64,000 nt of DNA from a virus, in the IMG/VR virus record IMGVR_UViG_3300031963_000003, positions 124,001 through 188,000 of that record; one strand, written 5' to 3'. Shown one piece after another: positions 1 to 64,000 of this stretch. Below the pieces are notes generated by a model. It was not told the origin of the DNA and did no database searches. It was given only the letters and a program-made list of their open reading frames with translations. Made by a program: the position numbers and the translations under genes. Within the stretch, counting starts at the first letter, position 1, and each line of letters begins with the position of its first letter.

Positions 1-2334
1 CAAATACCAGGGGCATTTGTTTACTTTGGTTTAAAAAATTCAGAAGTTAATCAGTATTTCCAAAGTACAGGTGCAACAATTTCTTATGATGGTACATGTT
101 ACAACTATACAGGAGTTTATGAACAAGGCACTGGTAGCACCACTTACAATTATACTGTTGCACAATTAATTTCTGAAAATGCTCTTTTTACAAATTGTAT
201 TGACTGTTTAACACCACCAAGTCCAACTCCTACCCCTACTCCAACACCCACACCAACTTTATGTTACTCAGGTATAACCGATTCACCAAATTGGTATTAT
301 ACGGACTGTTGTGGTGTATATCATAGTGGTTCATTTTCACCAACATATGTTTGTTACGACCCGAGTTACCCATATGCAGGGATATCTTTCAATGGTTTCT
401 GTACTGTAGTTTGTCCGAGTGTGACCCCAACTCCAACACCCACATTAACACAAACTCCTTCCGAAACTCCTTCCGAAACCCCAACCCCAACAAATACTGT
501 AACTCCAACAAAAACTCCAAGTCTAACTCCGACACCTTCGGTTACACCAACAAATACACCCACAAATACACCGTCAAGTACGTTAGGTTCGACACCTTCG
601 GTTACACCAACAAATACACCCACAAATACCCCTTCATTAACACCTTCGGTAACTGTTAGTGTAACACCCACAGTAACCCCATCACCTTCACTAGTACCTA
701 CAGGATGTACTCAATATACATTCTCATTACACCCAATTTATTTTTTAACGCAAGCCGGACCTTATAATATTTCGGGAACAACAACAGGAGGAACTATAGT
801 ATTAATTGCAACTGGTGTGACAACATCTCAATTATTATCTGGGTATACCGCACTTGTGTGTTATTCAATAACAACATTTACAGTTCAAAGTACTGGTACG
901 TGTACTAATTCTGTGAATTTTACATTACCTGTACCTATTGTATCTCCAACCCCGACCCCAACAAAAACCCCAACACCAAGTCCATCCGGTAATCCAGTTG
1001 CGACCCCAAGTGTAACACCTACTAATACCGTAACCCCGACCCTGACCCCAACACCATCAGGTGGTTGTAGTGATTCAGTTAGAAATACTCTTGCCGCAAC
1101 GAATTCATATTCTGCCGTTGGTAGACAAGGTATGGTTTATTCATCATCAAATAACAAAGCATACGTTCTAAACGCATCAAGTGTTGTACAATCTTTTGTC
1201 CCAAATTCAACAAGTTTAACAAATGAATTTACATGGTCAGGAAGTAGTTTATTATTAGGATATAACTCAACTAACAACAAATTATACAGTTGGGAATCAT
1301 CATTTCCTGTTAAAATGTTAATAAGAAATTTAAACACAAACACAACATCGTCAATATCAATTTCGGGAATAACATCAGGTTTAGGAAAAATTGAATATAA
1401 TTCTGTTTTAAATAAAATTTATGCATTTAGTCAAACAGGTGGAAATTTTTCAGTTTCACAAATTAGTGTCATAGATGGTTCAACAGATACTTTTACAAAC
1501 CAAATTACAGGTATAACTTTATCAAACCCTGAAGCGACTGTTTACAATCCTAATAATAATAAATTATATTTCGCTCAGAGTGGTAGAATATATTCTTGTT
1601 CTGGTAATACTATTTCGTTAGATGGTACATCACTACCAATCACCTCAGCAAGTTTAATTGCTTTGGATGTGACGAACAATATTATTTATTTAGTTAGTGC
1701 GTCTACGGTATACAAAATAGATGTTGCAACAAACACCACACTTACTTTAAATTCAATATCGGGAGCAACTTGGATTTTTGGCTCAACAAGGTCTATGATA
1801 TATAATCCTGATAACGGTAAATTATATATTAGCAGATATTCAACATTGTCAGATGGATTCTTAGGTGTTCTAGACCCGACAACAGGTATATTTAGTGAAA
1901 TTATTGGTGACGGTATTTCTAAACCTTTGTATGTACCGACAAATACAATATATGGTATAAATGATAATGCTCTATACGAAATTTGTGGTTCATCCTTGGT
2001 AGCGGTTTCCCCAACCCCAACCCCTACTTTAACTAAAACCCCAACCCCAACTAAAACTCCATCAGTTACACCAACACCTAGTCCGACATATCAAGAATGG
2101 AATATGGTTGGATGTACAAATTACTGTAGTGGGGTTGTGTTGTGTTCAGGTTCGTATAGTGTAACATTATACACATTACCAAATGTGGTCAATATTTATG
2201 ATTCAGGTGTTACCATCTACACGAATAATAACTTAACAACAACATTTGATGGGTTTTTTCAAATTGGAAGTGTAATTTATGAAGTAGTTTCTGGTTCGGT
2301 AACTACTCAGTATACAATTGGTGATGGATGTTAA
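1..2334 (+). CDS. Pro/Thr-linker fibre or adhesin with beta-propeller (5' partial)
   Basis: The frame is open from base 1, so the gene begins upstream; the GTG at 421 is an internal codon, not the start. 777 residues are visible. Cys-rich modules (about 1-70, 87-140 and 235-312) alternate with Pro/Thr linkers (about 71-86, 140-234, 316-354, 670-697). Residues 355-668 hold seven repeats of a pattern like YNxxNNKLY (for example YNSTNNKLY, YNPNNNKLY, YNPDNGKLY), as in YncE/NHL-type beta-propellers. The C-terminal 80 residues form another Cys-containing module. The architecture suggests an extracellular virion fibre that binds the host surface (inference). It is first of four consecutive genes of similar style. 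Confidence 0.75.
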   Translation, partial: QIPGAFVYFGLKNSEVNQYFQSTGATISYDGTCYNYTGVYEQGTGSTTYNYTVAQLISENALFTNCIDCLTPPSPTPTPTPTPTPTLCYSGITDSPNWYYTDCCGVYHSGSFSPTYVCYDPSYPYAGISFNGFCTVVCPSVTPTPTPTLTQTPSETPSETPTPTNTVTPTKTPSLTPTPSVTPTNTPTNTPSSTLGSTPSVTPTNTPTNTPSLTPSVTVSVTPTVTPSPSLVPTGCTQYTFSLHPIYFLTQAGPYNISGTTTGGTIVLIATGVTTSQLLSGYTALVCYSITTFTVQSTGTCTNSVNFTLPVPIVSPTPTPTKTPTPSPSGNPVATPSVTPTNTVTPTLTPTPSGGCSDSVRNTLAATNSYSAVGRQGMVYSSSNNKAYVLNASSVVQSFVPNSTSLTNEFTWSGSSLLLGYNSTNNKLYSWESSFPVKMLIRNLNTNTTSSISISGITSGLGKIEYNSVLNKIYAFSQTGGNFSVSQISVIDGSTDTFTNQITGITLSNPEATVYNPNNNKLYFAQSGRIYSCSGNTISLDGTSLPITSASLIALDVTNNIIYLVSASTVYKIDVATNTTLTLNSISGATWIFGSTRSMIYNPDNGKLYISRYSTLSDGFLGVLDPTTGIFSEIIGDGISKPLYVPTNTIYGINDNALYEICGSSLVAVSPTPTPTLTKTPTPTKTPSVTPTPSPTYQEWNMVGCTNYCSGVVLCSGSYSVTLYTLPNVVNIYDSGVTIYTNNNLTTTFDGFFQIGSVIYEVVSGSVTTQYTIGDGC
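530..629 (+). repeat. 40-bp direct repeat in Pro/Thr linker
   Basis: Positions 530-569 are repeated exactly at 590-629, in frame (offset 60 bp = 20 codons). Both copies encode the same Pro/Thr/Asn linker segment, so unequal recombination could shorten or lengthen the linker without a frameshift. Confidence 0.85.
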
Positions 2335-2364
2335 AATAACTTTACTATAAAATAGGATTTTTTA

Positions 2365-2371
2365 TATTTAT
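2365..2371 (+). promoter_or_regulatory. TATTTAT motif upstream of 2398
   Basis: TATTTAT lies 26 bp before the start codon at 2398, in the AT-rich gap after the first fibre gene. It is one of 14 copies of this heptamer found just before gene starts in the window; a phage-class promoter -10 box is the proposed role. Confidence 0.4.
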
Positions 2372-2397
2372 CAAATATAGAAATCAATAATTAAAAA

Positions 2398-3246
2398 ATG
2401 GGATTAAATGTTCGTTTATACAATATAATCAATGATGGTACGTACTCAATTAGATACAAGTCCGGTGATAGCCCGTATCCTGAAACGAACAATTCAACAT
2501 TTACACTTTACGCAACAGGTTTAACTCTTACAGCTGTTACAATTACAAACTTAAGTTTTAATACTCAATATTGGGTTAAAATGACAGACGACACTACAGG
2601 TCGTTATATAATTAAAAATATTTACACTCACGATAGTAAAGCGTTTCCTTGTTATGATACACTATGTTTTAGTGTTGAGGTACAGTGTGACCCACCAATA
2701 AGTCCAACTCCAACACCTACAGTTACAAGAACCCCAACCCCAACACCTACAGTTACAAAAACACCAACAGTTACCGCTACACCATCTAAGACACCGAACG
2801 CTTCAATTACACCAACCCCTACTCCAACAAAAACTCCTGGTTTATCACCAACCCCAACAGTTACCAAGACTCCAACTCCTACTCCAACACAAAACACCCC
2901 TTCATCATATTGTTTATGGTACAGTATTGAAACGATAGATGAAAATATACAATATGAAGTTACTTGGACACTAAAAGATAATTTAGGTAGTGTAACAACC
3001 GCCACTTCAAATATCCCAATTACTTTTTATAAGGTTAATAGTTCAGGGGTGGTAATTGCGGTATACACATCACCACAATGGCAAATATTCATTGGTTCAT
3101 CACAGGATAGTGGAAATATTACACTCAATCCAAGTGCTGGTGAATACTTAGTTGCACAAACCGGTTTAAGTGGAACCATAACAGACCCTAACTATTGTGG
3201 TATTGCATTTATAGATTGTGATTTAAATCCCGATTATTGTAATTAA
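2398..3246 (+). CDS. Pro/Thr-linker virion protein with FN3-like N-terminus
   Basis: 282 residues. The N-terminal 75 residues contain a TQYWV segment of the sort seen near the end of fibronectin type III domains, followed by a Cys-rich segment to about residue 98. A Pro/Thr/Lys-rich linker spans about 100-167, and a C-terminal beta-rich module ends in a cluster of Cys residues. No signal peptide is visible, as expected for a virion protein assembled in the cytoplasm. It sits between two other fibre genes and probably belongs to the same tail or capsid decoration. The precise function is not recognisable. Confidence 0.65.
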
Positions 3247-3258
3247 ACATTGAATTTA

Positions 3259-3265
3259 TATTTAT
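3259..3265 (+). promoter_or_regulatory. TATTTAT motif upstream of 3272
   Basis: TATTTAT within an AT-rich gap, 6 bp before the start codon at 3272. Same motif class as that at 2365. Confidence 0.35.
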
Positions 3266-3271
3266 GAAATA

Positions 3272-3622
3272 ATGCCGTCATTAGTAACATACTCAGTAAC
3301 AATATCAAATTTTTCAGGACAAACACCTTGTAACGGGTACTATATCTACACAGGGTTAACACATAATATTGATGATGCAAATTATATCAATGGGGTTGAA
3401 GTTTTAATTCCAATATCAACGGGATATACGTTTAATATAAGTTTATTGGATAACATACCACAAATTTTTGTATTTGTGGAACACTGTGACGGACACATAA
3501 ACCCTGTACCATCATCGGTACCAAAATTGCAAGGTGGTTATCAATTAGCATTAGTTGATTTAAGATGTAGTGATTGTTACTACCCATGTGCATTTAATGT
3601 TAATGTTGTTCAAATAACGTAA
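3272..3622 (+). CDS. Small Cys-containing virion module without linker
   Basis: 116 residues, beta-rich by composition, with Cys residues at the N-terminal region (TPCNGYY), the middle and a C-terminal cluster (CSDCYYPC). It looks like one of the globular modules of the neighbouring fibre genes standing alone without a Pro/Thr linker. Only 3 bp separate it from the next gene. No family recognised. Confidence 0.6.
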   Translation: MPSLVTYSVTISNFSGQTPCNGYYIYTGLTHNIDDANYINGVEVLIPISTGYTFNISLLDNIPQIFVFVEHCDGHINPVPSSVPKLQGGYQLALVDLRCSDCYYPCAFNVNVVQIT

Positions 3623-3625
3623 TAA

Positions 3626-6547
3626 ATGGCTTGTCAATTATATAACGTCACAATAAGTTCATTGGATACCGGTAATGCCACCGGTAACACTAACCCTGTT
3701 AATAATGGTAAGGTGTATGTTGCTTATTACAACTGTAATGGTGTACTTACAACAACAAGTTTTTCAAATGGTAGTTATACTATTTGTACCGACATACAAA
3801 ATGGATTACCTAGTTTATATTATTTTAAAAACGATTCTCCATTAACCGCATCGAATAGTACTGCAAATGATAGTGGTTCACAATGTCAAGAAACCACTTT
3901 TTTTGAAAAATGTTGTGAACAAGGAGGCACTATTTATGAAGTACAAAGTGGATTAAATTATATAGTAGGTAGTGTATACACTGACAATACGGATTGTTAT
4001 ATTGCGGTTGCGTCGGGCCCTTCAACCGCAACAGTTGACGACACTGGGACGTGGGTTTCACAACCAAGTTGTACAGCTGGTGAGTGTCCATCATGTCCTT
4101 CACCAACCCCGACACCAACTCCAACAGAAACACCCACAGAAACCCCAACTCCAACAGAAACACCCACAGAAACCCCAACCCCAACACCTTCAGAAACACC
4201 CACAGAAACCCCAACCCCAACTCCAACACTTACTAAAACAGTTACACCCACACCAACTAACACTGTAACACCAACACTATCCCCCACCCCAACACCAACA
4301 CCATCAATATGTACGGATTGTGTGTGTAAACAAATCATAAGTGAAGATGGAAATACAATTACATATTCATATACTGATTGTTATGGTTTGCTTCAAACTT
4401 CCGGAACCATCGCACCTTTTGCTACGGTTTATCAATGTGTATGTTTTGACAATCAAACAATTACATTCAGTGACCCAACTAATATAGTTGTGAATCCTAA
4501 TGGTGGTTGTGAGGACTACCAAAATTGTGACTCACTACCGGTCCCAACACCTACATTAACTAGTACTCCGACAGTCACACCTACAGTCACTCCTGAACCA
4601 ACAAGTTCACCAGCTTCAACTGTATCTGTCACACCAACAGTAACACCAACAGTAACACCAACAAGTTCGCCGGTTTCAACTGTATCTGTCACACCAACAG
4701 TAACTCCTACAAATACAGTTACACCTACAGTCACAACTTCACCTGGCGGTTCACCTACACCAACCAATACATCAACTCCCACAAATACAGTTACACCTAC
4801 AGTTACTTCATCACCAGGCGATTCACCTACACCCACACCAACTACCTCACCATCAGTAACTCCAACCAATACATCAACCCCTACAAATACAGTTACACCT
4901 ACAGTTACTTCATCACCAGGAGGTTCGCCCACACCAACTACTTCACCATCGGCAACACCCTCTAATACACCAAGTGAAACACCTTCAACAACTCCGTCTT
5001 TAACACCGACAGTTACACTTACAGTAACATCAACACCGACTCTAACACCTAGCGTTACACCATCAGTTACATCAACACCTGGTGGTTCGCCAACCCCAAC
5101 ACCCACCAACACCCCAACAAAAACCCCTACACCTACTGTTACACCTTCAGGTTGTGTAAACGATTTGGTCACCCCAAAAGGCGTTAAGATTTCATTTAAT
5201 TCCGGTTCTAATTATACAAATTGTACGGTCTATACCGGATTAACTTCAACTAACATAACAGGTATAACTTCATGTACAAGTATGTCCACAGGAGATATTT
5301 GTGATATTACAGGTATAGACCCAACATTAATGGAGATATATGTTAGAATTGATTGTGAAGGTTGTTGTGAACAAGTTTTTAGAGTTAATTTGGATGATTG
5401 TTGTGATAGTTCGTCGACACCGATATCATCACCCACCCCAACAGTAACACCGACTCAGAGTGCGACTCCTACGAATACACCAACACTTACCCCAACACCA
5501 ACTGTTAGTAGTACACCATCAACAGGGTATACTTGTAACGATAGCGTTTATGTCCCCTCGACAGTGAACGGTGTTTCTATAACATCAACATATAGTGGTA
5601 GTGTTACCGAAAATACATCTGGATACACGTCATCCTGTGTTGGTGACACTATTGTAATGACCGACTATCATAACTTTTTAGGAAATTCAGGACCTTTCTC
5701 ATATAGATACAATTTTAGTTCACCAGTAAATGATTTAGTTGTTTTTATAACCGGTATGGGTGGTACTAGTGATGAAGATTTCACATTTACAACAAATACA
5801 GGTACCCCCACAATATCTTCACCGTTAAGTTGTTATGTAACAATAACAGGTAACACAATTATTGGTGGCTCAACCGCACCACTTTTTGTCAATGGTGGTG
5901 GAAAATTCATAATAACAAATTCAACACCATTTATCTCGATGACCATATCAGGTAATGGTGGTGCCTCAGGTTCTAGGGTGGGTATTTGCTCCGATTCAAT
6001 CATACCACTTGTAACACCCACACCCACCAATACTTTAACACCAACACCGACCGTAACCCCAACGAATACTGTAACACCTACTAATACAGTAACTCCAACA
6101 ATTACAACATCACCCGGTGGTTCGCCCACATCAACACCAACAATAACACCTACTAATACAGTTACACCAACTGAAACTGTAACACCAACACCGACCGTAA
6201 CCCCAACGAATACTGTAACACCTACTAATACAGTTACACCAACTGAAACTGTAACACCAACACCGACCGTGACTTCTACCAATACAGTAACACCAACAAA
6301 TACCCCAACACCAACACTCACCCCAACCAGTTCGGCTACTCCATGTGACATACTATGGGAATTCGATGGAGGAACGACAGGAACAGGAGGTCATACCACA
6401 TTTAGTTATACTGACTGTACCGGTACCCTTCAATTTATTACTGTTGGGAATGGTACAACTGAGACATACTGTGGTTATTTAACACCAACACCTCAAGTTA
6501 CGAATGATGGTGACGGTACTTTTACAAGCACTGGAACATGTAATTAA
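3626..6547 (+). CDS. Large multi-module Pro/Thr-linker fibre protein
   Basis: 973 residues, the longest fibre gene here. Globular modules lie at about 1-155, 226-305, 511-597, 636-795 and 916-973, joined by Pro/Thr/Val linkers; the linker from about 306 to 510 alone exceeds 200 residues. At least two modules share a YTDCxGxLQ core followed by a Thr-rich stretch and a Cys, and the N-terminal module has the related YYNCNGVL. The linkers resemble mucin-like or cellulosomal linkers, which in other systems are O-glycosylated. A role in host recognition or virion surface decoration is inferred from architecture and position. Confidence 0.75.
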   Translation: MACQLYNVTISSLDTGNATGNTNPVNNGKVYVAYYNCNGVLTTTSFSNGSYTICTDIQNGLPSLYYFKNDSPLTASNSTANDSGSQCQETTFFEKCCEQGGTIYEVQSGLNYIVGSVYTDNTDCYIAVASGPSTATVDDTGTWVSQPSCTAGECPSCPSPTPTPTPTETPTETPTPTETPTETPTPTPSETPTETPTPTPTLTKTVTPTPTNTVTPTLSPTPTPTPSICTDCVCKQIISEDGNTITYSYTDCYGLLQTSGTIAPFATVYQCVCFDNQTITFSDPTNIVVNPNGGCEDYQNCDSLPVPTPTLTSTPTVTPTVTPEPTSSPASTVSVTPTVTPTVTPTSSPVSTVSVTPTVTPTNTVTPTVTTSPGGSPTPTNTSTPTNTVTPTVTSSPGDSPTPTPTTSPSVTPTNTSTPTNTVTPTVTSSPGGSPTPTTSPSATPSNTPSETPSTTPSLTPTVTLTVTSTPTLTPSVTPSVTSTPGGSPTPTPTNTPTKTPTPTVTPSGCVNDLVTPKGVKISFNSGSNYTNCTVYTGLTSTNITGITSCTSMSTGDICDITGIDPTLMEIYVRIDCEGCCEQVFRVNLDDCCDSSSTPISSPTPTVTPTQSATPTNTPTLTPTPTVSSTPSTGYTCNDSVYVPSTVNGVSITSTYSGSVTENTSGYTSSCVGDTIVMTDYHNFLGNSGPFSYRYNFSSPVNDLVVFITGMGGTSDEDFTFTTNTGTPTISSPLSCYVTITGNTIIGGSTAPLFVNGGGKFIITNSTPFISMTISGNGGASGSRVGICSDSIIPLVTPTPTNTLTPTPTVTPTNTVTPTNTVTPTITTSPGGSPTSTPTITPTNTVTPTETVTPTPTVTPTNTVTPTNTVTPTETVTPTPTVTSTNTVTPTNTPTPTLTPTSSATPCDILWEFDGGTTGTGGHTTFSYTDCTGTLQFITVGNGTTETYCGYLTPTPQVTNDGDGTFTSTGTCN
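6037..6270 (+). repeat. 54-55 bp direct repeats in Pro/Thr linker
   Basis: Positions 6037-6090 recur at 6181-6234 (offset 144 bp), and 6144-6198 recur at 6216-6270 (offset 72 bp). All offsets are multiples of 72 bp (24 codons), so the region is an in-frame tandem array inside the last linker of the large fibre gene. Confidence 0.85.
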
Positions 6548-6568
6548 AATTGATTATCTCAACTAAAG

Positions 6569-6575
6569 TATTTAT
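6569..6575 (+). promoter_or_regulatory. TATTTAT motif upstream of 6585
   Basis: TATTTAT 9 bp before the start codon at 6585, in the 37-bp gap after the large fibre gene. Confidence 0.4.
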
Positions 6576-6584
6576 ATTATAACC

Positions 6585-8735
6585 ATGAGTTTTTTAAGTA
6601 ATAATAATTCAGAATTTTTATCAGTTAGAATCACCCAAAAGGGTAGAAATTCTATTGCAAAAGGTAGTTTTAACATCGCATATTTTCAAATTGGGGATTC
6701 TGAATTTGATTACACATCACCGTTTGATAATTTTACAGGATTAAACTCACAACCATTTCAAATGGTCTTTGCACCCTTTGATAAAGAAGGGGGTGTAAAA
6801 TATCCCTATAAATTAGATAGTAGTAACACGGGTTCTACGGTTTATGGTATTCCCGTACAATCTTCAACCACCGATACTTTAAGAAACGTTATGGGTCCTG
6901 CCGGTTTTGTAACCGAGTATATTGATTATGATAGTAGTAATTGTACAGGAACGAGTGTTGAGTGTGAAACTCAACAAATATCATTATCCGCGATGACAGG
7001 TGATAATAGTGTGACCGTATTAACAGGTGCTAGTTTTAATGACTGTGAGTATATTACAATAGTTTATGGTGGATTTTGTGGTAATGACCCAAATCATCCT
7101 GTAATCACTGGTGAAACAAACAGTTTAACATATAAAATTACAGGTGTAACAGGAAATACACTTTATCTTGATAGAGCGACACCTAATTTTTCAGGATGTA
7201 CAGGTCCCGCTCAAGTGGTATGTAATTCTTGTGAAAATGAATATCCTGTAAGTGTAACATATAATCCAAACTGTAAACCCGCGGAAATTGACCCAACACA
7301 ACAATTAAATTCATGGACCATGAATGTCGTTTGGGGTATGAAACCAATCGGTTTTGACGTTAATGGTGTGGACGAAAACATAACAGGTTTTACATCAAAC
7401 AAACACGTATCAACTAAACAATTTTTAGGTTATACAACATCAAGTGGTCAAACATTTACAACAAGTTCAGGTACCACGGTAACTAACCCCACTTCTTATA
7501 AAAATTCATATAATGAAGTGATTGAAGTTACTCCTGAGGAACAAAGATGTATTGCTGTAATCCATTATTCAGAACTCGGAGATTTAAAAAATGACCCTGA
7601 AAGATTCTATAAGTACGACGATTATATAAGCACAAATAATACGGAATCTCAAGCATTGTTAGAAGACTCAATTGGTAACACGATAACAGATTTAGAATAT
7701 TTTGAAGTATATATCCCATTTATTCAATACCATAGAAATACTGGTACAACAATAGGTGCTTTACTTACTATGGACACAACAGATTACTTTGTTAGTTCGA
7801 AGAAAAACGCATACCAAAAAATCAAGTACAGATATCTATTAGATGAGATTGGAAATAGAGTTGGTAAAATTTTCGTAAACAATAAAGTAGTTGTCATTGA
7901 CGACCAAGAGTTGGTTGCTGTTATGGATTATAAATCTAACAGAAAGTACACACTACCTTCACCAAAAATAAACTTATTACCAAGTGATTTACCAGCCGCA
8001 CAATCTTTTTATTCTGGTTCAACTGAACAGACTATATGGTTAACATACATGTTAAACTACACGGGTGATACCCAAATGAATGGATTACCTTGTAACTACT
8101 ATACTAAATTCGAAACAACAACAGGTAGTACCTATTATACAACTCCCTGTCAGTTATATGTCAAGTTCGCAAATGGTTATTTCACAGATATGGTAACAGG
8201 TAGTACTTGTAATTTTAAAAATGGGTTTATAGCTAATCAGTTCCAATTATTAATTCAAGTTACCAATTATGGTGATTTACCTGAACCAAATCTTTGGAAA
8301 TTATTGGATATGACTCAATATATACCAAATCATACTGTTGGTAACACAATTAACCCTGCGAACTTAGTTGATTATTCATTTCAAGTTACTTTTGACATGT
8401 ACGATAATGATACTACAATATTTGATTTAGAATCTTATATTGGTGAGATACCAAATCAACCATCAACAGCACCACAGTTTGGTGATGAACAACCTTTTCC
8501 TGGTAGTATTAAATTGGTAAGAGCAACGGATATTGAGAAAATGAATTTCTTGGTGAACTTACCGGCTAGTCAATTTAATGTTACACAAAATCCAACGTAT
8601 ACTACAGGTCAAGATAAGAGAATTACAGAAGTTGCTTTATTGAACGAAAATAAAGAAGTGTTGGCAATAGGTAAGACCGCCAATCCTGTAAAAAGAAGCG
8701 GAACACAAGTATTCGCAATAAAAATAGATTTCTAA
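6585..8735 (+). CDS. Structural-type phage protein, 716 residues
   Basis: The N-terminus reads like a conserved virion protein start (FLSVRITQKGRNSIAKG, then an IGDSEFDY segment near residue 42). It has many Thr/Asn/Gly beta-rich segments and a Cys-rich patch around 200-225, but no Pro/Thr linker. It follows directly after the fibre genes and is probably the particle-proximal component (baseplate, tail or fibre attachment) of the same structure; this is inference from position. I do not recognise a named family. Confidence 0.6.
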   Translation: MSFLSNNNSEFLSVRITQKGRNSIAKGSFNIAYFQIGDSEFDYTSPFDNFTGLNSQPFQMVFAPFDKEGGVKYPYKLDSSNTGSTVYGIPVQSSTTDTLRNVMGPAGFVTEYIDYDSSNCTGTSVECETQQISLSAMTGDNSVTVLTGASFNDCEYITIVYGGFCGNDPNHPVITGETNSLTYKITGVTGNTLYLDRATPNFSGCTGPAQVVCNSCENEYPVSVTYNPNCKPAEIDPTQQLNSWTMNVVWGMKPIGFDVNGVDENITGFTSNKHVSTKQFLGYTTSSGQTFTTSSGTTVTNPTSYKNSYNEVIEVTPEEQRCIAVIHYSELGDLKNDPERFYKYDDYISTNNTESQALLEDSIGNTITDLEYFEVYIPFIQYHRNTGTTIGALLTMDTTDYFVSSKKNAYQKIKYRYLLDEIGNRVGKIFVNNKVVVIDDQELVAVMDYKSNRKYTLPSPKINLLPSDLPAAQSFYSGSTEQTIWLTYMLNYTGDTQMNGLPCNYYTKFETTTGSTYYTTPCQLYVKFANGYFTDMVTGSTCNFKNGFIANQFQLLIQVTNYGDLPEPNLWKLLDMTQYIPNHTVGNTINPANLVDYSFQVTFDMYDNDTTIFDLESYIGEIPNQPSTAPQFGDEQPFPGSIKLVRATDIEKMNFLVNLPASQFNVTQNPTYTTGQDKRITEVALLNENKEVLAIGKTANPVKRSGTQVFAIKIDF

Positions 8736-8757
8736 CTCTTTACAATTTAAATGATAT

Positions 8758-8778
8758 CTCATATAATTTTTATATGAG
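8758..8778 (+). promoter_or_regulatory. Perfect palindrome spanning the start codon of the RuvC-like gene
   Basis: CTCATATAA-TTT-TTATATGAG: 9-bp arms and a 3-nt loop. The ATG at 8774 lies in the right arm. It could be an operator, or a translation-controlling hairpin. A similar palindrome surrounds the starts at 52211/52226. Confidence 0.5.
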
Positions 8779-9382
8779 TATAAAATTTAAGAATGCACCC
8801 AAAATTTTGGGATTAGACATTTCAACCAAGACCATCGGATGGGCGCTATTTGATGTTAATTCTTCGCGACTTTTAGAATTGACACACTTTTCTCCTAAAA
8901 TAAAACCTCAACCTGAAGATAAGATTGAGGAACTTCTAAAGAAGGCACAGGCGTTTAAAAAACATTTAGAAGATTATAAAGATGTGGGGATAACACGAGT
9001 TGTTATTGAGGAACCACTATTAAATTCAAATAACATTTACACTGTTGGAACATTATTGAGATACAACACAATGATTCTCAAATCGTGTTATGAGATTTTA
9101 GGTATTGTACCTACTTTCATTACCACCTACAATGCAAGAAAATATGCATTTCCAAGCTTAGTTGGTAAAAACGATAAGGGTAAGAATGTTTTATTTGGTG
9201 GTTTACCTAAAGATATAGACAAGAAACACATTATATGGGAAAACGTAAATACCGTTTGTCCTGAGGTAGAGTGGTTGTATGGTAAAAACGGTCAATTGAA
9301 AAAAGAAAACTACGATATGAGTGATGCGGCAACAGCGGTGATTGGATTTGTGAACATGCAAAAATTAGGTATTTCCAATTAA
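8774..9382 (+). CDS. RuvC-like Holliday-junction resolvase
   Basis: 202 residues with an RNase H-like RuvC fold: first acidic motif LGLDIST (D15), second IEEP (E79/E80) after a beta strand, and a C-terminal acidic pair in DMSDAATA (D181, D184). The family cleaves four-way DNA junctions; in a phage it would resolve recombination intermediates before packaging. It is followed by two hairpins and a terminator, so it closes its transcription unit; the next gene has its own promoter. Confidence 0.75.
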   Translation: MSIKFKNAPKILGLDISTKTIGWALFDVNSSRLLELTHFSPKIKPQPEDKIEELLKKAQAFKKHLEDYKDVGITRVVIEEPLLNSNNIYTVGTLLRYNTMILKSCYEILGIVPTFITTYNARKYAFPSLVGKNDKGKNVLFGGLPKDIDKKHIIWENVNTVCPEVEWLYGKNGQLKKENYDMSDAATAVIGFVNMQKLGISN

Positions 9383-9443
9383 AATTTGTTTTTATGAAAA
9401 TGATTGTGTATACTTTGAAAAGAATTTGATTCAATAACTAATA

Positions 9444-9472
9444 ATGTCAAGATAGCATTAGTATTTTGACAT
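9444..9472 (+). ncRNA. Hairpin directly upstream of a terminator; possible RNA element
   Basis: ATGTCAA (9444-9450) pairs perfectly with TTGACAT (9466-9472), and ATA/TAT extends the stem across one mismatch. It abuts the terminator stem that starts at 9473. The 9383-9553 gap contains no gene, only this hairpin, the terminator and a promoter. Two adjacent hairpins could protect a 3' end or form a small RNA. Confidence 0.35.
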
Positions 9473-9511
9473 AAGGTGGGAGGTTTTGGTGTATAACCCC
9501 CACCTTTTTTT
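9473..9511 (+). terminator. Rho-independent terminator after the RuvC-like gene
   Basis: AAGGTGGG (9473-9480) pairs with CCCACCTT (9499-9506); an inner GGTT/AACC pairing extends the stem. The right arm runs into a T tract ending at 9511. Confidence 0.8.
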
Positions 9512-9517
9512 ATGCGG

Positions 9518-9549
9518 TTTGGTTTTACAATTTTTATTTTGTATATTTT
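9518..9549 (+). promoter_or_regulatory. Bacteroidota-type promoter for the primase gene
   Basis: TTTG (9518-9521), a spacer of exactly 20 bp, then TATATTTT (9542-9549). This fits the Bacteroidota primary-sigma consensus TTTG-N19/20-TAnnTTTG. The proposed start codon lies only 4 bp after the -7 box, implying a leaderless or nearly leaderless mRNA. Confidence 0.65.
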
Positions 9550-9553
9550 ATCT

Positions 9554-10492
9554 ATGCCATCAGTTGCCATTGAATACAAACCTGTTATTGACATCCTTGA
9601 AGATATTCTTGGTGACTGTAGAATGCACAACGAATACAAAGGACAGTTGGCGTTTGATTGTCCAGTATGTTCCCACGAAATCAAAGGATTAGACCACGGT
9701 GATGGTAAAGGTAACTTGGAAATCAATTACAAAATGTTGGTTTATAAGTGTTGGTCATGTTCTGAATTATACAATACCCATGGCTCGGTTTACAAACTCA
9801 TAAAAAAATATGGAAACGAAAAACATCTAAAAAGATATGAGTTATTAAAACCTGATGAGGTAGAACTTGTGGTAAAACAATTCAAACAAGTTGAATTACC
9901 CAAAGAATTTATTGCACTTAACAATCCAAGTGACGGTGTTAAATTGACTCACCACTATAGACAAGCCATGGCGTATCTAAAAAAGAGAAACGTTACTGAC
10001 AAAATAATAAGAAAACACAATATAGGGTTTGCATTCTCAGGACCATATGAGAATAGAATAATAATTCCATCTTATAATGAATGGAGACAAATCAATTACT
10101 TTGTTGCACGTTCATTTTTGTCAAAAACTAAATTAAAATATAAAAATCCTGACGTACAAAAAGAGACAATTATTTTTAATGAAAGTTTGATAGATTGGTC
10201 AAAAAAAATTTATTTAGTCGAGGGTGCGTTTGACTCTATTTTTTTAGATAATGCCGTCCCAATGTTAGGTAAGTACATAAGTGATTTACTCTTTAATAAA
10301 ATATATGACCTTAGATGTGAAGTGACAATATTGTTAGATGGTGATGCGTGGGACGACGCAGAAAAATTATATCACAAATTAAATTGTGGTAAACTATTGG
10401 GTAAGATAAACATCGTGAAACTACCTAAAGACAAAGACATTGCAGATTTACAAGGAAACTTAACCGAATACAAAGAATTTAAATTAGATTAA
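9554..10492 (+). CDS. DnaG-type primase (zinc ribbon plus TOPRIM)
   Basis: 312 residues from the ATG at 9554; the in-frame ATG at 9512 lies in the terminator/promoter region and is rejected. A four-Cys zinc ribbon (C36, C39, C66, C69) is followed by a TOPRIM domain with the glutamate of YLVEGAFDS (about E223) and the DxD of LLDGDAWDD (D262, D264). This matches the short phage primases that lay RNA primers for lagging-strand synthesis. No helicase domain is fused. It heads a replication/recombination operon, with 1 bp to the next gene. Confidence 0.8.
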   Translation: MPSVAIEYKPVIDILEDILGDCRMHNEYKGQLAFDCPVCSHEIKGLDHGDGKGNLEINYKMLVYKCWSCSELYNTHGSVYKLIKKYGNEKHLKRYELLKPDEVELVVKQFKQVELPKEFIALNNPSDGVKLTHHYRQAMAYLKKRNVTDKIIRKHNIGFAFSGPYENRIIIPSYNEWRQINYFVARSFLSKTKLKYKNPDVQKETIIFNESLIDWSKKIYLVEGAFDSIFLDNAVPMLGKYISDLLFNKIYDLRCEVTILLDGDAWDDAEKLYHKLNCGKLLGKINIVKLPKDKDIADLQGNLTEYKEFKLD

Positions 10493-10493
10493 A

Positions 10494-11348
10494 ATGAATT
10501 TAACAGAAATAGCACAGGAAATCAGAGAGTGTGTTGAAATTAGAAAAAAGGAGTTAGAACTTACTTTTTATGAAGATGAACACATTTATTTTATGAGAGA
10601 TTTAGATGGAAAACATAGAAATAATTTTCCATCCGTATCAAAAGTCATTAAAAAATTTTACATCCCATTTGATGCAGAATCTAAAGCTTACCAAATGACA
10701 GATGGTGACGAGGAAGAAACTCGTTTATTGTTAGAAAAATGGAAGAAAGCGGGTGATTACTCTACAAATTTAGGTAGTAGGGTTCATTACATGTTAGAAA
10801 CTGATTTAGTTGGTAGATATGGTAATTATAAAGATGTGAGACAACCAATTTTTGAATGTGACAATCAACAAATCATGAAGAGTGACAGTATGATATCAGC
10901 GGGTAAAGATTTTTTAACCTTGATGGAAGAAAGAGGTGCGGTACTCTTAGATACTGAAATGGTGTTGGGTGACCCTGAACTAGGATATGTTGGTCAACCT
11001 GATAAATGCTGGCTGATGATGAACAAACAAAAAGACGGATTTGGAATTGTTGTTACGGATTGGAAAACAAACCAAGAAAAGAATTTTCAAATACAACCCT
11101 ATACTTCAAAAATGTTACACCCTTTTGAAAACTATTATGATACCGCTCTAAGTCACTATTATGTTCAACTACCATTGTATGGTAAACTATTATTAAAAAT
11201 GTTGGAAGGTAGTAAGTTTTCAGATATCAAATTATTAGGTTGTGTCATTACACATCTTAAAGATAATGGGACGTTTACGGAATACAAAGTCCCATCGGAC
11301 ATGACCAATTCGATTTTACAAATGGATATAAAAAAATACTTAAAATGA
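10494..11348 (+). CDS. RecB/Cas4-like PD-(D/E)XK nuclease
   Basis: 284 residues. The motif order fits the RecB-like nuclease superfamily: H98 in RVHYMLE, E155, D170 in GQPD, then DWK (189-191) and the C-terminal QLPLY motif (225-229). Such nucleases process DNA ends. Its place between the primase and the gp47-like subunit (4-bp overlap) supports a role in phage recombination or host DNA degradation. Confidence 0.7.
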   Translation: MNLTEIAQEIRECVEIRKKELELTFYEDEHIYFMRDLDGKHRNNFPSVSKVIKKFYIPFDAESKAYQMTDGDEEETRLLLEKWKKAGDYSTNLGSRVHYMLETDLVGRYGNYKDVRQPIFECDNQQIMKSDSMISAGKDFLTLMEERGAVLLDTEMVLGDPELGYVGQPDKCWLMMNKQKDGFGIVVTDWKTNQEKNFQIQPYTSKMLHPFENYYDTALSHYYVQLPLYGKLLLKMLEGSKFSDIKLLGCVITHLKDNGTFTEYKVPSDMTNSILQMDIKKYLK

Positions 11349-12151
11349 TAAGAAAAATTATACACATATCTGATTTACACATCAGGACCTTTCAATTACA
11401 TGACATGTATAAGAAACAATTCAAGATGGTAATTGACGATGCGATGAGAAGAGTGGAAGATTGTAATTACGATGAGATAAGAGTGGTCATTACTGGTGAC
11501 ATTGCTCATCAAAAAATTAATATCTCAAACGAACAAATGATGCTCACATCTTGGTTCCTAACACAGTTACACGAAAACATCGGACCTGTTATAATAATAC
11601 CAGGAAACCATGATTTTTTAGAAAATAATGTGAGTAGATTGGATAGTATTACCCCAATTGTTGAAATGTTGAATAATGAAAATGTCAAATATTTCAAAAA
11701 CAGTGGGGTATATGAGGATGAGAACATTAATTGGGTGGTTTACTCTTTATATCAACACAATCAAAAACCCGATTTTGAAAAAGAGGATAATAAATTTTAT
11801 GTTGGTTTATTTCATGGACCAATACAAGGTTTGTCCACTGATTTAGGGTTCGAGTTTGAAAATGCCTACTCACCATTAAACTTTGTTGGTTTGGATTTAT
11901 TACTTTGTGGTGATATCCATAAAAGACAAATGTTTGACTTACCCAACGGAGGTAAAGCTATCATGATTGGTTCTCTGATTCAACAAAATTTTGGTGAGAC
12001 AGTTAATTATCACGGATACGGTGTTTATGACGTGGTAAACGATGAATACCATACTTATGATATAGAGAATGAACAACCTTTTCTACATTTCTCCATATCT
12101 GACATATTAGATATTGACAATGAATCAGAAAAACTACTTAATATTAGATAA
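11345..12151 (+). CDS. gp47/SbcD-like recombination nuclease subunit
   Basis: 268 residues, calcineurin-like metallophosphoesterase with all metal motifs: D10-x-H12 (ISDLH), GD (D52) and H55, GNHD (88-90), H157 in LFHGP, and GDIH (D190, H192). Together with the gp46-like ATPase at 13539 it should form the Mre11/Rad50-type complex used for recombination-dependent replication in T4-like phages. It overlaps the upstream nuclease by 4 bp and the downstream coiled-coil gene by about 32 bp. Confidence 0.85.
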   Translation: MIRKIIHISDLHIRTFQLHDMYKKQFKMVIDDAMRRVEDCNYDEIRVVITGDIAHQKINISNEQMMLTSWFLTQLHENIGPVIIIPGNHDFLENNVSRLDSITPIVEMLNNENVKYFKNSGVYEDENINWVVYSLYQHNQKPDFEKEDNKFYVGLFHGPIQGLSTDLGFEFENAYSPLNFVGLDLLLCGDIHKRQMFDLPNGGKAIMIGSLIQQNFGETVNYHGYGVYDVVNDEYHTYDIENEQPFLHFSISDILDIDNESEKLLNIR

Positions 12152-12635
12152 TGAATTCATAAAGTATTGTGAATTAAACAAAATTGAGAATCCTCAAGAA
12201 TTTGCGGAACAAGTTTTTAAAAAAGGTTTCAATATTGTAAAGTACGGTGAAGTACCATTTGGATTTTCATCTGGTGAAAAGATAGTAGAGAAGGAAGTAA
12301 TCAAAGAAATTATTAAAGAGATTCCCGTAGATAGGATAATTGAAAAACCAATTGAAATTATTCGAGAAGTTATTAAAGAGGTACCTGTTGAAGTTATTAA
12401 AGAGGTACCGGTGGAGATAAAAGGGGATACTCAGATTGTAGTAAGAGAGGTTATAAAAGAAGTCCCAATTGAAAAGATTATTGAGGTAAAAAATGACGAA
12501 GAATTAAACACTTTAAAAGTTGAAAATGAGAAATTAAAGTCTGAATTGGAAAGTCTAACAAAATCATTAGAGGGTCTCGGCAGAAAGGGTAAATTTATGA
12601 AGGACAGTAACCTCTCATCTTTATATGGTGAATAA
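12120..12635 (+). CDS. Coiled-coil protein with Val-Lys-Glu-Pro repeats
   Basis: 171 residues from the ATG at 12120 (a TTG two codons upstream is an alternative). A small N-terminal domain of about 45 residues is followed by charged repeats of the type IKEVPVE/IREVIKE (about 55-120) and a C-terminal coiled coil. Function unknown. Its place between the two recombination subunits gp47 and gp46 hints at an accessory or scaffold role. Confidence 0.65.
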   Translation: MNQKNYLILDNEFIKYCELNKIENPQEFAEQVFKKGFNIVKYGEVPFGFSSGEKIVEKEVIKEIIKEIPVDRIIEKPIEIIREVIKEVPVEVIKEVPVEIKGDTQIVVREVIKEVPIEKIIEVKNDEELNTLKVENEKLKSELESLTKSLEGLGRKGKFMKDSNLSSLYGE

Positions 12636-12683
12636 TTTTTTTATTGATTTTTTTTTCATATATTTTATAAAATACATTCAAAC

Positions 12684-13028
12684 ATGACAAACATTTTTAT
12701 TTGGATTATGGCAGCATATGGAATGAGCACTATAATCGTTTACGGTTCTATTTTTGACTCTGTAAGAGATTCCATACATAATTGGGCCAAAAATGAATAC
12801 GCTCCTTTACAAGGAGTTGGAAATTTTATTTCAGGATTGATTAGTTGTATGTTATGTACATCAACATGGGTTGGATTCTTCTTTTCAATCTGTCTCGGGG
12901 GAATGACAACTCATTTTGGTATTCATTGGTTACCATCTATTTTCTTTGACGGTATGTTTACCGCGGGAAGTGTATGGGCTATAAATGGAATAGTTGAATT
13001 CTTTGAAGAAAGTAGATTCAATAAATAA
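12684..13028 (+). CDS. Small integral membrane protein, DUF1360-like
   Basis: 114 residues with hydrophobic segments at about 4-22, 44-66 and 82-102. The loop motif CMLCTSTWVGFF resembles the CxxC-x3-W signature of the DUF1360 membrane family. An AT-rich leader with a TATATTTT box (12659-12666) precedes it, so it may have its own weak promoter. Function unknown. Confidence 0.6.
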   Translation: MTNIFIWIMAAYGMSTIIVYGSIFDSVRDSIHNWAKNEYAPLQGVGNFISGLISCMLCTSTWVGFFFSICLGGMTTHFGIHWLPSIFFDGMFTAGSVWAINGIVEFFEESRFNK

Positions 13029-13056
13029 ACCCTGACGGGATGTTCAAAAATTTTAA

Positions 13057-13563
13057 ATGGGTTACATAAAAAGAAGTTTTGATGACACTGAAGTAAGAAA
13101 TTTTGCTAAAATTTTCATTAAAGAAGTTTTTAACATTTTGTTCGAGTCACATCCTAATTCAAAAGCAATTGATTTAATTTGTGTTGACGATAATTCATTT
13201 GGTGTGGAGTTGGAAAGAGGGGGTTGGATTGGTGATTTTTGGGAGAATGAATATTCCTTGATTAGTGGTTATGATTTTAGGACTGTTAATATTCCAATAC
13301 GGAAGGTAAAGTATTGGTACGATAAAGTAGGTGATACTATAACCCCAAACAAAAATAAGCATTGGTTTATTAGAACAAACAGAGATTTTACTCAAGTTAT
13401 ATTAATAAAACCAACCACAATTAAGAATAAAGACAAAATACTTTTCACAGAATTCAAACCAAACAATAGTGAAGAGATAGAAAAATGGATGTCATTTAAA
13501 AAAGAACACGTTCAAACCTATAACTTAAAGAAGAACAAATGGACACTACAAAGAAAGAAGTAA
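13057..13563 (+). CDS. Hypothetical protein, 168 residues
   Basis: Soluble mixed alpha/beta protein with a Trp-rich middle (RGGWIGDFW) and a Lys-rich C-terminus. No family recognised. Its last 25 bp overlap the start of the gp46-like gene, so the two are likely translated together. Confidence 0.55.
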   Translation: MGYIKRSFDDTEVRNFAKIFIKEVFNILFESHPNSKAIDLICVDDNSFGVELERGGWIGDFWENEYSLISGYDFRTVNIPIRKVKYWYDKVGDTITPNKNKHWFIRTNRDFTQVILIKPTTIKNKDKILFTEFKPNNSEEIEKWMSFKKEHVQTYNLKKNKWTLQRKK

Positions 13564-15905
13564 CCAATCTTAAAAATCCCTACATTAAAGTTACATGGCA
13601 GGATACACATGAGAACTTCACCTCTGAAAAACTCAATAGAGTTAAATCATATTTTCAAAAGAAATACAACACAAAGTACGTTCAAATTATAACTAAAGTT
13701 ATATCCAATGATGACCAAACAAAATTAGCGTCATTAGACATAACAGAAAATATTTCTGATTTTCAGTACCAAAAAACTTTGATGAAAGATTTCGTTGAGG
13801 AGAATGAAATCAATATATCATTAGAAAGACTTAATAATCTTGACAATAAAGTAAATGAAGAATTCATCCGTAAAAACGGTGATAGAATCAAATACACTAA
13901 ATGGTATATCAAAAAGGTTGAATTTTCAAATTTCCTGTCCTATGGGGGAAACAATGAGATTGATTTTACCATATTACCCGGCATCACAGTTGTAGAATCT
14001 ACACCCAAAAATTTTGGTGGTAAGTCAACTGCAACAGTTGATTTAATGATGTTTTTATTTTTTAATAAAACCACAAAAACTAAAACCAATTCAGAAATTT
14101 TCAATAGGTTCAGTAACAATGACGAAGTAAAAGTTAAGGGATACATAACCATAGACAATGAGGACTACATTATTGAGAGAATAAGCTCACGTAAGAAAAC
14201 AAAAAGTGGTGATTATACCGTCACAAATAAATTGGATTTTTATAAAAAAAATCAAGATGGTACGATTGAAAATTTAACAGGTGAACAACGTAGAGAAACT
14301 GAAGATTTTATAACAAAGGCAATCGGCACAGAGGAAGATTTTCTATCAACAATATTAACAACTGGAAATAATTTAGAAGAACTCATTGAATCAAAACCTA
14401 CTGCAAGAGGTTTAATACTTACAAAGTTTTTAGGTTTAGAAATTCTTAAAGAAAAAGAAGAAATCTGTAAAACAATTCAAAGTGAATGGAGTAAAAAATT
14501 GATTTCCAATAATCATAATATGAATGATTTGGAAACAGAGATTACTTCTTTTCAAGAAGGTATCGATGAAAACAAATCAGAAATATCTAGATTAGAAATT
14601 GAAACAACAAAAACTCAGTCAACCTTAAAAAATGCGGAAAATAAAAGAGATGATTTGTTGTCAAAAAGAAACACAGATATTGACCAAGATTTAATTCGTA
14701 CCAATACAAGTCAAATAAAGGTTGATATTAGTAATTTGGAAAAACAAAAACAAGTTTCAATTACTAACGCCGATTCTGTTAATGTAAAAGAACCTTCACA
14801 GTTTTATCTTGAGGAAAATCATTTGTTACTAAAAGATGAAATGAATGGAATAGTTGTGGAAGGTAGAGTAAATGCTGACTCCATTAAACGAAACGAAGAA
14901 CTAATAAAACAATTAGAGGAAGGACAAATATGTCCGACCTGTAAAAGAGCATTAGCTGAGGTTGACCACACTGATGAAATAAATAAATTAAAAGAATTGG
15001 TCGAATCAATTAGGAAAATTCAAACAGATAATCGTAAGAAGTATGATGAATTAACTGAAAAGGAAAAGGTCTTTATTGATTTGAAAAAAGAGTACGATGG
15101 GTACGAAAAAAACAAAATTAAAAAGACAAGGTATGAGTTGGAGGTCGAGCAGAAAAAAATAGAAATTGAAAAGTTACAAACAAAACTTGATAACTATGAC
15201 CGCAACAAACAAAAGTTAGAAGAGAATCAAAGAATAGATGCTGAAATTGTGGGTTTAAAGTCTCAAATTGAAACCCTCAATGCAAATCTAAGAAGTTATG
15301 GCACTACTATTGAAAGATTAAAAAATCAGAATCAAACTTTAACTGAAAAAATTGAAACTAATAAGGATTTAATTAGAAAGATAAAAGTTGAAAATGAAAC
15401 TCAATCTATCTTCAAGGTTTACCTAACCGTTTTCGGTAAGAATGGAATCTCAAAGGTTATTTTAAAAAATATGGTCCCACTAATTAACCAAGAGTTGTAC
15501 AGACTTTTAGTTGATAGTTGTCACTTTATTTTAGAATTGAACATCAACGAGAGAAACGAGGTTGAATTTATAATGATTGATACTGAAACTAGAGTAGTAA
15601 AACCACTCGTTAGTGGTTCGGGTTATGAAAGAACTATTTCATCACTTGCCCTTCGAAGCGTATTAACCAAGATATCGTCATTACCCAAACCAAATATTGT
15701 TGTAATGGATGAAGTATTTGGTAAAATTGCGGATGAGAATTTGGAAATGGTGGGAGAGTTCTTCAAAAAAATTAAAGATTATTTTGAACACATATTTGTT
15801 ATTTCCCATAACCCATTAATTAGAAACTGGTCGGACAATTTGGTTATGGTCAAAAAAGATAACAACATTAGTTCAATTGATTTTATCACACCAAAAATTT
15901 CTTAA
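13539..15905 (+). CDS. gp46/SbcC/Rad50-like ATPase
   Basis: 788 residues. An extra 120-residue N-terminal segment precedes the ABC-type head. The P-loop region PKNFGGKST (156-164) has Pro where the GxxxxGK[ST] rule expects Gly or Ala. Long coiled coils flank a zinc hook CPTC (C465, C468); the signature-like SGSGYERT is near residue 690 and Walker B VVMDEVF near 722. It partners the gp47-like nuclease to process DNA ends. The start at 13539 overlaps the previous gene; an internal start near residue 119 would remove the extension, but the frame reads as coding throughout. Confidence 0.85.
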   Translation: MDTTKKEVTNLKNPYIKVTWQDTHENFTSEKLNRVKSYFQKKYNTKYVQIITKVISNDDQTKLASLDITENISDFQYQKTLMKDFVEENEINISLERLNNLDNKVNEEFIRKNGDRIKYTKWYIKKVEFSNFLSYGGNNEIDFTILPGITVVESTPKNFGGKSTATVDLMMFLFFNKTTKTKTNSEIFNRFSNNDEVKVKGYITIDNEDYIIERISSRKKTKSGDYTVTNKLDFYKKNQDGTIENLTGEQRRETEDFITKAIGTEEDFLSTILTTGNNLEELIESKPTARGLILTKFLGLEILKEKEEICKTIQSEWSKKLISNNHNMNDLETEITSFQEGIDENKSEISRLEIETTKTQSTLKNAENKRDDLLSKRNTDIDQDLIRTNTSQIKVDISNLEKQKQVSITNADSVNVKEPSQFYLEENHLLLKDEMNGIVVEGRVNADSIKRNEELIKQLEEGQICPTCKRALAEVDHTDEINKLKELVESIRKIQTDNRKKYDELTEKEKVFIDLKKEYDGYEKNKIKKTRYELEVEQKKIEIEKLQTKLDNYDRNKQKLEENQRIDAEIVGLKSQIETLNANLRSYGTTIERLKNQNQTLTEKIETNKDLIRKIKVENETQSIFKVYLTVFGKNGISKVILKNMVPLINQELYRLLVDSCHFILELNINERNEVEFIMIDTETRVVKPLVSGSGYERTISSLALRSVLTKISSLPKPNIVVMDEVFGKIADENLEMVGEFFKKIKDYFEHIFVISHNPLIRNWSDNLVMVKKDNNISSIDFITPKIS

Positions 15906-15944
15906 TATCACTTTTTTTTCTTAGATTTAAAAAAAATAATTCAC

Positions 15945-16619
15945 ATGAACAGTAAACTATATAAAGACTTCGGACTATTCGCTAAGGACAAAGGGATTAG
16001 CGGTTTAAATTTACATCACTACAACAAACAAGTTGAAGACAGTTTAACTCCATACATATTGGAAGAGAGACAAATGAACGTAACCGTGATGGATGTATTC
16101 TCACGATTGATGATGGAAAGAATCATATGGGTTGCGGGTGTTGTAAACGATAACATGTCGACAGTGGTTCAAGCTCAACTTATGTTTTTAGACAGTATCG
16201 ATAATACTGATATCACAATGCACATTGATAGTCCTGGTGGTTCTGTAAAAAGTGGATTATCAATGGTGGATGTAATGGATTATATCAACTCGGATATTCG
16301 TACAATCAACACTGGAATGGCAGCATCTATGGGTTCGGTTTTACTTGGTGCGGGTACAAAAGGTAAGAGATGTTCACTAAGATTCAGTAGAACAATGTTA
16401 CATCAGTCTTCAGGAGGTTTTGAAGGTAATATTCAGGATGCTAAGATTAATATGAAAGAATGGGAAAAATTAAATAAAATTCTATTTGACCTATTGGGTG
16501 AATATTGTAACAAACCATCCGAAGTTGTCATGGAGGATGCGTCGAGAGATTTGTGGTTATCATCAGAAGATGCGTTGAGTTATGGCATTATCGATGAGAT
16601 AATTAGAAAGAAAAAATAA
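15945..16619 (+). CDS. clpP: ClpP-like serine protease
   Basis: 224 residues, S14 family with an apparently intact triad: S128 in MAASMGS, H153 in MLHQSSGG, D202 in the segment before LWLSSEDALSYG. The oxyanion-type SPGGS (96-100) is present, along with about 45 extra N-terminal residues. It may work with the host Clp ATPase to remove proteins. Alternatively, since ClpP-fold enzymes also serve as prohead proteases in some phages, it could mature the capsid; the lack of capsid genes nearby argues against this. Confidence 0.85.
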   Translation: MNSKLYKDFGLFAKDKGISGLNLHHYNKQVEDSLTPYILEERQMNVTVMDVFSRLMMERIIWVAGVVNDNMSTVVQAQLMFLDSIDNTDITMHIDSPGGSVKSGLSMVDVMDYINSDIRTINTGMAASMGSVLLGAGTKGKRCSLRFSRTMLHQSSGGFEGNIQDAKINMKEWEKLNKILFDLLGEYCNKPSEVVMEDASRDLWLSSEDALSYGIIDEIIRKKK

Positions 16620-16629
16620 TTATTATTAA

Positions 16630-16636
16630 TATTTAT
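16630..16636 (+). promoter_or_regulatory. TATTTAT motif upstream of 16642
   Basis: TATTTAT 5 bp before the start of the spanin-like gene. Confidence 0.4.
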
Positions 16637-16641
16637 ATCAT

Positions 16642-17034
16642 ATGGACGAAAGACTTTTAAACGCAAAAGAAAATACAAATAAAATTGCAGGTTTTCTTGC
16701 AAAGAACTATAAAACCGTTTTAATGGTTGTGTTCGGGTTGTTCGTTCTGTATTGGATGATTTTCATTTTAACACCTCGAGTGGGTATGTCACCTGAAGAT
16801 AAGGCGAAGATTGATTCTTTGAATGTTGTAATTAATAACATGTATAAAGAACAAGAAATGTTAGACGATAAAATCGACAACATCAATAAAGAAATTGGAG
16901 AAGTTGATAATAGTATCGATAAAATTAAAAATCAAAAAACAATAGTAAAGGAAGTATATCATGAAAAAATTAATCGTGTTTCTAATTTTACTGAGCCAGA
17001 GCTTGATAGCTTTTTCTCAGACAGATACAAATAA
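16642..17034 (+). CDS. Inner-membrane spanin-like protein
   Basis: 130 residues: a short cytoplasmic N-terminus, one transmembrane helix (about 26-45), then a periplasmic Asp/Lys/Ile-rich coiled coil and a C-terminus ending LDSFFSDRYK. This is the layout of i-spanins, which link the inner to the outer membrane at lysis. The next gene starts inside its 3' end in another frame (74-bp overlap), the arrangement known from Rz/Rz1 pairs. Assignment rests on topology and gene overlap. Confidence 0.55.
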   Translation: MDERLLNAKENTNKIAGFLAKNYKTVLMVVFGLFVLYWMIFILTPRVGMSPEDKAKIDSLNVVINNMYKEQEMLDDKIDNINKEIGEVDNSIDKIKNQKTIVKEVYHEKINRVSNFTEPELDSFFSDRYK

Positions 17035-17389
17035 TAAAAATCGAACCCCCGAACCAGTAAAATGTTTACCGGTTTCTACATTTAAGTCAATTGCTAAAGA
17101 CTTATTAAGAGGTGATTCTGCGATTGCTGAATTGAAATTATCAAATGAACAAATCACAAAATTAGAGGAAAAGGTTTCACTGAAAGATAGTGTAATTGTT
17201 ACCATGCAGAAGAAAGAGGAAAATTATTTAACAATAATTAAATCTCAAGACGAAAAATATCAAATTTTAGAAAATCACACAAAAAATTTAGAATTACAGT
17301 TGAAGAAAGAAAAGGTGAAAAATAAGTTCAAAACCATCGTTGGGGGTGGACTTATTGCAATTTTATCCGTATTTTTAATCGTACAGTAA
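16961..17389 (+). CDS. Exported coiled-coil protein, possible spanin partner
   Basis: 142 residues with a Sec signal peptide (residues 1-20, likely cut after IAFS before QTD), a coiled coil (about 50-115) and a C-terminal hydrophobic helix (about 122-141). It is encoded partly within the preceding spanin-like gene. Unlike Rz1 it has no lipobox, so it would be anchored by the C-terminal helix instead. The pair may form a Bacteroidota-type lysis complex (inference). Confidence 0.5.
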   Translation: MKKLIVFLILLSQSLIAFSQTDTNNKNRTPEPVKCLPVSTFKSIAKDLLRGDSAIAELKLSNEQITKLEEKVSLKDSVIVTMQKKEENYLTIIKSQDEKYQILENHTKNLELQLKKEKVKNKFKTIVGGGLIAILSVFLIVQ

Positions 17390-17398
17390 TTTATTTGA

Positions 17399-17860
17399 AT
17401 GAAGACATATCTTTTATTTTTATTCGCGAATTTCGAAGACCACGAAGACATTGAATTTTTTTGTTTGGAAGTTCTTGGAGTTAGTCCAAAAATTGCCAAG
17501 GTTAGGTTTGTTATTGAAGATACGTCTAAAAGTATAATAGTTATATTTGAATCCGAATCAAATAGAAAAGAGCTCTCTGAAGAACTTCACAATATTATTT
17601 CTATGGAGGATGTGAAATTTTACTTCCTCTTCGAAAGAGAAAGTATATATAGTGCCAATTTACCTATACAGATGAAGGACTTTATGTTTAAGCCAAGTGA
17701 AGAATATAGTTCATTAAGGTTAGAATATAATAAAAAAGAAAACACCGAGAACCCTAACGAAACAATGGACCTTGATAATATTTTAGAGAAAATTGAACAG
17801 GAGGGGATAGACAGTTTGACTCCTGACGAAAAAAAATTCTTGGATGGCTTCCAAAATTGA
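17399..17860 (+). CDS. Hypothetical protein, 153 residues
   Basis: The N-terminal 95 residues look like a small alpha/beta domain. The C-terminal 30 residues (ILEKIEQEGIDSLTPDEKKF) resemble the short helical tail found at the end of some Bacteroidota rhomboid-family proteins. It lies between the lysis pair and the sigma factor. No function assigned. Confidence 0.55.
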   Translation: MKTYLLFLFANFEDHEDIEFFCLEVLGVSPKIAKVRFVIEDTSKSIIVIFESESNRKELSEELHNIISMEDVKFYFLFERESIYSANLPIQMKDFMFKPSEEYSSLRLEYNKKENTENPNETMDLDNILEKIEQEGIDSLTPDEKKFLDGFQN

Positions 17861-17904
17861 TTTTTTTTACATATTTTTACCCATGAACCACAAACCGAAC
17901 ATTC

Positions 17905-18717
17905 ATGGCCAAAACATTACTAATCAACACTGAAGAAATTCAGAACTACATCAAAGACATCCGAAAGATTAAGGTAATTACTCACCAAAGACAGGATGAA
18001 GTCTTCGAACTCTTAAAAAATAAAGACCTACCTAAGAAGGAAAGAGTCGATTTGTTAAACGAACTCGTAGTGGGTAATCTACGTTTTGTAATCACCGTCG
18101 CTAAATCATATCAAAACAATGGTATGGATTTAATTGATTTAATATCCGAAGGTAATATCGGTCTCATACGAGCCGCCGAAAGATTTGACCCTAACAGTGG
18201 TTACAAATTTATTTCATATGCTGTTTGGTGGATTAAACAATCTATTATGGCTTCTCTAAACGAGAATTCAAGGATGATAAGACTGCCGTCAAACATTATT
18301 CAGGAAAATCAAAAAAGAAAGAAAAATGAACAGTTAAATGTTGATGACCCTTTCTTTATCAATTATGAAGATAATGGGGCAGAAATAGTACTACCTCATT
18401 GTGTAAACTTGAATGATGAAATAAATGAAGAGGGAGACCAATTAATCGATACCATCATTAATGTCAACGCTGATAACCCTGAAGACATTTTAAATACGTC
18501 TGAAGAAATTAAAAAAAGAGTTTCTCAAATGCTTTCAATCCTTGACGATAGAGAAAAGGTCATTATTGAAAAGTCTTATGGGTTGAACGGTATTGAAATG
18601 AATTTAGAAGACTTGGGTGATGAATTCGGATGCACTAAAGAACGTATTAGACAACTACGTGATAAAGCACTAAAGAAACTTCGTAACGACAGTTATGGAT
18701 TATTAAACTATTTATAA
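17905..18717 (+). CDS. RNA polymerase sigma-70 family factor
   Basis: 270 residues. Region 2 is well preserved (about 52-118), including DLISEGNIGLIRAAERF and the -10 binding FISYAVWWIKQSI (102-114); region 4 carries a helix-turn-helix (about 237-260, CTKERIRQLRDKALKKL). Region 1.1 is missing and region 3 is short. It probably redirects host RNA polymerase to phage promoters, taking the role of T4 gp55, and could be the reader of the TATTTAT motif (inference). One copy of that motif overlaps its own stop codon. Confidence 0.9.
   Translation: MAKTLLINTEEIQNYIKDIRKIKVITHQRQDEVFELLKNKDLPKKERVDLLNELVVGNLRFVITVAKSYQNNGMDLIDLISEGNIGLIRAAERFDPNSGYKFISYAVWWIKQSIMASLNENSRMIRLPSNIIQENQKRKKNEQLNVDDPFFINYEDNGAEIVLPHCVNLNDEINEEGDQLIDTIINVNADNPEDILNTSEEIKKRVSQMLSILDDREKVIIEKSYGLNGIEMNLEDLGDEFGCTKERIRQLRDKALKKLRNDSYGLLNYL
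18709..18715 (+). promoter_or_regulatory. TATTTAT motif upstream of 18727
   Basis: TATTTAT inside the last codons of the sigma factor gene, 11 bp before the next start. Confidence 0.3.
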
Positions 18718-18726
18718 ATAAAAAAC

Positions 18727-19014
18727 ATGAAAAATTTTATTCAAAAAAATTTCACAATAATCGTTTTGGTTGTTGCACTTTTAGGATTTTTTAAAAGTTG
18801 TGGCGACGGAAGAGAACTCTCTAAAATGAGAAAGGAAATTGAGTCAATTAAAGATTCTACCTACACCAAAGAAGAATTGGATGTTAGGTTAAGAATTGAA
18901 GGATTGAAATCAGAAAAAAGAATGATTCAAGCAACTGATAGAAAAATTTTAGATGTAAACCGTCAAACTGAAATTGATAATGAAATAAGCAAGTTGGAAA
19001 ATAGTGTTAAATGA
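18727..19014 (+). CDS. Small membrane-anchored coiled-coil protein
   Basis: 95 residues: a basic N-terminus, a hydrophobic segment (about 10-23) ending in SCGD, then a charged coiled coil. It could be a single-pass protein or a lipoprotein, though the lipobox (FKSC) is poor. It overlaps the next gene by 4 bp. Function unknown. Confidence 0.6.
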   Translation: MKNFIQKNFTIIVLVVALLGFFKSCGDGRELSKMRKEIESIKDSTYTKEELDVRLRIEGLKSEKRMIQATDRKILDVNRQTEIDNEISKLENSVK

Positions 19015-20120
19015 AAAATTGGATTAATAAAAATTATAAAACATTAATAGTATCTGCGTTTTTAATACCAATTATAACTGTTGCGTTGGTTTCAATATCA
19101 CACGTAACTAAATGGTACGGAATTTCAAACCCAATTAGTTGGGCTATCTATTTATCAATAGGTATCGAAATTGCCGCATTATCTGCGTTGGCTGCAATAT
19201 CAGCTGATATGGGTAGAAAAGTATATTTCCCATTTGGTATTGTAACCCTCATTCAATTTATTGGTAATATTTATTTCGCCTATTCATATATTGATATTAC
19301 GAGTCAAGCATTTATTTCTTGGGTTGAGTTAGTTTCACCACTTTTAGAATATATTGGTGTTGACCCTACAGACATGATTGGTCACAAAAGATTTTTAGCG
19401 TTTTTCGCTGGAGGTATGTTACCAATCATTTCACTTTCTTTTCTACATATGTTAGTTAAGTTTACTCAGAGTGAGAAAAATACTGTAGAGGTTGAACAAC
19501 CAGTGGTAAAAGACGCTCCTGAACCCGTTGGTGAAGAAACACCGGTGGTAGATGCTAAAGACATTGTTGGTGAAGTCTCTCGAGTTAGAATCTCTCAAGA
19601 AGATTTAGATATTTTAGAAAAATTACTTAACAAAACCCCCCAACCAAAAGATGTTGAAACTCCTGAGGAAGAAGAGGATAATGACTCATCAGATGTTTTT
19701 TTAATTGAGGACCATTTAATTAAAGAAGAACCGGTGGTTGTTAAAGAAACAACTATTACTCCTGAACCAATTGTTGAAGAACAACCTGTAATAGTTGAAG
19801 AACCAATTGTCACACCTGAACCAACTATTGCACCTGAACCAATTGTTGAAGAACAACCGATAGTAATTGAAGAAACAACTATTACTCCTGAACCAATTGT
19901 TGAAGAACAACCTGTAATAGTTGAAGAACAACCGATAGTAATTGAAGAACCAATTGTTGAAGAACAACCTGTAATAGTTGAAGAACAACCGATAGTAATT
20001 GAAGAACCAATTGTTACACCTGAACCGATTGTTGAGGAAATAATTGAAACACCTGAACCGATTGTTGAGGAACCAATACAAGATGAACAACTTCCCATTG
20101 AGGAAGAAAAAAAAAATTAG
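19011..20120 (+). CDS. Four-helix membrane protein with acidic Pro-Glu repeat tail
   Basis: 369 residues. Hydrophobic helices lie at about 10-30, 42-64, 72-95 and 125-148, followed by a long cytoplasmic tail rich in Glu, Pro, Val and Ile with repeats such as EEQPVIVEEQPIV. The zero frame stops at TAG right after a run of ten A residues (20107-20116). The -1 frame continues for another 50 codons of similarly acidic sequence to 20269, so the full protein may be longer. Function unknown; the tail could be a docking or spacer segment. Confidence 0.7.
   Translation: MKNWINKNYKTLIVSAFLIPIITVALVSISHVTKWYGISNPISWAIYLSIGIEIAALSALAAISADMGRKVYFPFGIVTLIQFIGNIYFAYSYIDITSQAFISWVELVSPLLEYIGVDPTDMIGHKRFLAFFAGGMLPIISLSFLHMLVKFTQSEKNTVEVEQPVVKDAPEPVGEETPVVDAKDIVGEVSRVRISQEDLDILEKLLNKTPQPKDVETPEEEEDNDSSDVFLIEDHLIKEEPVVVKETTITPEPIVEEQPVIVEEPIVTPEPTIAPEPIVEEQPIVIEETTITPEPIVEEQPVIVEEQPIVIEEPIVEEQPVIVEEQPIVIEEPIVTPEPIVEEIIETPEPIVEEPIQDEQLPIEEEKKN
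19902..20015 (+). repeat. 57-bp perfect tandem duplication
   Basis: 19902-19958 is repeated exactly at 19959-20015, encoding the 19-residue unit that starts EEQPVIVEEQ. Shorter partial copies surround it. Confidence 0.85.
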
Positions 20121-20269
20121 AAGAGTCCCCACAACAGGAGGAATCGTTGGAAAACTTTGGTTTGGACAATGGGGAAATAAATAATACAGAAGACAACGAC
20201 ATTTCTTCTGTTATCAGTAAAAGGTTAACTAGAAATGTTGGAAATACACAACGTAGAAGGTTTAGATGA
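20107..20269 (+). other. Candidate -1 frameshift extension at an A10 run
   Basis: Ten A residues (20107-20116) stand just before the zero-frame TAG at 20118. A -1 shift gives LEESPQQEESLENFGLDNG and onward, 51 codons ending at TGA 20267-20269. The extension keeps the acidic bias of the upstream tail, ends in an Arg-rich segment (RRRFR), fills a 114-bp gap and overlaps the next gene by 35 bp, as other neighbours do. Programmed ribosomal slippage, transcriptional slippage or a sequencing error in the homopolymer are the three explanations. Confidence 0.6.
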
Positions 20270-20840
20270 TAAAACTTTAAATGTTGTTCGTCGCAGAACG
20301 AAAAAAACCCAAATATTACTGTACGACACTAATAGACGTGCGGACGATTTCATTAATAAATTAAAGTACAGGAAGTGTGGTAAATACGACGAAATACCAC
20401 ACTTTATTGTCACTAAATTAGGTACAATCTACCAACTTTTCGATACCAACTATTATTCAAATACATTTGACGAACCTTATATTGACAAACAATTTATTAA
20501 AATTGCGGTTGAAAATTTAGGATGGTTAAGTAAAAATACCGTAACAGGTTTCATGCATAATTGGATTGGAGACCCTTACAGATGTGAACCTTTCGTTAGA
20601 AATTGGAGAAACCATTATTTTTGGGATAGGTATAATGATGACCAAGTATTATCAATTTCATCATTGTGTGAACATATATGTGAATCCCACGGTATACCAA
20701 AAAATATAGTACCTTCTCAGGGATATCTTGAAAGCGCTATTAAATTTAATGGTGTAGTGTGTAAATCTAATTTCTCAAATATTTATACAGATATAAACCC
20801 ATCATTTAATTTTAGACTAATTTTTAAAAATGAACAATAG
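20235..20840 (+). CDS. N-acetylmuramoyl-L-alanine amidase-like protein
   Basis: 201 residues. The segment PHFIVTKLGTIYQLFD (55-70) matches the first zinc-histidine strand of the amidase_2/PGRP fold (H56), and the C-terminal segment CKSNFSNIYTDINPSFNF fits the last one, where a His plus K/T-D-P are usual. Here the expected His position is Cys176, with T185, D186 and P189 kept. The fold assignment is moderate. If active it would cleave the amide bond between muramic acid and the peptide stem; the altered ligand may change metal binding. Confidence 0.5.
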   Translation: MLEIHNVEGLDDKTLNVVRRRTKKTQILLYDTNRRADDFINKLKYRKCGKYDEIPHFIVTKLGTIYQLFDTNYYSNTFDEPYIDKQFIKIAVENLGWLSKNTVTGFMHNWIGDPYRCEPFVRNWRNHYFWDRYNDDQVLSISSLCEHICESHGIPKNIVPSQGYLESAIKFNGVVCKSNFSNIYTDINPSFNFRLIFKNEQ

Positions 20841-21375
20841 AAAAACATCGGGGTACGACGAGATAAAAGGTATGTTAAAGACGTTAAGGTCTCTTAATGA
20901 AACCGTGTACACCAACAAGAATTTGATTAAGGAAGAGGATGAAACTCAACAACCTAATACCAATACACAAAATACCGATAACGAGTTAAACAAAAAACAG
21001 TACGATAACGTGGAGGTTGTTAATGATGTGGATGTTAAATTATTGTCTTCTGACCAAGAGGATATAAAACTTAAACCTGAAGAAAAAACCGCCTTATCAC
21101 AAATAATTGATTCATTTAGACAACAAGTTTCACAAATTGCAAGTTTAGAACCTGGAATTACCATAACCGAGACTGAAATCAGACTTGATGGTGAAATTAC
21201 AGACTTAGAAATTAATTTTGTTATGATTTCGGGTGAAGGTAGTGGGTTATACATAAATGGCGACATGTTATTATTAGACGACGAAACAATGGACATGTTA
21301 GAAAAATTGAGAAAATTTGAACCAACTTTCACATCGGCTATGGAGCCATTAATTAGAGATAGAATGAACGCATAA
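20830..21375 (+). CDS. Acidic hypothetical protein, possibly packaged
   Basis: 181 residues. The N-terminus (YDEIKGMLKTLRSLNE) resembles the EEIxRMKKIIGxNE tag seen in other proteins of this window. A low-complexity Asn/Gln/Asp linker (35-75) precedes a small alpha/beta domain. It overlaps the upstream gene by 11 bp and the downstream gene by 1 bp. Function unknown. Confidence 0.55.
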   Translation: MNNRKTSGYDEIKGMLKTLRSLNETVYTNKNLIKEEDETQQPNTNTQNTDNELNKKQYDNVEVVNDVDVKLLSSDQEDIKLKPEEKTALSQIIDSFRQQVSQIASLEPGITITETEIRLDGEITDLEINFVMISGEGSGLYINGDMLLLDDETMDMLEKLRKFEPTFTSAMEPLIRDRMNA

Positions 21376-21614
21376 TGGCACTTACAAACACCGATGTTAA
21401 AGAAATTGAAAAGATTGCAAGAAAAGAAATGAAAGATTTTCTTGAGACCACTCAAGCACATACCATTGTAATGAAAATAATACAAAAAGAGATAGGTGCT
21501 AGGTCAGTTGATGAAAGAATCGTTGACCTATCATCTAAAGTTGTTGTGGAACTTTTCAAAACACTATGGCAACGTAAGTCTTTTTGGGAACAACCCTTAA
21601 AAAGTGTTAGATAA
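21375..21614 (+). CDS. Small helical protein
   Basis: 79 residues, almost wholly helical and amphipathic by pattern, ending in LWQRKSFWEQPL. Both ends overlap the neighbouring genes by one base (TAATG), so it is translationally coupled in the operon. No family recognised. Confidence 0.6.
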   Translation: MALTNTDVKEIEKIARKEMKDFLETTQAHTIVMKIIQKEIGARSVDERIVDLSSKVVVELFKTLWQRKSFWEQPLKSVR

Positions 21615-22117
21615 TGTCATATAATTTCGAGAAAATATTGAGAGGGAAAAAATCTTCCCCAAAAGATACAAATGAAACTTCTGCAGATTCCTCAGGTTCA
21701 TTTGAGGGAGCTCTGAGCGGTCCATTAGTTAAAAGGAAAATAAAAAAGATTCATAATTTTGAAGAAGAATTAAGTGAAGTTACAGACTCTTCTTCTTCAG
21801 GACAATATGACACTTCTTATAGTGCTGGTAGGTCGAACCCATTAAAAATCAATGGTCCCAATAGTATCATGAACAGTCGAGCGGTAAAAGATAAAAATTT
21901 CCCAAAATGGGGAGGTCCTGGTGGTGTTTATGTAAAGGTAAAAGAAAGATGTAAAAAATATCCTTACTGTAATCAGGGTGATATCAAAAGTTTAGATTTT
22001 TTTGAAGACCAAGAATTGAAAGAATCCGTTTATAATGTATCAAAAAAATTAGGATTACCGTATTCTCAGGTCGAGAAAATTGTAATAAATGAAATAAATA
22101 AGATATTTATTAAGTAA
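21614..22117 (+). CDS. Hypothetical protein with disordered Ser-rich N-terminus
   Basis: 167 residues. Residues 1-80 are Ser/Asp/Glu/Lys rich and probably disordered; a conserved-looking patch FPKWGGPGGVYVKVKERCKKYPYC (93-116, partly quoted as WGGPGGVYVKV) includes two Cys; the C-terminus is helical. Directly abuts the next gene. Virion or scaffold role is possible but unproven. Confidence 0.55.
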   Translation: MSYNFEKILRGKKSSPKDTNETSADSSGSFEGALSGPLVKRKIKKIHNFEEELSEVTDSSSSGQYDTSYSAGRSNPLKINGPNSIMNSRAVKDKNFPKWGGPGGVYVKVKERCKKYPYCNQGDIKSLDFFEDQELKESVYNVSKKLGLPYSQVEKIVINEINKIFIK

Positions 22118-23443
22118 ATGAAAAAGAATATATCAAATATCATTTCGGAGTCATTATTTGACGAAGTAAAAAGAACCATATTAAAAGAAAATAAAAAATC
22201 TCAAGATATGTTTCAAATTACTTGCGAGGGAGAACCCGTTGAAACATTTGAATCCGAAGAAATTGCAATGCAACATTTGGATATTTATAAAAAGAAACAT
22301 CCTAAAAAGGAGTTCATAATCGAAAAAGTAAAATATAATTCACCAACTGAAATGATTGATAAATTAGACCAGATGGGAGAAGAATTAGAAGAAAATAAAG
22401 AAACCACAAAAATGAAAAAAATTAAAGTATCGAGCATGGCAGAAGCCATTTTATCCGCTAAAGAAAAAGGTCTAAAAGAAATTAAATTTAACGGAAAAGT
22501 ACATAATGTTGAAGAATCATGGAAACAACTTGAAGAAGAGGAAGGTGTTTGTGATGAGTGTGGACAAGGTTATATGGAAGAAGAAACAAATGTGGAGGAA
22601 TCAAGCGCGTTTGTTTTGGCTGCTGATAAAGCGAGAGATGCTGGTAAAAAAGAATTCGAATTCCCTAAAGGAAGTGGTAAAATGCATAAAGTAACAATCA
22701 CTAAAGATATTGATACAAATGAAGGTGAAATGGGTACGTGTAGTGAGTGTGGTTCACCCATGAATGAGGAAGGAATGTGTTCAGAGTGTGGTACTGGTAT
22801 GTATGAATCTAAGAAATCGGTTCTTAGACTTACTGAAAGTGAAATGGTTTCTTTGATTAAAAAAATGGTAATTGATTCAAAAAAAAATCTAAGTGAGGCG
22901 GTACCCGGTATTGCGGTAACTAAGAAAGCTCAGAGTGGTTCTAAAAAAGAAAATGACGACGCAATTAAAGATGTTCAGAAAAAACTGAAAAAAGCATCAA
23001 CATTTGATGGTAATGATAATCCTGAGTTTCCAAAACAAGTTGGTAAAGGTGAAAAAATGGCGGTAAACCCAACTGAGAAACAAGAAGAGTATATTGATGA
23101 TAATATGAAGGGTGGTACCCTTTTAGATTTAAATTATGATTTTGAACCATCAGAATCATTCAAAAAAAGATTAAAAATGGCATTAGAAGGTGACTCAAAA
23201 ATGGGTAACTCACAAAATGCTGCTAACGTTATAAAAACAAAAACAGGAGAGAGATTAAGTAAATCGGCTGAAAGAAAAAAAGAAAAAGAGAAAGACGCAC
23301 CTGAAGCATTCCATGGAGCAAGAGGAGTTCAACCTTTAAAAGTAAAGAGTGTGAATGAATCTAAAACTACAATGACTTCAATTGTGAATGAGGAAATCTC
23401 GAGAATGAAAAAAATCATCGGATACAACGAAAGTACTCAGTAA
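22118..23443 (+). CDS. Multi-tag acidic protein with zinc ribbons
   Basis: 441 residues of charged, mostly low-complexity sequence. It carries three tag-like helices: NIISESLFDEVKRTILKE at the start, RLTESEMVSLIKKMV near 237 followed by NLSEA, and EEISRMKKIIGYNES at the end. Zinc-ribbon pairs are CDECGQG (about 146) and CSECG twice (about 208-225). Two related segments (AILSAKEKGLKEIKFNGKVH and DKARDAGKKEFEFPKGSGKM, about 105 and 168) look like an internal repeat. Sequences like ISE, LSE before S/A fit the T4 prohead-protease rule, so a capsid-core or internal protein is proposed. Confidence 0.55.
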   Translation: MKKNISNIISESLFDEVKRTILKENKKSQDMFQITCEGEPVETFESEEIAMQHLDIYKKKHPKKEFIIEKVKYNSPTEMIDKLDQMGEELEENKETTKMKKIKVSSMAEAILSAKEKGLKEIKFNGKVHNVEESWKQLEEEEGVCDECGQGYMEEETNVEESSAFVLAADKARDAGKKEFEFPKGSGKMHKVTITKDIDTNEGEMGTCSECGSPMNEEGMCSECGTGMYESKKSVLRLTESEMVSLIKKMVIDSKKNLSEAVPGIAVTKKAQSGSKKENDDAIKDVQKKLKKASTFDGNDNPEFPKQVGKGEKMAVNPTEKQEEYIDDNMKGGTLLDLNYDFEPSESFKKRLKMALEGDSKMGNSQNAANVIKTKTGERLSKSAERKKEKEKDAPEAFHGARGVQPLKVKSVNESKTTMTSIVNEEISRMKKIIGYNESTQ

Positions 23444-23484
23444 TCTTCTTTTTTTTGTTTTCTTTTATCCTTATATTTTAACAG

Positions 23485-23949
23485 ATGAGGATTATGGAAA
23501 ATAGAGAAGAGTATATTGAGTCAGATATTTCTGAAAAATACAAACATCAAATAGACATTTGGTATAGAACCTACAACATTAATAGGGATAAAATAATATT
23601 ATTTTATGATTTCCTATCTTCTTTATATGATTTAGTAGACGAAACCTTTTTAGGTTCTGATGTACTTTATGACGAAATAGACCAACGAAACCATTTTAAT
23701 TGGTGTTGGAATAAAATAATCACCAATTTTGATAAAGAAAAAATATTCTTCAAGGAGAAAGGAACCCACTATGAATATATGTGGAATTTTTTCTATGAGG
23801 CGTACTATTTTGTTAAATTGGAAGAAAAAGAAAATAGAATATCTGAATACTTTTACAAGTTATTTGATTTTAGATATCAAAAGTCAAGGTCCGAGTTGGA
23901 CATTCTCACAGAAATTTATAAATTATTCGAACAAAACTTGAAAAAGTAG
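23485..23949 (+). CDS. Hypothetical aromatic-rich protein
   Basis: 154 residues, rich in Tyr, Phe, Asp and Glu and probably all helical. The ATG at 23494 is an equally good start. A TATATTTT box (23472-23479) lies just upstream, so this gene may begin a new transcript. No family recognised. Confidence 0.55.
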   Translation: MRIMENREEYIESDISEKYKHQIDIWYRTYNINRDKIILFYDFLSSLYDLVDETFLGSDVLYDEIDQRNHFNWCWNKIITNFDKEKIFFKEKGTHYEYMWNFFYEAYYFVKLEEKENRISEYFYKLFDFRYQKSRSELDILTEIYKLFEQNLKK

Positions 23950-23984
23950 TTTATTTTCCGTATACTATATATAAAAACGGAAAA

Positions 23985-24167
23985 ATGGACACACTTAAAC
24001 AAATCAAAGACTTGGTGGAAAAAATGTCTGTTGATACCACCAAGGTATTCGAAAAGGGTAATAGAAGTGCATCTATTCGAGCTAGAAAATATGCTCAAGA
24101 AATAAAAGAGTTAATTCCTCTTTATAGAAAAGAACTATTACAAGAAATAAAAAAACATGATGATTAA
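23985..24167 (+). CDS. Histone H1-like (Hc1-type) protein
   Basis: 60 residues. The core KGNRSASIRARKYAQEIKEL matches the KGN-x-ARARK-x4-LE pattern of Bacteroidota histone H1-like proteins (Hc1 family) along with a C-terminal helix of the RKELLQEIKK sort. In bacteria these bind DNA without strong sequence preference; a phage copy might compact phage DNA or alter host nucleoid. An inverted TCCGTA/TACGGA-like sequence surrounds the upstream gap. Overlaps the next gene by 11 bp. Confidence 0.6.
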   Translation: MDTLKQIKDLVEKMSVDTTKVFEKGNRSASIRARKYAQEIKELIPLYRKELLQEIKKHDD

Positions 24168-24339
24168 TTATATCTTTATTTTTTTGATGGTATTGAGTAC
24201 CATTTACGTACTAAGGTTCTGTGTTGAATTTTTGATAAAATTCTTCTCAGAACAACCCTCAATATTAAAGTTGACCAAAATAGAATCTGTTTTGTTTTAT
24301 CTTGCGGTTTCTTACATAATAACATTTTTAATAATATAA
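24157..24339 (+). CDS. Small two-helix membrane protein
   Basis: 60 residues with two transmembrane helices (about 3-25 and 43-60) joined by a short charged loop. Overlaps the histone-like gene. No function known. Confidence 0.55.
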   Translation: MMINYIFIFLMVLSTIYVLRFCVEFLIKFFSEQPSILKLTKIESVLFYLAVSYIITFLII

Positions 24340-24343
24340 TTTA

Positions 24344-24799
24344 GTGTTTGACAATATAAGACATTTAAGACCATATTTTTTCTCTTTGAGAGAAATAGAC
24401 AATAACGTAAGTTTAGACATTAAACTTCCTGTTACTTGGAAAATCGAATCAATAATTTCTCAATACAAATCTATCAAATATAAGATACAAGATAAAAATG
24501 AGAAATTTACTTTGGTTTCATTAATCAGTAATGCAACCGCTGATGGTTATGATGTTGTTTTTTCTTGTGCAAAAGAAATAATAACCATGAATAAAGAAAT
24601 GGAAGAGAAACAAAGACTCTTACAACAAAAGATTAAAGAGTTAGAAGTTTTGTTTCAACACCAGACACTTGATAAGTTAAAAGAAATATCATTTATTGAG
24701 GATGCAAGACAAGAGAATACAACAGGGATTAAATTGGTTGAATCGGGAAGTGGAGAGGGACTCCAAGGAGATACAATCCCACAAGAATCAAATGATTGA
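24344..24799 (+). CDS. Conserved phage-type protein with GTG start
   Basis: 151 residues. No in-frame ATG precedes the conserved-looking N-terminus FDNIRHLRPYFFSLREIDNN, so the GTG at 24344 is chosen. A globular N-terminal domain (1-80) is followed by a coiled coil (85-120) and a disordered tail. Similar domain order is familiar from Bacteroidota phages, but the function is unknown. Confidence 0.6.
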   Translation: MFDNIRHLRPYFFSLREIDNNVSLDIKLPVTWKIESIISQYKSIKYKIQDKNEKFTLVSLISNATADGYDVVFSCAKEIITMNKEMEEKQRLLQQKIKELEVLFQHQTLDKLKEISFIEDARQENTTGIKLVESGSGEGLQGDTIPQESND

Positions 24800-24908
24800 G
24801 GAAATCAAAAAATTGGATAAAACCAAAATGTTTGAGACCCCTAAAAAAGAAAAACTTTCTTTTTTTAAAAGACTTTCTATAATTTTTGGATATGGAAAAA
24901 AAAGGTGA
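24792..24908 (+). CDS. Tiny basic protein
   Basis: 38 residues from ATG 24792, overlapping the upstream gene by 8 bp. Lys-rich with a short hydrophobic C-terminal helix and ending YGKKR. The neighbouring genes overlap in the same manner on both sides, which supports coding. Function unknown. Confidence 0.5.
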   Translation: MIEEIKKLDKTKMFETPKKEKLSFFKRLSIIFGYGKKR

Positions 24909-25125
24909 CTTGATAAATCAATTGGCAATAATATCAGATTTAATTGAAAAAATTAATTTGGATACTAAATCGTGCACATTGGTTATTGAGTTAGAAAACG
25001 AAAAGTTTCTACAAACTTTTGATTATATCTCAAAAAAACAAAATAGTCGAATGGTTAAACCCGACAAAACTTTTACAATTAAAATTGGTCAGGTGGATAT
25101 CATCTTTAATAAGAGTAGTGTCTAA
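24892..25125 (+). CDS. Hypothetical protein, 77 residues
   Basis: Start taken at ATG 24892 (a TTG lies two codons upstream). Helical N-terminus, then a beta-rich half. It overlaps the previous tiny gene by 17 bp and the convergent gene on the other strand by 20 bp. Confidence 0.5.
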   Translation: MEKKGDLINQLAIISDLIEKINLDTKSCTLVIELENEKFLQTFDYISKKQNSRMVKPDKTFTIKIGQVDIIFNKSSV

Positions 25126-25744
25126 ATAATTCTGATTTTTTAAATCCTTTGGATTCAAGTAGTTGATATAACAATTTTCTTTGTGCGGTTGACACGTCTT
25201 TTATGAATATGAAATTACCTTTCTTCTTTTTTAGAACGTCCTCTCTTATCAATTCAAACAACCTTTTAGCGTCACGGATGTTCTTATTTCCAAACAACAG
25301 TATATTATCATCGTTTTGAACAAATAGTTTATTATTCAATGTGAATATTTGACCTATTTCATTTATAGATGTTATTTGTTCTAACAATTCATGATATCTA
25401 ATTCTTTCCTTCTTTTGAAAATCGTATATTAGTTCTTCTTTCCAATAAGGAATTATCTCTTTGATTCTGAATTTATCATCTTCGTACTTAGCCTCAATCA
25501 ATCTCCCCAAACTATCCTTGACAAATGTTTTAGTCGCCCACCTATTGTTAGGAAAAATTAACGCAAGTTCATAAACTACTTCGTTGTTTCTTTTTCTGTT
25601 TTGTGTTTTTACAAATCTTGGTTTTTTCTCTGTCTTATATTCATGCCAATACTCGTACACAGTTGTCCTTTTTTGACACCTGTATAGAATTTTAACTCTT
25701 TTCTTGTTACAAAAGAGAACTACAAAGTATTTTCCATTTTTCAT
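25106..25744 (-). CDS. Hypothetical basic protein, 212 residues
   Basis: Soluble basic protein. The N-terminal 70 residues have an ILYRCQKRTTVYEYW segment and many Arg/Lys; the C-terminal part is helical (RDAKRLFELIREDVLKKKKG). The 3' end overlaps the convergent plus-strand gene by 20 bp. It resembles conserved, uncharacterised proteins of large phages in style, but no function can be given. Confidence 0.6.
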   Translation of the reverse strand: MKNGKYFVVLFCNKKRVKILYRCQKRTTVYEYWHEYKTEKKPRFVKTQNRKRNNEVVYELALIFPNNRWATKTFVKDSLGRLIEAKYEDDKFRIKEIIPYWKEELIYDFQKKERIRYHELLEQITSINEIGQIFTLNNKLFVQNDDNILLFGNKNIRDAKRLFELIREDVLKKKKGNFIFIKDVSTAQRKLLYQLLESKGFKKSELFRHYSY

Positions 25745-25905
25745 AGAAAGTTTTTAACAAAGGAGTAGATTCCGTAAACCGCGAAAACACTCCAAATAAT
25801 AAAAGCACCATACATCACCTTTTCTGTCTTTTGTGCTAATCTTTCCAATGACTCCTTTGTTGGAGGAGCCATTTCTTTCTTCTGTTTACAATTAGAACAT
25901 CCCAT
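25741..25905 (-). CDS. Small membrane protein with MGCSNCKQKK start
   Basis: 54 residues from the ATG at 25905; longer in-frame starts upstream overlap the divergent gene and are rejected. A two-Cys N-terminus is followed by a charged region and one transmembrane helix (about 32-52). The Cys-rich N-terminus recalls the MGCGCKKR protein at 41507. It overlaps the downstream minus-strand gene by 4 bp. Confidence 0.5.
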   Translation of the reverse strand: MGCSNCKQKKEMAPPTKESLERLAQKTEKVMYGAFIIWSVFAVYGIYSFVKNFL

Positions 25906-25931
25906 AATACAAAAAATAAGTAATAAATAAG

Positions 25932-25938
25932 TATTTAT
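25932..25938 (+). promoter_or_regulatory. TATTTAT motif upstream of 25943
   Basis: TATTTAT 4 bp before the ATG at 25943, in the divergent gap with the minus-strand gene starting at 25905. Confidence 0.4.
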
Positions 25939-25942
25939 CAAT

Positions 25943-26110
25943 ATGAAATTGATTGAATTGTTGGAAGACATGGTGGTTGAAAAATGGTCAATGAAATATA
26001 AAAAGACCATAGATTGTAGCAATCCAAAAGGTTTTTCTCAAAAAGCCCACTGCGCCGCGAGAAGAAAAAGACAGAAAGGTGGAAAGACCAAATCTCAGCC
26101 GGTAAAATAA
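25943..26110 (+). CDS. Small phage protein with CSNPKGFSQKAHC motif
   Basis: 55 residues. The core DCSNPKGFSQKAHCAARRKR (24-43) is a recognisable motif repeatedly found in small or C-terminal regions of proteins from large marine and environmental phages. Two Cys and one His may bind a metal. The N-terminus is a short helix (LIELLEDMVVEKW). The role is unknown; the strongly basic C-terminus fits nucleic-acid binding. The motif makes coding very likely despite the short length. Confidence 0.65.
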   Translation: MKLIELLEDMVVEKWSMKYKKTIDCSNPKGFSQKAHCAARRKRQKGGKTKSQPVK

Positions 26111-26195
26111 AAGTGCGCACTGATTTCCATTTTTGAAAAAAGTTTCTTATATTTTTATAGTTAGAGGACTAATAACGCAAAATATAAAATTATAA

Positions 26196-27086
26196 ATGAT
26201 ATCTTACATTGGAGGAAAAGCTAGAATAGGTAAGTGGATTGTTCCGTTCATACCTAATGATATTGAAACCTACGTGGAGGGGTTTTCGGGTATGTTTTGG
26301 GTCTTTTTTAATATGGACCTAAAGAAATACCCCAATCTCAAAACAGTCGTTTACAATGACTTTAATCGATTGAACGCAAACCTTTTTAAATGTGCTAAAC
26401 ATTACGATAGGTTATGGGATGAACTCGCGAAATACCCATGTCAACAATTAGGTGTGGAAAACACCCCACCTGAATATGAACAAATGTTCCGTACATACCA
26501 AAAAGAAGTATTCAACGAAGAATTAGTCATTGGGGATGAGCCCAATTTTGATGTTGCCGCAAAATACGTTTACGTATTAACTCAAGTTTTCTCAGGTTCC
26601 AAACCCGAAACTTCTAGTTATACTGATTACAAGGGTAAGTACAGATGTAAGGTGTTAATCTTTATGGACAAACTCAAACATCCTGAATATAGAGCACATT
26701 TAGATAGAATCACGTTTGTCGAAAACATGGATTTCCAAAAAGTTGTTGAAAAGTATGATTCGCCAAAAACATATTTTTACATGGACCCCCCTTATTGGAA
26801 AACAGAAAATTATTATTCAAATCATGATTTTGATAGTAATGACCATGAAAGGTTGGCAAACACATTAAAGGGTATACAAGGTAAATTTAGTTTATCTTAT
26901 TATGAGTTTAAACAACTTCATGATTGGTTCCCCGAAAATGGTGTTGGTATTGGTAAAAATGGACAACTTTTGATGTTTCAACCAACTGGTTACAAATGGG
27001 CTAAAGAAACTTTCAAAAAGGCGGCTGCCGCTAAAAAAGACGGAACACAAAACGAAGGTATTGAATTACTGATTATGAATTATTAA
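26196..27086 (+). CDS. dam: Dam-like N6-adenine DNA methyltransferase
   Basis: 296 residues, class D12: N-terminal SAM motif variant YIGGKARIGKWIV with FSGMF (about 30), and the catalytic DPPY at 197-200. No restriction partner is adjacent, so it is an orphan methylase, probably protecting phage DNA from host restriction or timing packaging. The preceding 85-bp gap has a TATATTTT box (26148-26155) with a weak TTTC 20 bp upstream. Confidence 0.85.
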   Translation: MISYIGGKARIGKWIVPFIPNDIETYVEGFSGMFWVFFNMDLKKYPNLKTVVYNDFNRLNANLFKCAKHYDRLWDELAKYPCQQLGVENTPPEYEQMFRTYQKEVFNEELVIGDEPNFDVAAKYVYVLTQVFSGSKPETSSYTDYKGKYRCKVLIFMDKLKHPEYRAHLDRITFVENMDFQKVVEKYDSPKTYFYMDPPYWKTENYYSNHDFDSNDHERLANTLKGIQGKFSLSYYEFKQLHDWFPENGVGIGKNGQLLMFQPTGYKWAKETFKKAAAAKKDGTQNEGIELLIMNY

Positions 27087-27088
27087 AA

Positions 27089-27379
27089 ATGGATTTTTCT
27101 CCTGAAAGTTTGATATATTTGCAAACAATTAAAAATTACTTTGAAAGTAATGAGGAAGCGAGAAAATATTTTTTATCAAACTTGAACGAAGATGAGTTTT
27201 ATAATAGTATTTTAAAAGTCGCTGAAAATAATTTTAGAAAAACAGGTGAACCTCAATTAACACAGGAACAACTTGAATTTCTAAGAGTATCTTTGATGAT
27301 TTTTAAAAAAGTAGAAGATAGTGAATTTAATGGAATTTACTTTTATGAATCAACGGATTTAAAATTTTATTACAAATAG
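27089..27379 (+). CDS. Hypothetical helical protein, 96 residues
   Basis: Acidic, mostly helical protein, 2 bp after the Dam gene and 1 bp before the AAA+ gene. No recognisable motif. Confidence 0.6.
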   Translation: MDFSPESLIYLQTIKNYFESNEEARKYFLSNLNEDEFYNSILKVAENNFRKTGEPQLTQEQLEFLRVSLMIFKKVEDSEFNGIYFYESTDLKFYYK

Positions 27380-27380
27380 A

Positions 27381-28448
27381 ATGAGAAAAACACCAGACCA
27401 ATATTTTATTTATGAAACATCGTATGGTACCGACGTACCAACGAATCAATTGTATCTTCACACCTTTGATGAAATACCATCTGTTTATAAGACGGAGAAG
27501 GTGTATACATCAGATGTAATGGATTATTTCATATCAGATGGATATAGACCTATATGTGAATTAAATTCAACCTCTAAAAGAAGAGTACATAAACCAAATA
27601 CAGAAATTTTTCTTCTTAATGATAATAATAAAACTGCAATATTATTAAAATCAAAATATGAAAAAGAAGAATTATTATTTGAGTTAGAATTTTATTACAC
27701 ATTATCTCATGGTATATTTGATACAAATTTTGATTTGAAAAAAATATCAGGATTTGAGTTTGAATTAAAAAAGAGTGGTATTAGTTTAGTAAAATCTGAA
27801 CATGGTCATATGGACACCGAGGAATATGAATTAAATGTACCTGATGTTGACATAAAATTAAATTACGGTGATAAGTTTGTAAAACTACACGATACTATTG
27901 TCACTCGACTGAACAAGAAAAATGATAAAGGTATTGTGTTATTTCATGGAGACCCCGGCACGGGCAAAACTTCGTATATAAAGTACCTTACAAGATTGAT
28001 TGTCGATAAAGAGATACTATTTATTCCACCATCTATGGCCGAATCTCTTTCAGAACCCTCAATTATTCCATTCTTGATGGAACATAAAAACTCTATTCTG
28101 ATTATTGAAGATGCCGAGAAAGTAATTTCAGATAGAGAATTAAACGGTTCTTCTGTTGGTGTTTCTAATATATTAAACATAACAGATGGTATTCTTGGGG
28201 ATTGTTTGAATATTCAAATCGTTGCTACCTTCAATATGAAAAAAGAAAAAATTGACCAAGCCCTACTGAGAAAGGGTAGATTAATTTGTGAACATAAATT
28301 TGAACCTCTAAGTGTTGAAGAATCTAACAAATTATTAAAACACTTAGGTAAGAAAAAAACAGTTGATAAACCAACTACACTTGCGGATATTTATAATATC
28401 GATGAAGACGTGGTTCGAGTTGAAAATAAAAAACAAATAGGATTTTAA
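27381..28448 (+). CDS. AAA+ ATPase, BCS1-like
   Basis: 355 residues. A non-conserved N-terminal half precedes the AAA module: Walker A GDPGTGKT (190-197), Walker B ILIIEDAE (E243/D244 region), sensor-type ATFN and an arginine-containing DQALLRKGRL segment. The domain order and spacing fit the BCS1/FtsH-like group of AAA proteins that unfold or translocate substrates. It precedes thioredoxin and glutaredoxin genes with short gaps. Substrate unknown. Confidence 0.8.
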   Translation: MRKTPDQYFIYETSYGTDVPTNQLYLHTFDEIPSVYKTEKVYTSDVMDYFISDGYRPICELNSTSKRRVHKPNTEIFLLNDNNKTAILLKSKYEKEELLFELEFYYTLSHGIFDTNFDLKKISGFEFELKKSGISLVKSEHGHMDTEEYELNVPDVDIKLNYGDKFVKLHDTIVTRLNKKNDKGIVLFHGDPGTGKTSYIKYLTRLIVDKEILFIPPSMAESLSEPSIIPFLMEHKNSILIIEDAEKVISDRELNGSSVGVSNILNITDGILGDCLNIQIVATFNMKKEKIDQALLRKGRLICEHKFEPLSVEESNKLLKHLGKKKTVDKPTTLADIYNIDEDVVRVENKKQIGF

Positions 28449-28460
28449 AATTAAAGAAAA

Positions 28461-28766
28461 ATGGAATTAGTAACAGTTGAAAAACTAAATGAAATGAAAC
28501 AAAACGGTGAGAAAGTTCTTGCCGACTTTTACGCTGAATGGTGTGGACCATGTAAAATGTTATTACCAAAATTAGATTTACTACAACACGAATACCCTGA
28601 TGTTAAATTCGTCAAGGTTAATGTTGATTCTGAAATGTCAGGTTCTCAAGAATATGGGGTACGTTCAGTACCAACGGTAATGATATTTAATGGTAATAAC
28701 GAAGTATCAAGAACATCAGGTGTTAGACCCGATTCTTTTTACAAAGAAATATTAAACACTTTATAA
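28461..28766 (+). CDS. Thioredoxin
   Basis: 101 residues with the WCGPCK active site (C28, C31) and the cis-proline region SVPTVMIF. It reduces disulfides; in phages it commonly feeds ribonucleotide reductase or acts as a polymerase processivity factor. Coupled by 1 bp to a glutaredoxin-like gene, which points to redox support for nucleotide synthesis. Confidence 0.9.
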   Translation: MELVTVEKLNEMKQNGEKVLADFYAEWCGPCKMLLPKLDLLQHEYPDVKFVKVNVDSEMSGSQEYGVRSVPTVMIFNGNNEVSRTSGVRPDSFYKEILNTL

Positions 28767-28767
28767 T

Positions 28768-29061
28768 ATGGCGAATGAATTACTTCTATTTACACTTGAG
28801 GGTTGTGGAGGTTGTAAAAGATTAAAAGAGAGACTCCAAAAAGAATCATTACCTTACCGAGAAGTTGAAGTTGGTAAGAATAAAGAGATTTGGAATAAAG
28901 TAATTGAACAAACGGGTAATGAATATTTACCCGCCTTTTACATTAAAAAAGACGACACTGGTAAAGGACCCTTTTTTTGTCCCGAAAAAGATTTTAATGG
29001 GGACGACGAGGCGTTAGCAATTATATTAAAATACATTGAAAAAAAAGAAGGGGGTCAATAA
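28768..29061 (+). CDS. Glutaredoxin-like protein
   Basis: 97 residues with a CGGC active site (C13-C16) in a thioredoxin fold and a YLPAFYI cis-proline-like strand. CGGC is atypical for glutaredoxins (CPYC). Probably a dithiol reductant partnering the adjacent thioredoxin. Its stop codon lies in the terminator hairpin. Confidence 0.7.
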   Translation: MANELLLFTLEGCGGCKRLKERLQKESLPYREVEVGKNKEIWNKVIEQTGNEYLPAFYIKKDDTGKGPFFCPEKDFNGDDEALAIILKYIEKKEGGQ

Positions 29062-29072
29062 CCCCCTTTTTT
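29050..29072 (+). terminator. Terminator between convergent operons
   Basis: GGGGGT (29050-29055), loop CAATA, ACCCCC (29061-29066), then six T. With the A-rich sequence on the left it can also stop transcription arriving on the minus strand from the glycan operon. Confidence 0.8.
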
Positions 29073-30132
29073 ATTTAACTAAACTATTAATCCATTTATA
29101 GGTTTTTTCCATTCCATAGAACAGAGGTTCACTAACAACCCAACCTATTTTTTCGTGGTATAATTTATTGTCTGAATTTCTTCCCCTCACACCAACAGGA
29201 CATTTATATCCATACTTCTGTTTAAATTCTTCCCCACCAATATTTCTGATATAAATTTCTTTACCTGAAATATCTATAGCCATTTGAGCCAAATCATTAA
29301 TTGTTACTTTCTCTTCAGAACCAATGTTTACAGGACCCAAAAAAGAGTCTTGTCTCATTAGTCTTAAAACCGCTTCAACACATTCATCCACATATAAGAA
29401 TGAACGAGTCTGTTGACCATCACCCCAAACTTCAATTTCTCCACCGTCTAACATTTCGGCAACTTTTCTACACATAGCTGCTGGTGCTTTTTCTTTACCA
29501 CCTTTCCACGTACCATATGGACCAAATATGTTATGAAATCTAGCAATTCGAACATCCAAACCGTGATTTCTGTGAAAAGCCAAGTACAACCTTTCCGAAA
29601 AAAGTTTTTCCCAACCATATTCTGAATCAGGATTCGCGGGATATGCTGATGATTCTTCACAATTTGGGTTGTTAGGGTCTAATTGATTGTGTTCAGGATA
29701 CATACATGCCGATGATGAATAAAAAATCTTCTTAACTTTTGTCTTCACTGATTCATTTACAACATTTAAATTTATCATTGCAGAATTGTGCATAACATTC
29801 GCGTCATTTTCACCAGTGAAGATGTAACCAGCACCACCCATATCGGCAGCTAATTGATAAACCTCATCAAATGGGACCTCAGTTGAATATGGTTGTTTGT
29901 AATAATTAAACGGTAATATCGTACCATTTAATTCTTCTAATCTCATTACTGATGATACGTTTTTTGGGTCCGTAAGGTCATATATTAAGAATTCGTCACA
30001 AAAGTCTTTCTCATCAAAATATTCGTGTCTTTTTATATCAACTACTCTTACGTAGTTTCCTTCATTTTTTAATCTTTTTGCTAGGTGACCACCAATAAAT
30101 CCGCCACCACCCAATACTAATACTCGTTTCAT
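29071..30132 (-). CDS. GDP-mannose 3,5-epimerase-like SDR
   Basis: 353 residues, extended short-chain dehydrogenase: NAD-binding GGGGFIGG (8-15), SSSACMYP (139-146) with C143 at the position of the catalytic Cys of GDP-mannose 3,5-epimerase, Y172-x3-K176, and a nearly diagnostic run of family motifs: FHNIFGPYGTWKGG, EKAPAAMCRK, WGDGQQTRSF, VRGRNSDN. The plant-type enzyme makes GDP-L-galactose/gulose from GDP-mannose. An insertion at about 70-85 is extra. It is the last gene of the glycan operon and would supply an unusual sugar nucleotide. Confidence 0.85.
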   Translation of the reverse strand: MKRVLVLGGGGFIGGHLAKRLKNEGNYVRVVDIKRHEYFDEKDFCDEFLIYDLTDPKNVSSVMRLEELNGTILPFNYYKQPYSTEVPFDEVYQLAADMGGAGYIFTGENDANVMHNSAMINLNVVNESVKTKVKKIFYSSSACMYPEHNQLDPNNPNCEESSAYPANPDSEYGWEKLFSERLYLAFHRNHGLDVRIARFHNIFGPYGTWKGGKEKAPAAMCRKVAEMLDGGEIEVWGDGQQTRSFLYVDECVEAVLRLMRQDSFLGPVNIGSEEKVTINDLAQMAIDISGKEIYIRNIGGEEFKQKYGYKCPVGVRGRNSDNKLYHEKIGWVVSEPLFYGMEKTYKWINSLVK

Positions 30133-30746
30133 TTTATTTTTTTAAAAAATCCCTCACCAAAATTATTACCCCACCAAAATTGTTCAACACAGGTAAACCC
30201 ATGATGTGTCATCCAATTGTTTATTTCATCAAAGTGTGGACAACCTTTATATAATTCGGCTCTGTTTATTTCTACAATAACGTAGTCAATGTTGATTAAT
30301 GTATTCACGGAACCTTTGAGAACCTCTAATTCAAAACCTTGAACATCGATATTCATCATGTTGTATTTTGAAAAATCGTAATTTAAATCATCCAATCTAT
30401 CCATTTCAACTTCTTCTACAGAATCAAAAACGATATGAGGAAATTGAACAGAATGTAATTTCGGTTCTAATATTGAGGATGACATACCTTTATTAAAGGA
30501 TTCTACAAACATAGAAACTTTTCTCTTTTCATTACCTAACGCCAGTTTAACTAAAATTGCGTCATCATCTATTTTTTCTTTTAAGGTCTCAAAATTAGAC
30601 GATAGAGGTTCAAAGTATATTCTGTTTGAAATACCCAATTCCTTATAAACTTCATCTTCTTGACCAAAATGTGCACCAACGTGAATCACACCATGGATAT
30701 TAACATTATGATTAATCATAAATGTCTTTAGCTCTATATTATTCAT
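30129..30746 (-). CDS. FkbM-family methyltransferase
   Basis: 205 residues. SAM-binding motif HVGAHFGQE (22-30), acidic YFEPL at the end of strand 2, and the FkbM C-terminal signature MNIDVQGFELEVLKG (132-146). FkbM enzymes O-methylate sugars or small molecules. It overlaps both neighbours by 4 bp (ATGA) and probably methylates a residue of the glycan. Confidence 0.8.
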   Translation of the reverse strand: MNNIELKTFMINHNVNIHGVIHVGAHFGQEDEVYKELGISNRIYFEPLSSNFETLKEKIDDDAILVKLALGNEKRKVSMFVESFNKGMSSSILEPKLHSVQFPHIVFDSVEEVEMDRLDDLNYDFSKYNMMNIDVQGFELEVLKGSVNTLINIDYVIVEINRAELYKGCPHFDEINNWMTHHGFTCVEQFWWGNNFGEGFFKKIK

Positions 30747-31510
30747 TCTCTATCCTCTTTATATTTGTCTTTATTATACAATAAATCCCTGTGTTTTTCA
30801 AGTATTTTTGCTGCGTTTACGTAAACTAAATTATTATGTAATGATTGATTTTTTTGTCTAGTGGTCCCCCATCCAGGTTCGGAAATATAATCTATCGTAT
30901 ATAAACCTGACACTTTTCCGAGTTCTTTGAATGCTCTCATGGACATATCCATATCATCATAATTTTGGGGTGAAAAATATTCGTCTAAAAAATTTAATTT
31001 GACCACGTCATTATAGTTGTACATTAGTGGACCTCTGTTACCATATTCTCTAGCATAAAAAATATCTCTTGATGAGTTATCTTTATGTGCAATATCGATG
31101 TAATTTATTTGTTTTGTTTGTTCATTATAGATGTTATTGTGAGCAACAAAAGATGTTACAGCGAACACATCACTATATTTTATGAACGGTTCCAACATCC
31201 TCTTATCAAAATCTTTTTCTGTGACAACCATATCATCTTGGATTAAGACCACATAATCATTTATAACAGACTTTAGACCAATATTATTTGCTTTGGTTTC
31301 AAAAACATTGTCGGCATACAGGTAATCAATTTTTTTATTACTAACTCTCTTTAAATTGTCACGAACAATACCTTCACTATTATCTGTACAACCATCAAAA
31401 ACTATTACAATCTGGTCATTCAGTTCTGATAAATTATTTACCAAGTTACTCACCACTTGGTTCATTAAGAATTCCTTGTTGTGAATTGTCAATACTACTG
31501 ATGTTTTCAT
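30743..31510 (-). CDS. GT2-type glycosyltransferase
   Basis: 255 residues from ATG 31510, whose ATGA overlaps the stop of the upstream gene; the ATG at 31540 is inside that gene. GT-A fold: SVVLTIHNKEF at the start, IVFDGCTDNSEG, and VLIQDDM as the DxD-like metal site. Sugar donor not predictable. Confidence 0.8.
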   Translation of the reverse strand: MKTSVVLTIHNKEFLMNQVVSNLVNNLSELNDQIVIVFDGCTDNSEGIVRDNLKRVSNKKIDYLYADNVFETKANNIGLKSVINDYVVLIQDDMVVTEKDFDKRMLEPFIKYSDVFAVTSFVAHNNIYNEQTKQINYIDIAHKDNSSRDIFYAREYGNRGPLMYNYNDVVKLNFLDEYFSPQNYDDMDMSMRAFKELGKVSGLYTIDYISEPGWGTTRQKNQSLHNNLVYVNAAKILEKHRDLLYNKDKYKEDRE

Positions 31511-32268
31511 TTTAAAAGATATTTTGATAATTCTATACAATCACCTTTTCTATCAAACAGGTGGTCAACATAATTATACGTTTCAATCACGTTATAATTT
31601 TCTTTGTGAAAAATCCAATTATTTGCCGTTTGCTCACAACAATGATAAATCTTCGAGTCTGTATCAGTCACATCTGAAATGTCTACCGATATCATATCTT
31701 CCATAATTTTTTTTGCTTGGTGAATATTGTAATCCGCGGGCAACCCAAAAATACCTAAATTATAAATTTTAAAATCTAAATCATTTGTAACCTGTTTACA
31801 TATTTTTATTTCACCCCATCTCGGGTCACCATTCCTAACGATTCTTTCATACTTCCAAACCATAATAGAATTATCATCAATTTGTGGTAATTCCGAATGA
31901 AAAAATAAATCATTATCGATTTTTACAGTGTACTCAGTTTCTGATTTTGCATAATTAATAAAATCATTTAAAACTGTAAAACTATAATTAAGACTTTCAT
32001 TGTATTTGGTAAGTTGTTCCGTGTAATCAATATAAATAATTCTGTCTTGGTCAATGTTATACTTGTTCATTTTTTCTTTCATACCCTCAACATCATCAGT
32101 ATAAAGATGTAAAATACTTTTTCTATTCTTATCAATAAATGAAGCATAAGATGCTGATGAATAATCAGATATAAACTCTTTATTTTTGTAGACATCAAAC
32201 GCCCATTTCCGACCGATTTGGGACATTTTATTTAAGTCATAATTATAATTTAATGCAATAAATTTCAT
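31507..32268 (-). CDS. Putative glycosyltransferase
   Basis: 253 residues. The segment VKIDNDLFF (about 122) is a DxD-like site after a beta strand, as in GT-A enzymes, and the operon context supports the call. The overall family is not recognised, so assignment is tentative. Confidence 0.5.
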   Translation of the reverse strand: MKFIALNYNYDLNKMSQIGRKWAFDVYKNKEFISDYSSASYASFIDKNRKSILHLYTDDVEGMKEKMNKYNIDQDRIIYIDYTEQLTKYNESLNYSFTVLNDFINYAKSETEYTVKIDNDLFFHSELPQIDDNSIMVWKYERIVRNGDPRWGEIKICKQVTNDLDFKIYNLGIFGLPADYNIHQAKKIMEDMISVDISDVTDTDSKIYHCCEQTANNWIFHKENYNVIETYNYVDHLFDRKGDCIELSKYLLK

Positions 32269-32939
32269 GGTATATATACGTTGTATTTTATTCTATAATC
32301 GAGACAATAATCAAATTTTAAATTATGTTTCACAACCAAGTTAGTTAATATACTTTGGTCATTTCTATGGAATTGCCAATTTGGAAAATTCTCACCAATT
32401 TGATTTGGTTCATTGTCAACTATCTGTTTAATACTACAATACTTAAAATAATCGTGAACAAATTCCATCATTTGTTTGGTTTTTTTAATGATGATAAATC
32501 CTGCTTCCATCTGTGGTGTTTCATGAAACTTTTCTTCATCACAATCCATCAAGATAAAACAGTCTCTTTTTGTACATATTTTTTGAGGCCAACGATTTCC
32601 ATTCCAATTTGTAAAATAATAATCATTATCTTTCAAATAATTTGCAATCGTATTATAATCAACATCAACTAAATCACCGGCATCGGTATAAATTAATGCA
32701 TCCCCATCTTCTAATTCATTCAAAATATCTAAAATAATTTTTGGTTTCCACAACCAAAATCCATCACCCGTTTCACAATCTAATATTTCTTTATGGTTTT
32801 CATAAAAAATACCTTTCTTAACATCTTCAGATTTAAATCCTCGGATATCATTGAAACCACGTGAATTATAATATCCGATTAATTTTTGAACGGTGTTACT
32901 AAATTTATTGTTGGTGTAAAAAGATAGAACAATTTTCAT
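32265..32939 (-). CDS. Capsular-type glycosyltransferase
   Basis: 224 residues. The core GFWLWKPKIIL followed by LIYTDAGD matches a family of polysaccharide glycosyltransferase-like proteins with a WLWKP motif and DxG metal site; NRWPQKICTKRD is the usual later motif. Overlaps the downstream gene by 4 bp. Confidence 0.65.
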   Translation of the reverse strand: MKIVLSFYTNNKFSNTVQKLIGYYNSRGFNDIRGFKSEDVKKGIFYENHKEILDCETGDGFWLWKPKIILDILNELEDGDALIYTDAGDLVDVDYNTIANYLKDNDYYFTNWNGNRWPQKICTKRDCFILMDCDEEKFHETPQMEAGFIIIKKTKQMMEFVHDYFKYCSIKQIVDNEPNQIGENFPNWQFHRNDQSILTNLVVKHNLKFDYCLDYRIKYNVYIP

Positions 32940-32941
32940 TA

Positions 32942-33643
32942 TTAATGTATCCCCCGAACATTTACGTTTATTTCATATTCATTTATTAATGGAGAGAGTT
33001 CATTAGGGTATTCAGATAAATTCCATTTACCTCTAACTAAAGCCGTTGCTATATATGGATAAACAGAACTATCAAAATGATTCAACCCCCTTTTGTTTTC
33101 ACCATCGTAATGATATAAACCTTTGATGTTGTTTTCTATCATAAAATTTCTATATGTTTCATTCTCTAACCACATATTATTTTTGGTACCTTTCATGATT
33201 TTAATGTAATCATCTTTTTTCCAAATAGTTGGTTGCATAGAAAATATATCTTTATTGTCGGATTCTATTTCATATAAGGTCTCATAAATTTTTTTATCTT
33301 TAACAGACCCCGATTTTAACAATCTAATGAACGAATATTCTTGGTTATCATGTAAAAAATCGAGGTAATTAAAAATTTTATCATGACTGACATTGTTATA
33401 AAGAATAAAGTCTTCTTGTAAGTATATAAAATAGTCATATGGTATTGAAGATAAACACTTTAACCATGATTCATAATAAGGTTCTTGATTTTCATATAAA
33501 AAACAAATTTGCTCGGGTATCATTACATCTGTAATAAAATACATCGGTAAGTTTGTGTACTTTTTTTGTTCTAACAAGAACATATCCAAAATATCTGAAC
33601 ATTTTGAATTTGTATAAGTAACGTAACAAATTTTATTATCCAT
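32942..33643 (-). CDS. Putative glycosyltransferase (GT-A)
   Basis: 233 residues with YFIYLQEDFIL (about 73-83) as a likely metal-binding acidic site and an SxQPTIWKKDD segment later, as in several uncharacterised sugar transferases. Overlaps the upstream FkbM gene by 8 bp. Confidence 0.55.
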   Translation of the reverse strand: MDNKICYVTYTNSKCSDILDMFLLEQKKYTNLPMYFITDVMIPEQICFLYENQEPYYESWLKCLSSIPYDYFIYLQEDFILYNNVSHDKIFNYLDFLHDNQEYSFIRLLKSGSVKDKKIYETLYEIESDNKDIFSMQPTIWKKDDYIKIMKGTKNNMWLENETYRNFMIENNIKGLYHYDGENKRGLNHFDSSVYPYIATALVRGKWNLSEYPNELSPLINEYEINVNVRGIH

Positions 33644-34370
33644 AAGGTGTTAAATTTTTGTTGATATAAACCACATCCATTTCTGTGTTTGAAGATTCTG
33701 GCGACTCGTCTATTGGTATAAACCTATTTAGTTTTTCATCTAGTTCAGATTTACTTGTAGAACCACGATATAATTCCTGTAACCCTACTTCGGTGGTTAT
33801 TATTTTTACATCATTTAAATATTCTTTTAGAGAGTCTAATACGATATTTTCTGCACCTTGAACATCCATCCAAATCAAATCAACACTTTTAATATCATTT
33901 TCTTTTAACCAATCACTAAGAACAATACAGTCAACCTCAGTTTCCTTTTGGGCCCACTGAGATGAACGCCAGTGGTTTGTTGTCTGTAATAAAGAACTGG
34001 CACCCACATTTCCATTATAAACTTCGTAAAATTTAGTTTTACCGTTGTAATTGTTTATTGCGTATTGGTAAACTTTTATGTTATTAATTTTCTCAACGTT
34101 CTTAACTGTAAATTCGTAGTTTTCTTTTACTGGTTCAAACGCATATATTTTAGCATGTGGAAACCATCTATTTAACTCTAAACTTTGGCAACCATCTCTT
34201 GACCCAATATCTAATATTGTGTTGACATCATTAAAGTCAATTTTATCTTTTATAACATTAATCATTTTTGTTGTCCATAATGGACATCTACCATTCAAAT
34301 CGGTAAAGGCACCCCTATTTAATTCATCTTGAGTAAATGCGTCGTCAATAAATTTTGAATTATCTATCAT
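33636..34370 (-). CDS. FkbM-family methyltransferase
   Basis: 244 residues. SAM motif ILDIGSRDGCQS, acidic YAFEPVKENY and WMDVQGAENIVL signature. Second FkbM enzyme of the operon; its sequence is clearly different from the one at 30129, so they probably methylate different positions. Confidence 0.8.
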   Translation of the reverse strand: MIDNSKFIDDAFTQDELNRGAFTDLNGRCPLWTTKMINVIKDKIDFNDVNTILDIGSRDGCQSLELNRWFPHAKIYAFEPVKENYEFTVKNVEKINNIKVYQYAINNYNGKTKFYEVYNGNVGASSLLQTTNHWRSSQWAQKETEVDCIVLSDWLKENDIKSVDLIWMDVQGAENIVLDSLKEYLNDVKIITTEVGLQELYRGSTSKSELDEKLNRFIPIDESPESSNTEMDVVYINKNLTPYG

Positions 34371-34381
34371 TTTTATAATTT

Positions 34382-34972
34382 TTAAATCACCACCATACTA
34401 TAACATGGTGCGTCTTTATATGTGGACAAATTAATATTTCGTTTTAACCAAAAAATTTCATTATCATTACTTAATTCGCCACCCATAAAGTTTATATTTT
34501 TATAGTTAAGTGATATTATATTTTCCGTGATTATTTTTTCCGAATACTCATCGTGTATGGTAGATACATTCCAAATATCAAACACCGTATCTATTTCACC
34601 CTCCACAAAATAATCAACAAAATATTTTCCTTCATTATGCCAAGTCAAAAAATTTACACACTCTTTTTTAAATGTGGAAACTAATCTATTTGCATTAGAT
34701 GGTAGTAAATCACTTCTCCATTTAAGGACTCTGTTGTAACCTATTTCTTTGGCTTTCATTATTCCATTCAAAGTTGATATTTTTTGTAGTGCTATATTTT
34801 GTACACCCCTATCGTGTGGAATACTGTTGAATAAGACAACATCATTAGTATCGTATTTTGATTCTTCACCTTGCCATGTTGACCAAATCAAATCATAACC
34901 AGTCCAAGCGTTTTTTAATTCTTTAACGTAGTCTGAAGGTCCTTGTACTATGACACAAAAATCATTATTCAT
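34382..34972 (-). CDS. WavE-like glycosyltransferase
   Basis: 196 residues. CVIVQGP at the N-terminus, IWSTWQGE, then the N-x(4)-Q-x(2)-S-x(2)-G region and LKWRSDL match the WavE family of lipopolysaccharide core synthesis proteins, here in a short form. Eleven bp separate it from the next gene. Confidence 0.6.
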   Translation of the reverse strand: MNNDFCVIVQGPSDYVKELKNAWTGYDLIWSTWQGEESKYDTNDVVLFNSIPHDRGVQNIALQKISTLNGIMKAKEIGYNRVLKWRSDLLPSNANRLVSTFKKECVNFLTWHNEGKYFVDYFVEGEIDTVFDIWNVSTIHDEYSEKIITENIISLNYKNINFMGGELSNDNEIFWLKRNINLSTYKDAPCYSMVVI

Positions 34973-34978
34973 ACTGAA

Positions 34979-35698
34979 TTAAAATTTTGATATGTGATTA
35001 TGATATTGTGACCCTTCATACATGTATGGTCTAGTTATTTTATTATGTATGAATACATCTAATGCGGAACCAAAATCAATATAAGTGTTATTACTATTAT
35101 TTGTAAACATATGTTTTATGATAACAGCAGATGTTGGTCCACAACATACGATAAATAAAGTATCTTTATATTTTGAAGAAACATTGTATATTTTTTCTAA
35201 AAACGAATCTCTATGTTCTTCCCAATAGTTTACACAATCATTAGGGAACGGTACAAATTCTGATACACTAAATGGTATGTTTTTTAAATCACAATTTTCA
35301 TTACAAATTAAAACAACATCTCGATTTATATTTCTTATTCTTGATATATTTTCTTTGTAATTTGCGTTAATCCATAGGTTAGCAAATGTAATGTTTGATT
35401 TATTTTGTATTCTATCATATAAAAAATTATAGTCTCTAATACTATCAGTTTTGGAGGATATTGCAAAATAAAAATTTGGGTCGTTCAACCCTATACATTC
35501 ATTTAAATCCACACCTAATTTGGTTTGTCCCCCACTCGAAAACCATTTATCGTTTTGATACGCTTGTGTATTCTTTTCTATCGGTGAATTATTCATTAAC
35601 ATCACTTCACCATCGGCATATCTAACAAAAGAAAAGTTAGTTCGACTATCTATCTTTTCCCAAAACGAATTAAAATCTTCAATATACTTTTCAATCAT
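34979..35698 (-). CDS. GT-D (DUF1792-like) glycosyltransferase
   Basis: 239 residues. SFVRYADGE (23-31) corresponds to the conserved R-x-G-D-G-E motif of GT-D enzymes (with Ala for Gly), and FIVCCGPTSAVI plus YIDFGSALD match the later nucleotide-binding motifs. GT-D enzymes add glucose to O-linked glycans of bacterial serine-rich adhesins, which is suggestive given the Thr-rich fibres here. Confidence 0.6.
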   Translation of the reverse strand: MIEKYIEDFNSFWEKIDSRTNFSFVRYADGEVMLMNNSPIEKNTQAYQNDKWFSSGGQTKLGVDLNECIGLNDPNFYFAISSKTDSIRDYNFLYDRIQNKSNITFANLWINANYKENISRIRNINRDVVLICNENCDLKNIPFSVSEFVPFPNDCVNYWEEHRDSFLEKIYNVSSKYKDTLFIVCCGPTSAVIIKHMFTNNSNNTYIDFGSALDVFIHNKITRPYMYEGSQYHNHISKF

Positions 35699-36419
35699 TT
35701 AATATTGTCTTAAATCCTTTATTTACATACCCACGGTAAACTTCACCCATTAAATTCATATTTGAATGATTTACGGAAATTGCGTTGGAATCAGTTCCAT
35801 GTTCCCATGCATATTCTGGTATACTACCCCACATTTCTCTATTTTCTTTAGGATGGGGAGGAACGTAAGTTCCGATATTTGCGTATTTCTGTAATGTATA
35901 TGAAAAGTGCATATCCTCACCAACTAATTTACTCTGATTGATTTCAGGTAATTCTCTCCAAAATATCGATAACCATTCTCTTTTAAAGAACCACGAGTGA
36001 CCAACAATGTCGACCTTTTCAATTTCTTCGTTAGGTTGGTCCCAACCGACTCTTGTTGCTGGCCAATAAGAGTTTTTTGTGTGAAATTTTACACCGATAG
36101 TTCCTAATAAACCTTCTTGAATTTTCATGGTGTTTAGACAGTTTTCTAACCATAGTTTACCCGGTATTGTGTCATCATCAAAAACACAAATATATTCTGT
36201 GTTGGCATTTAAAGCAAATGCAAATCTTGCCCACACACCTAAATTACTATTACAAGATGCGTGAATTAAATCTTTGGTTAGTCCCTCATCAAATTGAGAA
36301 CCAGAATTTTGCCAAAATAAAATTGATTCGGGTTGGACACTTTGATTTCTAATTGATTCCAATTGTTTTTGGAGAACATGTGGTCTTTTATACCCATTTA
36401 ATATTACCGTTATACTCAT
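35691..36419 (-). CDS. GT2 glycosyltransferase
   Basis: 242 residues. TVILNGYKRP, QLESIRNQS and YICVFDDDTIPG (DDD metal site, about 75-78) are classic GT-A family 2 motifs. ATGA overlap with the downstream epimerase-side gene. Confidence 0.8.
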   Translation of the reverse strand: MSITVILNGYKRPHVLQKQLESIRNQSVQPESILFWQNSGSQFDEGLTKDLIHASCNSNLGVWARFAFALNANTEYICVFDDDTIPGKLWLENCLNTMKIQEGLLGTIGVKFHTKNSYWPATRVGWDQPNEEIEKVDIVGHSWFFKREWLSIFWRELPEINQSKLVGEDMHFSYTLQKYANIGTYVPPHPKENREMWGSIPEYAWEHGTDSNAISVNHSNMNLMGEVYRGYVNKGFKTILND

Positions 36420-37408
36420 ACAATTTTTCTAAATATTTCAATGATTCTTTCACAAGAATTACCATCACCAAAAGGACAATCATATTCTGTTTGGAAATCG
36501 TTAATAATATCGTAAAAAATACCTTCTAAGTCAATGGGTTTTTTACATATAAAAGACGTTTTACCCAAGGACTCAGGTCTCTCAGTTTTTTCTCTACATA
36601 CAATAACTTTCTTATTTAGGAACGACGCCTCTTCTTGAACACCCCCACTATCTGAAATTAGTAATTTACAGGATTTGAATTCCTCAATAAATTTATCATG
36701 GGTTAATGGTTCAATAACATCAACATGTGTCAATATATGTTTGTGTTTTATGACGTTTGGGTTTGGGTGTATTGGAAGAATGAATTTTAATTCAGGATTA
36801 TTCTTTGCTAATCGATTGATAACATCAAACCACTCCGACATCATCTCATGATTCTCTCTTCTATGTAAAGTGATTAAGACTTTATTTTCGTATGTAATAT
36901 TTTCTTTATTAAGATTATCTAATACGGTATTGCCAACTACAAAATTTTTACCCTGAACTTTTTCATTTTCTAAGTTCATCTTGTTACTTTCTGTTGGGCA
37001 AAGATTATAGTTTGAAATTCTACTAATTAACTGCCGATACATTTCTTCGGGGTAAGGGTGATTGTAGTCATATGTCCGTAATCCCGCTTCTAAATGAATC
37101 ACTTCTTTTTTATGGTGTAATCCTATTAGGGATAATGAAAGAGCGGTTGCGGTGTCCCCTTGGATAAGTATATGTGTAACCCCTTCCAAAAATTCTTTTT
37201 TAAAATTTAAAAATACGGATGACATAATACTATCCAATCTATTTTCACACGTATCATCAATGGATAATTTATAATCAAAATCACCCAATACAATATCTTT
37301 GTGTTGGGTAACATATAAAATTTTATGGGGAATACTTTCCCCACACATTTCTATTAATTTTTTTATTTTAATATACTCAGGTCTTGTGCCGTAACAAAAT
37401 AATATCAT
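36416..37408 (-). CDS. wecB: UDP-GlcNAc 2-epimerase, non-hydrolysing
   Basis: 330 residues, slightly shorter than typical WecB/MnaA. GTRPEYIK (7-14), ILIQGDTATALS, HLEAGLRTYD with HPYPEEMYRQLISRIS, TLHRREN and ISDSGGVQEEA followed by TERPE are all present. It interconverts UDP-GlcNAc and UDP-ManNAc, supplying ManNAc or its uronic acid for a surface-type glycan. Confidence 0.9.
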   Translation of the reverse strand: MILFCYGTRPEYIKIKKLIEMCGESIPHKILYVTQHKDIVLGDFDYKLSIDDTCENRLDSIMSSVFLNFKKEFLEGVTHILIQGDTATALSLSLIGLHHKKEVIHLEAGLRTYDYNHPYPEEMYRQLISRISNYNLCPTESNKMNLENEKVQGKNFVVGNTVLDNLNKENITYENKVLITLHRRENHEMMSEWFDVINRLAKNNPELKFILPIHPNPNVIKHKHILTHVDVIEPLTHDKFIEEFKSCKLLISDSGGVQEEASFLNKKVIVCREKTERPESLGKTSFICKKPIDLEGIFYDIINDFQTEYDCPFGDGNSCERIIEIFRKIV

Positions 37409-38226
37409 ATATAAGTTGAAATGATTTCTAAATTTTTTAAAGTGTTAGTTTCTAAGAAATCAATTAATTCATCACCTGATAACCTATTAAACCATTCTTC
37501 TAAACTTGCACCATAATTTTGTGTCGTTATTACTTCCAAACCTAAACATTTTGCCTCAACAACCAGTCTACAAAAAGTTTCTCTTGCTATCGGGAAAAAC
37601 ACAATACCTTTACATTTGGCCATATTACTTAAAAATTCAACTCTGTCTTTAGATTCTTTAAGAATATGGACCGGTAATTTATTTTCAGAACAATACTTCA
37701 GACTACCTTGGGTGTTCTTTATCCAATTATTTGTATAGTAAACAGAATATTTGTCGTTTTTAACATTGTTGGATTTATTTAAATTCCTCAATAATTCTAA
37801 GTCCTCATTTGACCATATCGAACTATTCAGATTTATAAAATTAGCAACAACATCGTTTTTAAGATAAACGTTCATGTGGTCGGTTGTTTGAACAAATACC
37901 GCTTTTGCATTCCGGTAAAGAGAATAGTTGGTTCTTTCCTCAATCGGAATTATGTTGTCGGTATATCTCCATGGGTGTCTACTTGCACATATTTTATAAT
38001 CGTTTTCAATAATGACGTAGTTCAAATTTTGTATTTGATTAACCAAGTTTGGGTTCATCAAAGAAATATTTGATATAATATACAGGGCGTTGTAATCAAA
38101 TGACTTGACTTGGTTTGAATATTCAAACTCAAGATTAAATCTATCAATTAAAACTTGATTCACCCATTCAGAACCACCGTGAGGTACTTCTTTAATGGTA
38201 AAATCCGATATAAGTATTTTCCTCAT
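37405..38226 (-). CDS. Putative GT-B glycosyltransferase
   Basis: 273 residues. HGGSEWVNQ near the N-terminus and RETFCRLVVEAKCLGLEVIT in the C-terminal half match the acceptor-loop and the E-x7-E nucleotide-sugar motif of GT4-like enzymes; the N-terminal domain is short. Confidence 0.65.
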   Translation of the reverse strand: MRKILISDFTIKEVPHGGSEWVNQVLIDRFNLEFEYSNQVKSFDYNALYIISNISLMNPNLVNQIQNLNYVIIENDYKICASRHPWRYTDNIIPIEERTNYSLYRNAKAVFVQTTDHMNVYLKNDVVANFINLNSSIWSNEDLELLRNLNKSNNVKNDKYSVYYTNNWIKNTQGSLKYCSENKLPVHILKESKDRVEFLSNMAKCKGIVFFPIARETFCRLVVEAKCLGLEVITTQNYGASLEEWFNRLSGDELIDFLETNTLKNLEIISTYI

Positions 38227-38945
38227 ATAACTTGATAATTTTCTTTTAACATGCTGTCCATGTAATTGAATGGTAAATTAAAATAATGTTCACCGAATTT
38301 ATGTTGTTTATTGAACGATGACAATCTCTTTGCTCTTGAAATGTAAATGTTCTTCACGTAGTCTTTACCCAAGAATTTATAGTGAAGAAGTTTTATTTCC
38401 CGCTCATCCGAAAATTTACCATCAACAGAATTAAAACTGTGACCACCAATGCCGTATTTTATATCTAAATCAGGATGAAAAATTATATTTTTACACATTG
38501 GTTCATACGTTTGTGAACCTGTTTTAATTTTTGTTGTAATGAATTCACCGTCGTATATTGGAAATTCAGTACTAACCATGTCGTGACCGTCTATTCTTGG
38601 GACGGTTATACCCATTTCTTTGTACTCTTGAAGTTTATCCATAAGATTTTCATGGTATATAAACTCATCACAGTCACAAACTATAACCCAATCAACACCC
38701 TGACCTCTACTTCTTTTTTTATACTCTTCGGATTTAATGTTTACGTAATTAATTTCATTTATTTCATTACCACTATCCCATTTAATAACCTCAACTTTTG
38801 GGTACCTCTTATAAATCTCATCAGAGGAGTCCGTTGACATATTATCGTATATGAATATTTTTTCACAGATTGTACTATAGTAATCCAATGTGAATGGTAA
38901 TATTTTTTCTTCATTCCATGACAGTATATGTGCGTGTATCTTCAT
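38223..38945 (-). CDS. GT2/GT92-like glycosyltransferase
   Basis: 240 residues. AHILSWNEEKILP, IYDNMSTDSS and VIVCDCDEFIY (DxDE metal site) are motifs of the glyco_tranf_2_4 type group; a conserved GIGGHSF-like loop and LLHYKFLG follow. Clear glycosyltransferase, donor unknown. Confidence 0.75.
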   Translation of the reverse strand: MKIHAHILSWNEEKILPFTLDYYSTICEKIFIYDNMSTDSSDEIYKRYPKVEVIKWDSGNEINEINYVNIKSEEYKKRSRGQGVDWVIVCDCDEFIYHENLMDKLQEYKEMGITVPRIDGHDMVSTEFPIYDGEFITTKIKTGSQTYEPMCKNIIFHPDLDIKYGIGGHSFNSVDGKFSDEREIKLLHYKFLGKDYVKNIYISRAKRLSSFNKQHKFGEHYFNLPFNYMDSMLKENYQVI

Positions 38946-38946
38946 T

Positions 38947-39726
38947 TTAAAATATGTTTTTCCAAAGTGTTAATATCTCTTCGTTACTTAATTTAGAAAC
39001 TTCATTCATAGTCTCTTCATTACCATAAAACTCTGTACCGGTTAAATAACATTCATCTTTAACCAAACAAGCAACCTCACCCTTTGATGAGTGATATACC
39101 TTACCAATCATATCGTACATTTCTTGTTTATTGGTGGTGTGACCGTAATGAATTACTCTTGGATTCATTAAAGGTTTTACCAATTTGTCAAAATAGTTTT
39201 GGTCACCGATGTGACCGAACAAATAGATTTTTTCACACCTGTCTTTTAATGCTCTTTGTATTGACACATGGGTCTGTTTTCTGTCTTCAATTGTACCAAT
39301 AATTCCTGCAATATTTCTTACCAGCTCTTTATTTGAAATAATTAAATTTTCTTTGATGTTTGGTATTATTACATAATCACCCCTGTAATCCGAGTGATAT
39401 TTTCGATGCTCTTCATGTAAAAACACGCACAGGTCCCAATACTGTTTAATTTTACCAACAGGGAACCACCATTTTTCATGACAAGACAAAATAACTTTTT
39501 TAACAGGTGGTCTTTCCTGTAGTTGTAAAAAATGGGTAATTACAATATCATCAGATTCATACTTTAAATCTTTTTCAATGTTCCCTGATTTACATTTGTC
39601 TAAATGGTAATTCTGATTACCGTAAAATGTGCAATCAATACCATTTTCATTTAAGAAATTTGTTAAGTTTATAAAAAAAGTGGTAGAACCACCTTTTTCT
39701 GTAAATCCCGATACAATTTTTATCAT
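38947..39726 (-). CDS. GT-B glycosyltransferase
   Basis: 259 residues. EKGGSTTFFINL at the start, a middle GTIEDRKQTH segment and a late EVACLVKDECYLTGTEFYG segment with EFYG near the nucleotide-sugar site fit a small GT4-like enzyme. ATGA overlap with the preceding 485-residue gene. Confidence 0.6.
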   Translation of the reverse strand: MIKIVSGFTEKGGSTTFFINLTNFLNENGIDCTFYGNQNYHLDKCKSGNIEKDLKYESDDIVITHFLQLQERPPVKKVILSCHEKWWFPVGKIKQYWDLCVFLHEEHRKYHSDYRGDYVIIPNIKENLIISNKELVRNIAGIIGTIEDRKQTHVSIQRALKDRCEKIYLFGHIGDQNYFDKLVKPLMNPRVIHYGHTTNKQEMYDMIGKVYHSSKGEVACLVKDECYLTGTEFYGNEETMNEVSKLSNEEILTLWKNIF

Positions 39727-41180
39727 CTTAATTGTTTGATATTTTTTCTAATTTCAGGTGAGTTTATGTACTGACCTAAGACTTGTTTTAATTCAACATC
39801 AACCTTTTCAAATTTTGATGCCATATCAATCATTACCACACTGTTTGTGTCAATGAATGTTTTACGTTTTTTAAGTAAAGTTTTCAACGCAAAATCTAAG
39901 TTATAAATTGATGTTTCTAAATTAATATCAAACCAATCAATCATTTTTAAATTTGTAGATGTAGTGGCAAAAAAGTCACTAATACTACCAAAATTGTTTG
40001 GAAAGTGTCCGTGTAAAATATTGAAAAAAGATGATTTGTTTTTAAAAATTAAATTGAACTGTTCGTTGTTTTGAACTATATCCAATCCATTTGAAAAAAT
40101 TGTTCGGTCGTTTTCTAATACTGTAGGAAAGACGCACCCAAAAGTATTTTTTTCACTCTTAAATATTGAATACATACTTGAGAAAACGTCGTTCAATACG
40201 GTAACAGTATCATTACTGAAAAATAACAAATCTGTTTTTGATTCCATAAACGATTCATCCCATTTCAGTACTGATAAGTTTTTATTTAATGTATCAAAAA
40301 AACCCTCGTAAATTTTAATATTTTCAGATTCAAATTCTCTAATATTGTCTATATTGGTATCCGTCGAGATGAGTGAAATCTGTAAACTATCAAACACTGG
40401 TAATTTTTTTATGTTTTCAAAAAACTGAATTAAATTTTCATTATCGTTTGATGTTTGAACTATTAAATTAAATTTATCTTTAAACTGTTTTGGTTTGGTT
40501 ATGTCATAATCAATTTTTGGTGTTATATTAATTGGTAGGTTCTCTTTAAATTTTTCAATGTAAAATTCCCTATTCTTTTCCCAAGAATCATTGGTCATTC
40601 CGATTGATTTGTGAGTGATTCTTATGTTGTATATAACACCGATGTTTACCTCACTTAAGTGATTGCTAGTACAGAATACCATATCATAAAAATGAAAACC
40701 CGGTACTGACTCATCAAAAGTGTGTTTTATTCTGTTTTTGTGGATTCCAATGAATAAACCATCCACTAAACAAACTTCGTGAATTGAATTTGGGATTCCA
40801 TTTGCATATCTCGATTCCCATTTTTTACCCTCATTTTCATGATTAACAATACCAACCATTTTGGTATTATCTGTCCACCACCTACCACTCTCATGAATAT
40901 TGGTTGTACCGGCAACACCGAGAATCCCGTAGTCAGATTCTTCAAAATGTTTGACTAATTTTCTACCCCACGAAGTCGTATTAAAGTAAATGTCATCATG
41001 ACAAAGTACGACAATATCATGAATCGACTCTTGAATAATTTCATTGTAAGTTTGTGAAAGACTTTTTTCACCATTGTTTACTTTTTCAATAACTTGAACT
41101 TTGGGGTGTCCACAAGTTTTTTTTAAATATTCTTGAAATTTTGGGTTGGACTCTCTTGTACTGTAACCTATTGTAATCAT
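39723..41180 (-). CDS. Large glycosyltransferase, StrF-like N-terminus
   Basis: 485 residues and first gene of the operon. The N-terminal 230 residues resemble the glyco_tranf_2_5/StrF domain: LSQTYNEII, IVVLCHDDIYF (DD metal site), LGVAGT and VDGLFIGI. The C-terminal 250 residues have a second alpha/beta unit (FNLIVQTSNDNEN, LLFFSNDTVTV) that could be a second transferase domain. Bifunctional enzymes of this sort often build chains. No promoter could be assigned with confidence in the 50-bp leader. Confidence 0.65.
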   Translation of the reverse strand: MITIGYSTRESNPKFQEYLKKTCGHPKVQVIEKVNNGEKSLSQTYNEIIQESIHDIVVLCHDDIYFNTTSWGRKLVKHFEESDYGILGVAGTTNIHESGRWWTDNTKMVGIVNHENEGKKWESRYANGIPNSIHEVCLVDGLFIGIHKNRIKHTFDESVPGFHFYDMVFCTSNHLSEVNIGVIYNIRITHKSIGMTNDSWEKNREFYIEKFKENLPINITPKIDYDITKPKQFKDKFNLIVQTSNDNENLIQFFENIKKLPVFDSLQISLISTDTNIDNIREFESENIKIYEGFFDTLNKNLSVLKWDESFMESKTDLLFFSNDTVTVLNDVFSSMYSIFKSEKNTFGCVFPTVLENDRTIFSNGLDIVQNNEQFNLIFKNKSSFFNILHGHFPNNFGSISDFFATTSTNLKMIDWFDINLETSIYNLDFALKTLLKKRKTFIDTNSVVMIDMASKFEKVDVELKQVLGQYINSPEIRKNIKQLR

Positions 41181-41229
41181 TTTTTTGTTTTAAAATATTG
41201 ATGATAATATAAGAAATAAAATTCACAAC

Positions 41230-41430
41230 TTAAAATTTGGAACCGTTTGGTGCAAGACCGTTGTGATTATCAATTTGTTTTCTAAAATCTTCTCTAGTGT
41301 TATATAGGTCAAGAGCTCGGTTTACTAATTTTTGTAGATTGATTGAACCATCTACACTTTTTATCTTAAATCTTTTATAAACATCATCTATGATGTTAAC
41401 GCTGGTTAGTTTTGTTTGTTGTTTAGGCAT
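41230..41430 (-). CDS. Ribbon-helix-helix DNA-binding protein
   Basis: 66 residues from ATG 41430 (MPKQQTKLTSVNI); the upstream ATG at 41469 falls in the terminator/promoter region. A short beta strand TSVNI, then two helices (DDVYKRFKIK and SINLQKLVNRALDLY) give the Arc/MetJ pattern. Such proteins repress transcription as dimers. It lies just upstream of the glycan operon in the same direction and may regulate it. Confidence 0.7.
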   Translation of the reverse strand: MPKQQTKLTSVNIIDDVYKRFKIKSVDGSINLQKLVNRALDLYNTREDFRKQIDNHNGLAPNGSKF

Positions 41431-41467
41431 AATATAAGTATATAAATTTATATATATTATAAAAGAC

Positions 41468-41502
41468 AAAAAATATCGGACAATTTATTAGACTGTCCGA
41501 TA
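41468..41502 (-). terminator. Rho-independent terminator on the minus strand
   Basis: Perfect 9-bp arms TATCGGACA (41474-41482) and TGTCCGATA (41494-41502); on the minus strand the hairpin is followed by six T (41473-41468). It closes the small gene ending at 41507. Confidence 0.8.
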
Positions 41503-41506
41503 CAAT

Positions 41507-41692
41507 TTATTGTCCTTCTGTGTTTTCTTCGTTAGTTTGATTGTTAATCTCCTCAACCTTTTTTATGATTTGGTCAAGTTGTTGTTCCATAATTGTAATC
41601 TCCTGTGGAGGTGTTGAACCACCTTCGGTTAGTTGAATGTTTACCGTTTGATTACTAACAGGTTGGTTTCTTTTTTTACATCCGCATCCCAT
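41507..41692 (-). CDS. Small protein with MGCGCKKR start
   Basis: 61 residues. A Cys-rich N-terminus (MGCGCKKR) is followed by a Gln/Thr-rich linker and a coiled coil (EQQLDQIIKKVEEINNQ). Tiny proteins of this design recur in large phages; the function is unknown. TATTTAT precedes it on the minus strand. Confidence 0.55.
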   Translation of the reverse strand: MGCGCKKRNQPVSNQTVNIQLTEGGSTPPQEITIMEQQLDQIIKKVEEINNQTNEENTEGQ

Positions 41693-41708
41693 GATTTTAA
41701 GTTTTTTT

Positions 41709-41715
41709 ATAAATA
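41709..41715 (-). promoter_or_regulatory. TATTTAT motif (minus) upstream of 41692
   Basis: The minus strand reads TATTTAT 16 bp before the start at 41692. Confidence 0.35.
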
Positions 41716-41779
41716 TTTTGGTTTATTGTTTTTTATTCGTTATCTTTTGTAATAATAATAAATAGAAAACAATTTGTCA

Positions 41780-42628
41780 ATGGAAATGAATAAAATTTAT
41801 CAGGGTGACTGCTTAGAACTGTTTAAGGAGTTAAATGACGGTACTGTAGACCTCTTTGTTACGAGTCCACCGTACAATGTCGGTATTAGTTATGATGTGC
41901 ACAAAGACGATGCTCCGATGGATGAGTATTTTGAGTGGTGTAAGAAATGGTTATCCGAAGTTTACCGTACATTAAAAGATGATGGTAGAATTGCCTTGAA
42001 TATACCATATGAAATAAACGTTAGAGAAAGAGGTGGGAGAATTTTCTTAGTATCTGAATATTGGCAGATGATGAAAGAGATTGGTTTTGGATTCTTTGGT
42101 GTTGTGGACTTAGAGGAGGATTCTCCACACCGTTCTAAAACAACCGCTTGGGGTTCTTGGATGTCACCATCATCACCATACATATACAATCCAAAAGAAT
42201 GTGTAATTCTTGCATATAAGAAAGATTACAAAAAGAAAGAAAAAGGTATATCTCAATGGTCTTATAATCAGATTGAGGTCGAAAACGAGGAAGGTAATTT
42301 TAAAAACAAAAGGGTTTATTCAGATAAAGACAAAAACGAATTCATGGAATTAGTCTTTGGTCAATGGAAATACTTCAACGACACAAAATCTTTAACTAAA
42401 GCCACATTCTCCATGGACATCCCAATGAAAGCAATAAAAATACTTTCCTATCAAAATGACCTGATTGTTGATTGTTTTTCAGGAAGTGGAACCACCGCTT
42501 TGTCAGCTAAGAAGCTGAATAGAAATTATATTGGTTTTGAGTTATCAGAATCTTACACAAAGATATCTCAACAGAGATTGATTGATTATGATAACCAAAA
42601 GAAACAACTGGTAATGTTTGAAGAATAA
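41780..42628 (+). CDS. DNA methyltransferase, beta-class (N4-C or N6-A)
   Basis: 282 residues from ATG 41780. Catalytic TSPPY (28-32) comes first and the SAM motif DCFSGSGTTALSA near the C-terminus, the beta-class order. The target could be N6-adenine or N4-cytosine; SPPY is more often N4 but not decisive. No cognate endonuclease is nearby. It is the second orphan DNA methylase of the window. Confidence 0.85.
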   Translation: MEMNKIYQGDCLELFKELNDGTVDLFVTSPPYNVGISYDVHKDDAPMDEYFEWCKKWLSEVYRTLKDDGRIALNIPYEINVRERGGRIFLVSEYWQMMKEIGFGFFGVVDLEEDSPHRSKTTAWGSWMSPSSPYIYNPKECVILAYKKDYKKKEKGISQWSYNQIEVENEEGNFKNKRVYSDKDKNEFMELVFGQWKYFNDTKSLTKATFSMDIPMKAIKILSYQNDLIVDCFSGSGTTALSAKKLNRNYIGFELSESYTKISQQRLIDYDNQKKQLVMFEE

Positions 42629-42630
42629 AA

Positions 42631-42999
42631 TTAACGGACAGGATTCATAGGTGTTCCCAAATACATATTAACTCGGTCACCTTCTTTAAATTTATCAGTA
42701 ACACCGGCGGGAAACTCAATAACATGGTCACCTATGCCGGTGTATCTTTTTGGGTTCAATTCATTTTGACCAGCGGGTTCACAATTTCTATGTATTTTAC
42801 TGATTCTATTTTTCAATACAAAAACAATATCCAAAGGTATTAAACAGTTTTTCATCCAAAAAGAATGGTGACCAACACCACCCATATTAAAAACCATACA
42901 ACCATTTAAATTATCTCTACCCATCATACCTTGACTAATTTCTTCAGGTTCGGATAGGTATTCCGCAGGGAACTTTGTATTATTAATAATCACTGACAT
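42631..42999 (-). CDS. DUF192 protein
   Basis: 122 residues from ATG 42999, chosen because TATTTAT (43006-43012) lies between this and the upstream ATG at 43026. Family motifs: GMMGRDNL, MVFNMGG, HHSFWMKNCLIPLDIVFV, VIEFPAG and a final GD. DUF192 proteins are usually exported and of unknown role; this one has no signal peptide. Convergent with the methylase gene, 2 bp apart. Confidence 0.8.
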   Translation of the reverse strand: MSVIINNTKFPAEYLSEPEEISQGMMGRDNLNGCMVFNMGGVGHHSFWMKNCLIPLDIVFVLKNRISKIHRNCEPAGQNELNPKRYTGIGDHVIEFPAGVTDKFKEGDRVNMYLGTPMNPVR

Positions 43000-43005
43000 A
43001 TTTTT

Positions 43006-43012
43006 ATAAATA
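43006..43012 (-). promoter_or_regulatory. TATTTAT motif (minus) upstream of 42999
   Basis: The minus strand reads TATTTAT 6 bp before the DUF192 start. It overlaps the -33 region of the divergent plus-strand promoter at 43013. Confidence 0.4.
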
Positions 43013-43044
43013 TTTGACTTTATCATATTTGTTTACTATATTTT
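43013..43044 (+). promoter_or_regulatory. Bacteroidota-type promoter for 43051
   Basis: TTTG (43013-43016), 20-bp spacer, TATATTTT (43037-43044); the start codon is 6 bp further on, again giving an almost leaderless message. Confidence 0.65.
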
Positions 43045-43050
43045 AATATC

Positions 43051-43296
43051 ATGAAAGGACTATTCAACGACCAATTAAATTTTGACAATAATGATGAATT
43101 GGAAATGGTTTTAGATAATTTAAACCCACAGATGGCAATTCAAATTATTGAAATGGGTTTACAACATGGTCATTATTCCGGTGTTTTTAACATGAGGGAA
43201 ACACACACGTTATATAAAACAATTCAATACTTAAAAACATATGAATATAAGGACAATAATTTACGTACTGATGATTCTGACGGGAATCATAATTGA
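43051..43296 (+). CDS. Hypothetical small protein, 81 residues
   Basis: Acidic helical protein (MAIQIIEMGLQHGH core) of a type often seen in Bacteroidota phages. It has its own promoter and overlaps the next small gene by 56 bp. Function unknown. Confidence 0.55.
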   Translation: MKGLFNDQLNFDNNDELEMVLDNLNPQMAIQIIEMGLQHGHYSGVFNMRETHTLYKTIQYLKTYEYKDNNLRTDDSDGNHN

Positions 43297-43417
43297 AAAA
43301 TACGGAATGAACACCAGTAATCCCGAGATTGAAAAATATTTTGGATTTGGTATAATTTCTCTTGGTTCATTCAATATAGTTTTAGATTATTTAAAAAAGA
43401 AAAAAAATGTCAAATAA
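43241..43417 (+). CDS. Small two-segment membrane protein in overlapping frame
   Basis: 58 residues in a different frame from the preceding gene. Two hydrophobic stretches (TIIYVLMILTGIII and FGFGIISLGSFNIVL) and a Lys-rich C-terminus. It exactly bridges the gap between the 43051 and 43407 genes and overlaps both ends, the same packing used elsewhere here, which supports coding. Confidence 0.5.
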   Translation: MNIRTIIYVLMILTGIIIEKYGMNTSNPEIEKYFGFGIISLGSFNIVLDYLKKKKNVK

Positions 43418-43616
43418 AGAAAAGAAATACATCACGGATTTTTTTGTAATAAGAAAGAAATACCATTGGTTTCTTTTACCAACTCCCATATTTTACTACC
43501 GTAAAGACACGTTTTTTGAAACCGGTGCAACCTCACCAAGCTGGGGTTTGGCTTTGAGATTCTTAATTTTTATGGTCGGTATTCAGATACAGAAAAACAT
43601 ATATTATAAAAAATGA
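43407..43616 (+). CDS. Small hypothetical protein, 69 residues
   Basis: Basic, aromatic-rich protein with one possible membrane segment near the C-terminus (LALRFLIFMVGIQI). Overlaps the upstream gene by 11 bp and the glutamine synthetase by 4 bp. Confidence 0.5.
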   Translation: MSNKEKKYITDFFVIRKKYHWFLLPTPIFYYRKDTFFETGATSPSWGLALRFLIFMVGIQIQKNIYYKK

Positions 43617-44737
43617 AAACAAAAGTAGAATACGTATGGCTTGATGGGTATTCCCCTGAGCCAAATCTCAGAAGTAAAATAAAAATTGTGGACCTACCGG
43701 CACCATTTGAATTGAAACACATCCCCAATTGGGGGTTTGACGGAAGCTCAACTAAACAAGCGGAAGGTAACTTTTCAGATTGTTATCTTAAGCCAGTAAA
43801 ATTATATCATACAAATAGTTCACTTGATACAGTATATGTATTATGTGAGGTTTTAGATGGTAATAATGAAATTCATCCATCAAATCATAGAGCAAAAGTA
43901 GGTGAGGAAGATGTAAATTTTTGGGTTGGATTTGAACAGGAATATTTTATTCGTTCTTCACATAATAATCCAATTCTTGGATTTGAAAGAAATGGTATCA
44001 TTGACGGTCAAGGAATTTATTATTGTGGTGTAGGTGGACATATTGTTGGTCGAAATATTTCTGATGAACATTTGAACATGTGTTTAAAATATGACATCAA
44101 TGTGGAGGGAACCAATTCAGAGGTTGCATTAGGTCAATGGGAATACCAAATTTTTGCAACAGGTAAAATTGCCGCTTCTGATGATTTATGGATGAGTAGA
44201 TATTTTTTACATAAAATTGCTGAGAAATATGGTCGTTCTATTGAGTTACATCCCAAACCGATGACCCACGGAGAATGGAACGGTTCAGGTTTACATACAA
44301 ATTTCTCAAATCAAAAAATGAGAGAAGAGGGTGGTGAACAATACTTCAATGCAATTTTTAGGTCTTTTGAATCAAGAACACAAGAACATATTGACTCTTA
44401 TGGTTCTGATAACCATTTGAGATTAACAGGTCATTTTGAGACACAATCTATTGATAAATTTAGTTGGGGTGTCTCAGACAGAGGTGCATCTATCCGTGTA
44501 CCAAAATCCGTTGGTGAGACATGGAAGGGTTATCTTGAAGACAGGAGACCAGCATCACACGCGGACCCATATAAAATCGTTAAAGTGATTAGTGATAGTT
44601 TATCATTAGCCGAAGAATTAAATAATGTTCATCACATGATGAATGTTGAAATAGACACCGAAAAAATTGTAAATAAATACGGTACACTTTCAGGGGAGGA
44701 ACTCTTGGAAAGTTATCGAAAAGATGAAGAAGAATAA
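43613..44737 (+). CDS. Glutamine synthetase, type II (eukaryote-like)
   Basis: 374 residues, full length for GSII. Beta-grasp start YVWLDGY with LRSKIKI, WGFDGSS, SDCYLKPV; catalytic FEQEYF, NVEGTNSEVALGQWEYQ, HPKPMTHGEWNGSG with LHTNFS, and LTGHFETQ with SWGVSDRGASIR and LEDRRPASHADPY all remain, so it should be active. It makes glutamine from glutamate, ammonia and ATP, supporting purine/pyrimidine synthesis during infection. Type II enzymes occur in Bacteroidota as well as eukaryotes; capture from the host is the simplest source. Confidence 0.9.
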   Translation: MKTKVEYVWLDGYSPEPNLRSKIKIVDLPAPFELKHIPNWGFDGSSTKQAEGNFSDCYLKPVKLYHTNSSLDTVYVLCEVLDGNNEIHPSNHRAKVGEEDVNFWVGFEQEYFIRSSHNNPILGFERNGIIDGQGIYYCGVGGHIVGRNISDEHLNMCLKYDINVEGTNSEVALGQWEYQIFATGKIAASDDLWMSRYFLHKIAEKYGRSIELHPKPMTHGEWNGSGLHTNFSNQKMREEGGEQYFNAIFRSFESRTQEHIDSYGSDNHLRLTGHFETQSIDKFSWGVSDRGASIRVPKSVGETWKGYLEDRRPASHADPYKIVKVISDSLSLAEELNNVHHMMNVEIDTEKIVNKYGTLSGEELLESYRKDEEE

Positions 44738-44743
44738 AATACC

Positions 44744-44908
44744 ATGGGAAAAAAAGACAAAGAACATAGAAAAAAAGTTCAAGCTCGTAATCAAAGATTA
44801 AAGAGAGAAGAGTCCACATTGATGAATTTATTTAAGAAAATGCAAGAGACTAAAAATTCTGAATCAATAAATCAAGAATCGGAATCAAATAAAAATCAAG
44901 AAATATAA
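44744..44908 (+). CDS. Small basic phage protein
   Basis: 54 residues, Lys/Arg/Gln-rich helical N-terminus (KEHRKKVQARNQRLKREE) and an acidic Asn/Ser tail. The N-terminal pattern is recurrent among tiny phage proteins. Sits 6 bp after the glutamine synthetase stop. Confidence 0.55.
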   Translation: MGKKDKEHRKKVQARNQRLKREESTLMNLFKKMQETKNSESINQESESNKNQEI

Positions 44909-44915
44909 ATTAATT

Positions 44916-45086
44916 ATGGTAAGTCAACAAATTTTAGATACGTTCATTTATGAAACATTAAACGGACAATTTGGTGTGTCCGACCCAACAGAATTTGACC
45001 AAACTATTGGGGTTTTTGCAACTAAAATAGAAGCGGAAAACGCATTAAAAGAATACATTATTAGAGAACAAATAACTTTTGAGTAA
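44916..45086 (+). CDS. Small acidic hypothetical protein
   Basis: 56 residues; helical ends and a central TIGVFATKIEAENALKEYI segment. It lies 7 bp after the previous small gene and shares one base with the next start (TAATG), which supports translation. Function unknown. Confidence 0.55.
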   Translation: MVSQQILDTFIYETLNGQFGVSDPTEFDQTIGVFATKIEAENALKEYIIREQITFE

Positions 45087-45514
45087 TGGAATTTTTGAAT
45101 TCACACCCCATAAAAAAGTCGGATTTAGGATTCCACGGAAATTTATTCGGTGGAAAACTTTTAGCGTGGATTGACGCGGCGGCTGCGGGATACTCCATGC
45201 AATTGTGTGATTCACCAAGATTAGTTACCGTATCAATTGATAAATGTTTTTTTGAAAAACCAGCCAAAGAGGGTCAGTTGATTAAAATTTACGGGTCACC
45301 AAGTAAATTAGGGAATACTTCAGTTACCTTGTATATGGAAGCAAGAGCACATAATGTTTACACAGGTAACCAAATTGTCATCTTGAAAACAAACATAAGG
45401 TTTGTTAGGATTGATGAAGAAGGTAATCCGGTACCAATTGGTGAAAAAGGTAGGAGTAGAATTCAAAAATTAATTGACATAAGAGATTCTGAACAAAACG
45501 ATGTCAACCCTTAA
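45086..45514 (+). CDS. Acyl-CoA thioesterase (hotdog fold)
   Basis: 142 residues. NLFGGKLLAWIDAAAAGYS (near 20-38) is the hotdog active-site helix with catalytic Asp in WID, and VTVSIDKCFFEKPAKEG and GNTSVTLYMEA are typical of the YciA/BACH-type family. It hydrolyses acyl-CoA to free fatty acid and CoA. A role in lipid remodelling during infection is inferred; phage copies are unusual. Confidence 0.8.
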   Translation: MEFLNSHPIKKSDLGFHGNLFGGKLLAWIDAAAAGYSMQLCDSPRLVTVSIDKCFFEKPAKEGQLIKIYGSPSKLGNTSVTLYMEARAHNVYTGNQIVILKTNIRFVRIDEEGNPVPIGEKGRSRIQKLIDIRDSEQNDVNP

Positions 45515-45674
45515 AAGACAATATAAAATTTACATTAAACAAAATCCCAACTCAAATCTTTCTTATGAGGAATGGGAAAAAAATTTTTTGGAAAATTTGA
45601 AATTGGGTATGGAATTAGGTGACGATTTTTCAGATTGGGACGTAACTTTAATGGACGGTTTGGAGGATGAATAA
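45501..45674 (+). CDS. Small acidic protein in overlapping frame
   Basis: 57 residues, helical basic N-terminus and acidic C-terminus. It overlaps the thioesterase by 14 bp and the next gene by 8 bp. No recognised family. Confidence 0.5.
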   Translation: MSTLKRQYKIYIKQNPNSNLSYEEWEKNFLENLKLGMELGDDFSDWDVTLMDGLEDE

Positions 45675-46071
45675 AAAGAAACCTGATATTGTTGTTTGGG
45701 ATGAAACAAATGGGTACGACGCTAATAGAAAGCATTATCCTACCAGTATCGGTTCGCCAAAATTTGAATTACCTAATGTGGGTCTCGTAAAAAAAGAGTC
45801 CTCAAAAAAAATGATTGATGTCTTTAATCGTCAAAGAGAAGAAATCATTCAATCAATAGAAAAACTTCAAAGAGAGTATGTGGATTCAATAATGGTTTGG
45901 GAATCAAAAATTTCTTTTGACCCAATTGTTGGTGAAACATATTACTTATATAATTTTAATGGTGTAAATACATTATCATTATTATCACCAAAAGATTGGA
46001 ATCGGGGTGACGATTTTATTGGTGCTTTTACATTAAATTCAGATAGAAAATGGGTTAGAAATGAAAGGTAA
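45667..46071 (+). CDS. DUF2452-like protein
   Basis: 134 residues. KPDIVVWDETNGYDA at the N-terminus and the C-terminal VGETYYLY, LSLLSPKDW, FIGAFTLNSDRKW are the hallmarks of a Bacteroidota family annotated as DUF2452. No function is known. It supports a Bacteroidota host and overlaps both neighbours. Confidence 0.7.
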   Translation: MNKKKPDIVVWDETNGYDANRKHYPTSIGSPKFELPNVGLVKKESSKKMIDVFNRQREEIIQSIEKLQREYVDSIMVWESKISFDPIVGETYYLYNFNGVNTLSLLSPKDWNRGDDFIGAFTLNSDRKWVRNER

Positions 46072-46675
46072 ATTAATATATCAAAAAAAATCTGACGAAC
46101 TTATTAACAGTGTCGAAGGATGGTTTATTGTTTCTGAAGATTCATCAAAGAATTTTGAAGCATCAAAAGAAACTTTAGAAAAAATAAAAAGCGGAAAATA
46201 TGATGTAAAAGACGGTGATGAAGTCGAGTATGTTTTAAAAACAAATTGTCAAGTAATGTACGATGATATTTTTCATAGTACAATTGCTGACATCATAATA
46301 ACGCAAAAAATGGTTAGTCGGGTTTTTCTGATTGATATTGATGGGACAATTTGTGACGACATTAAAAATGAAGATTCACATCTTTATCCGACAGCTAACC
46401 ATTACCCAAACGCGTTGGGTATCATCAACAAATGGTACGATGAGGGAAATGTAATTACATTTTTTACCGCTCGTGAAAGTAAAGACCGTGAAGTAACCGA
46501 AACATGGTTAAAAGAAAAAGGTTTTAAATATCACGGATTGGTTATGGACAAACCAAGAATCAAAGATGACCAAGAATATGTGTGGATTGATAATAGAAAA
46601 GTCAGAGCGATTACGTATCTTGGAACGTGGTCTGAATTAAAAGAAGTAGACGCAAAAATTCAAACATTTGAGTAA
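46061..46675 (+). CDS. HAD phosphatase with N-terminal extra domain
   Basis: 204 residues. Residues 1-80 form a small domain starting KGKLIYQKKSD that looks like a stand-alone phage protein family, then SRVFLIDIDGTICDD (DxD nucleophile near 92) begins a HAD domain with TFFTARESKDRE and the acidic YVWIDNRK. The HAD half resembles small polynucleotide- or sugar-phosphate phosphatases. An internal ATG just before the HAD domain could give a second, shorter product. One-base overlap with thymidylate synthase. Confidence 0.7.
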   Translation: MKGKLIYQKKSDELINSVEGWFIVSEDSSKNFEASKETLEKIKSGKYDVKDGDEVEYVLKTNCQVMYDDIFHSTIADIIITQKMVSRVFLIDIDGTICDDIKNEDSHLYPTANHYPNALGIINKWYDEGNVITFFTARESKDREVTETWLKEKGFKYHGLVMDKPRIKDDQEYVWIDNRKVRAITYLGTWSELKEVDAKIQTFE

Positions 46676-48000
46676 TGAACAAATTAGATAAACAATACAC
46701 AGACTTACTCCAAACTATTATAGATTATGGGGTAGAAAAGAAAGACCGTACAGGTACAGGAACCAAATCTATTTTTGGTTATACAATCCGTCATAAAATG
46801 TCCGATGGGTTTCCATTACTTACAACCAAGAAAATGGCGTGGAAGACGATGGTAACCGAATTGTTATGGTTCCTTCGTGGTGATACAAACATCAAGTTCC
46901 TTGTTGATAACAATTGTCATATTTGGGATGGTGATGCGTATAAGAACTATCTAATTGAAGATGCCAAAATCTTACCTAATATGTCAAAAGAAAAAATGTT
47001 AGAGTTAGGATTTCGATTAACAAAAGAAGAATTCATCAACAAAATAAAAACCGATGATGAGTTTGCTAAGAAGTGGGGTGACCTCGGACCTGTGTATGGT
47101 AAGCAATGGAGAAGATGGGGTAGAAAGAATGTGACTAATTACGACTTAAAGGATGTAAAAGGTTCTGACCAACACAGAGTACTAAAAGCAATTGAAATCG
47201 GTGAAGATGTTACCAAGTATGGTGTCAAAATAGAATACCAAAACAATTCAATAGACCAAATCACAAACCTAATCAACGACCTTAAAACAAATCCAGACTC
47301 AAGACGATTAATGGTCAATGCTTGGAATGTTGGAGAGCTGGACCAAATGGTTCTTCCACCTTGTCATTATGGATTTCAAGTTTATACGAGAGAGTTGAGT
47401 TTAGATGAAAGGATTAATTATTATAACTCAACAAAAGACCCTTTAAATCAAAGTAGTGATTATCACGATGTTCACATGGATAGTTTAAGAGTTCCTAAAC
47501 GAGCAATCTCTTTAATGTGGAATCAACGCTCAGTAGACACATTCTTAGGTCTACCATTCAATATTGCTTCTTACGGTTTGTTACTTGAGATTATTGCTAA
47601 AGAAGTAAATATGGTACCTGATGAGTTGATTGGTAATTTAGGTGATACTCATTTGTATAGTAACCATGTTGAACAAGCAAGAGAACAAATCGGTAGAAAG
47701 TATACACATGAAGAGAGAGAAGGTATGTTAAAAGAGGCGATGGGTCCTAATGGTTATAAAAGTGCGTTGAAAGACTTAGCACCATTTGGTGGAGGTATGT
47801 CTGAATATTATGAGATATATAAAATACCACGATACACAAGAGAACCTTATAAATTACCCAAACTAAAACATATGAAGACCGATGAATTTTATAAATCATT
47901 ATCTGAAGACTCATCTTTAATAACTCATTTGGAAAATAAGGATTTTCAAATCGAAAATTATCAATCACACCCATCGATTAAAGCACCCTTAAGTAATTAA
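46675..48000 (+). CDS. thyA: Thymidylate synthase with insertions
   Basis: 441 residues against about 264 for most ThyA. Core motifs are intact: KKDRTGTGT, FPLLTTKK, WGDLGPVYGKQWR, SRRLMVNAWN, catalytic PPCH (C230), LPFNIASYG, GDTHLYSNH and the C-terminal end. Extra sequence sits at about 95-130, 150-180 (a KNVTNYDLKDVKG loop), after the active-site strand (245-262) and at 325-405. It converts dUMP to dTMP for phage DNA. The insertions are in frame and not recognisable as inteins. Confidence 0.9.
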   Translation: MNKLDKQYTDLLQTIIDYGVEKKDRTGTGTKSIFGYTIRHKMSDGFPLLTTKKMAWKTMVTELLWFLRGDTNIKFLVDNNCHIWDGDAYKNYLIEDAKILPNMSKEKMLELGFRLTKEEFINKIKTDDEFAKKWGDLGPVYGKQWRRWGRKNVTNYDLKDVKGSDQHRVLKAIEIGEDVTKYGVKIEYQNNSIDQITNLINDLKTNPDSRRLMVNAWNVGELDQMVLPPCHYGFQVYTRELSLDERINYYNSTKDPLNQSSDYHDVHMDSLRVPKRAISLMWNQRSVDTFLGLPFNIASYGLLLEIIAKEVNMVPDELIGNLGDTHLYSNHVEQAREQIGRKYTHEEREGMLKEAMGPNGYKSALKDLAPFGGGMSEYYEIYKIPRYTREPYKLPKLKHMKTDEFYKSLSEDSSLITHLENKDFQIENYQSHPSIKAPLSN

Positions 48001-48003
48001 ACT

Positions 48004-48159
48004 ATGAAAATAAGTATTGACAAAGTTGTATATCAATCTTATATTTTACCATATGTTAAAATAACATATAACAGTTGGTTAAATGGTGATTATGAATTAA
48101 TAATTGGTTGGTTTAGTTATCAATTGGTTATTGGTTATACACCAAAACATAACAGATAA
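48004..48159 (+). CDS. Tiny aromatic-rich protein
   Basis: 51 residues, beta-rich and Tyr/Ile/Trp-rich (YNSWLNGDYELIIGWFSYQ). It fills the gap between thyA (3 bp away) and the next gene (13 bp). Coding is likely from packing only. Confidence 0.4.
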   Translation: MKISIDKVVYQSYILPYVKITYNSWLNGDYELIIGWFSYQLVIGYTPKHNR

Positions 48160-48172
48160 TTGAAAAATATAG

Positions 48173-48421
48173 ATGATTAAATTTTTAAAACTGCTATTGA
48201 TGAAACTTAGGCGTTTAAATTCCCCAACAATAGTTGAACCAGTAAAATGGTCAGTAGAGGATTTTAATAAAGCCAAAAAATGGGCCCAATCAAGATTACA
48301 CCCTTCTTATAATGATAGAACAATATGGGACGTGGTTTATAGTGTAAGATATGATACTGCCGAAGTTCTTCACGAAATAAATAAGTTCATAGTTATAGAA
48401 AATAAAAATAAAAACAAATAA
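48173..48421 (+). CDS. Small basic hypothetical protein
   Basis: 82 residues; basic N-terminal helix, then EDFNKAKKWAQSRLHPSYNDRT and a helical C-terminus. Placed 4 bp before the lipoprotein gene. No family recognised. Confidence 0.5.
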   Translation: MIKFLKLLLMKLRRLNSPTIVEPVKWSVEDFNKAKKWAQSRLHPSYNDRTIWDVVYSVRYDTAEVLHEINKFIVIENKNKNK

Positions 48422-48425
48422 AAAA

Positions 48426-49802
48426 ATGAAAATTACAAAAACACTATTATTAATTTTAGGATTGTTTACAATCGTATACTCATGTTCTGACACGAGTAAA
48501 ACAATTAAACCACAAGAGTTCCCAACGGACTTAGGTATTTCGGGATTCAATTTTCCTGAAGACTCTACGAAAATTTACGGATGGTTAGAGAATCAAGATA
48601 CAACCAGTATTGTAAATCACGCGTGGGGTATTTGGGCTGGACTTACTCAACCAACAAAACAAAAATACAATGGTCAAACATTGTTGGTTTTTGAAACTTG
48701 GATGGGTGTTCAAGAACTATCTGCAATGTCTGCACAGGGTCAAGTTTCAAGTTCAATGGAAAAATCAAACAGAACTGAACTTAACATCCCGAAACAATTT
48801 GTACATGGTAAACTTTTCGCGGGACAAAAGATTGACACAAACTTCACTGTGTTGGAAACAGTTTCTTATGACCCATCTGCGGCACATTTTGCAACATCAA
48901 ACAAATTATTTAATCAATCGTCATTGAACAAATATTTGGTAAAAGATGGAATTGGTGCGGTACCTGAATTTCCTAATACTTCAATCACCACCAAACCAAC
49001 ATATTATGCTGGTGTACCAAGTAAAAACGGTTTGATTAGAGTACCTGTTTGGGTATCACCAAATCCGGCCAAAGCGTATAGATATAATGAATGGCAACAA
49101 TGGGTTTACGCCGATGTTAATAATAAACAGGAACCGAATAAAAAGTTAGTACCTGTAACAACATCAAATCCCACAGAGGAACAAATTAAAGATGCGACCT
49201 GTAACGTAAATGATTTTATTAATTATAAAATTGATAGAGTAGGTGCGGACTATCTCAATAGTCACCAAGACGTTGGAACTACACCAAGTAGACAATTTAT
49301 CGAAGGTGACTATGTGTTGTTGGTAGCCATGCACGTAACAACAAAAGAATTTAAAAATTGGACATGGCAAACTTATTTTTGGTGCCCTGACCCGTCTAAC
49401 CCTCCTTCACCAAGTTCTAAATTTGAAGCAGGTCTTAGACCTAAAGAACTTAAAGGCGCCGCTTCACACTACGCAGTTAGTACAGCATACGCAATGGTTT
49501 GGCCGAATCAACCTGTGAGTGGCGGTTCTGACAACAACGCTAGACCGATACTTGCTTTCAATCCTTATTTAGAGGGTGGATTTGGTCCAAAAGTTTTCAG
49601 TTTACAAAACAAATTCAGACCTGATTTTGTGTATGGAATGCAAACAAACTGTATGTCATGTCACGCATTGTCGACTATGACGGGTAAGAATGGATACACC
49701 ACAAATCAATACATTGATATGATGGACACATCGTTATTTAAGAATGATGTTAAATTAGATTTCACATGGTCAATTCAAGGTAACTTGAATTCTGATAAGT
49801 AA
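48426..49802 (+). CDS. Exported lipoprotein with a c-type heme motif
   Basis: 458 residues. The N-terminal signal sequence (hydrophobic 6-18) ends in VYSC, a usable lipobox with acylated C20. Near the C-terminus a single CMSCH (409-413) is a CXXCH heme-attachment motif; an AAHFA and several HAW/SHY histidines could give the distal ligand. The rest is a large soluble domain of no recognised family. It is metabolic-type cargo unlike any common phage protein, most likely captured from a host and placed in the outer membrane or periplasm. Confidence 0.65.
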   Translation: MKITKTLLLILGLFTIVYSCSDTSKTIKPQEFPTDLGISGFNFPEDSTKIYGWLENQDTTSIVNHAWGIWAGLTQPTKQKYNGQTLLVFETWMGVQELSAMSAQGQVSSSMEKSNRTELNIPKQFVHGKLFAGQKIDTNFTVLETVSYDPSAAHFATSNKLFNQSSLNKYLVKDGIGAVPEFPNTSITTKPTYYAGVPSKNGLIRVPVWVSPNPAKAYRYNEWQQWVYADVNNKQEPNKKLVPVTTSNPTEEQIKDATCNVNDFINYKIDRVGADYLNSHQDVGTTPSRQFIEGDYVLLVAMHVTTKEFKNWTWQTYFWCPDPSNPPSPSSKFEAGLRPKELKGAASHYAVSTAYAMVWPNQPVSGGSDNNARPILAFNPYLEGGFGPKVFSLQNKFRPDFVYGMQTNCMSCHALSTMTGKNGYTTNQYIDMMDTSLFKNDVKLDFTWSIQGNLNSDK

Positions 49803-49821
49803 TAACATAAAATAACAACAA

Positions 49822-50133
49822 GTGAAGCTCCGTAAAATCGTAAAAGAATATAAAAATGCTACAACTTATGAGATATGGGAAGGAATTAGAGACAATTTTA
49901 CTTTCGGTTTCATCGGAGCGACACTTGTTGTTTTTATTGCAACAAGAACCGACTTTGCTGTTCTTATCGGTTATATTGTCTACTATTATTACATGGGTCG
50001 GATAGTTAATCGACCAAAGTACGTTACAGATTTAGGTAAGTTGATAGTTTTCCCAATCCCTTCGGCATTGGGTGCGTTCACAGGGTATAAGTTATCTTAT
50101 ACTTTAATTGGGTTATTGGGGAGTATTTTTTAA
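49822..50133 (+). CDS. Membrane protein with GTG start
   Basis: 103 residues. No in-frame ATG precedes the coherent N-terminus KLRKIVKEYKNATTYEIWEG, so the GTG at 49822 is used. Three hydrophobic stretches (about 28-45, 48-60, 75-102). The end overlaps the convergent small gene by 4 bp. Function unknown. Confidence 0.55.
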   Translation: MKLRKIVKEYKNATTYEIWEGIRDNFTFGFIGATLVVFIATRTDFAVLIGYIVYYYYMGRIVNRPKYVTDLGKLIVFPIPSALGAFTGYKLSYTLIGLLGSIF

Positions 50134-50282
50134 TTAGTTCTCCTACCCTGTCCACGGTAGTTTTTCTCACTTTTATCGTGTTTATTAAAAGATTTTTTAG
50201 CTTTACCTAATCTTCTTTTACCAAAATTCACCTTTATAGATGCGTTTGATGATTTACCTTTTGAACTTTTTCCTGCTGCCAT
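50130..50282 (-). CDS. Small highly basic protein
   Basis: 50 residues: MAAGKSSKGKSS start and a RRLGKAKKSFNKHDKSEKNY core ending GQGRRTN. Arg/Lys-rich small proteins of this pattern recur in large phages and suggest nucleic-acid binding. TATTTAT precedes it on the minus strand. Its stop overlaps the stop of the convergent gene. Confidence 0.6.
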   Translation of the reverse strand: MAAGKSSKGKSSNASIKVNFGKRRLGKAKKSFNKHDKSEKNYRGQGRRTN

Positions 50283-50300
50283 GTTAATAATTTTATAAAA

Positions 50301-50307
50301 ATAAATA
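50301..50307 (-). promoter_or_regulatory. TATTTAT motif (minus) upstream of 50282
   Basis: The minus strand reads TATTTAT 18 bp before the start at 50282. A plus-strand TATATTTG box (50329-50336) for the 50352 gene lies in the same divergent gap. Confidence 0.4.
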
Positions 50308-50351
50308 TGGATATCATTAAAAAAGTGGTATATTTGTAAAAAATATCAAAA

Positions 50352-52187
50352 ATGCAACTCATCAAACAAAGATTTTCTTATTTCAGAATAGATTTAGTTA
50401 GGGATAATTGTATGTTGTCTGAAGATAGACCAATACCAATTGTTGTATCTGATGGTAAAGAACTGGATGATGATTTTTTATTTACTGAACAGGTTAAGAC
50501 ACTTGAGCCCGTTGTAAATAGGGATACCAAATTTGAAACCATAAAATTGGAACCAAGACCATCAAAGGGTGCGAGGACAAAATATTTTTATGGTGAAAAA
50601 GAAAAAGAATACGTTTCTTTCATAAAATTGACAAAAGAACCTTGTTACACAACAAGTGAAAAACATTTAAAAAGACATTATGGGAATCCTTTCTCATCAA
50701 TACAAATTGTAACATTTGAAAGAACAATAGAACTTAGAGAAGGTAAACTTTACATAAGGTGTTACAAGAATACCAGATATCGTGATTTTAATTGGAAATA
50801 TTTCCGTAAATCTTCCAAGGTAATGACGTTAACAATTGATTTACAGAAGGGAGATTTTACGATTGGGGATATGAATTTTGGAAAGATAAAATCCAAAAGA
50901 TTTAGAAAAAATTCATTTACTACGTTAGAAATCTTGTTGGGTTCAAACAGTCTTTTCAATTTAAAAAAAGAGTTTAGTAACAATCTTAAAATCGCTAAGG
51001 AATTTGATGACACATTTAATGAACACGAATTTGTAAATGTTATTAAAAATCACATTCCAAACTTACCTACTAACGTTGGAAACTTATTTGATAAACATTT
51101 TTTTATAACTAGTTTTATTGAATTCTTTGCGGAAAAGAAAAAAATAAAAACACCAAACGACTTTGTACCACTTATTAAAATACATTACCCAACTGAAAAA
51201 TACCTTAAAAAGAATCAGAGAAAATTAATGCAATCTATTTTGGATAGTTACGGAATAAATTCAAAATTTACCTTGAAACTTTTCCATGAAAATCCAAAAT
51301 TAAATTTACAAGAGTTTTCATGTATGTGTGATTTACTTGGAAAGGATTATCCAAAATACCTCGGTTCTTTGAAAAGTGAATGTTTTAATCTTTTTATGGT
51401 AGATAATGGTAATGCACATTCTATGGTACCGCTTGAATTGAGAGGTGCTAAAAATCACCACCGACACCTGTTTATTGATAATGTTGATAGGGAAAATATC
51501 ATTAAAATTTTAAATTCCCTGATTCCCAAACCGGCAGGAGACCATTCAGTATCGTCGGTTACTCGAGGTATATACACTTTGATAAAAGACCACTTCGATA
51601 TGATTGAAAAGATTCGTGAATTTGACCCTAACATAAAAATGAGGGCAACAAATTACACGGACTTTCATACAGAGCACATTGAACTATCCAAGACATGTTC
51701 ATTAATCAAAAAGGGTTGGTCAATCGAATATCAATATGACAACAGAATGGTGAGATTAGTGGAGGAACAAATAAAGACTCGATTTGAGAACGACAATCAT
51801 ATTTTTTCTCCTGTGATATTAAAGAGAGAAGAAGAATATTCGGAAGAGGGTACATTTATGCACCACTGTGTTGCCAGTTACGCAAACAAAGAATCATCAA
51901 TGATAATTTCATTGAGGACCAACGGTGGTTCAGATAGAGTAACATGTGAGTTTAACAAAAAAACAGGTGACTGTATTCAGGAGAGACATTTTTGTAATAA
52001 GTTACCACCTGAGTATTTTGGTGAATCATTAGAAATATTAAAACAAAGAGTTAGAAAATTTGCGTCACAAAGATTATTGAACCACATTGATATTAAAAAG
52101 GTGAAAGTTAAAATAAATGGGAAGGAAGTCAACCAAAGAGAACCTGATTTATTTGAACAACTGATGAATGGTGACATAGAGTTTTAA
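50352..52187 (+). CDS. PcfJ-like protein, 611 residues
   Basis: The C-terminal part carries the PcfJ core: REEEYSEEGTFMHHCVASYA (about 495-514) with an SLRTN strand and a QERHFCN loop. The N-terminal 350 residues are Lys/Phe-rich with no known domain. PcfJ proteins are common in mobile elements and phages, with no settled biochemical role. The plus-strand TATATTTG box at 50329-50336 is its likely promoter, with a weak -33 element. Confidence 0.65.
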   Translation: MQLIKQRFSYFRIDLVRDNCMLSEDRPIPIVVSDGKELDDDFLFTEQVKTLEPVVNRDTKFETIKLEPRPSKGARTKYFYGEKEKEYVSFIKLTKEPCYTTSEKHLKRHYGNPFSSIQIVTFERTIELREGKLYIRCYKNTRYRDFNWKYFRKSSKVMTLTIDLQKGDFTIGDMNFGKIKSKRFRKNSFTTLEILLGSNSLFNLKKEFSNNLKIAKEFDDTFNEHEFVNVIKNHIPNLPTNVGNLFDKHFFITSFIEFFAEKKKIKTPNDFVPLIKIHYPTEKYLKKNQRKLMQSILDSYGINSKFTLKLFHENPKLNLQEFSCMCDLLGKDYPKYLGSLKSECFNLFMVDNGNAHSMVPLELRGAKNHHRHLFIDNVDRENIIKILNSLIPKPAGDHSVSSVTRGIYTLIKDHFDMIEKIREFDPNIKMRATNYTDFHTEHIELSKTCSLIKKGWSIEYQYDNRMVRLVEEQIKTRFENDNHIFSPVILKREEEYSEEGTFMHHCVASYANKESSMIISLRTNGGSDRVTCEFNKKTGDCIQERHFCNKLPPEYFGESLEILKQRVRKFASQRLLNHIDIKKVKVKINGKEVNQREPDLFEQLMNGDIEF

Positions 52188-52207
52188 TACTACATAATTA
52201 AATTTAG

Positions 52208-52230
52208 TCCATGTATATTTTATACATGGA
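52208..52230 (+). promoter_or_regulatory. Palindrome around the start of the second PcfJ-like gene
   Basis: TCCATGTATA-TTT-TATACATGGA: perfect 10-bp arms and a 3-nt TTT loop. It contains both candidate start codons (52211 and 52226) and a TATATTTTATA promoter-like core. Same layout as the palindrome at 8758-8778. Confidence 0.5.
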
Positions 52231-53614
52231 TTTGTTACTTAGACATTATCAAAACAAAAAATCCAAAACGAACAATTCGGTTTCGATTTGTGAATTACAG
52301 TTGTATCAATATGATAGTTTGATACACTATATCGCGGATTTTTCTTTCGATTATTTACGATACGGAATAAAAAACATCCTTACCATCCATCACGGGTTCA
52401 CGGTTAATTTAAAAAACGGGGACATAAATACTTACTACCAATTATCAAACTATTCAGTGAGTGAAGGTGATAAAGGTAGAAGTAAAAATAATAGAAAGAA
52501 GAATAATTTTGATTCAATACTTGCACTAATAGAAAACGGCATGTACAAGGGTGAAAAGAGAAAAGATTATTGGGGTAAAAGGTATAATAAATCAATTCAG
52601 GACATTATTAATATTTTAATATCCAAAATACAATCTGAGTCAAATTTTAATATTGAAAAGAATTATCAAGAGAAATGCTATATTAATCCACTATATGATT
52701 TGTTAGTTGATTTTCATTTATCAAAGAAAAATATAAAATACCATGATACTGTTTACACCACAATTCAACAAGAGTATCCACAGAAAAAATGGTTAAAATT
52801 AAATGATAATAAATTTTTACCTTCTATTTTAGATTCGTATGGAATTAAATCAAAGTACTTGATTGCTGAATTAAATAAACCACAAAACTTTGATGTGAAT
52901 ATTAAAAGTCTAAGCTTTCTATGTAAACTTTTTGGTGATGGTTACGTTGATTATTTAAGACAAACTAAGTGGCACGACATTGTAAAACGTAATTCTAATT
53001 TCAGAAAATTCCACACTTTGAAAAATGATAAAGAAAAATCCATGATGGTCAAGGTTATTAATGATTGGGAAACCACAAACCTATATAAAGATAATTTTGT
53101 TGAGTTGGTGAACAAATTAATGAATCTTCGAGAATTCATAGAATCCAAAAATATCCCCTGTAAATTTAATGCGAGCGATTCCGACTCTGTAGAATTACTT
53201 TTAAATAAATTTGAAAACATAAAAAATCATTTTAAAAGGGGTTACAAAACAAGATATTCATTTAATGAGGAGTTCATAAATGAAATAGAATCTGACATTA
53301 TAATTGACAATAAAGTTTTTCAAACCAAAATACTCAAAACCGAAGAGGATTTTTTCACTGAAGGATTTATGATGAAAAATTGTATGTCTAAACAATTCAG
53401 CAAAGGTGTGGTCTATATCTATCTTTCCATGAAATGTAATCGAACAAAGATTAATTTAGAATATAAAAAAGGTAGTTTGATAATGTCTTTTGGTAAGGCC
53501 AATAGTCCTGTTGAGTCTTATTTCAATCCCGCAATAAATGAAATATCAAAAAAAATGATGAAATATTCCAATATGACATGGACTAAAGAAAAATATGAAT
53601 ATATTTCAAAATAA
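52226..53614 (+). CDS. PcfJ-like protein, paralogue of the previous gene
   Basis: 462 residues from ATG 52226 (an ATG at 52211 is in frame but inside the left palindrome arm). It shares with its neighbour the segment LPSILDSYGIKSK (compare MQSILDSYGINSK), FLCKLFGDGYVDYL (compare CMCDLLGKDYPKYL) and the PcfJ core EEDFFTEGFMMKNCMS with KINLEYKKG. It is shorter at the N-terminus. A tandem duplication followed by divergence is the likely origin. Confidence 0.65.
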   Translation: MDLLLRHYQNKKSKTNNSVSICELQLYQYDSLIHYIADFSFDYLRYGIKNILTIHHGFTVNLKNGDINTYYQLSNYSVSEGDKGRSKNNRKKNNFDSILALIENGMYKGEKRKDYWGKRYNKSIQDIINILISKIQSESNFNIEKNYQEKCYINPLYDLLVDFHLSKKNIKYHDTVYTTIQQEYPQKKWLKLNDNKFLPSILDSYGIKSKYLIAELNKPQNFDVNIKSLSFLCKLFGDGYVDYLRQTKWHDIVKRNSNFRKFHTLKNDKEKSMMVKVINDWETTNLYKDNFVELVNKLMNLREFIESKNIPCKFNASDSDSVELLLNKFENIKNHFKRGYKTRYSFNEEFINEIESDIIIDNKVFQTKILKTEEDFFTEGFMMKNCMSKQFSKGVVYIYLSMKCNRTKINLEYKKGSLIMSFGKANSPVESYFNPAINEISKKMMKYSNMTWTKEKYEYISK

Positions 53615-53626
53615 TTTTAGGATTTT

Positions 53627-53658
53627 TTTGGAAATCAAATTTTTCTTTTCTATATTTG
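53627..53658 (+). promoter_or_regulatory. Bacteroidota-type promoter for 53679
   Basis: TTTG (53627-53630), 20-bp spacer, TATATTTG (53651-53658): a perfect match to the Bacteroidota consensus, 20 bp before the start codon. Confidence 0.75.
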
Positions 53659-53678
53659 GTTGGTAAAACCCCTTAATC

Positions 53679-53843
53679 ATGGAACCAAAAGAATCAAAAT
53701 CTAATTCTCACTTCAATATAAGTTTGGCCAAGTCAGGTTTGAGAATCGTGGCTTGTTATTTCTTATTTTTTACCAATTTAGAAACTGCGGCAATTTTATT
53801 TTTTGTGGCGGAGATACTCGGTATCGCGGAAGAAATCTTTTAA
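53679..53843 (+). CDS. Small membrane protein
   Basis: 54 residues: a polar N-terminus (MEPKESKSNSHFNI), then an almost continuous hydrophobic stretch (about 23-50) ending GIAEEIF. It has the clearest promoter in the window. Possibly an early membrane-acting protein; no family recognised. Confidence 0.6.
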   Translation: MEPKESKSNSHFNISLAKSGLRIVACYFLFFTNLETAAILFFVAEILGIAEEIF

Positions 53844-53855
53844 ATTGTATTAACC

Positions 53856-54128
53856 ATGAAATTCATTCAAGATATCAAATTTTATTTGGTACTCACCATG
53901 TTGTTTGCCATCTCTATGGGTATTCTTCTCCAAAAATCCATACATAGAGAAAATAAATTAAAAACGGAACTATCAAGAACCAAACAGGAAATGGATAGTT
54001 TACAAACCTATCTATTTTTATTTGAAACTGAATATAATAGGTTCGCGATGGCGTATGATATGTTCTATGAAAGAAACCCAAAAGCTGCCGAAGAATTTGA
54101 CCACATATTATCAAATGAGACAGAATAA
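53856..54128 (+). CDS. Single-pass membrane coiled-coil protein
   Basis: 90 residues: transmembrane helix at about 8-24, then a charged coiled coil (ENKLKTELSRTKQEMDSLQ). The C-terminus overlaps the next gene by 14 bp. Function unknown. Confidence 0.6.
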   Translation: MKFIQDIKFYLVLTMLFAISMGILLQKSIHRENKLKTELSRTKQEMDSLQTYLFLFETEYNRFAMAYDMFYERNPKAAEEFDHILSNETE

Positions 54129-54489
54129 GACAAAACAAAAAGTCGAACCACAAAAAGAAGAAGAGATGATAGTTGTTGACCCATCAAATGAAAACAATCA
54201 GGATATTGGTATTAGTGGTGAATGGATTAATATTAGAAAATCAACAATAATCACCCTAAATGATTATTTGGTAGTTCAACACGATGAGGGACCAGTTTCT
54301 TTACGAGTTGAAATAAAGGCAGACTTTAATACTATACCACCTGAATACCATGAAATATTTTTAAATGTTTTATCTTCAAGATATCAAGGAAGAGTAAATT
54401 TTGGGGACAATCCGTTCTCAAAATGTAAACCAATCCAAAAGAGAAAATGGTATCAATTTTGGAGGTCAAAATATTTTGTCGGACCTTAA
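54115..54489 (+). CDS. Hypothetical protein, 124 residues
   Basis: Start taken at ATG 54115; an earlier ATG at 54022 would place 93 more bases inside the upstream gene and reads as a shadow frame. Lys/Glu-rich N-terminus, beta-rich middle, and basic Trp-rich end (RKWYQFWRSKYF). Confidence 0.5.
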   Translation: MRQNKTKQKVEPQKEEEMIVVDPSNENNQDIGISGEWINIRKSTIITLNDYLVVQHDEGPVSLRVEIKADFNTIPPEYHEIFLNVLSSRYQGRVNFGDNPFSKCKPIQKRKWYQFWRSKYFVGP

Positions 54490-54496
54490 TATTTAT
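54490..54496 (+). promoter_or_regulatory. TATTTAT motif upstream of 54501
   Basis: TATTTAT 4 bp before the ATG at 54501. Confidence 0.35.
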
Positions 54497-54500
54497 TTTC

Positions 54501-54647
54501 ATGAAAAGTCCAAAAGAAATTAATAATCAGGTCATTAAAGAAGATAACCCAATTGTAAATGATGAAATAATTCAGGAGAATTATGAATCAGATAATGATT
54601 ATACTTGGGACGATAATAAACAACATACCGAACAAAATTTCTACTAA
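54501..54647 (+). CDS. Tiny acidic protein
   Basis: 48 residues, rich in Asn, Asp and Glu, probably disordered. Preceded by TATTTAT. Its stop overlaps that of the convergent gene. Function unknown. Confidence 0.45.
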   Translation: MKSPKEINNQVIKEDNPIVNDEIIQENYESDNDYTWDDNKQHTEQNFY

Positions 54648-55111
54648 AACCAAGGAGGTACATCTCTATTTTTCCATGTTGTGAATTTTGATTTTGCACC
54701 CCTGTAGTAGTTTCTGTAAGATTCAATCACACAATCTGTTTTATACTCTATTGGCATTGCTTTTGGTGGTGTAGTCAAACCTTTGTCACAAATTTTTAAT
54801 TTATTTGTGACACACCACTCAATAACTTCTTGAGATTTATGACGTTTACCATAACGGTAAGTGTACTCTTTACAAAGTTCTAAACCCAATTCACAGAGTA
54901 TTAGATAGTTTGTCAAGGATTCTCTTACCCATATTGAACACGGGTGATTTTTATGTGACAACTTGTACGGTACTTGACCGGTTACTTGTTCGGTCATGTG
55001 ATGAGCCCCACACAAAAGTTGTGCAGTTTCCAATATCATTTTCACAACGTGTTTGTCGCAATGATATTCGGCACATTTTTTTACATCTTTATCAAGAAAG
55101 AATATATTCAC
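54644..55111 (-). CDS. Conserved phage/bacterial protein with HCDKHVVKM motif
   Basis: 155 residues. CDKHVVKMILETAQLL, HKNHPCSIWVRES, YTYRYGKRHKS, PPKAMPIEYK and YYRGAKSKFTTWKNR are strongly conserved in a small family found in many T4-like and cyanophages. It resembles pyrimidine-dimer glycosylase-type (Pyr_excise) proteins in part, but that link is uncertain. The His/Lys clusters suggest a nucleic-acid enzyme. Confidence 0.65.
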   Translation of the reverse strand: MNIFFLDKDVKKCAEYHCDKHVVKMILETAQLLCGAHHMTEQVTGQVPYKLSHKNHPCSIWVRESLTNYLILCELGLELCKEYTYRYGKRHKSQEVIEWCVTNKLKICDKGLTTPPKAMPIEYKTDCVIESYRNYYRGAKSKFTTWKNRDVPPWF

Positions 55112-55169
55112 AAGTCAAATATAGTGATAATTTGAAAAAAAATAGTTATATTTACTAAAAAATCTTAAA

Positions 55170-55856
55170 ATGATGCGTATTTCAAATTCATTAATTGAAG
55201 GTGAAGTGAGAGAAATAAAACCTTTCATATTTGCTGTTATCGTTAAAAACCAATATGATAGGTCTAGCTTGTTTTGTAGATACCAAGAATTTTACGAATC
55301 TCCATACCCACAGATTAGAGGTAAGTTTTTCACTTTAGAACAATACATGAAGTTGTACATTGATACAAATAAAAAACCTCATTTTACGTATCCAAGCGAT
55401 TGGACTGGTTATAATATACCCTCGAAAGTTCTTTTAGAGGCAAAAAATACGTTTGGTTTACCTCGAACCCAATATGATTATACTATGTATGAAATTATTG
55501 AATACTGTGAAAGAGAGTGTAGAATAAAGAATCGTGGTGAACAACATTCTTGGTATCTTATCGGCGCTGATAAAGTAAAAAGTGGTGTAATGAATCATGA
55601 AATAGCTCACGGATTTTATTATACAAACCCACAATACAAAGTTGAGGTCGATTATTTAATTGGAGATATTAATCATAGAGATTATGAACATTTGAAAAAA
55701 GTTTTAATTAAAGGTGGATATTCTGACGACAAAACGATTATTGATGACGAGATTCAAGCATACATGTCAACAGGTAAACATCATGAATGGAAAGATTCTG
55801 TCTATGAAAAATATTCGTCAGACTTTATTAAAATATTTAAAAGATTCAATAAATGA
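55170..55856 (+). CDS. HEXXH metallopeptidase-like protein
   Basis: 228 residues. NHEIAHGFYY holds a zinc-binding HEXXH (H143, E144, H147), and the later DDEIQAYMSTG gives a plausible third ligand glutamate about 55 residues on. Fold family unclear. The substrate might be host or virion protein; alternatively it could be a nuclease-inactivating or toxin-like protein. It overlaps the next HAD gene by 4 bp. Confidence 0.55.
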   Translation: MMRISNSLIEGEVREIKPFIFAVIVKNQYDRSSLFCRYQEFYESPYPQIRGKFFTLEQYMKLYIDTNKKPHFTYPSDWTGYNIPSKVLLEAKNTFGLPRTQYDYTMYEIIEYCERECRIKNRGEQHSWYLIGADKVKSGVMNHEIAHGFYYTNPQYKVEVDYLIGDINHRDYEHLKKVLIKGGYSDDKTIIDDEIQAYMSTGKHHEWKDSVYEKYSSDFIKIFKRFNK

Positions 55857-56425
55857 AAGTTATATTTTTAGACCACGACGGTGTAATTTGTTTGTCGTCA
55901 GAATGGGGTGGTCGATTCAAGAAACAAGAAAAATGGGGTGGTCGTAAATTATCTATGACAACATCAGAAATGCCACTAGAATACCGATTTGATAATTTCA
56001 ATCAAAAAGCGGTTAAGGTATTAAACCAAATCATCGAAAAAACAGGTGCGGAAATTGTAACGTCATCTGATTGGAAGAGGTGGGCAAATCTCGAAGAAAT
56101 GGGTGAATACTACGAATCAAAAGGTATCTCTAAAAAACCAATCGCTCTCACACCTAATTTAGGTCAGTGTAATTGGTATAATGATAAAGTATGGGTTTGG
56201 TCACCGAGATGGGATTTGGAGATGACTCGCGTTATCGAGATTAAACAATTTTTACACGACCACCCTGAAGTTACTCATTGGGTTTCTGTTGATGATTTGG
56301 ATATGGGTAAAAATGGAGAGGACTGGAAAGATTGGGGTTTAGATAATTTTGTATTAACTCCATCATCTACTTTAGGTATCAAACAATCTGGTATAAAACA
56401 AAAGATTATCGATTACCTTACTTAA
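55853..56425 (+). CDS. HAD-like phosphatase, SAK type
   Basis: 190 residues. VIFLDHDGVICL (DxD) begins the HAD fold, EIVTSSDWKRW supplies motif II, and WVSVDDLD the late acidic motif. A variable WGGRF insertion follows the first strand. The arrangement resembles the HAD 'Swiss army knife' RNA-repair group. The true substrate is unknown. Confidence 0.7.
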   Translation: MKVIFLDHDGVICLSSEWGGRFKKQEKWGGRKLSMTTSEMPLEYRFDNFNQKAVKVLNQIIEKTGAEIVTSSDWKRWANLEEMGEYYESKGISKKPIALTPNLGQCNWYNDKVWVWSPRWDLEMTRVIEIKQFLHDHPEVTHWVSVDDLDMGKNGEDWKDWGLDNFVLTPSSTLGIKQSGIKQKIIDYLT

Positions 56426-56449
56426 TTACACCGTTTCTAAACGTAGGGA

Positions 56450-56456
56450 TATTTAT
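56450..56456 (+). promoter_or_regulatory. TATTTAT motif upstream of 56477
   Basis: TATTTAT 20 bp before the endolysin start. Confidence 0.4.
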
Positions 56457-56476
56457 TTAAGTATAGAATTGTTTTA

Positions 56477-57805
56477 ATGAAAAAACCCACACTACAAGAA
56501 GAATTACAACGAATCCATGAAATTACCTACGGTAAATCAATGGTAAATGAAAATTTTATCGATGATTTATTGGGTAAAATTGGGTTAGGTAAAAAAGACG
56601 AAAAAAAAATAGACGACCCCAAAAAGGCGGACTTAGTTTCACCTGACGTTGCAGAATTTTATAAGACATTAGAAGATACCGCAGCTCAGGGTGGGTTATC
56701 AGAACAACCAAGAGGTTCTATGGAATATCAAAAAGGTGTCGAAACTATGCAAATTGGTTTAATACTCTTGGGTTATGAGTTACCTAAATTTGGTGTTGAT
56801 GGTTTATTTGGTCCTGAAACCGCAAGTGCTGTTAGAAAATTCAAATCAGATAATTCTGTAATCAAAGAAAGTGCCGATTCATTAAGAGATAAATTAGATG
56901 ATTTAGGTTACACCGAAAAAGGTAATGAGTTAACCAGTGGTGGTTCTATTAATGACAAACTCACAGATATTGTTAGTCAAATTCTTGACAAGTACAGTCA
57001 AAGTAATCCTGATGTTGAGGTTACCATAACCGCAGGTAACGATAAATTCCACCATAATTTAAATTACGTAAGTCAACACACCAAAGGAAATGCAATTGAT
57101 TTGGTTTTAAATCCATATAATTCAAAAAACGCTTCCGATTTTATAAAATTACTCAACTCAACAAAAAGTAGTGATGGTAATTTTTCATACATAGATGAAT
57201 ACACCAATCCAACCAAAGCCGCAACTGGTGGTCATTTTCATTTACAATATGGTGGTAAATCATCTTCTAGTAGTGGTACTTCTGAAAATGCCACACCTGA
57301 AATGTTAAATAAGTTATTGGAATTATTAAAAGCTAAAGGTGTTAAATCCGAAGAGTTAAAACAATACCTTGACCAAGCGGCTAAAAATTCACAAATCAAT
57401 GTTGACGGTTTAACGGACATCAATTTTTATAAAAAACTACTTGAAAATTTAGGTGCACCCGAAAGTGAGGAAAACTTAAAATTCTTATACGCTTGGAGAC
57501 AGTCAGAAGGTTCGGGTGGAAAATATAATCCATTTAATACCACATGGGATTTACCGGGTTCCACTAACGCAAATAGTGTTGGTGTTAAAAATTACAAATC
57601 TTTAGAAGACGGTATGAAAGCAACCATCAAAACATTGAGAAATGGTCTTTATACTTGTATTGTTGATGGTTTGGTAAATGATATTGGTGCTGCGGAAATT
57701 GCTAAGTGTGAATCACTTAAGACTTGGGGTACTGGTACTTTGGTTGCCAAAGTTGTAGATGGTTACGAAAGAGGTGCCAGTCCAAAAATCAAATCTTTAG
57801 CGTAA
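56477..57805 (+). CDS. Multidomain endolysin: PG-binding, M15-like and lysozyme-like domains
   Basis: 442 residues. N-terminal tag LQEELQRIHEITYGKSMVNE (5-24), then a PG_binding_1 domain (about 85-130, GVDGLFGPETASAVRKF), an M15/VanY-like peptidase domain with SQHTKGNAIDL (H201, D208) and GGHFHLQ (H253, H255), and a C-terminal domain (about 325-442) with WRQSEGSGGKYNPFNTT that resembles glucosaminidase/lysozyme-like folds. It should cut peptidoglycan at two bond types. No signal peptide is present. The tag resembles those on proteins that appear to be packaged, so this may be a virion enzyme that acts at DNA entry as well as, or instead of, at lysis. Confidence 0.7.
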   Translation: MKKPTLQEELQRIHEITYGKSMVNENFIDDLLGKIGLGKKDEKKIDDPKKADLVSPDVAEFYKTLEDTAAQGGLSEQPRGSMEYQKGVETMQIGLILLGYELPKFGVDGLFGPETASAVRKFKSDNSVIKESADSLRDKLDDLGYTEKGNELTSGGSINDKLTDIVSQILDKYSQSNPDVEVTITAGNDKFHHNLNYVSQHTKGNAIDLVLNPYNSKNASDFIKLLNSTKSSDGNFSYIDEYTNPTKAATGGHFHLQYGGKSSSSSGTSENATPEMLNKLLELLKAKGVKSEELKQYLDQAAKNSQINVDGLTDINFYKKLLENLGAPESEENLKFLYAWRQSEGSGGKYNPFNTTWDLPGSTNANSVGVKNYKSLEDGMKATIKTLRNGLYTCIVDGLVNDIGAAEIAKCESLKTWGTGTLVAKVVDGYERGASPKIKSLA

Positions 57806-57860
57806 AAAATTAATTTTACTTTTTCTTTTTCTTTCATATCTTTTCATAAAACAAAAAGTT

Positions 57861-58085
57861 ATGGCAAAAGATACCTGTGTAATTTGTGGTGTTGAGACAC
57901 CATATGAATTTGAAACTCATATTGATTTGAGATACGGTTACGTTGAGGGATTAGGTCAATTGTGTGAGAAATGTAATCGTTCCGATGAGACTAAAAACTT
58001 ATGTGTTCCAATTGATTTAATTAGGGATACACCAAACGATATGGAATTGGGTGAAAAAGTCAGAAGATTGTCCGATAAGTATTAA
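57861..58085 (+). CDS. Small zinc-ribbon protein
   Basis: 74 residues with CVICG (C5, C8) and LCEKC (about C35, C38), a four-Cys zinc site. Similar small proteins with ETPYEFETHIDLR-type cores are seen in Bacteroidota phages. Function unknown. A T-rich gap with TATCTTTT precedes it. Confidence 0.6.
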   Translation: MAKDTCVICGVETPYEFETHIDLRYGYVEGLGQLCEKCNRSDETKNLCVPIDLIRDTPNDMELGEKVRRLSDKY

Positions 58086-58103
58086 CAATTCTGTTTTTGG
58101 TTG

Positions 58104-58110
58104 TATTTAT
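58104..58110 (+). promoter_or_regulatory. TATTTAT motif upstream of 58129
   Basis: TATTTAT 18 bp before the start codon at 58129. Confidence 0.4.
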
Positions 58111-58128
58111 ATGTAAAGAATTATTTCT

Positions 58129-59322
58129 ATGGATAAATTAACCGAAAAATATTTAAGACGTATCATTTCTGAATCTTATATCTCTGATGTGGAGGAAATG
58201 GCATACAAACAAAAGGGTGTCAGGGATGACAAAGGTAAACTAGTAAAATATAAACCTTTCTTCAAAGAAGATAATGACACAGATATCCCTGATTATTGGA
58301 TTGCAAACCCCACCTTACAAGAGGGTGGTGAGATATTAGTGGTACCATTAGATTGTCAGGAACTTGAAGCGTTTAAAAATGCAAACAAAGAATTCTTAGA
58401 AAAAATCAAAGAACTCCACAATTTAGAACCACAATTAGCCGCTTGTAAGAGAGGAAAGTACCATAGACCTATTGAAAAATATGTTGAGGGTGGATATAAA
58501 CCCACAGGTGACACATATAAAGAACAAGAAACAATTAAGAGAAGACTATTCACAATCATTGCAAATACTTTTGAAGACGAATCGTTTGTTCAAGAACTTA
58601 ACAAAAGAAGTATTCCTGCTGTGGTTGCTAGAGATAGAAAGAATGTCGACCAATATGGTAAATTTACAAATCAATTAATTGAATACTCAACACATAACTA
58701 TAATGCTTACCCAACAGTAAGGGATTTTTTATTATCGGCAGTGGCTCGAGTTCAGGGTAAAGATACTGATGAAATGAAAACATTTTATATGGCTCGTCAG
58801 TACAATAAAAATTACAATAACTGGAGAGCAGACAAAAAAATGTTGAAACAATATGCTGGTAAAACACCAAAATATATGTTAGACGCATATGGTCTTGAGG
58901 AAAAAAACATAGACGTTACAGTTAGAATGGATTTTGAACTTAAAGGAGAATTAATTGGTGAAAATAGTTTTGCGTGGACCGCTAGAGCTCAAACCAAGTT
59001 AGGTAAAAAACTTGAAAGCGAAAGTGGATTAAAAGGTGGGTTTCTCGATGATAAATTAATTCAATCATCTGCAACCGCACAACTTAGACCTGGAACAACA
59101 TTCAATGATAATTATACGGTAATGAACGATAAACAAGTTGTGGATGCGTTAATGGAAGTTATTAATGATTTAAAAACACAGATTTTATCATTAAATCCAA
59201 AAGACAATCTTAAAAGCGCAACAGTAAAAAGATACCAAGTTGGGGGTCCAAACCAAAATGAACTTAACGAATCAATAAAAAATAAATTGGTGAGTCGAAT
59301 AGTTCAAAAAGTGGTCAAATAA
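58129..59322 (+). CDS. Hypothetical protein with N- and C-terminal tags
   Basis: 397 residues. The N-terminus LTEKYLRRIISESYISD is a tag of the LTExxLxxIIxxxIxE class with an ISE-S cut site, and the C-terminus LNESIKNKLVSRIVQKVVK is similar. The middle is charged, with no recognised domain. A perfect terminator follows. Proposed as an internal virion protein on the basis of the tags. Confidence 0.55.
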   Translation: MDKLTEKYLRRIISESYISDVEEMAYKQKGVRDDKGKLVKYKPFFKEDNDTDIPDYWIANPTLQEGGEILVVPLDCQELEAFKNANKEFLEKIKELHNLEPQLAACKRGKYHRPIEKYVEGGYKPTGDTYKEQETIKRRLFTIIANTFEDESFVQELNKRSIPAVVARDRKNVDQYGKFTNQLIEYSTHNYNAYPTVRDFLLSAVARVQGKDTDEMKTFYMARQYNKNYNNWRADKKMLKQYAGKTPKYMLDAYGLEEKNIDVTVRMDFELKGELIGENSFAWTARAQTKLGKKLESESGLKGGFLDDKLIQSSATAQLRPGTTFNDNYTVMNDKQVVDALMEVINDLKTQILSLNPKDNLKSATVKRYQVGGPNQNELNESIKNKLVSRIVQKVVK

Positions 59323-59337
59323 ATTAAAACCAAATTA

Positions 59338-59364
59338 AATCCCGAGAAATCGGGATTTTTTTTT
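59338..59364 (+). terminator. Rho-independent terminator
   Basis: AATCCCGA (59338-59345), GAAA tetraloop, TCGGGATT (59350-59357), followed by T to 59364. Strong GNRA-capped hairpin. Confidence 0.9.
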
Positions 59365-59371
59365 GCAATAT

Positions 59372-59403
59372 TTTGGTATATCCAAAATTATTTCATATAT
59401 TTG
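59372..59403 (+). promoter_or_regulatory. Bacteroidota-type promoter for 59422
   Basis: TTTG (59372-59375), 20-bp spacer, TATATTTG (59396-59403): a perfect consensus match, 18 bp before the ATG at 59422. This also decides the start, since a TTG at 59401 is part of the -7 box. Confidence 0.8.
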
Positions 59404-59421
59404 GCCCATATTAATTTTAAA

Positions 59422-59928
59422 ATGGGTACAAATTATTATCGTATACCGACCGCAGAGGAAATGGAGTCACGTAAATCACGTCTCCAAAGAGATATAGAAA
59501 AGATGACAATGTCACCTAGTGATATTGAACGTGGATTTCCCTTTATTGACCCATTTAAAGAATCTTGGGAGATAGTTAGCCCTTGGGACATATTCAGAGA
59601 TGGTACATCAATTCATTTAGGTAAAAGAAGTGGTGGGTGGAAGTTTTGTTGGAATTTTCATAATAATAAACATTATTCAAATAAAGAAGAACTACTTTCA
59701 TTTATTCGTTCAGGAAGAATTGTGGATGAATATGGTGAAGAATGGAATGTTGAAGAGTTTATCACCATGGCTCTTGAGTGGGGTCAACCAGATGGTTGGG
59801 TTGTAAATGAAGAATACAGGAGAGACCAAAGGTCGAAAGGCCACGGAATGTTTTGGATGGACAACGAAAAATATGATGATTTAATAATCGATGGACTTCG
59901 TGTGAGTACATCAGTTGATTTTAGTTAA
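59422..59928 (+). CDS. Conserved phage protein with GTNYYR start
   Basis: 168 residues. MGTNYYRIP at the start, IHLGKRSGGWKFCW and DEYGEEW motifs recur in a small family of phage proteins of unknown function. Conserved Trp and acidic residues suggest an enzyme. It is driven by a clear host-type promoter and so is likely early. Confidence 0.65.
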   Translation: MGTNYYRIPTAEEMESRKSRLQRDIEKMTMSPSDIERGFPFIDPFKESWEIVSPWDIFRDGTSIHLGKRSGGWKFCWNFHNNKHYSNKEELLSFIRSGRIVDEYGEEWNVEEFITMALEWGQPDGWVVNEEYRRDQRSKGHGMFWMDNEKYDDLIIDGLRVSTSVDFS

Positions 59929-59929
59929 T

Positions 59930-60586
59930 ATGTTAAGAATAGATAACAATAGAAAAGTTTGGATAACGTCTGACACGCATTACTCACATACTAATATATG
60001 TAGAGGAATTACTAATTGGAGAATGCCTGACGGTAGTATTCCCGTTAATCAAACGAGAGACTTCGCAACTCTTGATAAGATGAACGCCGCGATTGTAAAC
60101 AACATCAATGAGGTTGTTGGACAGGATGATGTTTTGATTCACTTGGGTGATTGGTCATTCGGTGGGTTTGATAATATAGCGGAATTCAGACATAGAATCG
60201 TTTGTCAAGAGATTCACATCCTATTGGGTAACCATGACCATCACATTGAAAGAAACCGTGAGAATTGTCAGAGTTTATTTACCAGTGTAAGTCATTACAA
60301 TAGACTTGAATACCAAGGGCATTCATTCGAGATGTTACATTATCCTATCAGTTCGTGGAACAATCTGAGAAAGGGTAGAATCCATTTACACGGACACTGT
60401 CATTTACCTAACCACTTAAAAGTTAGTGGTGGGAGAAGAATGGATGTTGGTATGGATGGACACCCTGAGTTCAGACCATATGACTTTGTACATGAGGTTT
60501 TAAATCCAATGTTGAAGGTTCCGATTGGTTCTGAATTGGGGGATATAGACCATCACAATGACGACATGAAAAATGTTGTAGGTTAA
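59930..60586 (+). CDS. Calcineurin-like metallophosphoesterase
   Basis: 218 residues from ATG 59930. Metal motifs: ITSDTHYSH (D15, H17), HLGDWSFGG, LLGNHDHH, LHYPISSW and HLHGHCH. Complete active site. Substrate could be nucleotides or nucleic acid 3' ends; several large phages carry one with unknown role. Confidence 0.85.
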   Translation: MLRIDNNRKVWITSDTHYSHTNICRGITNWRMPDGSIPVNQTRDFATLDKMNAAIVNNINEVVGQDDVLIHLGDWSFGGFDNIAEFRHRIVCQEIHILLGNHDHHIERNRENCQSLFTSVSHYNRLEYQGHSFEMLHYPISSWNNLRKGRIHLHGHCHLPNHLKVSGGRRMDVGMDGHPEFRPYDFVHEVLNPMLKVPIGSELGDIDHHNDDMKNVVG

Positions 60587-60624
60587 ATTTTTTACTTTAA
60601 AAAATATTTCATATAATTTAATTA

Positions 60625-60969
60625 ATGAACATGTTAAACAAAATCTTCACCAATATTATAAAATCCAAAACAACGATTACCTTTTTGGTATTTTTCTTCA
60701 TTGGAATTTCTTATCAATTTTTAATCTTTCCTGGATTAACCGTTGCAAATACGATAATCAACATAATCTCAGCGATTTTTTCGGTGGGTACGGCAATGTT
60801 TGCGGTTTTTTATATTAGGTTTATGTACTTTAATGATGAACCTTTTGAACTCTTCACACCGGACCCAAATAAAACACCTGAGACGGAATTGGATTATAAT
60901 CCAAAGAAAGTTACCAAAAAAGAAAGAAAATCTAAAACAACAATTAAAATTAAAAAACAAACTAAATAA
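60625..60969 (+). CDS. Two-helix membrane protein
   Basis: 114 residues; transmembrane helices at about 16-36 and 42-70, then a Lys-rich cytoplasmic tail (KKERKSKTTIKIKKQTK). A second start at codon 3 is possible. It is 3 bp before the SPFH gene, suggesting that the two act together at the membrane. Confidence 0.55.
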   Translation: MNMLNKIFTNIIKSKTTITFLVFFFIGISYQFLIFPGLTVANTIINIISAIFSVGTAMFAVFYIRFMYFNDEPFELFTPDPNKTPETELDYNPKKVTKKERKSKTTIKIKKQTK

Positions 60970-60972
60970 ATT

Positions 60973-61824
60973 ATGGAACCATTTTTGAAACGATTAATTT
61001 TCGGAATTTTAGGATTCATTATCCTAACCTTATTGTTTTTCTCTTGTGAGAGAATTGACGCCGGTCACGTCGGTGTAAAAGTAAATCTATATGGTGATGG
61101 AAAGGGTGTTGATGATGTCACCGAATGTACAGGTATGGTATTCTACAACCCCTTCACAACAAAGATTTATGAATTCCCAACCTATATTCAACACAAAGAG
61201 TATAAGAAAACTGAGGAATCTGATAATTCATTTGTTGTAAACTCAAAAGACGGTTCTGAGTTTCAAGTATCCCCAATTATGAACTATTCGGTTCAAAGAG
61301 AAAAAGTACCCACAATATTTTCAAAGTATCGTAGGTCATTACCTGAAATTGAGGAGGGATTTTTAAAGACCGCAGTATATGACGCGTTTCGTTTAGCAAC
61401 AAATAAGTACACTGCTGATGAACTAATCTCGAATAGGGCGGTGTTTGAAGTTGAGGTTCGTAAACTATTGGAAAGTCAACTTTTAAAAGAAGGGTTTGTG
61501 ATAAACCAATTCACCTCAAATTTGATTTACCCTGAGACATTTAAGAAGTCCATTGAAGCCAAGAACAATGCGGTCCAAGCAGCGTTAAGGGCGGAAAATG
61601 AGGTAAAAACTGCGGAAGCTCAAGCCAAGATTAAAATTGCAACCGCCAATGGTAATGCTCAAGCAATGTTGACCGCGGCTAAAGCGGAATCCGAAGCCAA
61701 TCGGATGAAACAACAAACAATTACACCTTTACTCCTACAACTTGAATGGATTAATAAATGGAATGGGAAGTTACCCGAAACCATGTTAGGTGACAAAAAT
61801 AATACGATGATAGGTATTAAATAA
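60973..61824 (+). CDS. SPFH/prohibitin-family protein
   Basis: 283 residues: an N-terminal membrane helix (about 8-25), then the SPFH domain starting ERIDAGHVGVKVN, an Ala/Glu-rich coiled coil (about 190-240, AENEVKTAEAQAKIKIATAN) and a short tail. SPFH proteins form large membrane rings that restrain proteases such as FtsH. A phage copy could protect phage membrane proteins or interfere with host lysis decisions (inference). Confidence 0.8.
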   Translation: MEPFLKRLIFGILGFIILTLLFFSCERIDAGHVGVKVNLYGDGKGVDDVTECTGMVFYNPFTTKIYEFPTYIQHKEYKKTEESDNSFVVNSKDGSEFQVSPIMNYSVQREKVPTIFSKYRRSLPEIEEGFLKTAVYDAFRLATNKYTADELISNRAVFEVEVRKLLESQLLKEGFVINQFTSNLIYPETFKKSIEAKNNAVQAALRAENEVKTAEAQAKIKIATANGNAQAMLTAAKAESEANRMKQQTITPLLLQLEWINKWNGKLPETMLGDKNNTMIGIK

Positions 61825-61828
61825 AAAG

Positions 61829-61852
61829 AACCCCTCGAAAGAGGGGTTTTTT
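61829..61852 (+). terminator. Rho-independent terminator
   Basis: AACCCCTC (61829-61836), GAAA tetraloop, GAGGGGTT (61841-61848), T to 61852. Confidence 0.9.
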
Positions 61853-61864
61853 GTTTACATACGA

Positions 61865-61871
61865 TATTTAT
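61865..61871 (+). promoter_or_regulatory. TATTTAT motif upstream of 61886
   Basis: TATTTAT 14 bp before the start at 61886, just after a terminator, so a promoter is needed here. Confidence 0.5.
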
Positions 61872-61885
61872 AGATAAAAGAAAAA

Positions 61886-62119
61886 ATGAAAAAAGTAGTT
61901 AAATTATCAATCAAAGATTTAGAAAATATTGTAAAAAGAACAATCAACGAAGCTGAGTTTGATGATTTCGATACTCAAGCACAGCCCGAGGAATTACCAG
62001 GTGCTCAGGAGTACGAAGATGAACAAGAATTAAAAAGAACTGTGGCTATTGGTAAAGGTGACGATGGAAAAATATACGTAACTGATGTTGAAACCGGTGA
62101 AATAATTGCAACCAAGTAA
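61886..62119 (+). CDS. Small tagged protein
   Basis: 77 residues. The N-terminus KLSIKDLENIVKRTINEAEF is a clean member of the tag class with the cut-site pattern INE-A; if cut there, an acidic 50-residue peptide remains. The C-terminus has a GDDGKIYVTDVETGEII beta element. A packaged internal protein is proposed. It is convergent with the next gene, 1 bp apart. Confidence 0.6.
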   Translation: MKKVVKLSIKDLENIVKRTINEAEFDDFDTQAQPEELPGAQEYEDEQELKRTVAIGKGDDGKIYVTDVETGEIIATK

Positions 62120-62120
62120 A

Positions 62121-62621
62121 TTATTGGTCCTTAACTTTTTTCTTCAAGTTCCTTATCATCCCAATTAATTTCTCATCCCTTTTATTATTAATAATAGTGG
62201 TGGTGTTAGATGATTCAGGAAGCATCGCCATCACTCTTACGGAACTATCATCATTAATATTATAGGTTTTACGAGACATTGAGTTTACTACTCTTGTCTC
62301 GTTTTTCATTTTATTGGTATAGTTTTCAATATCACTTATAATAGTTAATATCTCATTTTCCCTTTTAACCATTTCATTGGTACACTCTCTTTGATTTTCT
62401 ATTACTTGGTTGTTTAACTCATCAATTCTATTGTTTAGTTGTACAATCTGATTGTTTTGGGATTCTATCCTTAATTTCAGTTCTTCGTCATTATATGTTA
62501 AAGACTCAGTGATTTTGGGTCCAACCGAGATAATTATAATTGAAAATAACAAAATTGACAGAGCAACAATTCTTTGTCTCTGTGTGAATTTTGATAATAT
62601 TTCAGATATATACTTAAACAT
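62121..62621 (-). CDS. Membrane-anchored coiled-coil protein
   Basis: 166 residues: transmembrane helix (about 18-37), a long Asn/Gln-rich coiled coil (about 47-115), then a disordered tail. It has the topology of an i-spanin or a membrane tether. Shares a 26-bp divergent gap with the next gene; TATTTAT (minus) precedes it. Confidence 0.55.
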   Translation of the reverse strand: MFKYISEILSKFTQRQRIVALSILLFSIIIISVGPKITESLTYNDEELKLRIESQNNQIVQLNNRIDELNNQVIENQRECTNEMVKRENEILTIISDIENYTNKMKNETRVVNSMSRKTYNINDDSSVRVMAMLPESSNTTTIINNKRDEKLIGMIRNLKKKVKDQ

Positions 62622-62627
62622 ATAATA

Positions 62628-62634
62628 ATAAATA
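62628..62634 (-). promoter_or_regulatory. TATTTAT motif (minus) upstream of 62621
   Basis: The minus strand reads TATTTAT 6 bp before the start at 62621. Confidence 0.35.
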
Positions 62635-62647
62635 TTTCATAATTAAA

Positions 62648-62986
62648 ATGGCAAACAAAAAAGGATTAAATACTCGAGTAATTACTGTTTTTCATCCAGA
62701 CACTGACGAGGAATTTGAATTATTCGTAACCTATGAATACATAAATAAAGATGATTCAGATGAAGATGATAATTTATTTATGGATAACAATGAGGTTGAT
62801 ATTAAATCATATGAACCAAACAACGAAGTTGATGAATTACCAACTTGGTTAACAGAAGATATGGTCTACGAGGCCTTGTACGCTGAATTGGAGATAGATG
62901 AATTCGAGGGGGAAGAACTCACAGAAGAAGAGGAAGACACCTACTACAATGATTTTGTTGAGGATTCTGACAATGATGATTATTAA
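62648..62986 (+). CDS. Very acidic hypothetical protein
   Basis: 112 residues, Asp/Glu/Asn-rich, with a beta-rich start (RVITVFHPDTDEEFELFV) and an acidic tail. Acidic phage proteins of this sort may mimic DNA, but no motif confirms it. Confidence 0.55.
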   Translation: MANKKGLNTRVITVFHPDTDEEFELFVTYEYINKDDSDEDDNLFMDNNEVDIKSYEPNNEVDELPTWLTEDMVYEALYAELEIDEFEGEELTEEEEDTYYNDFVEDSDNDDY

Positions 62987-63050
62987 AATTACTCTTTAAA
63001 ATTTTTTATTTTAAAAATTTATTCTTATACTTGTCATAGAAGTATTTCAA

Positions 63051-63530
63051 ATGACAAAGTATACTATTTTTTGTGATTTAGATGGGGTCTTAATAGATTT
63101 CAACCAAGGTTATAAAGACCTTACTGGTATTGATTTGAACAAAGACGAACATCGTAACGACTCACAATTTTGGGCACCAATAGAAAAGGCGGGATATGAT
63201 TTTTGGGTCAATTTGAAATGGATTGAACCTGACGGTCACATTTTGTGGGAACACATTTCCAAGTATAATCCAACCCTTTTATCTGCACCATCAAGACAAG
63301 TTGAATCCCGTATTGGGAAAATGGAATGGGTAAACAGGGAGTTACCCGGTGTTGCTTTAATATTAAGAAGTGCTAAACATAAAAAAGATTTCGCGGCTCC
63401 ATACACAATATTAATCGACGATAGGAAAGATACTATAGACGGTTGGAATGAAAACGGTGGTGAAGGTATTCTTCATACTTCCGCGGAAGAAACAATCAAA
63501 ATATTAAAAGAAAAATATAATTTACACTAA
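63051..63530 (+). CDS. HAD-family 5'-nucleotidase-like protein
   Basis: 159 residues. IFCDLDGVLIDF (D9, D11) is motif I; LLSAPSRQ and ILIDDRKDTIDGW give motifs II and IV. The overall size fits phage 5'(3')-deoxyribonucleotidases involved in nucleotide pools. A TATACTTG box (63026-63033) precedes it. Confidence 0.75.
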   Translation: MTKYTIFCDLDGVLIDFNQGYKDLTGIDLNKDEHRNDSQFWAPIEKAGYDFWVNLKWIEPDGHILWEHISKYNPTLLSAPSRQVESRIGKMEWVNRELPGVALILRSAKHKKDFAAPYTILIDDRKDTIDGWNENGGEGILHTSAEETIKILKEKYNLH

Positions 63531-63721
63531 TGGCAGAAAATAGTTCGTCATCAGGAGGAGTGGGATTCTTCGGTCTGATGTTTTTAATTTTTATGACACT
63601 TAAACTTACTGGTGTTATTGATTGGTCGTGGTGGTGGGTGACCGCACCACTATGGGGTGGGTTTGCCCTCATCTTTATTGTCATCATGATTGTTGTAGTT
63701 GTAAAAGCACTTGACCGATGA
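63530..63721 (+). CDS. Small membrane protein
   Basis: 63 residues with two hydrophobic helices (about 12-26 and 32-59). Shares one base with the HAD stop and overlaps the next start by 4 bp. Confidence 0.55.
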   Translation: MAENSSSSGGVGFFGLMFLIFMTLKLTGVIDWSWWWVTAPLWGGFALIFIVIMIVVVVKALDR

Positions 63722-64000
63722 TATATGTATCAATAGACATTGAGACTTCAGGTCTCGAACCGTTAAACAATAGTGTGTTGTCTTTTGGTGCTATCATAGA
63801 AGACACCACTAATAAATTACCATACGAGAAATTACCAAAGTTTAACGCCATCGTACTTCAAAACCAAATTACCGGTTCACCGAGAGCGATTTCCATGAAC
63901 AAAGAAATCATATCATTAATTGGTGAATATAAAGAAGGTAACGAAGAGGATAGGGCAAACTTGGAACATCATAGTGATTATGTATTTTTGGAAGAAAATG
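63718..64000 (+). CDS. DnaQ/RNase T-like 3'-5' exonuclease (3' partial)
   Basis: The first 94 codons are visible; the gene runs off the window. VSIDIETSGLEPL (D7, E9) is the Exo I motif of the DEDD family, and the visible sequence continues in the manner of phage RNase T-like exonucleases. ATGA overlap with the upstream gene. Confidence 0.7.
   Translation, partial: MIYVSIDIETSGLEPLNNSVLSFGAIIEDTTNKLPYEKLPKFNAIVLQNQITGSPRAISMNKEIISLIGEYKEGNEEDRANLEHHSDYVFLEEN

Follow-up and report, generated by a model that had tools for sequence, protein, structure and literature searches.

Mucin-type O-glycosylation is usually regarded as a process of the eukaryotic secretory pathway, and the glycosylation of phage virions is itself already known. 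The enzymes that initiate the mucin-type modification on Thr in Trypanosoma and Dictyostelium belong to the GT60 family, which forms GlcNAc-alpha-Thr on T. cruzi mucins (PMC9472816; PMC8724618). In mycobacteriophages, the C-termini of capsid and tail-tube proteins are glycosylated with few enzymes, and phage-encoded transferases are proposed to be responsible, according to the papers that cite this work (Freeman et al. 2023, cited in PMC12619734 and PMC10877033). Chloroviruses encode glycosyltransferases as well as sugar-nucleotide and methyl-transfer enzymes, and build a conserved glycan core carrying virus-specific outer sugars (PMC9614988). The moraphages, aquatic Bacteroidota jumbo phages, have four core glycosyltransferase orthogroups, and the available portion of their description makes no mention of GT60, Thr/Pro mucin-like proteins or cassette exchange (PMC12619734). 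Our literature search found no report of GT60-dependent or mucin-type virion glycosylation in phages.

Here we analyzed a 64,000-nucleotide stretch (hereafter the window; positions 124,001 to 188,000 of the IMG/VR record IMGVR_UViG_3300031963_000003) from a lake virus of bacteria whose host has not been cultured. We lean towards the view that its operon at 29071-41180 is one of two glycan operons with which the phage carries out modular, cytoplasmic glycosylation of its own virion proteins, chiefly its Thr/Pro-rich fibres. Such a system would share with Trypanosoma cruzi and Dictyostelium the PF11397 family, Thr/Pro-rich repeat acceptors and the addition of later sugars by separate transferases. 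It would differ in that the phage version, with an activity predicted from genes, presumably works not in the Golgi but in the cytoplasm of a bacterium, and in that its cassettes are operonic, phage-borne and exchangeable. Unlike the mycobacteriophages, as far as the citing papers describe them, this phage has, besides giant proteins rich in Thr, two operons that encode a GT60 initiator and enzymes for sugar nucleotides and methyl capping. The chlorovirus enzymes have counterparts here, whereas those viruses infect eukaryotic algae and place N-linked glycans on the major capsid protein, with no mucin-like acceptor. With the moraphages, as covered by the available text, the phage shares a freshwater origin, a genome of ~290 kb, glutamine synthetase and putative core glycosyltransferases, a likeness in general traits and not a clade placement by TerL, MCP or PolB.

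The fifteen-gene operon of the window

The operon comprises 15 tightly packed minus-strand ORFs (29071-41180), which on the ORF reading form one unit closed by an intrinsic terminator, a strong terminator-like stem and T-run directly past the last gene (29048-29068, minus strand). Eight of the 14 junctions are 4-bp, ATGA-type overlaps, if the ATG at 31510 is taken as the start of the third gene from the 3' end; two are 8-bp overlaps, and the other four are gaps of 1, 2, 6 and 11 bp. This confirms the layout given by an earlier, sequence-only reading of the window (gaps of 11 bp or less, mostly ATGA overlaps). A second terminator-like hairpin with a T-run lies upstream of the operon (41473-41503, minus strand), and terminator-like sites were in excess overall (16 observed, compared with 4.7 +/- 2.2 in shuffles). 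Promoter motif matches did not exceed the shuffled expectation, no Bacteroidota-type promoter was found upstream of the operon, and an Rfam search returned zero elements. The gene directly upstream (41230-41430, minus strand) encodes a small protein that, by eye, resembles a ribbon-helix-helix (RHH) protein; its homologue (58%) immediately precedes a non-homologous glycan cluster in the relative G009.

The last gene of the operon (29071-30132) encodes a GDP-mannose 3,5-epimerase, with 2c59 as its best PDB match (E=1.3e-87). The Cys, Tyr, Lys and Lys positions that we take to be catalytic are kept in this alignment, so that the epimerase-like assignment of the earlier reading is strongly supported. 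The UDP-GlcNAc 2-epimerase and the two FkbM methyltransferases that it had named likewise exceed the Pfam cut-offs: the former is of the WecB type (36416-37408; PF02350, E=4e-60) with ~33% identity to annotated epimerases, and the latter lie at 30129-30746 and 33636-34370 (PF05050, E=1.3e-16 and 1e-19, respectively). Four glycosyltransferases also pass: two GT2 enzymes (30743-31510 with its ATG start at 31510, and 35691-36419; PF00535, E=1.9e-12 and 1e-6), a GT2-like protein with homologues in the related loci L533 and L543 (38223-38945; PF13704, E=3.2e-15), and the 485-aa, GT2-type product of the head gene (39723-41180; PF13712, E=2.9e-24).

Two further proteins fall below the curated cut-offs, a possible GT-B glycosyltransferase (37405-38226; PF00534, 17.8 bits against a cut-off of 26.4) and a GT-D-like protein (34979-35698; PF22882 and NF040628). 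The remaining five genes, at 31507-32268 (253 aa), 32265-32939 (224 aa), 32942-33643 (233 aa), 34382-34972 (196 aa) and 38947-39726 (259 aa), gave no usable Pfam, PHROG or NCBIfam match. The earlier count of eleven glycosyltransferases is therefore only partly backed, with four supported by Pfam, two weakly so and five without a family, and the WavE-like label placed on 34382-34972 found no profile match. A homologue of the 38947-39726 product with 82% identity comes after the head gene in L533, and a protein 33% identical to the 32942-33643 product, for which structure prediction without an alignment reached a pLDDT of 40, occurs in the L543 glycan cluster.

GT60 genes and Thr/Pro-rich proteins

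The window operon has no GT60 gene of its own. Two GT60 (PF11397) genes lead a second, plus-strand glycan operon in assemblies of this phage that extend beyond the record, and three independent assemblies contain the window operon at 100% identity plus this second, GT60-headed operon. The search for a first-sugar O-glycosyltransferase suggested by the sequence-only reading thus yielded two candidates. In G001, both match the family significantly (E=3.1e-72 and 7.1e-48), and PF11397 was found in 0 of 14 control genomes. The Q-x-D-S-H motif (Q94, D96, S97, H98) is invariant in 24 homologues, with the D-x-H metal/nucleotide-sugar motif kept. A PDB sequence search with GT60 gave zero matches. When a phage homologue (83% identical) was modelled by AlphaFold2 (pLDDT 92), its top 38 PDB matches were mucin-type polypeptide GalNAc-transferases (best E=1.2e-10); as modelled, the phage GT60 fold is related to that of the mucin-type polypeptide transferases. 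A hydroxyproline route (prolyl hydroxylase followed by GT60, as for Skp1) was set aside, as no 2OG oxygenase was found in this phage. A 2OG oxygenase does occur in the G010 cluster, and also in G009 and G033.

Candidate acceptors lie at the start of the window, where three plus-strand genes encode fibre-like proteins with Thr/Pro tracts: 1-2334 (854 aa in all, with its start outside the window), 2398-3246 and 3626-6547 (973 aa). They adjoin a gene for a probable tail protein (6585-8735, plus strand), which is kept in relatives at 36-54% identity. From the gene positions, the Thr/Pro proteins are probably located in the virion. The Thr/Pro fibres reported earlier at 1-6547 are thus real, and were understated, given that the phage's largest Thr/Pro ORF, of 5,472 aa, ends shortly before the window begins (contig 107307-123725). 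Thr occupies 97% of the alternate positions in its 4,625-aa core even though 13,710 of its 13,815 60-mers are distinct, indicating that the alternating pattern is maintained at the protein level, and the sequence is identical in a second assembly. To our knowledge, this ORF is among the most Thr-dense proteins. The earlier description of the operon as lying alongside the fibres is loosely worded, since the fibre genes stop 22.5 kb before the operon.

Among 80 IMG/VR GT60 loci, a Thr/Pro-rich gene stood immediately upstream of 16 of the 84 GT60 genes, compared with 37 of 1417 other genes (Fisher p=6e-9). After de-duplication of the phage loci, the count was 12 of 62 against 3.4 expected, and none of 5000 permutations was as high. 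The proposed search for homologous operons beside Pro/Thr fibres therefore returned GT60 genes directly downstream of Thr/Pro genes above expectation. The gene directly upstream of this phage's own GT60 pair is not Thr/Pro-rich, and the adjacency was not significant for the bacterial GT60 homologues, which occur in many bacteria (2/60, p=0.12). Both GT60 and the Thr/Pro motif are common in this lineage. Because their co-occurrence per contig was not significant (4/5 versus 9/15, p=0.6), we used immediate adjacency as the evidence.

Cassette exchange and the acceptor of the glycan

No close DNA relatives were found among annotated phages. In about 20 related phage contigs, the N-terminal ~220 aa of the head gene product are kept, and the conserved head gene leads non-homologous cassettes; the variable glycan cassette of these relatives is flanked by conserved tail-region genes. 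L543 groups together a GT60 gene, a fibre gene, the head gene, the epimerase, the GT2 gene and other homologues of the window operon, and additionally holds homologues of the second operon. Related phages keep the initiator and head genes and exchange the remainder of each cassette; the outer glycan is therefore predicted to be strain-variable.

The cassettes of the relatives break into a block of conserved structural genes, in which three further GT-like genes are kept (contig 40577-42426 and 45466-46686). Together with the four moraphage orthogroups known from the available text of PMC12619734, this would fit a glycan carried by other virion proteins (capsid, tail tube or sheath), as in mycobacteriophages. 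We regard this as unlikely, since neither the placement of GT60 beside Thr/Pro genes nor the rigid alternation of Thr in the giant ORF would then be explained.

Alternatively, the operon could rewrite LPS, capsule or S-layer polysaccharides on the surface of the infected host and so, for instance, keep competing phages out, as has been proposed for serotype-converting or cyanophage LPS clusters. Loci for surface polysaccharides typically contain epimerases, FkbM methyltransferases and GT2 enzymes, other phages are known to carry surface-glycan genes, and the content differs strongly between related phages, as in serotype loci. However, in agreement with the lack of Wzx/Wzy or an ABC exporter noted in the earlier reading, Pfam recognized no flippase, polymerase, lipid-linked sugar-1-phosphate transferase or complete ABC exporter in either operon, and hydropathy revealed no multi-span membrane protein in them. 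The sole ABC membrane protein of the phage (contig 204799-205641) lacks an ATPase domain and lies away from the operons. Since, in addition, the cassettes of relatives sit among tail genes and the system includes a polypeptide transferase family, a host-surface target seems rather improbable.

The Thr/Pro tracts might instead be flexible spacers that carry no glycan, with the glycan operons serving an unrelated purpose. The tracts occur lineage-wide with or without a visible GT60, as in G009 (212 kb), where GT60 was not detected, and their mere presence is as frequent near TerL (22/40) as near GT60 (33/59). The immediate adjacency is nevertheless above expectation, and in the unrelated isolates XacN1 and RAS14 the GT60 gene is accompanied by the Thr/Pro motif (39 and 10 matches, respectively), whereas 15 phage records without detected GT60 have no such motif, making pure spacers very unlikely. 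Some phages are known to have glycosyltransferases that act on hydroxymethylated bases, and this phage carries DNA methylases and genes of nucleotide metabolism, but hypermodification of its DNA is hardly credible, as its thymidylate synthase retains the FNIASY motif with the Asn of true TS, no dCMP/dUMP hydroxymethylase was recognized in a genome not covered profile by profile, and we know of no DNA-glycan pathway as large as fifteen sugar genes plus GT60 and methyl caps. The earlier interpretation, a methylated oligosaccharide assembled on mucin-like fibres or else a rewriting of host surface glycans, with a cytoplasmic protein or DNA substrate favoured by the missing exporter, is supported in part: the initiator, the adjacency and the tail-gene cassettes speak for a protein substrate, the missing exporter agrees with it, and the TS Asn disfavours DNA.

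Proposed pathway and its significance

In the preferred reading, the glycosylation of the phage's own fibres by the two operons, the GT60 pair would attach the first sugar, probably GlcNAc, to the Thr residues of the alternating-Thr tracts, as its family, fold and position suggest. Soluble glycosyltransferases from both operons would then lengthen the chain, with the window operon extending the GT60-started chains. The phage GDP-mannose 3,5-epimerase may help to supply GDP-L-galactose or GDP-L-gulose, and the UDP-GlcNAc 2-epimerase may do so for UDP-ManNAc. Finally, the FkbM and other methyltransferases would cap the chain. The likely outcome would be very long fibres with a highly hydrated, mucin-like coat, serving in protection, adsorption or both. 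A strain-variable sugar coat on the phage's own fibres is probable, because two sugar-chain gene sets occur together with an alternating-Thr giant protein and relatives of mucin initiators.

More tentatively, a widespread group of aquatic and mostly uncultured phages may perform cytoplasmic mucin-type O-glycosylation, in which GT60 would start the chains on giant alternating-Thr virion proteins and recombining operons like that of the window would supply strain-specific methylated outer sugars. If so, bacteriophages would possess mucin-type O-glycosylation with their own initiator, extender and capping enzymes, which would be a source of cytoplasmic O-glycosylation enzymes usable in E. coli. 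A Thr/Pro gene upstream of GT60 would serve as a rule for finding acceptors, and the long glycosyltransferase lists of many environmental jumbo phages would be accounted for in part. It would also suggest a route by which such phages vary their surface, an antigen-like variation in a phage counterpart of mucins.

The glycan operon and its phage

The gene layout bore out the fifteen-gene minus-strand operon proposed at 29071-41180 by the sequence-only reading: its junctions comprise eight overlaps of four bp, two of eight bp and four gaps of 11 bp or less, and an intrinsic terminator at 29068-29048 closes it. Firm identities were obtained for a GDP-mannose 3,5-epimerase, a UDP-GlcNAc 2-epimerase, two FkbM methyltransferases and four GT2-type glycosyltransferases, and weak family matches for one GT-D-like and one GT-B-like protein. 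Five genes had no usable match in Pfam, PHROGs or NCBIfam, so the proposed eleven glycosyltransferases are a plausible number but one with only partial support, from the four firm and two weak assignments. No multi-span membrane protein was found among the operon products. Activities named here for glycan-operon enzymes are predicted ones.

The operon's UDP-GlcNAc 2-epimerase has an identical copy in 12 IMG/VR contigs other than the 233,563-bp record that holds the window at positions 124001-188000, the longest being G001 (288,260 bp). The nearest large terminases are those of Microcystis phage Mel-JY01 and Flavobacterium phage immuto, at ~28-29% identity. The source metagenomes of the phage contigs are presumably lake samples. 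By general traits the phage resembles the recently described moraphages of Bacteroidota (PMC12619734), being alike in size, in a phage-encoded glutamine synthetase (window 43613-44737, PF00120/PF03951) and in several further glycosyltransferase-like genes. These two considerations together suggest a phage of lake origin with a Bacteroidota host. Elsewhere, the window's own record (G000) encodes an ABC transporter membrane domain without an ATPase domain (G000:204799-205641, or L021:17799-18641; PF13748, E=2e-13). Many small proteins carry common N-terminal motifs (such as MKIIITESQLK or MxxVIRLTESDL) before unrelated bodies (G001:234000-262000 and, in a related contig, G010:138000-177000), perhaps as a targeting or processing tag.

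GT60 genes in a second glycan operon

GT60 (PF11397) enzymes start mucin-type O-glycosylation, forming GlcNAc-alpha-Thr in T. cruzi, and likewise act as the initiator in Dictyostelium (PMC9472816, PMC8724618). PF11397 was matched in 10 of 39 records with Thr/Pro repeats versus none of 14 control genomes; in the 177-kb contig G010, a cluster of glycosyltransferases includes a 1,754-aa Thr/Pro ORF, and the gene that follows it is a GT60 (E=1.9e-70). The window's own 233,563-bp record, which ends early relative to G001, contains no PF11397 match. The longer assembly G001 supplied the first-sugar O-glycosyltransferase that the earlier reading had suggested seeking: a second, plus-strand glycan operon (265,375-281,748) whose first two genes are GT60s, followed by nucleotidyltransferases, methyltransferases, more glycosyltransferases and a RuBisCO-like protein. 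The last of these (G001:272967-274196, locus L153/L154; PF00016, E=8.6e-24) perhaps performs an isomerase-type step in sugar metabolism. The first part of operon 2 is 100% identical in three independent assemblies (G001, G048 and G042), apart from a 237-bp stretch missing from one, and each also carries the window operon's epimerase at 100%; both operons belong to one phage. For a phage GT60 with 83% identity (L178), the top 38 PDB matches of the AlphaFold2 model were mucin-type polypeptide GalNAc-transferases.

Thr/Pro proteins and their association with GT60

The Thr/Pro tracts described in the window fibres (1-6547) are present, and directly upstream of the window lies a single 16.4-kb ORF (G000:107307-123725; L019, L020) encoding 5,472 residues, 2,471 of them Thr; the independent assembly G001 carries an identical copy. 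In the ORF's 4,625-aa core, which at 0.2-0.3 nm per residue would by our estimate be roughly 1 micrometre long, Thr occupies 97.2% of alternate positions and is nearly absent from the rest, which are chiefly Pro, Asn and Val. The mixture of synonymous codons (13,710 of 13,815 60-mers are distinct) shows that the alternation is kept at the protein level and not via recent DNA duplication.

Relatives of this phage's GT60 occur in at least 579 IMG/VR phage stretches and in three of 50,697 annotated phage records (Xanthomonas phage XacN1, Stenotrophomonas phages CM1 and RAS14). The proximity to Pro/Thr genes that the earlier reading had suggested looking for in other phage genomes was seen for GT60. 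Across 80 phage loci, a Thr/Pro-rich gene lay directly upstream on the same strand for 16 of 84 GT60 genes versus 37 of the 1417 others (Fisher p=6e-9); after de-duplication to one locus per 90%-identity cluster this was so for 12 of 62, where 3.4 were expected and none of 5000 permutations gave as many as 12. The TPTxTPTxT DNA motif was found in 26 of the 30 GT60 contigs with a length of 50 kb or more and in both GT60 isolates tested. It was absent from 15 reference or cyanophage-like records, in all of which GT60 was likewise undetected. Because the motif is common anyway in the phage's own lineage (13/20), where contig-level co-occurrence with GT60 is not significant, the adjacency result is the one that carries weight.

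Conserved heads, exchanged cassettes and the likely acceptor

The closest relative, contig G055 (TerL 96% identical), retains the two GT60s, at 86% and 91% identity, together with the first genes after them, and most of the remaining operon 2 is swapped for other glycan genes. This tandem pair (G055:109271-111805) lies nearly end to end, reading as one 856-aa open frame by genome search versus two genes 9 bp apart by gene call. The N-terminal 220 residues of the window operon's head gene (39723-41180) are conserved in ~20 other contigs. In most of these the gene has conserved tail-region genes around it, and behind it come about ten genes, the majority of them non-homologous. In another relative, G009, the small gene preceding the window operon has a counterpart ahead of a glycan cluster without homology to that operon; the region at this site takes up 91 kb (G009:21011-111999; L119-L124). 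Inspected mostly by eye, this region contains transferases, methyltransferases, a DegT-like aminotransferase, NDP-sugar epimerases, a carbamoyltransferase-like protein, and SGNH-hydrolase-like and fibre genes. A single locus, L543, combines a GT60, a fibre gene and homologues of the window head gene, UDP-GlcNAc 2-epimerase, GT2 and others with operon-2 homologues, suggesting that the two operons are functionally linked.

Phage-encoded virion glycosylation is already known, from mycobacteriophages, and chloroviruses carry glycans with a conserved core and a variable tail (PMC9614988). We found no report of the GT60/mucin-type version: the literature searched, which omits most subscription journals and preprints and so gives no proof of absence, yielded no study of a GT60 or hydroxyproline GlcNAc-transferase in phage, and a broader Skp1/GlcNAc search returned no title on a bacteriophage enzyme of this kind.

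The glycan genes could possibly rewrite the host surface, or glycosylate virion proteins other than the Thr-rich fibres. DNA modification by the glycosyltransferases is unlikely, as the phage's thymidylate synthase (window 46675-48000; 441 aa, unusually long via insertions) retains a TS-type motif. The data fit a cytoplasmic system for glycosylating virion proteins with the Thr-rich fibres as main acceptor, in which the Thr/Pro proteins would be located in the virion, GT60 would start the chain, other transferases, those of operon 1 included, would extend it, and methyltransferases would cap it.

Follow-up and report, generated by a model that had tools for sequence, protein, structure and literature searches.

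A phage-encoded predicted mono-haem c-type-cytochrome-like lipoprotein with distant resemblance to cytochrome P460/c'-beta

The small haem protein cytochrome P460 deals with nitric oxide and hydroxylamine, and the P460/c'-beta superfamily, whose members bind or oxidise small ligands, is known from proteobacteria and Thermus. Its fold, a five-stranded antiparallel beta-sheet that surrounds the haem, has been reviewed as unique to two small protein families. Its members (PF16694; McP460 in 6HIU and 9HRK, NeP460 in 2JE3, NsP460 in 6AMG) are exported proteins of ca 140 residues with one CXXCH motif near the C-terminus. In McP460, Lys78 is the residue cross-linked to the haem (PMC11928373, PMC12352625), while the non-oxidising NsP460 and the c'-beta proteins have alanine or glycine at the position of the distal carboxylate (PMC11928373).

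Phage genomes have been described that carry soxD genes bearing c-type cytochrome motifs (PMC8190135). These soxD genes share with the gene described here the character of a phage auxiliary gene carrying such motifs, but they encode a known respiratory enzyme subunit, belong to an unrelated sequence family, and have lost the motifs in some viral copies. Since this precedent exists, a phage cytochrome gene, called very unusual in the initial annotation, is indeed rare but not unprecedented. A literature search found no phrase such as 'phage-encoded cytochrome', and no direct precedent for a phage cytochrome, a Bacteroidota P460 or tail-collar operons.

The gene lies in the window, that is, the whole stretch of 64,000 bases analysed here, which is part of a viral record of 233,563 bases. 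It is a complete ORF (ATG start, TAA stop) that encodes 458 aa (Table 1). The N-terminus carries the signal peptide MKITKTLLLILGLFTIVYS with the lipobox VYSC, as in a bacterial lipoprotein, and the lipobox cysteine is aligned in 41 of the 54 sequences of the family alignment discussed below. The N-termini are lipobox-like in the viral copies and in many bacterial homologues, and are ordinary signal peptides in the proteobacterial ones. The protein also has the mark of a c-type cytochrome, namely a CXXCH within an exported protein, for which the chance expectation from the protein's own composition is 0.0008. No other ORF of 60 aa or more in the whole record contains a CXXCH, and the bare DNA pattern is found elsewhere in the contig at chance level (12 matches vs 15 in the control). 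The lipobox and the C-terminal CMSCH that the initial annotation had seen in a 458-residue exported protein are thus borne out by the ORF reading, and the prediction of a c-type-cytochrome-like lipoprotein is supported.

Table 1. Coordinates of the features in the window and, where a locus is named, in related phage loci.
Feature	Position	Strand	Remark
Exported lipoprotein ORF with one haem c attachment motif	48426..49802	+	distant P460/c'-beta-like family
Signal peptide and lipobox VYS-C (Cys20), residues 1-20	48426..48485	+	sequence
Residues 181-194, FPxxAITxKPxY, with invariant Lys190; tentative counterpart of the P460 FPDGTILVK strand	48966..49007	+	hhalign scan
Residues 287-317, LVAMHVTTKE..NWTWQTF; counterpart of P460 VQFMVKDSKKY..GGWGFARF	49284..49376	+	hhalign, 0/100 shuffles
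CMSCH haem c attachment motif, residues 409-413	49650..49664	+	C, C, H invariant in 54/54
Residues 445-449, DFTWS (family DFxWS), resembling the P460 DxVFT tail	49758..49772	+	by eye; not significant alone
Tail-collar-domain genes	L034:9353-10752, L037:9353-9610		directly downstream of the viral cytochrome-like gene

The source contig is a large T4-like phage of freshwater Bacteroidota. Profiles of the phage hallmarks portal, major head protein, tail sheath, baseplate wedge and DNA polymerase are matched in the record, as are those of ribonucleotide reductase and RNA ligase, and the matches within the window include an SbcC-like nuclease, a sigma factor, thymidylate synthase and an endolysin. 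A 100% identical protein is encoded in 12 other IMG/VR contigs, which rules out an assembly artefact or chimera, and more distant copies with 66–91% identity are present in 7 further ones. The cytochrome-like gene is therefore a stable part of this phage group. It adjoins thyA in the window phage and lies near thyA in L030 (on one contig with L013), L031 (with L014) and L032 (with L015), whereas in L038 (with L018), L034 and L037 it is found away from thyA. From these differing positions it follows that the gene has also moved within the phage genomes.

Some further features of the window can be mentioned here. Two adjacent large ORFs of similar layout, at 50352-52187 and 52211-53614, are conserved beside the cytochrome-like gene in the L030 phage. 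By sequence reading, the ORF at 43613-44737 (+) is glutamine-synthetase-like, and it is conserved with 72–89% identity in L030, L031 and L032. About a dozen genes at 29071-41180 (−) resemble, by the same kind of reading, glycosyltransferases, FkbM-type methyltransferases and nucleotide-sugar enzymes, a sugar cluster that is unusually large for a phage. Three adjoining ORFs at 421-6547 (+) contain long Pro-Thr repeats (TPTPTPT...) and probably encode proteins of the virion surface or of fibres. The ORF at 60973-61824 (+), which resembles SPFH/prohibitin proteins, would be a second one with a lipoprotein-like or membrane-anchored product.

With the single protein as query, neither Pfam nor NCBIfam nor the PDB sequences gave a useful match. 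The matches to NCBIfam rmlC (E 0.007) and, among PDB sequences, to glycoside hydrolase 20 and a suppression of copper sensitivity protein (E 0.2–0.6) were below significance and were dropped. The protein is matched by the uncharacterised PHROG 19967 with an E-value of 6e-27. When GTDB genomes were scanned using a small alignment, 49 loci were obtained, which are found in Flavobacterium (identity up to 62%), Chitinophagaceae, Reichenbachiella, Mucilaginibacter, Saprospiraceae, Tenacibaculum and one Ignavibacteriota MAG, with more distant ones in Bradyrhizobium, Roseobacteraceae, Sinorhizobium, Massilia and Verrucomicrobiales. The full-length homology search that the initial annotation had proposed thus returned an exported family of Bacteroidota and Proteobacteria that no Pfam model matches. 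In a sample of 297 genomes of the phylum to which Flavobacterium suaedae belongs, 6 have the family (the F. suaedae genome itself counted), corresponding to ca 2% of the sampled Bacteroidota, and it also occurs in some Proteobacteria.

Every complete homologue examined has exactly one C[MI][STAN]CH near the C-terminus. The alignment of 54 sequences has 27 invariant columns: the three haem-motif residues C409, C412 and H413, and 24 others, namely P44, H65, W67, T91, W92, K190, W209, F264, M302, H303, E308, W312, W314, W319, Y349, N379, P380, L382, E383, G404, N408, D445, F446 and W448. The initial annotation had made its haem reading depend on conservation of the CXXCH in homologues, and this conservation is complete. 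The family extends to PHROG 19967 and to Sinorhizobium plasmid proteins, where the uncharacterised QND34500.1 is a full-length homologue (tblastn, 25% identity over 93%) with a single haem motif, there CMTCH. It differs from the phage protein in its length of 409 aa, in having no lipobox, and in its position far outside the clade of Bacteroidota and phages.

For the comparison with cytochrome P460, an alignment was made of 18 P460 proteins taken from a genome sample of the phylum that includes Massilia, and 45-column windows of the family were scanned against this alignment using hhalign. The best blocks, namely the CXXCH (score 23), residues 181-194 (16.7) and residues 287-317 (13.9), are collinear and in register. 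The scores were matched by 0 of 100 shuffles for the haem block, 3 of 100 for the Lys190 block and 0 of 100 for the tryptophan block. Four blocks joined together give a probability of 91% and a score of 42 vs a shuffle maximum of 20, with an E-value of 1.2e-6 that is optimistic, as are the other P460 E-values, because the blocks were chosen post hoc, after P460 had been seen. In a block scan with hmmsearch, the tryptophan block (288-324) is uniquely placed, with a peak at 288-294 of 14.6 bits vs a background of ca 7 bits. Upstream of the CXXCH there is thus a block of the P460 type M.....GGW.Y..F, here a strand pair of the form M...(G/N)W.(Y/W)..F, with W312 present in 54/54 sequences and the P460 tryptophan in 18/18. 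After the haem motif, both families have D-x-x-[FW]-[ST], in which D445, F446 and W448 are invariant here and the P460 tail has D in 17/18, F in 15/18 and T in 15/18 sequences.

When the insertions are removed, PF16694 (Cytochrome_P460) becomes the most frequent Pfam match, found for 20 of 21 members with a best, again optimistic, E-value of 1.9e-6. The carved window protein scores 18.1 bits against this model, below the gathering score of 27. The top two of 177,635 PDB sequences are then cytochromes P460 (E 0.097 and 0.13, to be read with the same caution), and only 1 of 400 random block choices that keep the haem and tail blocks scored as well. At full length, Pfam gives no match and the hhalign probability for P460 is 6.9%. 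It is important to note that the family is about three times longer than P460 (ca 458 vs ca 140 aa), its core blocks being separated by large insertions, and that it is a family of lipoproteins found mainly in Bacteroidota.

The structural model was also considered. With 53 diverse rows, a plasmid-record sequence being left out, AlphaFold gives a confident model (pLDDT 90.8, pTM 0.90), whereas six near-identical rows resulted in a pLDDT of 29. In a Foldseek search with the model, neither PDB nor viral structures reached E ≤ 0.001, and the search of the BFVD viral structures returned nothing. The P460 structure 9hrk_A matches the full model weakly (E 3.8, TM-score 0.23), with a probability of 0.04 that is the highest among the weak PDB matches listed by Foldseek.

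Two residues bear on what kind of chemistry could take place at the haem. K190 aligns by hhalign with Lys78 of McP460, as located on chain 6hiu, while in hmmsearch two other placements, with starts at 34 and 73, reach an equal score. The assignment of Lys190 as the counterpart of the P460 cross-link lysine (Lys78 in McP460, Lys70 in NeP460), and with it of the FP....K strand that the two families probably share, is tentative and ambiguous. Because of these tied placements, the P460-like core rests mainly on the tryptophan block and the haem motif. The second residue is V300, at position −2 from the aligned methionine (V in 48, I in 4 and M in 2 of the 54 sequences), to which Asp102 of McP460 maps. 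The distal carboxylate of the hydroxylamine oxidases (Asp102/Glu96) thus has valine, isoleucine or methionine in its place, and this makes oxidation of hydroxylamine less likely than binding of NO or another redox reaction.

On the basis of these comparisons, we propose, with a probability of roughly 0.6, that the product is a periplasmic or outer-membrane mono-haem c lipoprotein, an enlarged relative of P460/c'-beta that would have a P460-like core with insertions and would bind or convert a small ligand at the haem. In such a scenario, the Sec, lipoprotein and cytochrome c maturation machinery of the host would process the phage protein. His413 would be the proximal haem ligand, leaving the distal site open for a small ligand such as NO, hydroxylamine-like N-oxides or peroxide. 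The phage could then benefit from detoxifying or sensing this ligand at the cell envelope during infection. The neighbouring genes of the window phage give no indication of nitrogen-oxide chemistry.

We now consider the gene neighbourhoods. A tail-collar gene (PF07484) is located directly downstream of the cytochrome-like gene in 5 bacterial loci and one gene further in 3 more, often in tandem copies. The same arrangement is seen in L034 and L037, two of the most divergent viral copies, with a distance of ca 20 bases, and the common neighbour in these phages and in Flavobacterium suggests transfer as a cassette. The window phage has no tail-collar gene. Together with the amine-oxidase neighbours discussed below, the tail-collar genes give a hint of a joint envelope function. 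One can speculate further that Lys190 does form the cross-link, which would make this the first virus-encoded P460-type catalytic haem, and that a large unrecognised Bacteroidota family acts with tail-collar proteins at the envelope and was captured by phages as a cassette of cytochrome and tail-collar genes. We regard this extended proposal as possible but doubtful.

The same neighbours would fit a different kind of protein, namely a surface or periplasmic enzyme, similar in type to an oxidase, peroxidase or peroxygenase, that would modify polymers of glycan or protein with tail-collar partners, and through which the phage would change the surface of its host, e.g. to keep other phages out. 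Some homologues have lectin-like additions (Jacalin, 6e-4 and 4e-3; CVNH, 0.026), and a 2OG-Fe(II) oxygenase is encoded nearby. However, the lectin matches are weak and the tail-collar partner is missing from the window phage, and we judge this possibility to be rather unlikely.

Another option is that the protein is a mono-haem electron-transfer cytochrome with a fold unrelated to P460, passing electrons to or from an oxidoreductase of the host envelope. This would agree with the CXXCH and the lipobox, and PF13442 (cbb3-type cytochrome) weakly matches 9 of the 21 carved members, but P460 is matched more strongly and by more of the members (20 of 21), and this match includes a block outside the CXXCH. 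Also in favour of the electron-transfer option, three Flavobacterium genomes have open frames of ca 1256 codons (L049:3553-7323, L051:3544-7314 and L060:3544-7317) that contain a flavin amine oxidase (PF01593), a jacalin-like stretch, a mid-frame lipoprotein-like signal and the cytochrome domain. Since an internal start is possible in L049, the apparent fusion may consist of adjoining in-frame genes instead of one protein. The amine-oxidase link is also limited to these three closely related loci, and nothing similar to the amine oxidase was found in the phage stretches searched. The initial annotation had gone further in this direction and suggested an effect on electron transport at the cell surface, for which we find no specific support: there is one haem motif, without a multihaem or porin partner, no respiratory gene was recognised among the flanking genes examined, and the closest superfamily binds or oxidises small ligands. 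Overall, an electron-transfer function appears improbable.

Finally, the viral copies can be compared with each other. In a maximum-likelihood tree, the 7 different viral sequences fall into a single clade (SH-aLRT 100), nested within a Flavobacterium clade (SH-aLRT 99). Pairwise dN/dS values among the viral copies are 0.04–0.14, which indicates strong purifying selection; in most pairs the synonymous sites are saturated or nearly so. Every invariant column, including C, C and H, is retained in all of them. Receptor-blocking phage lipoproteins are known, but this conservation makes it very hard to believe that the haem function has been lost in the phages and that the lipoprotein is only an envelope blocker. 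Given the single viral clade inside Flavobacterium and the low dN/dS, the most plausible history of the gene is a single ancient capture from a host resembling Flavobacterium, after which the function would have been retained.

If the proposed relationship to P460/c'-beta is correct, the superfamily would be extended to a large, unannotated Bacteroidota branch of enlarged proteins, and a phage lineage would be keeping a haem c enzyme over long evolutionary times. This would raise the question of which envelope or nitrogen-oxide chemistry aids a T4-like phage during infection.
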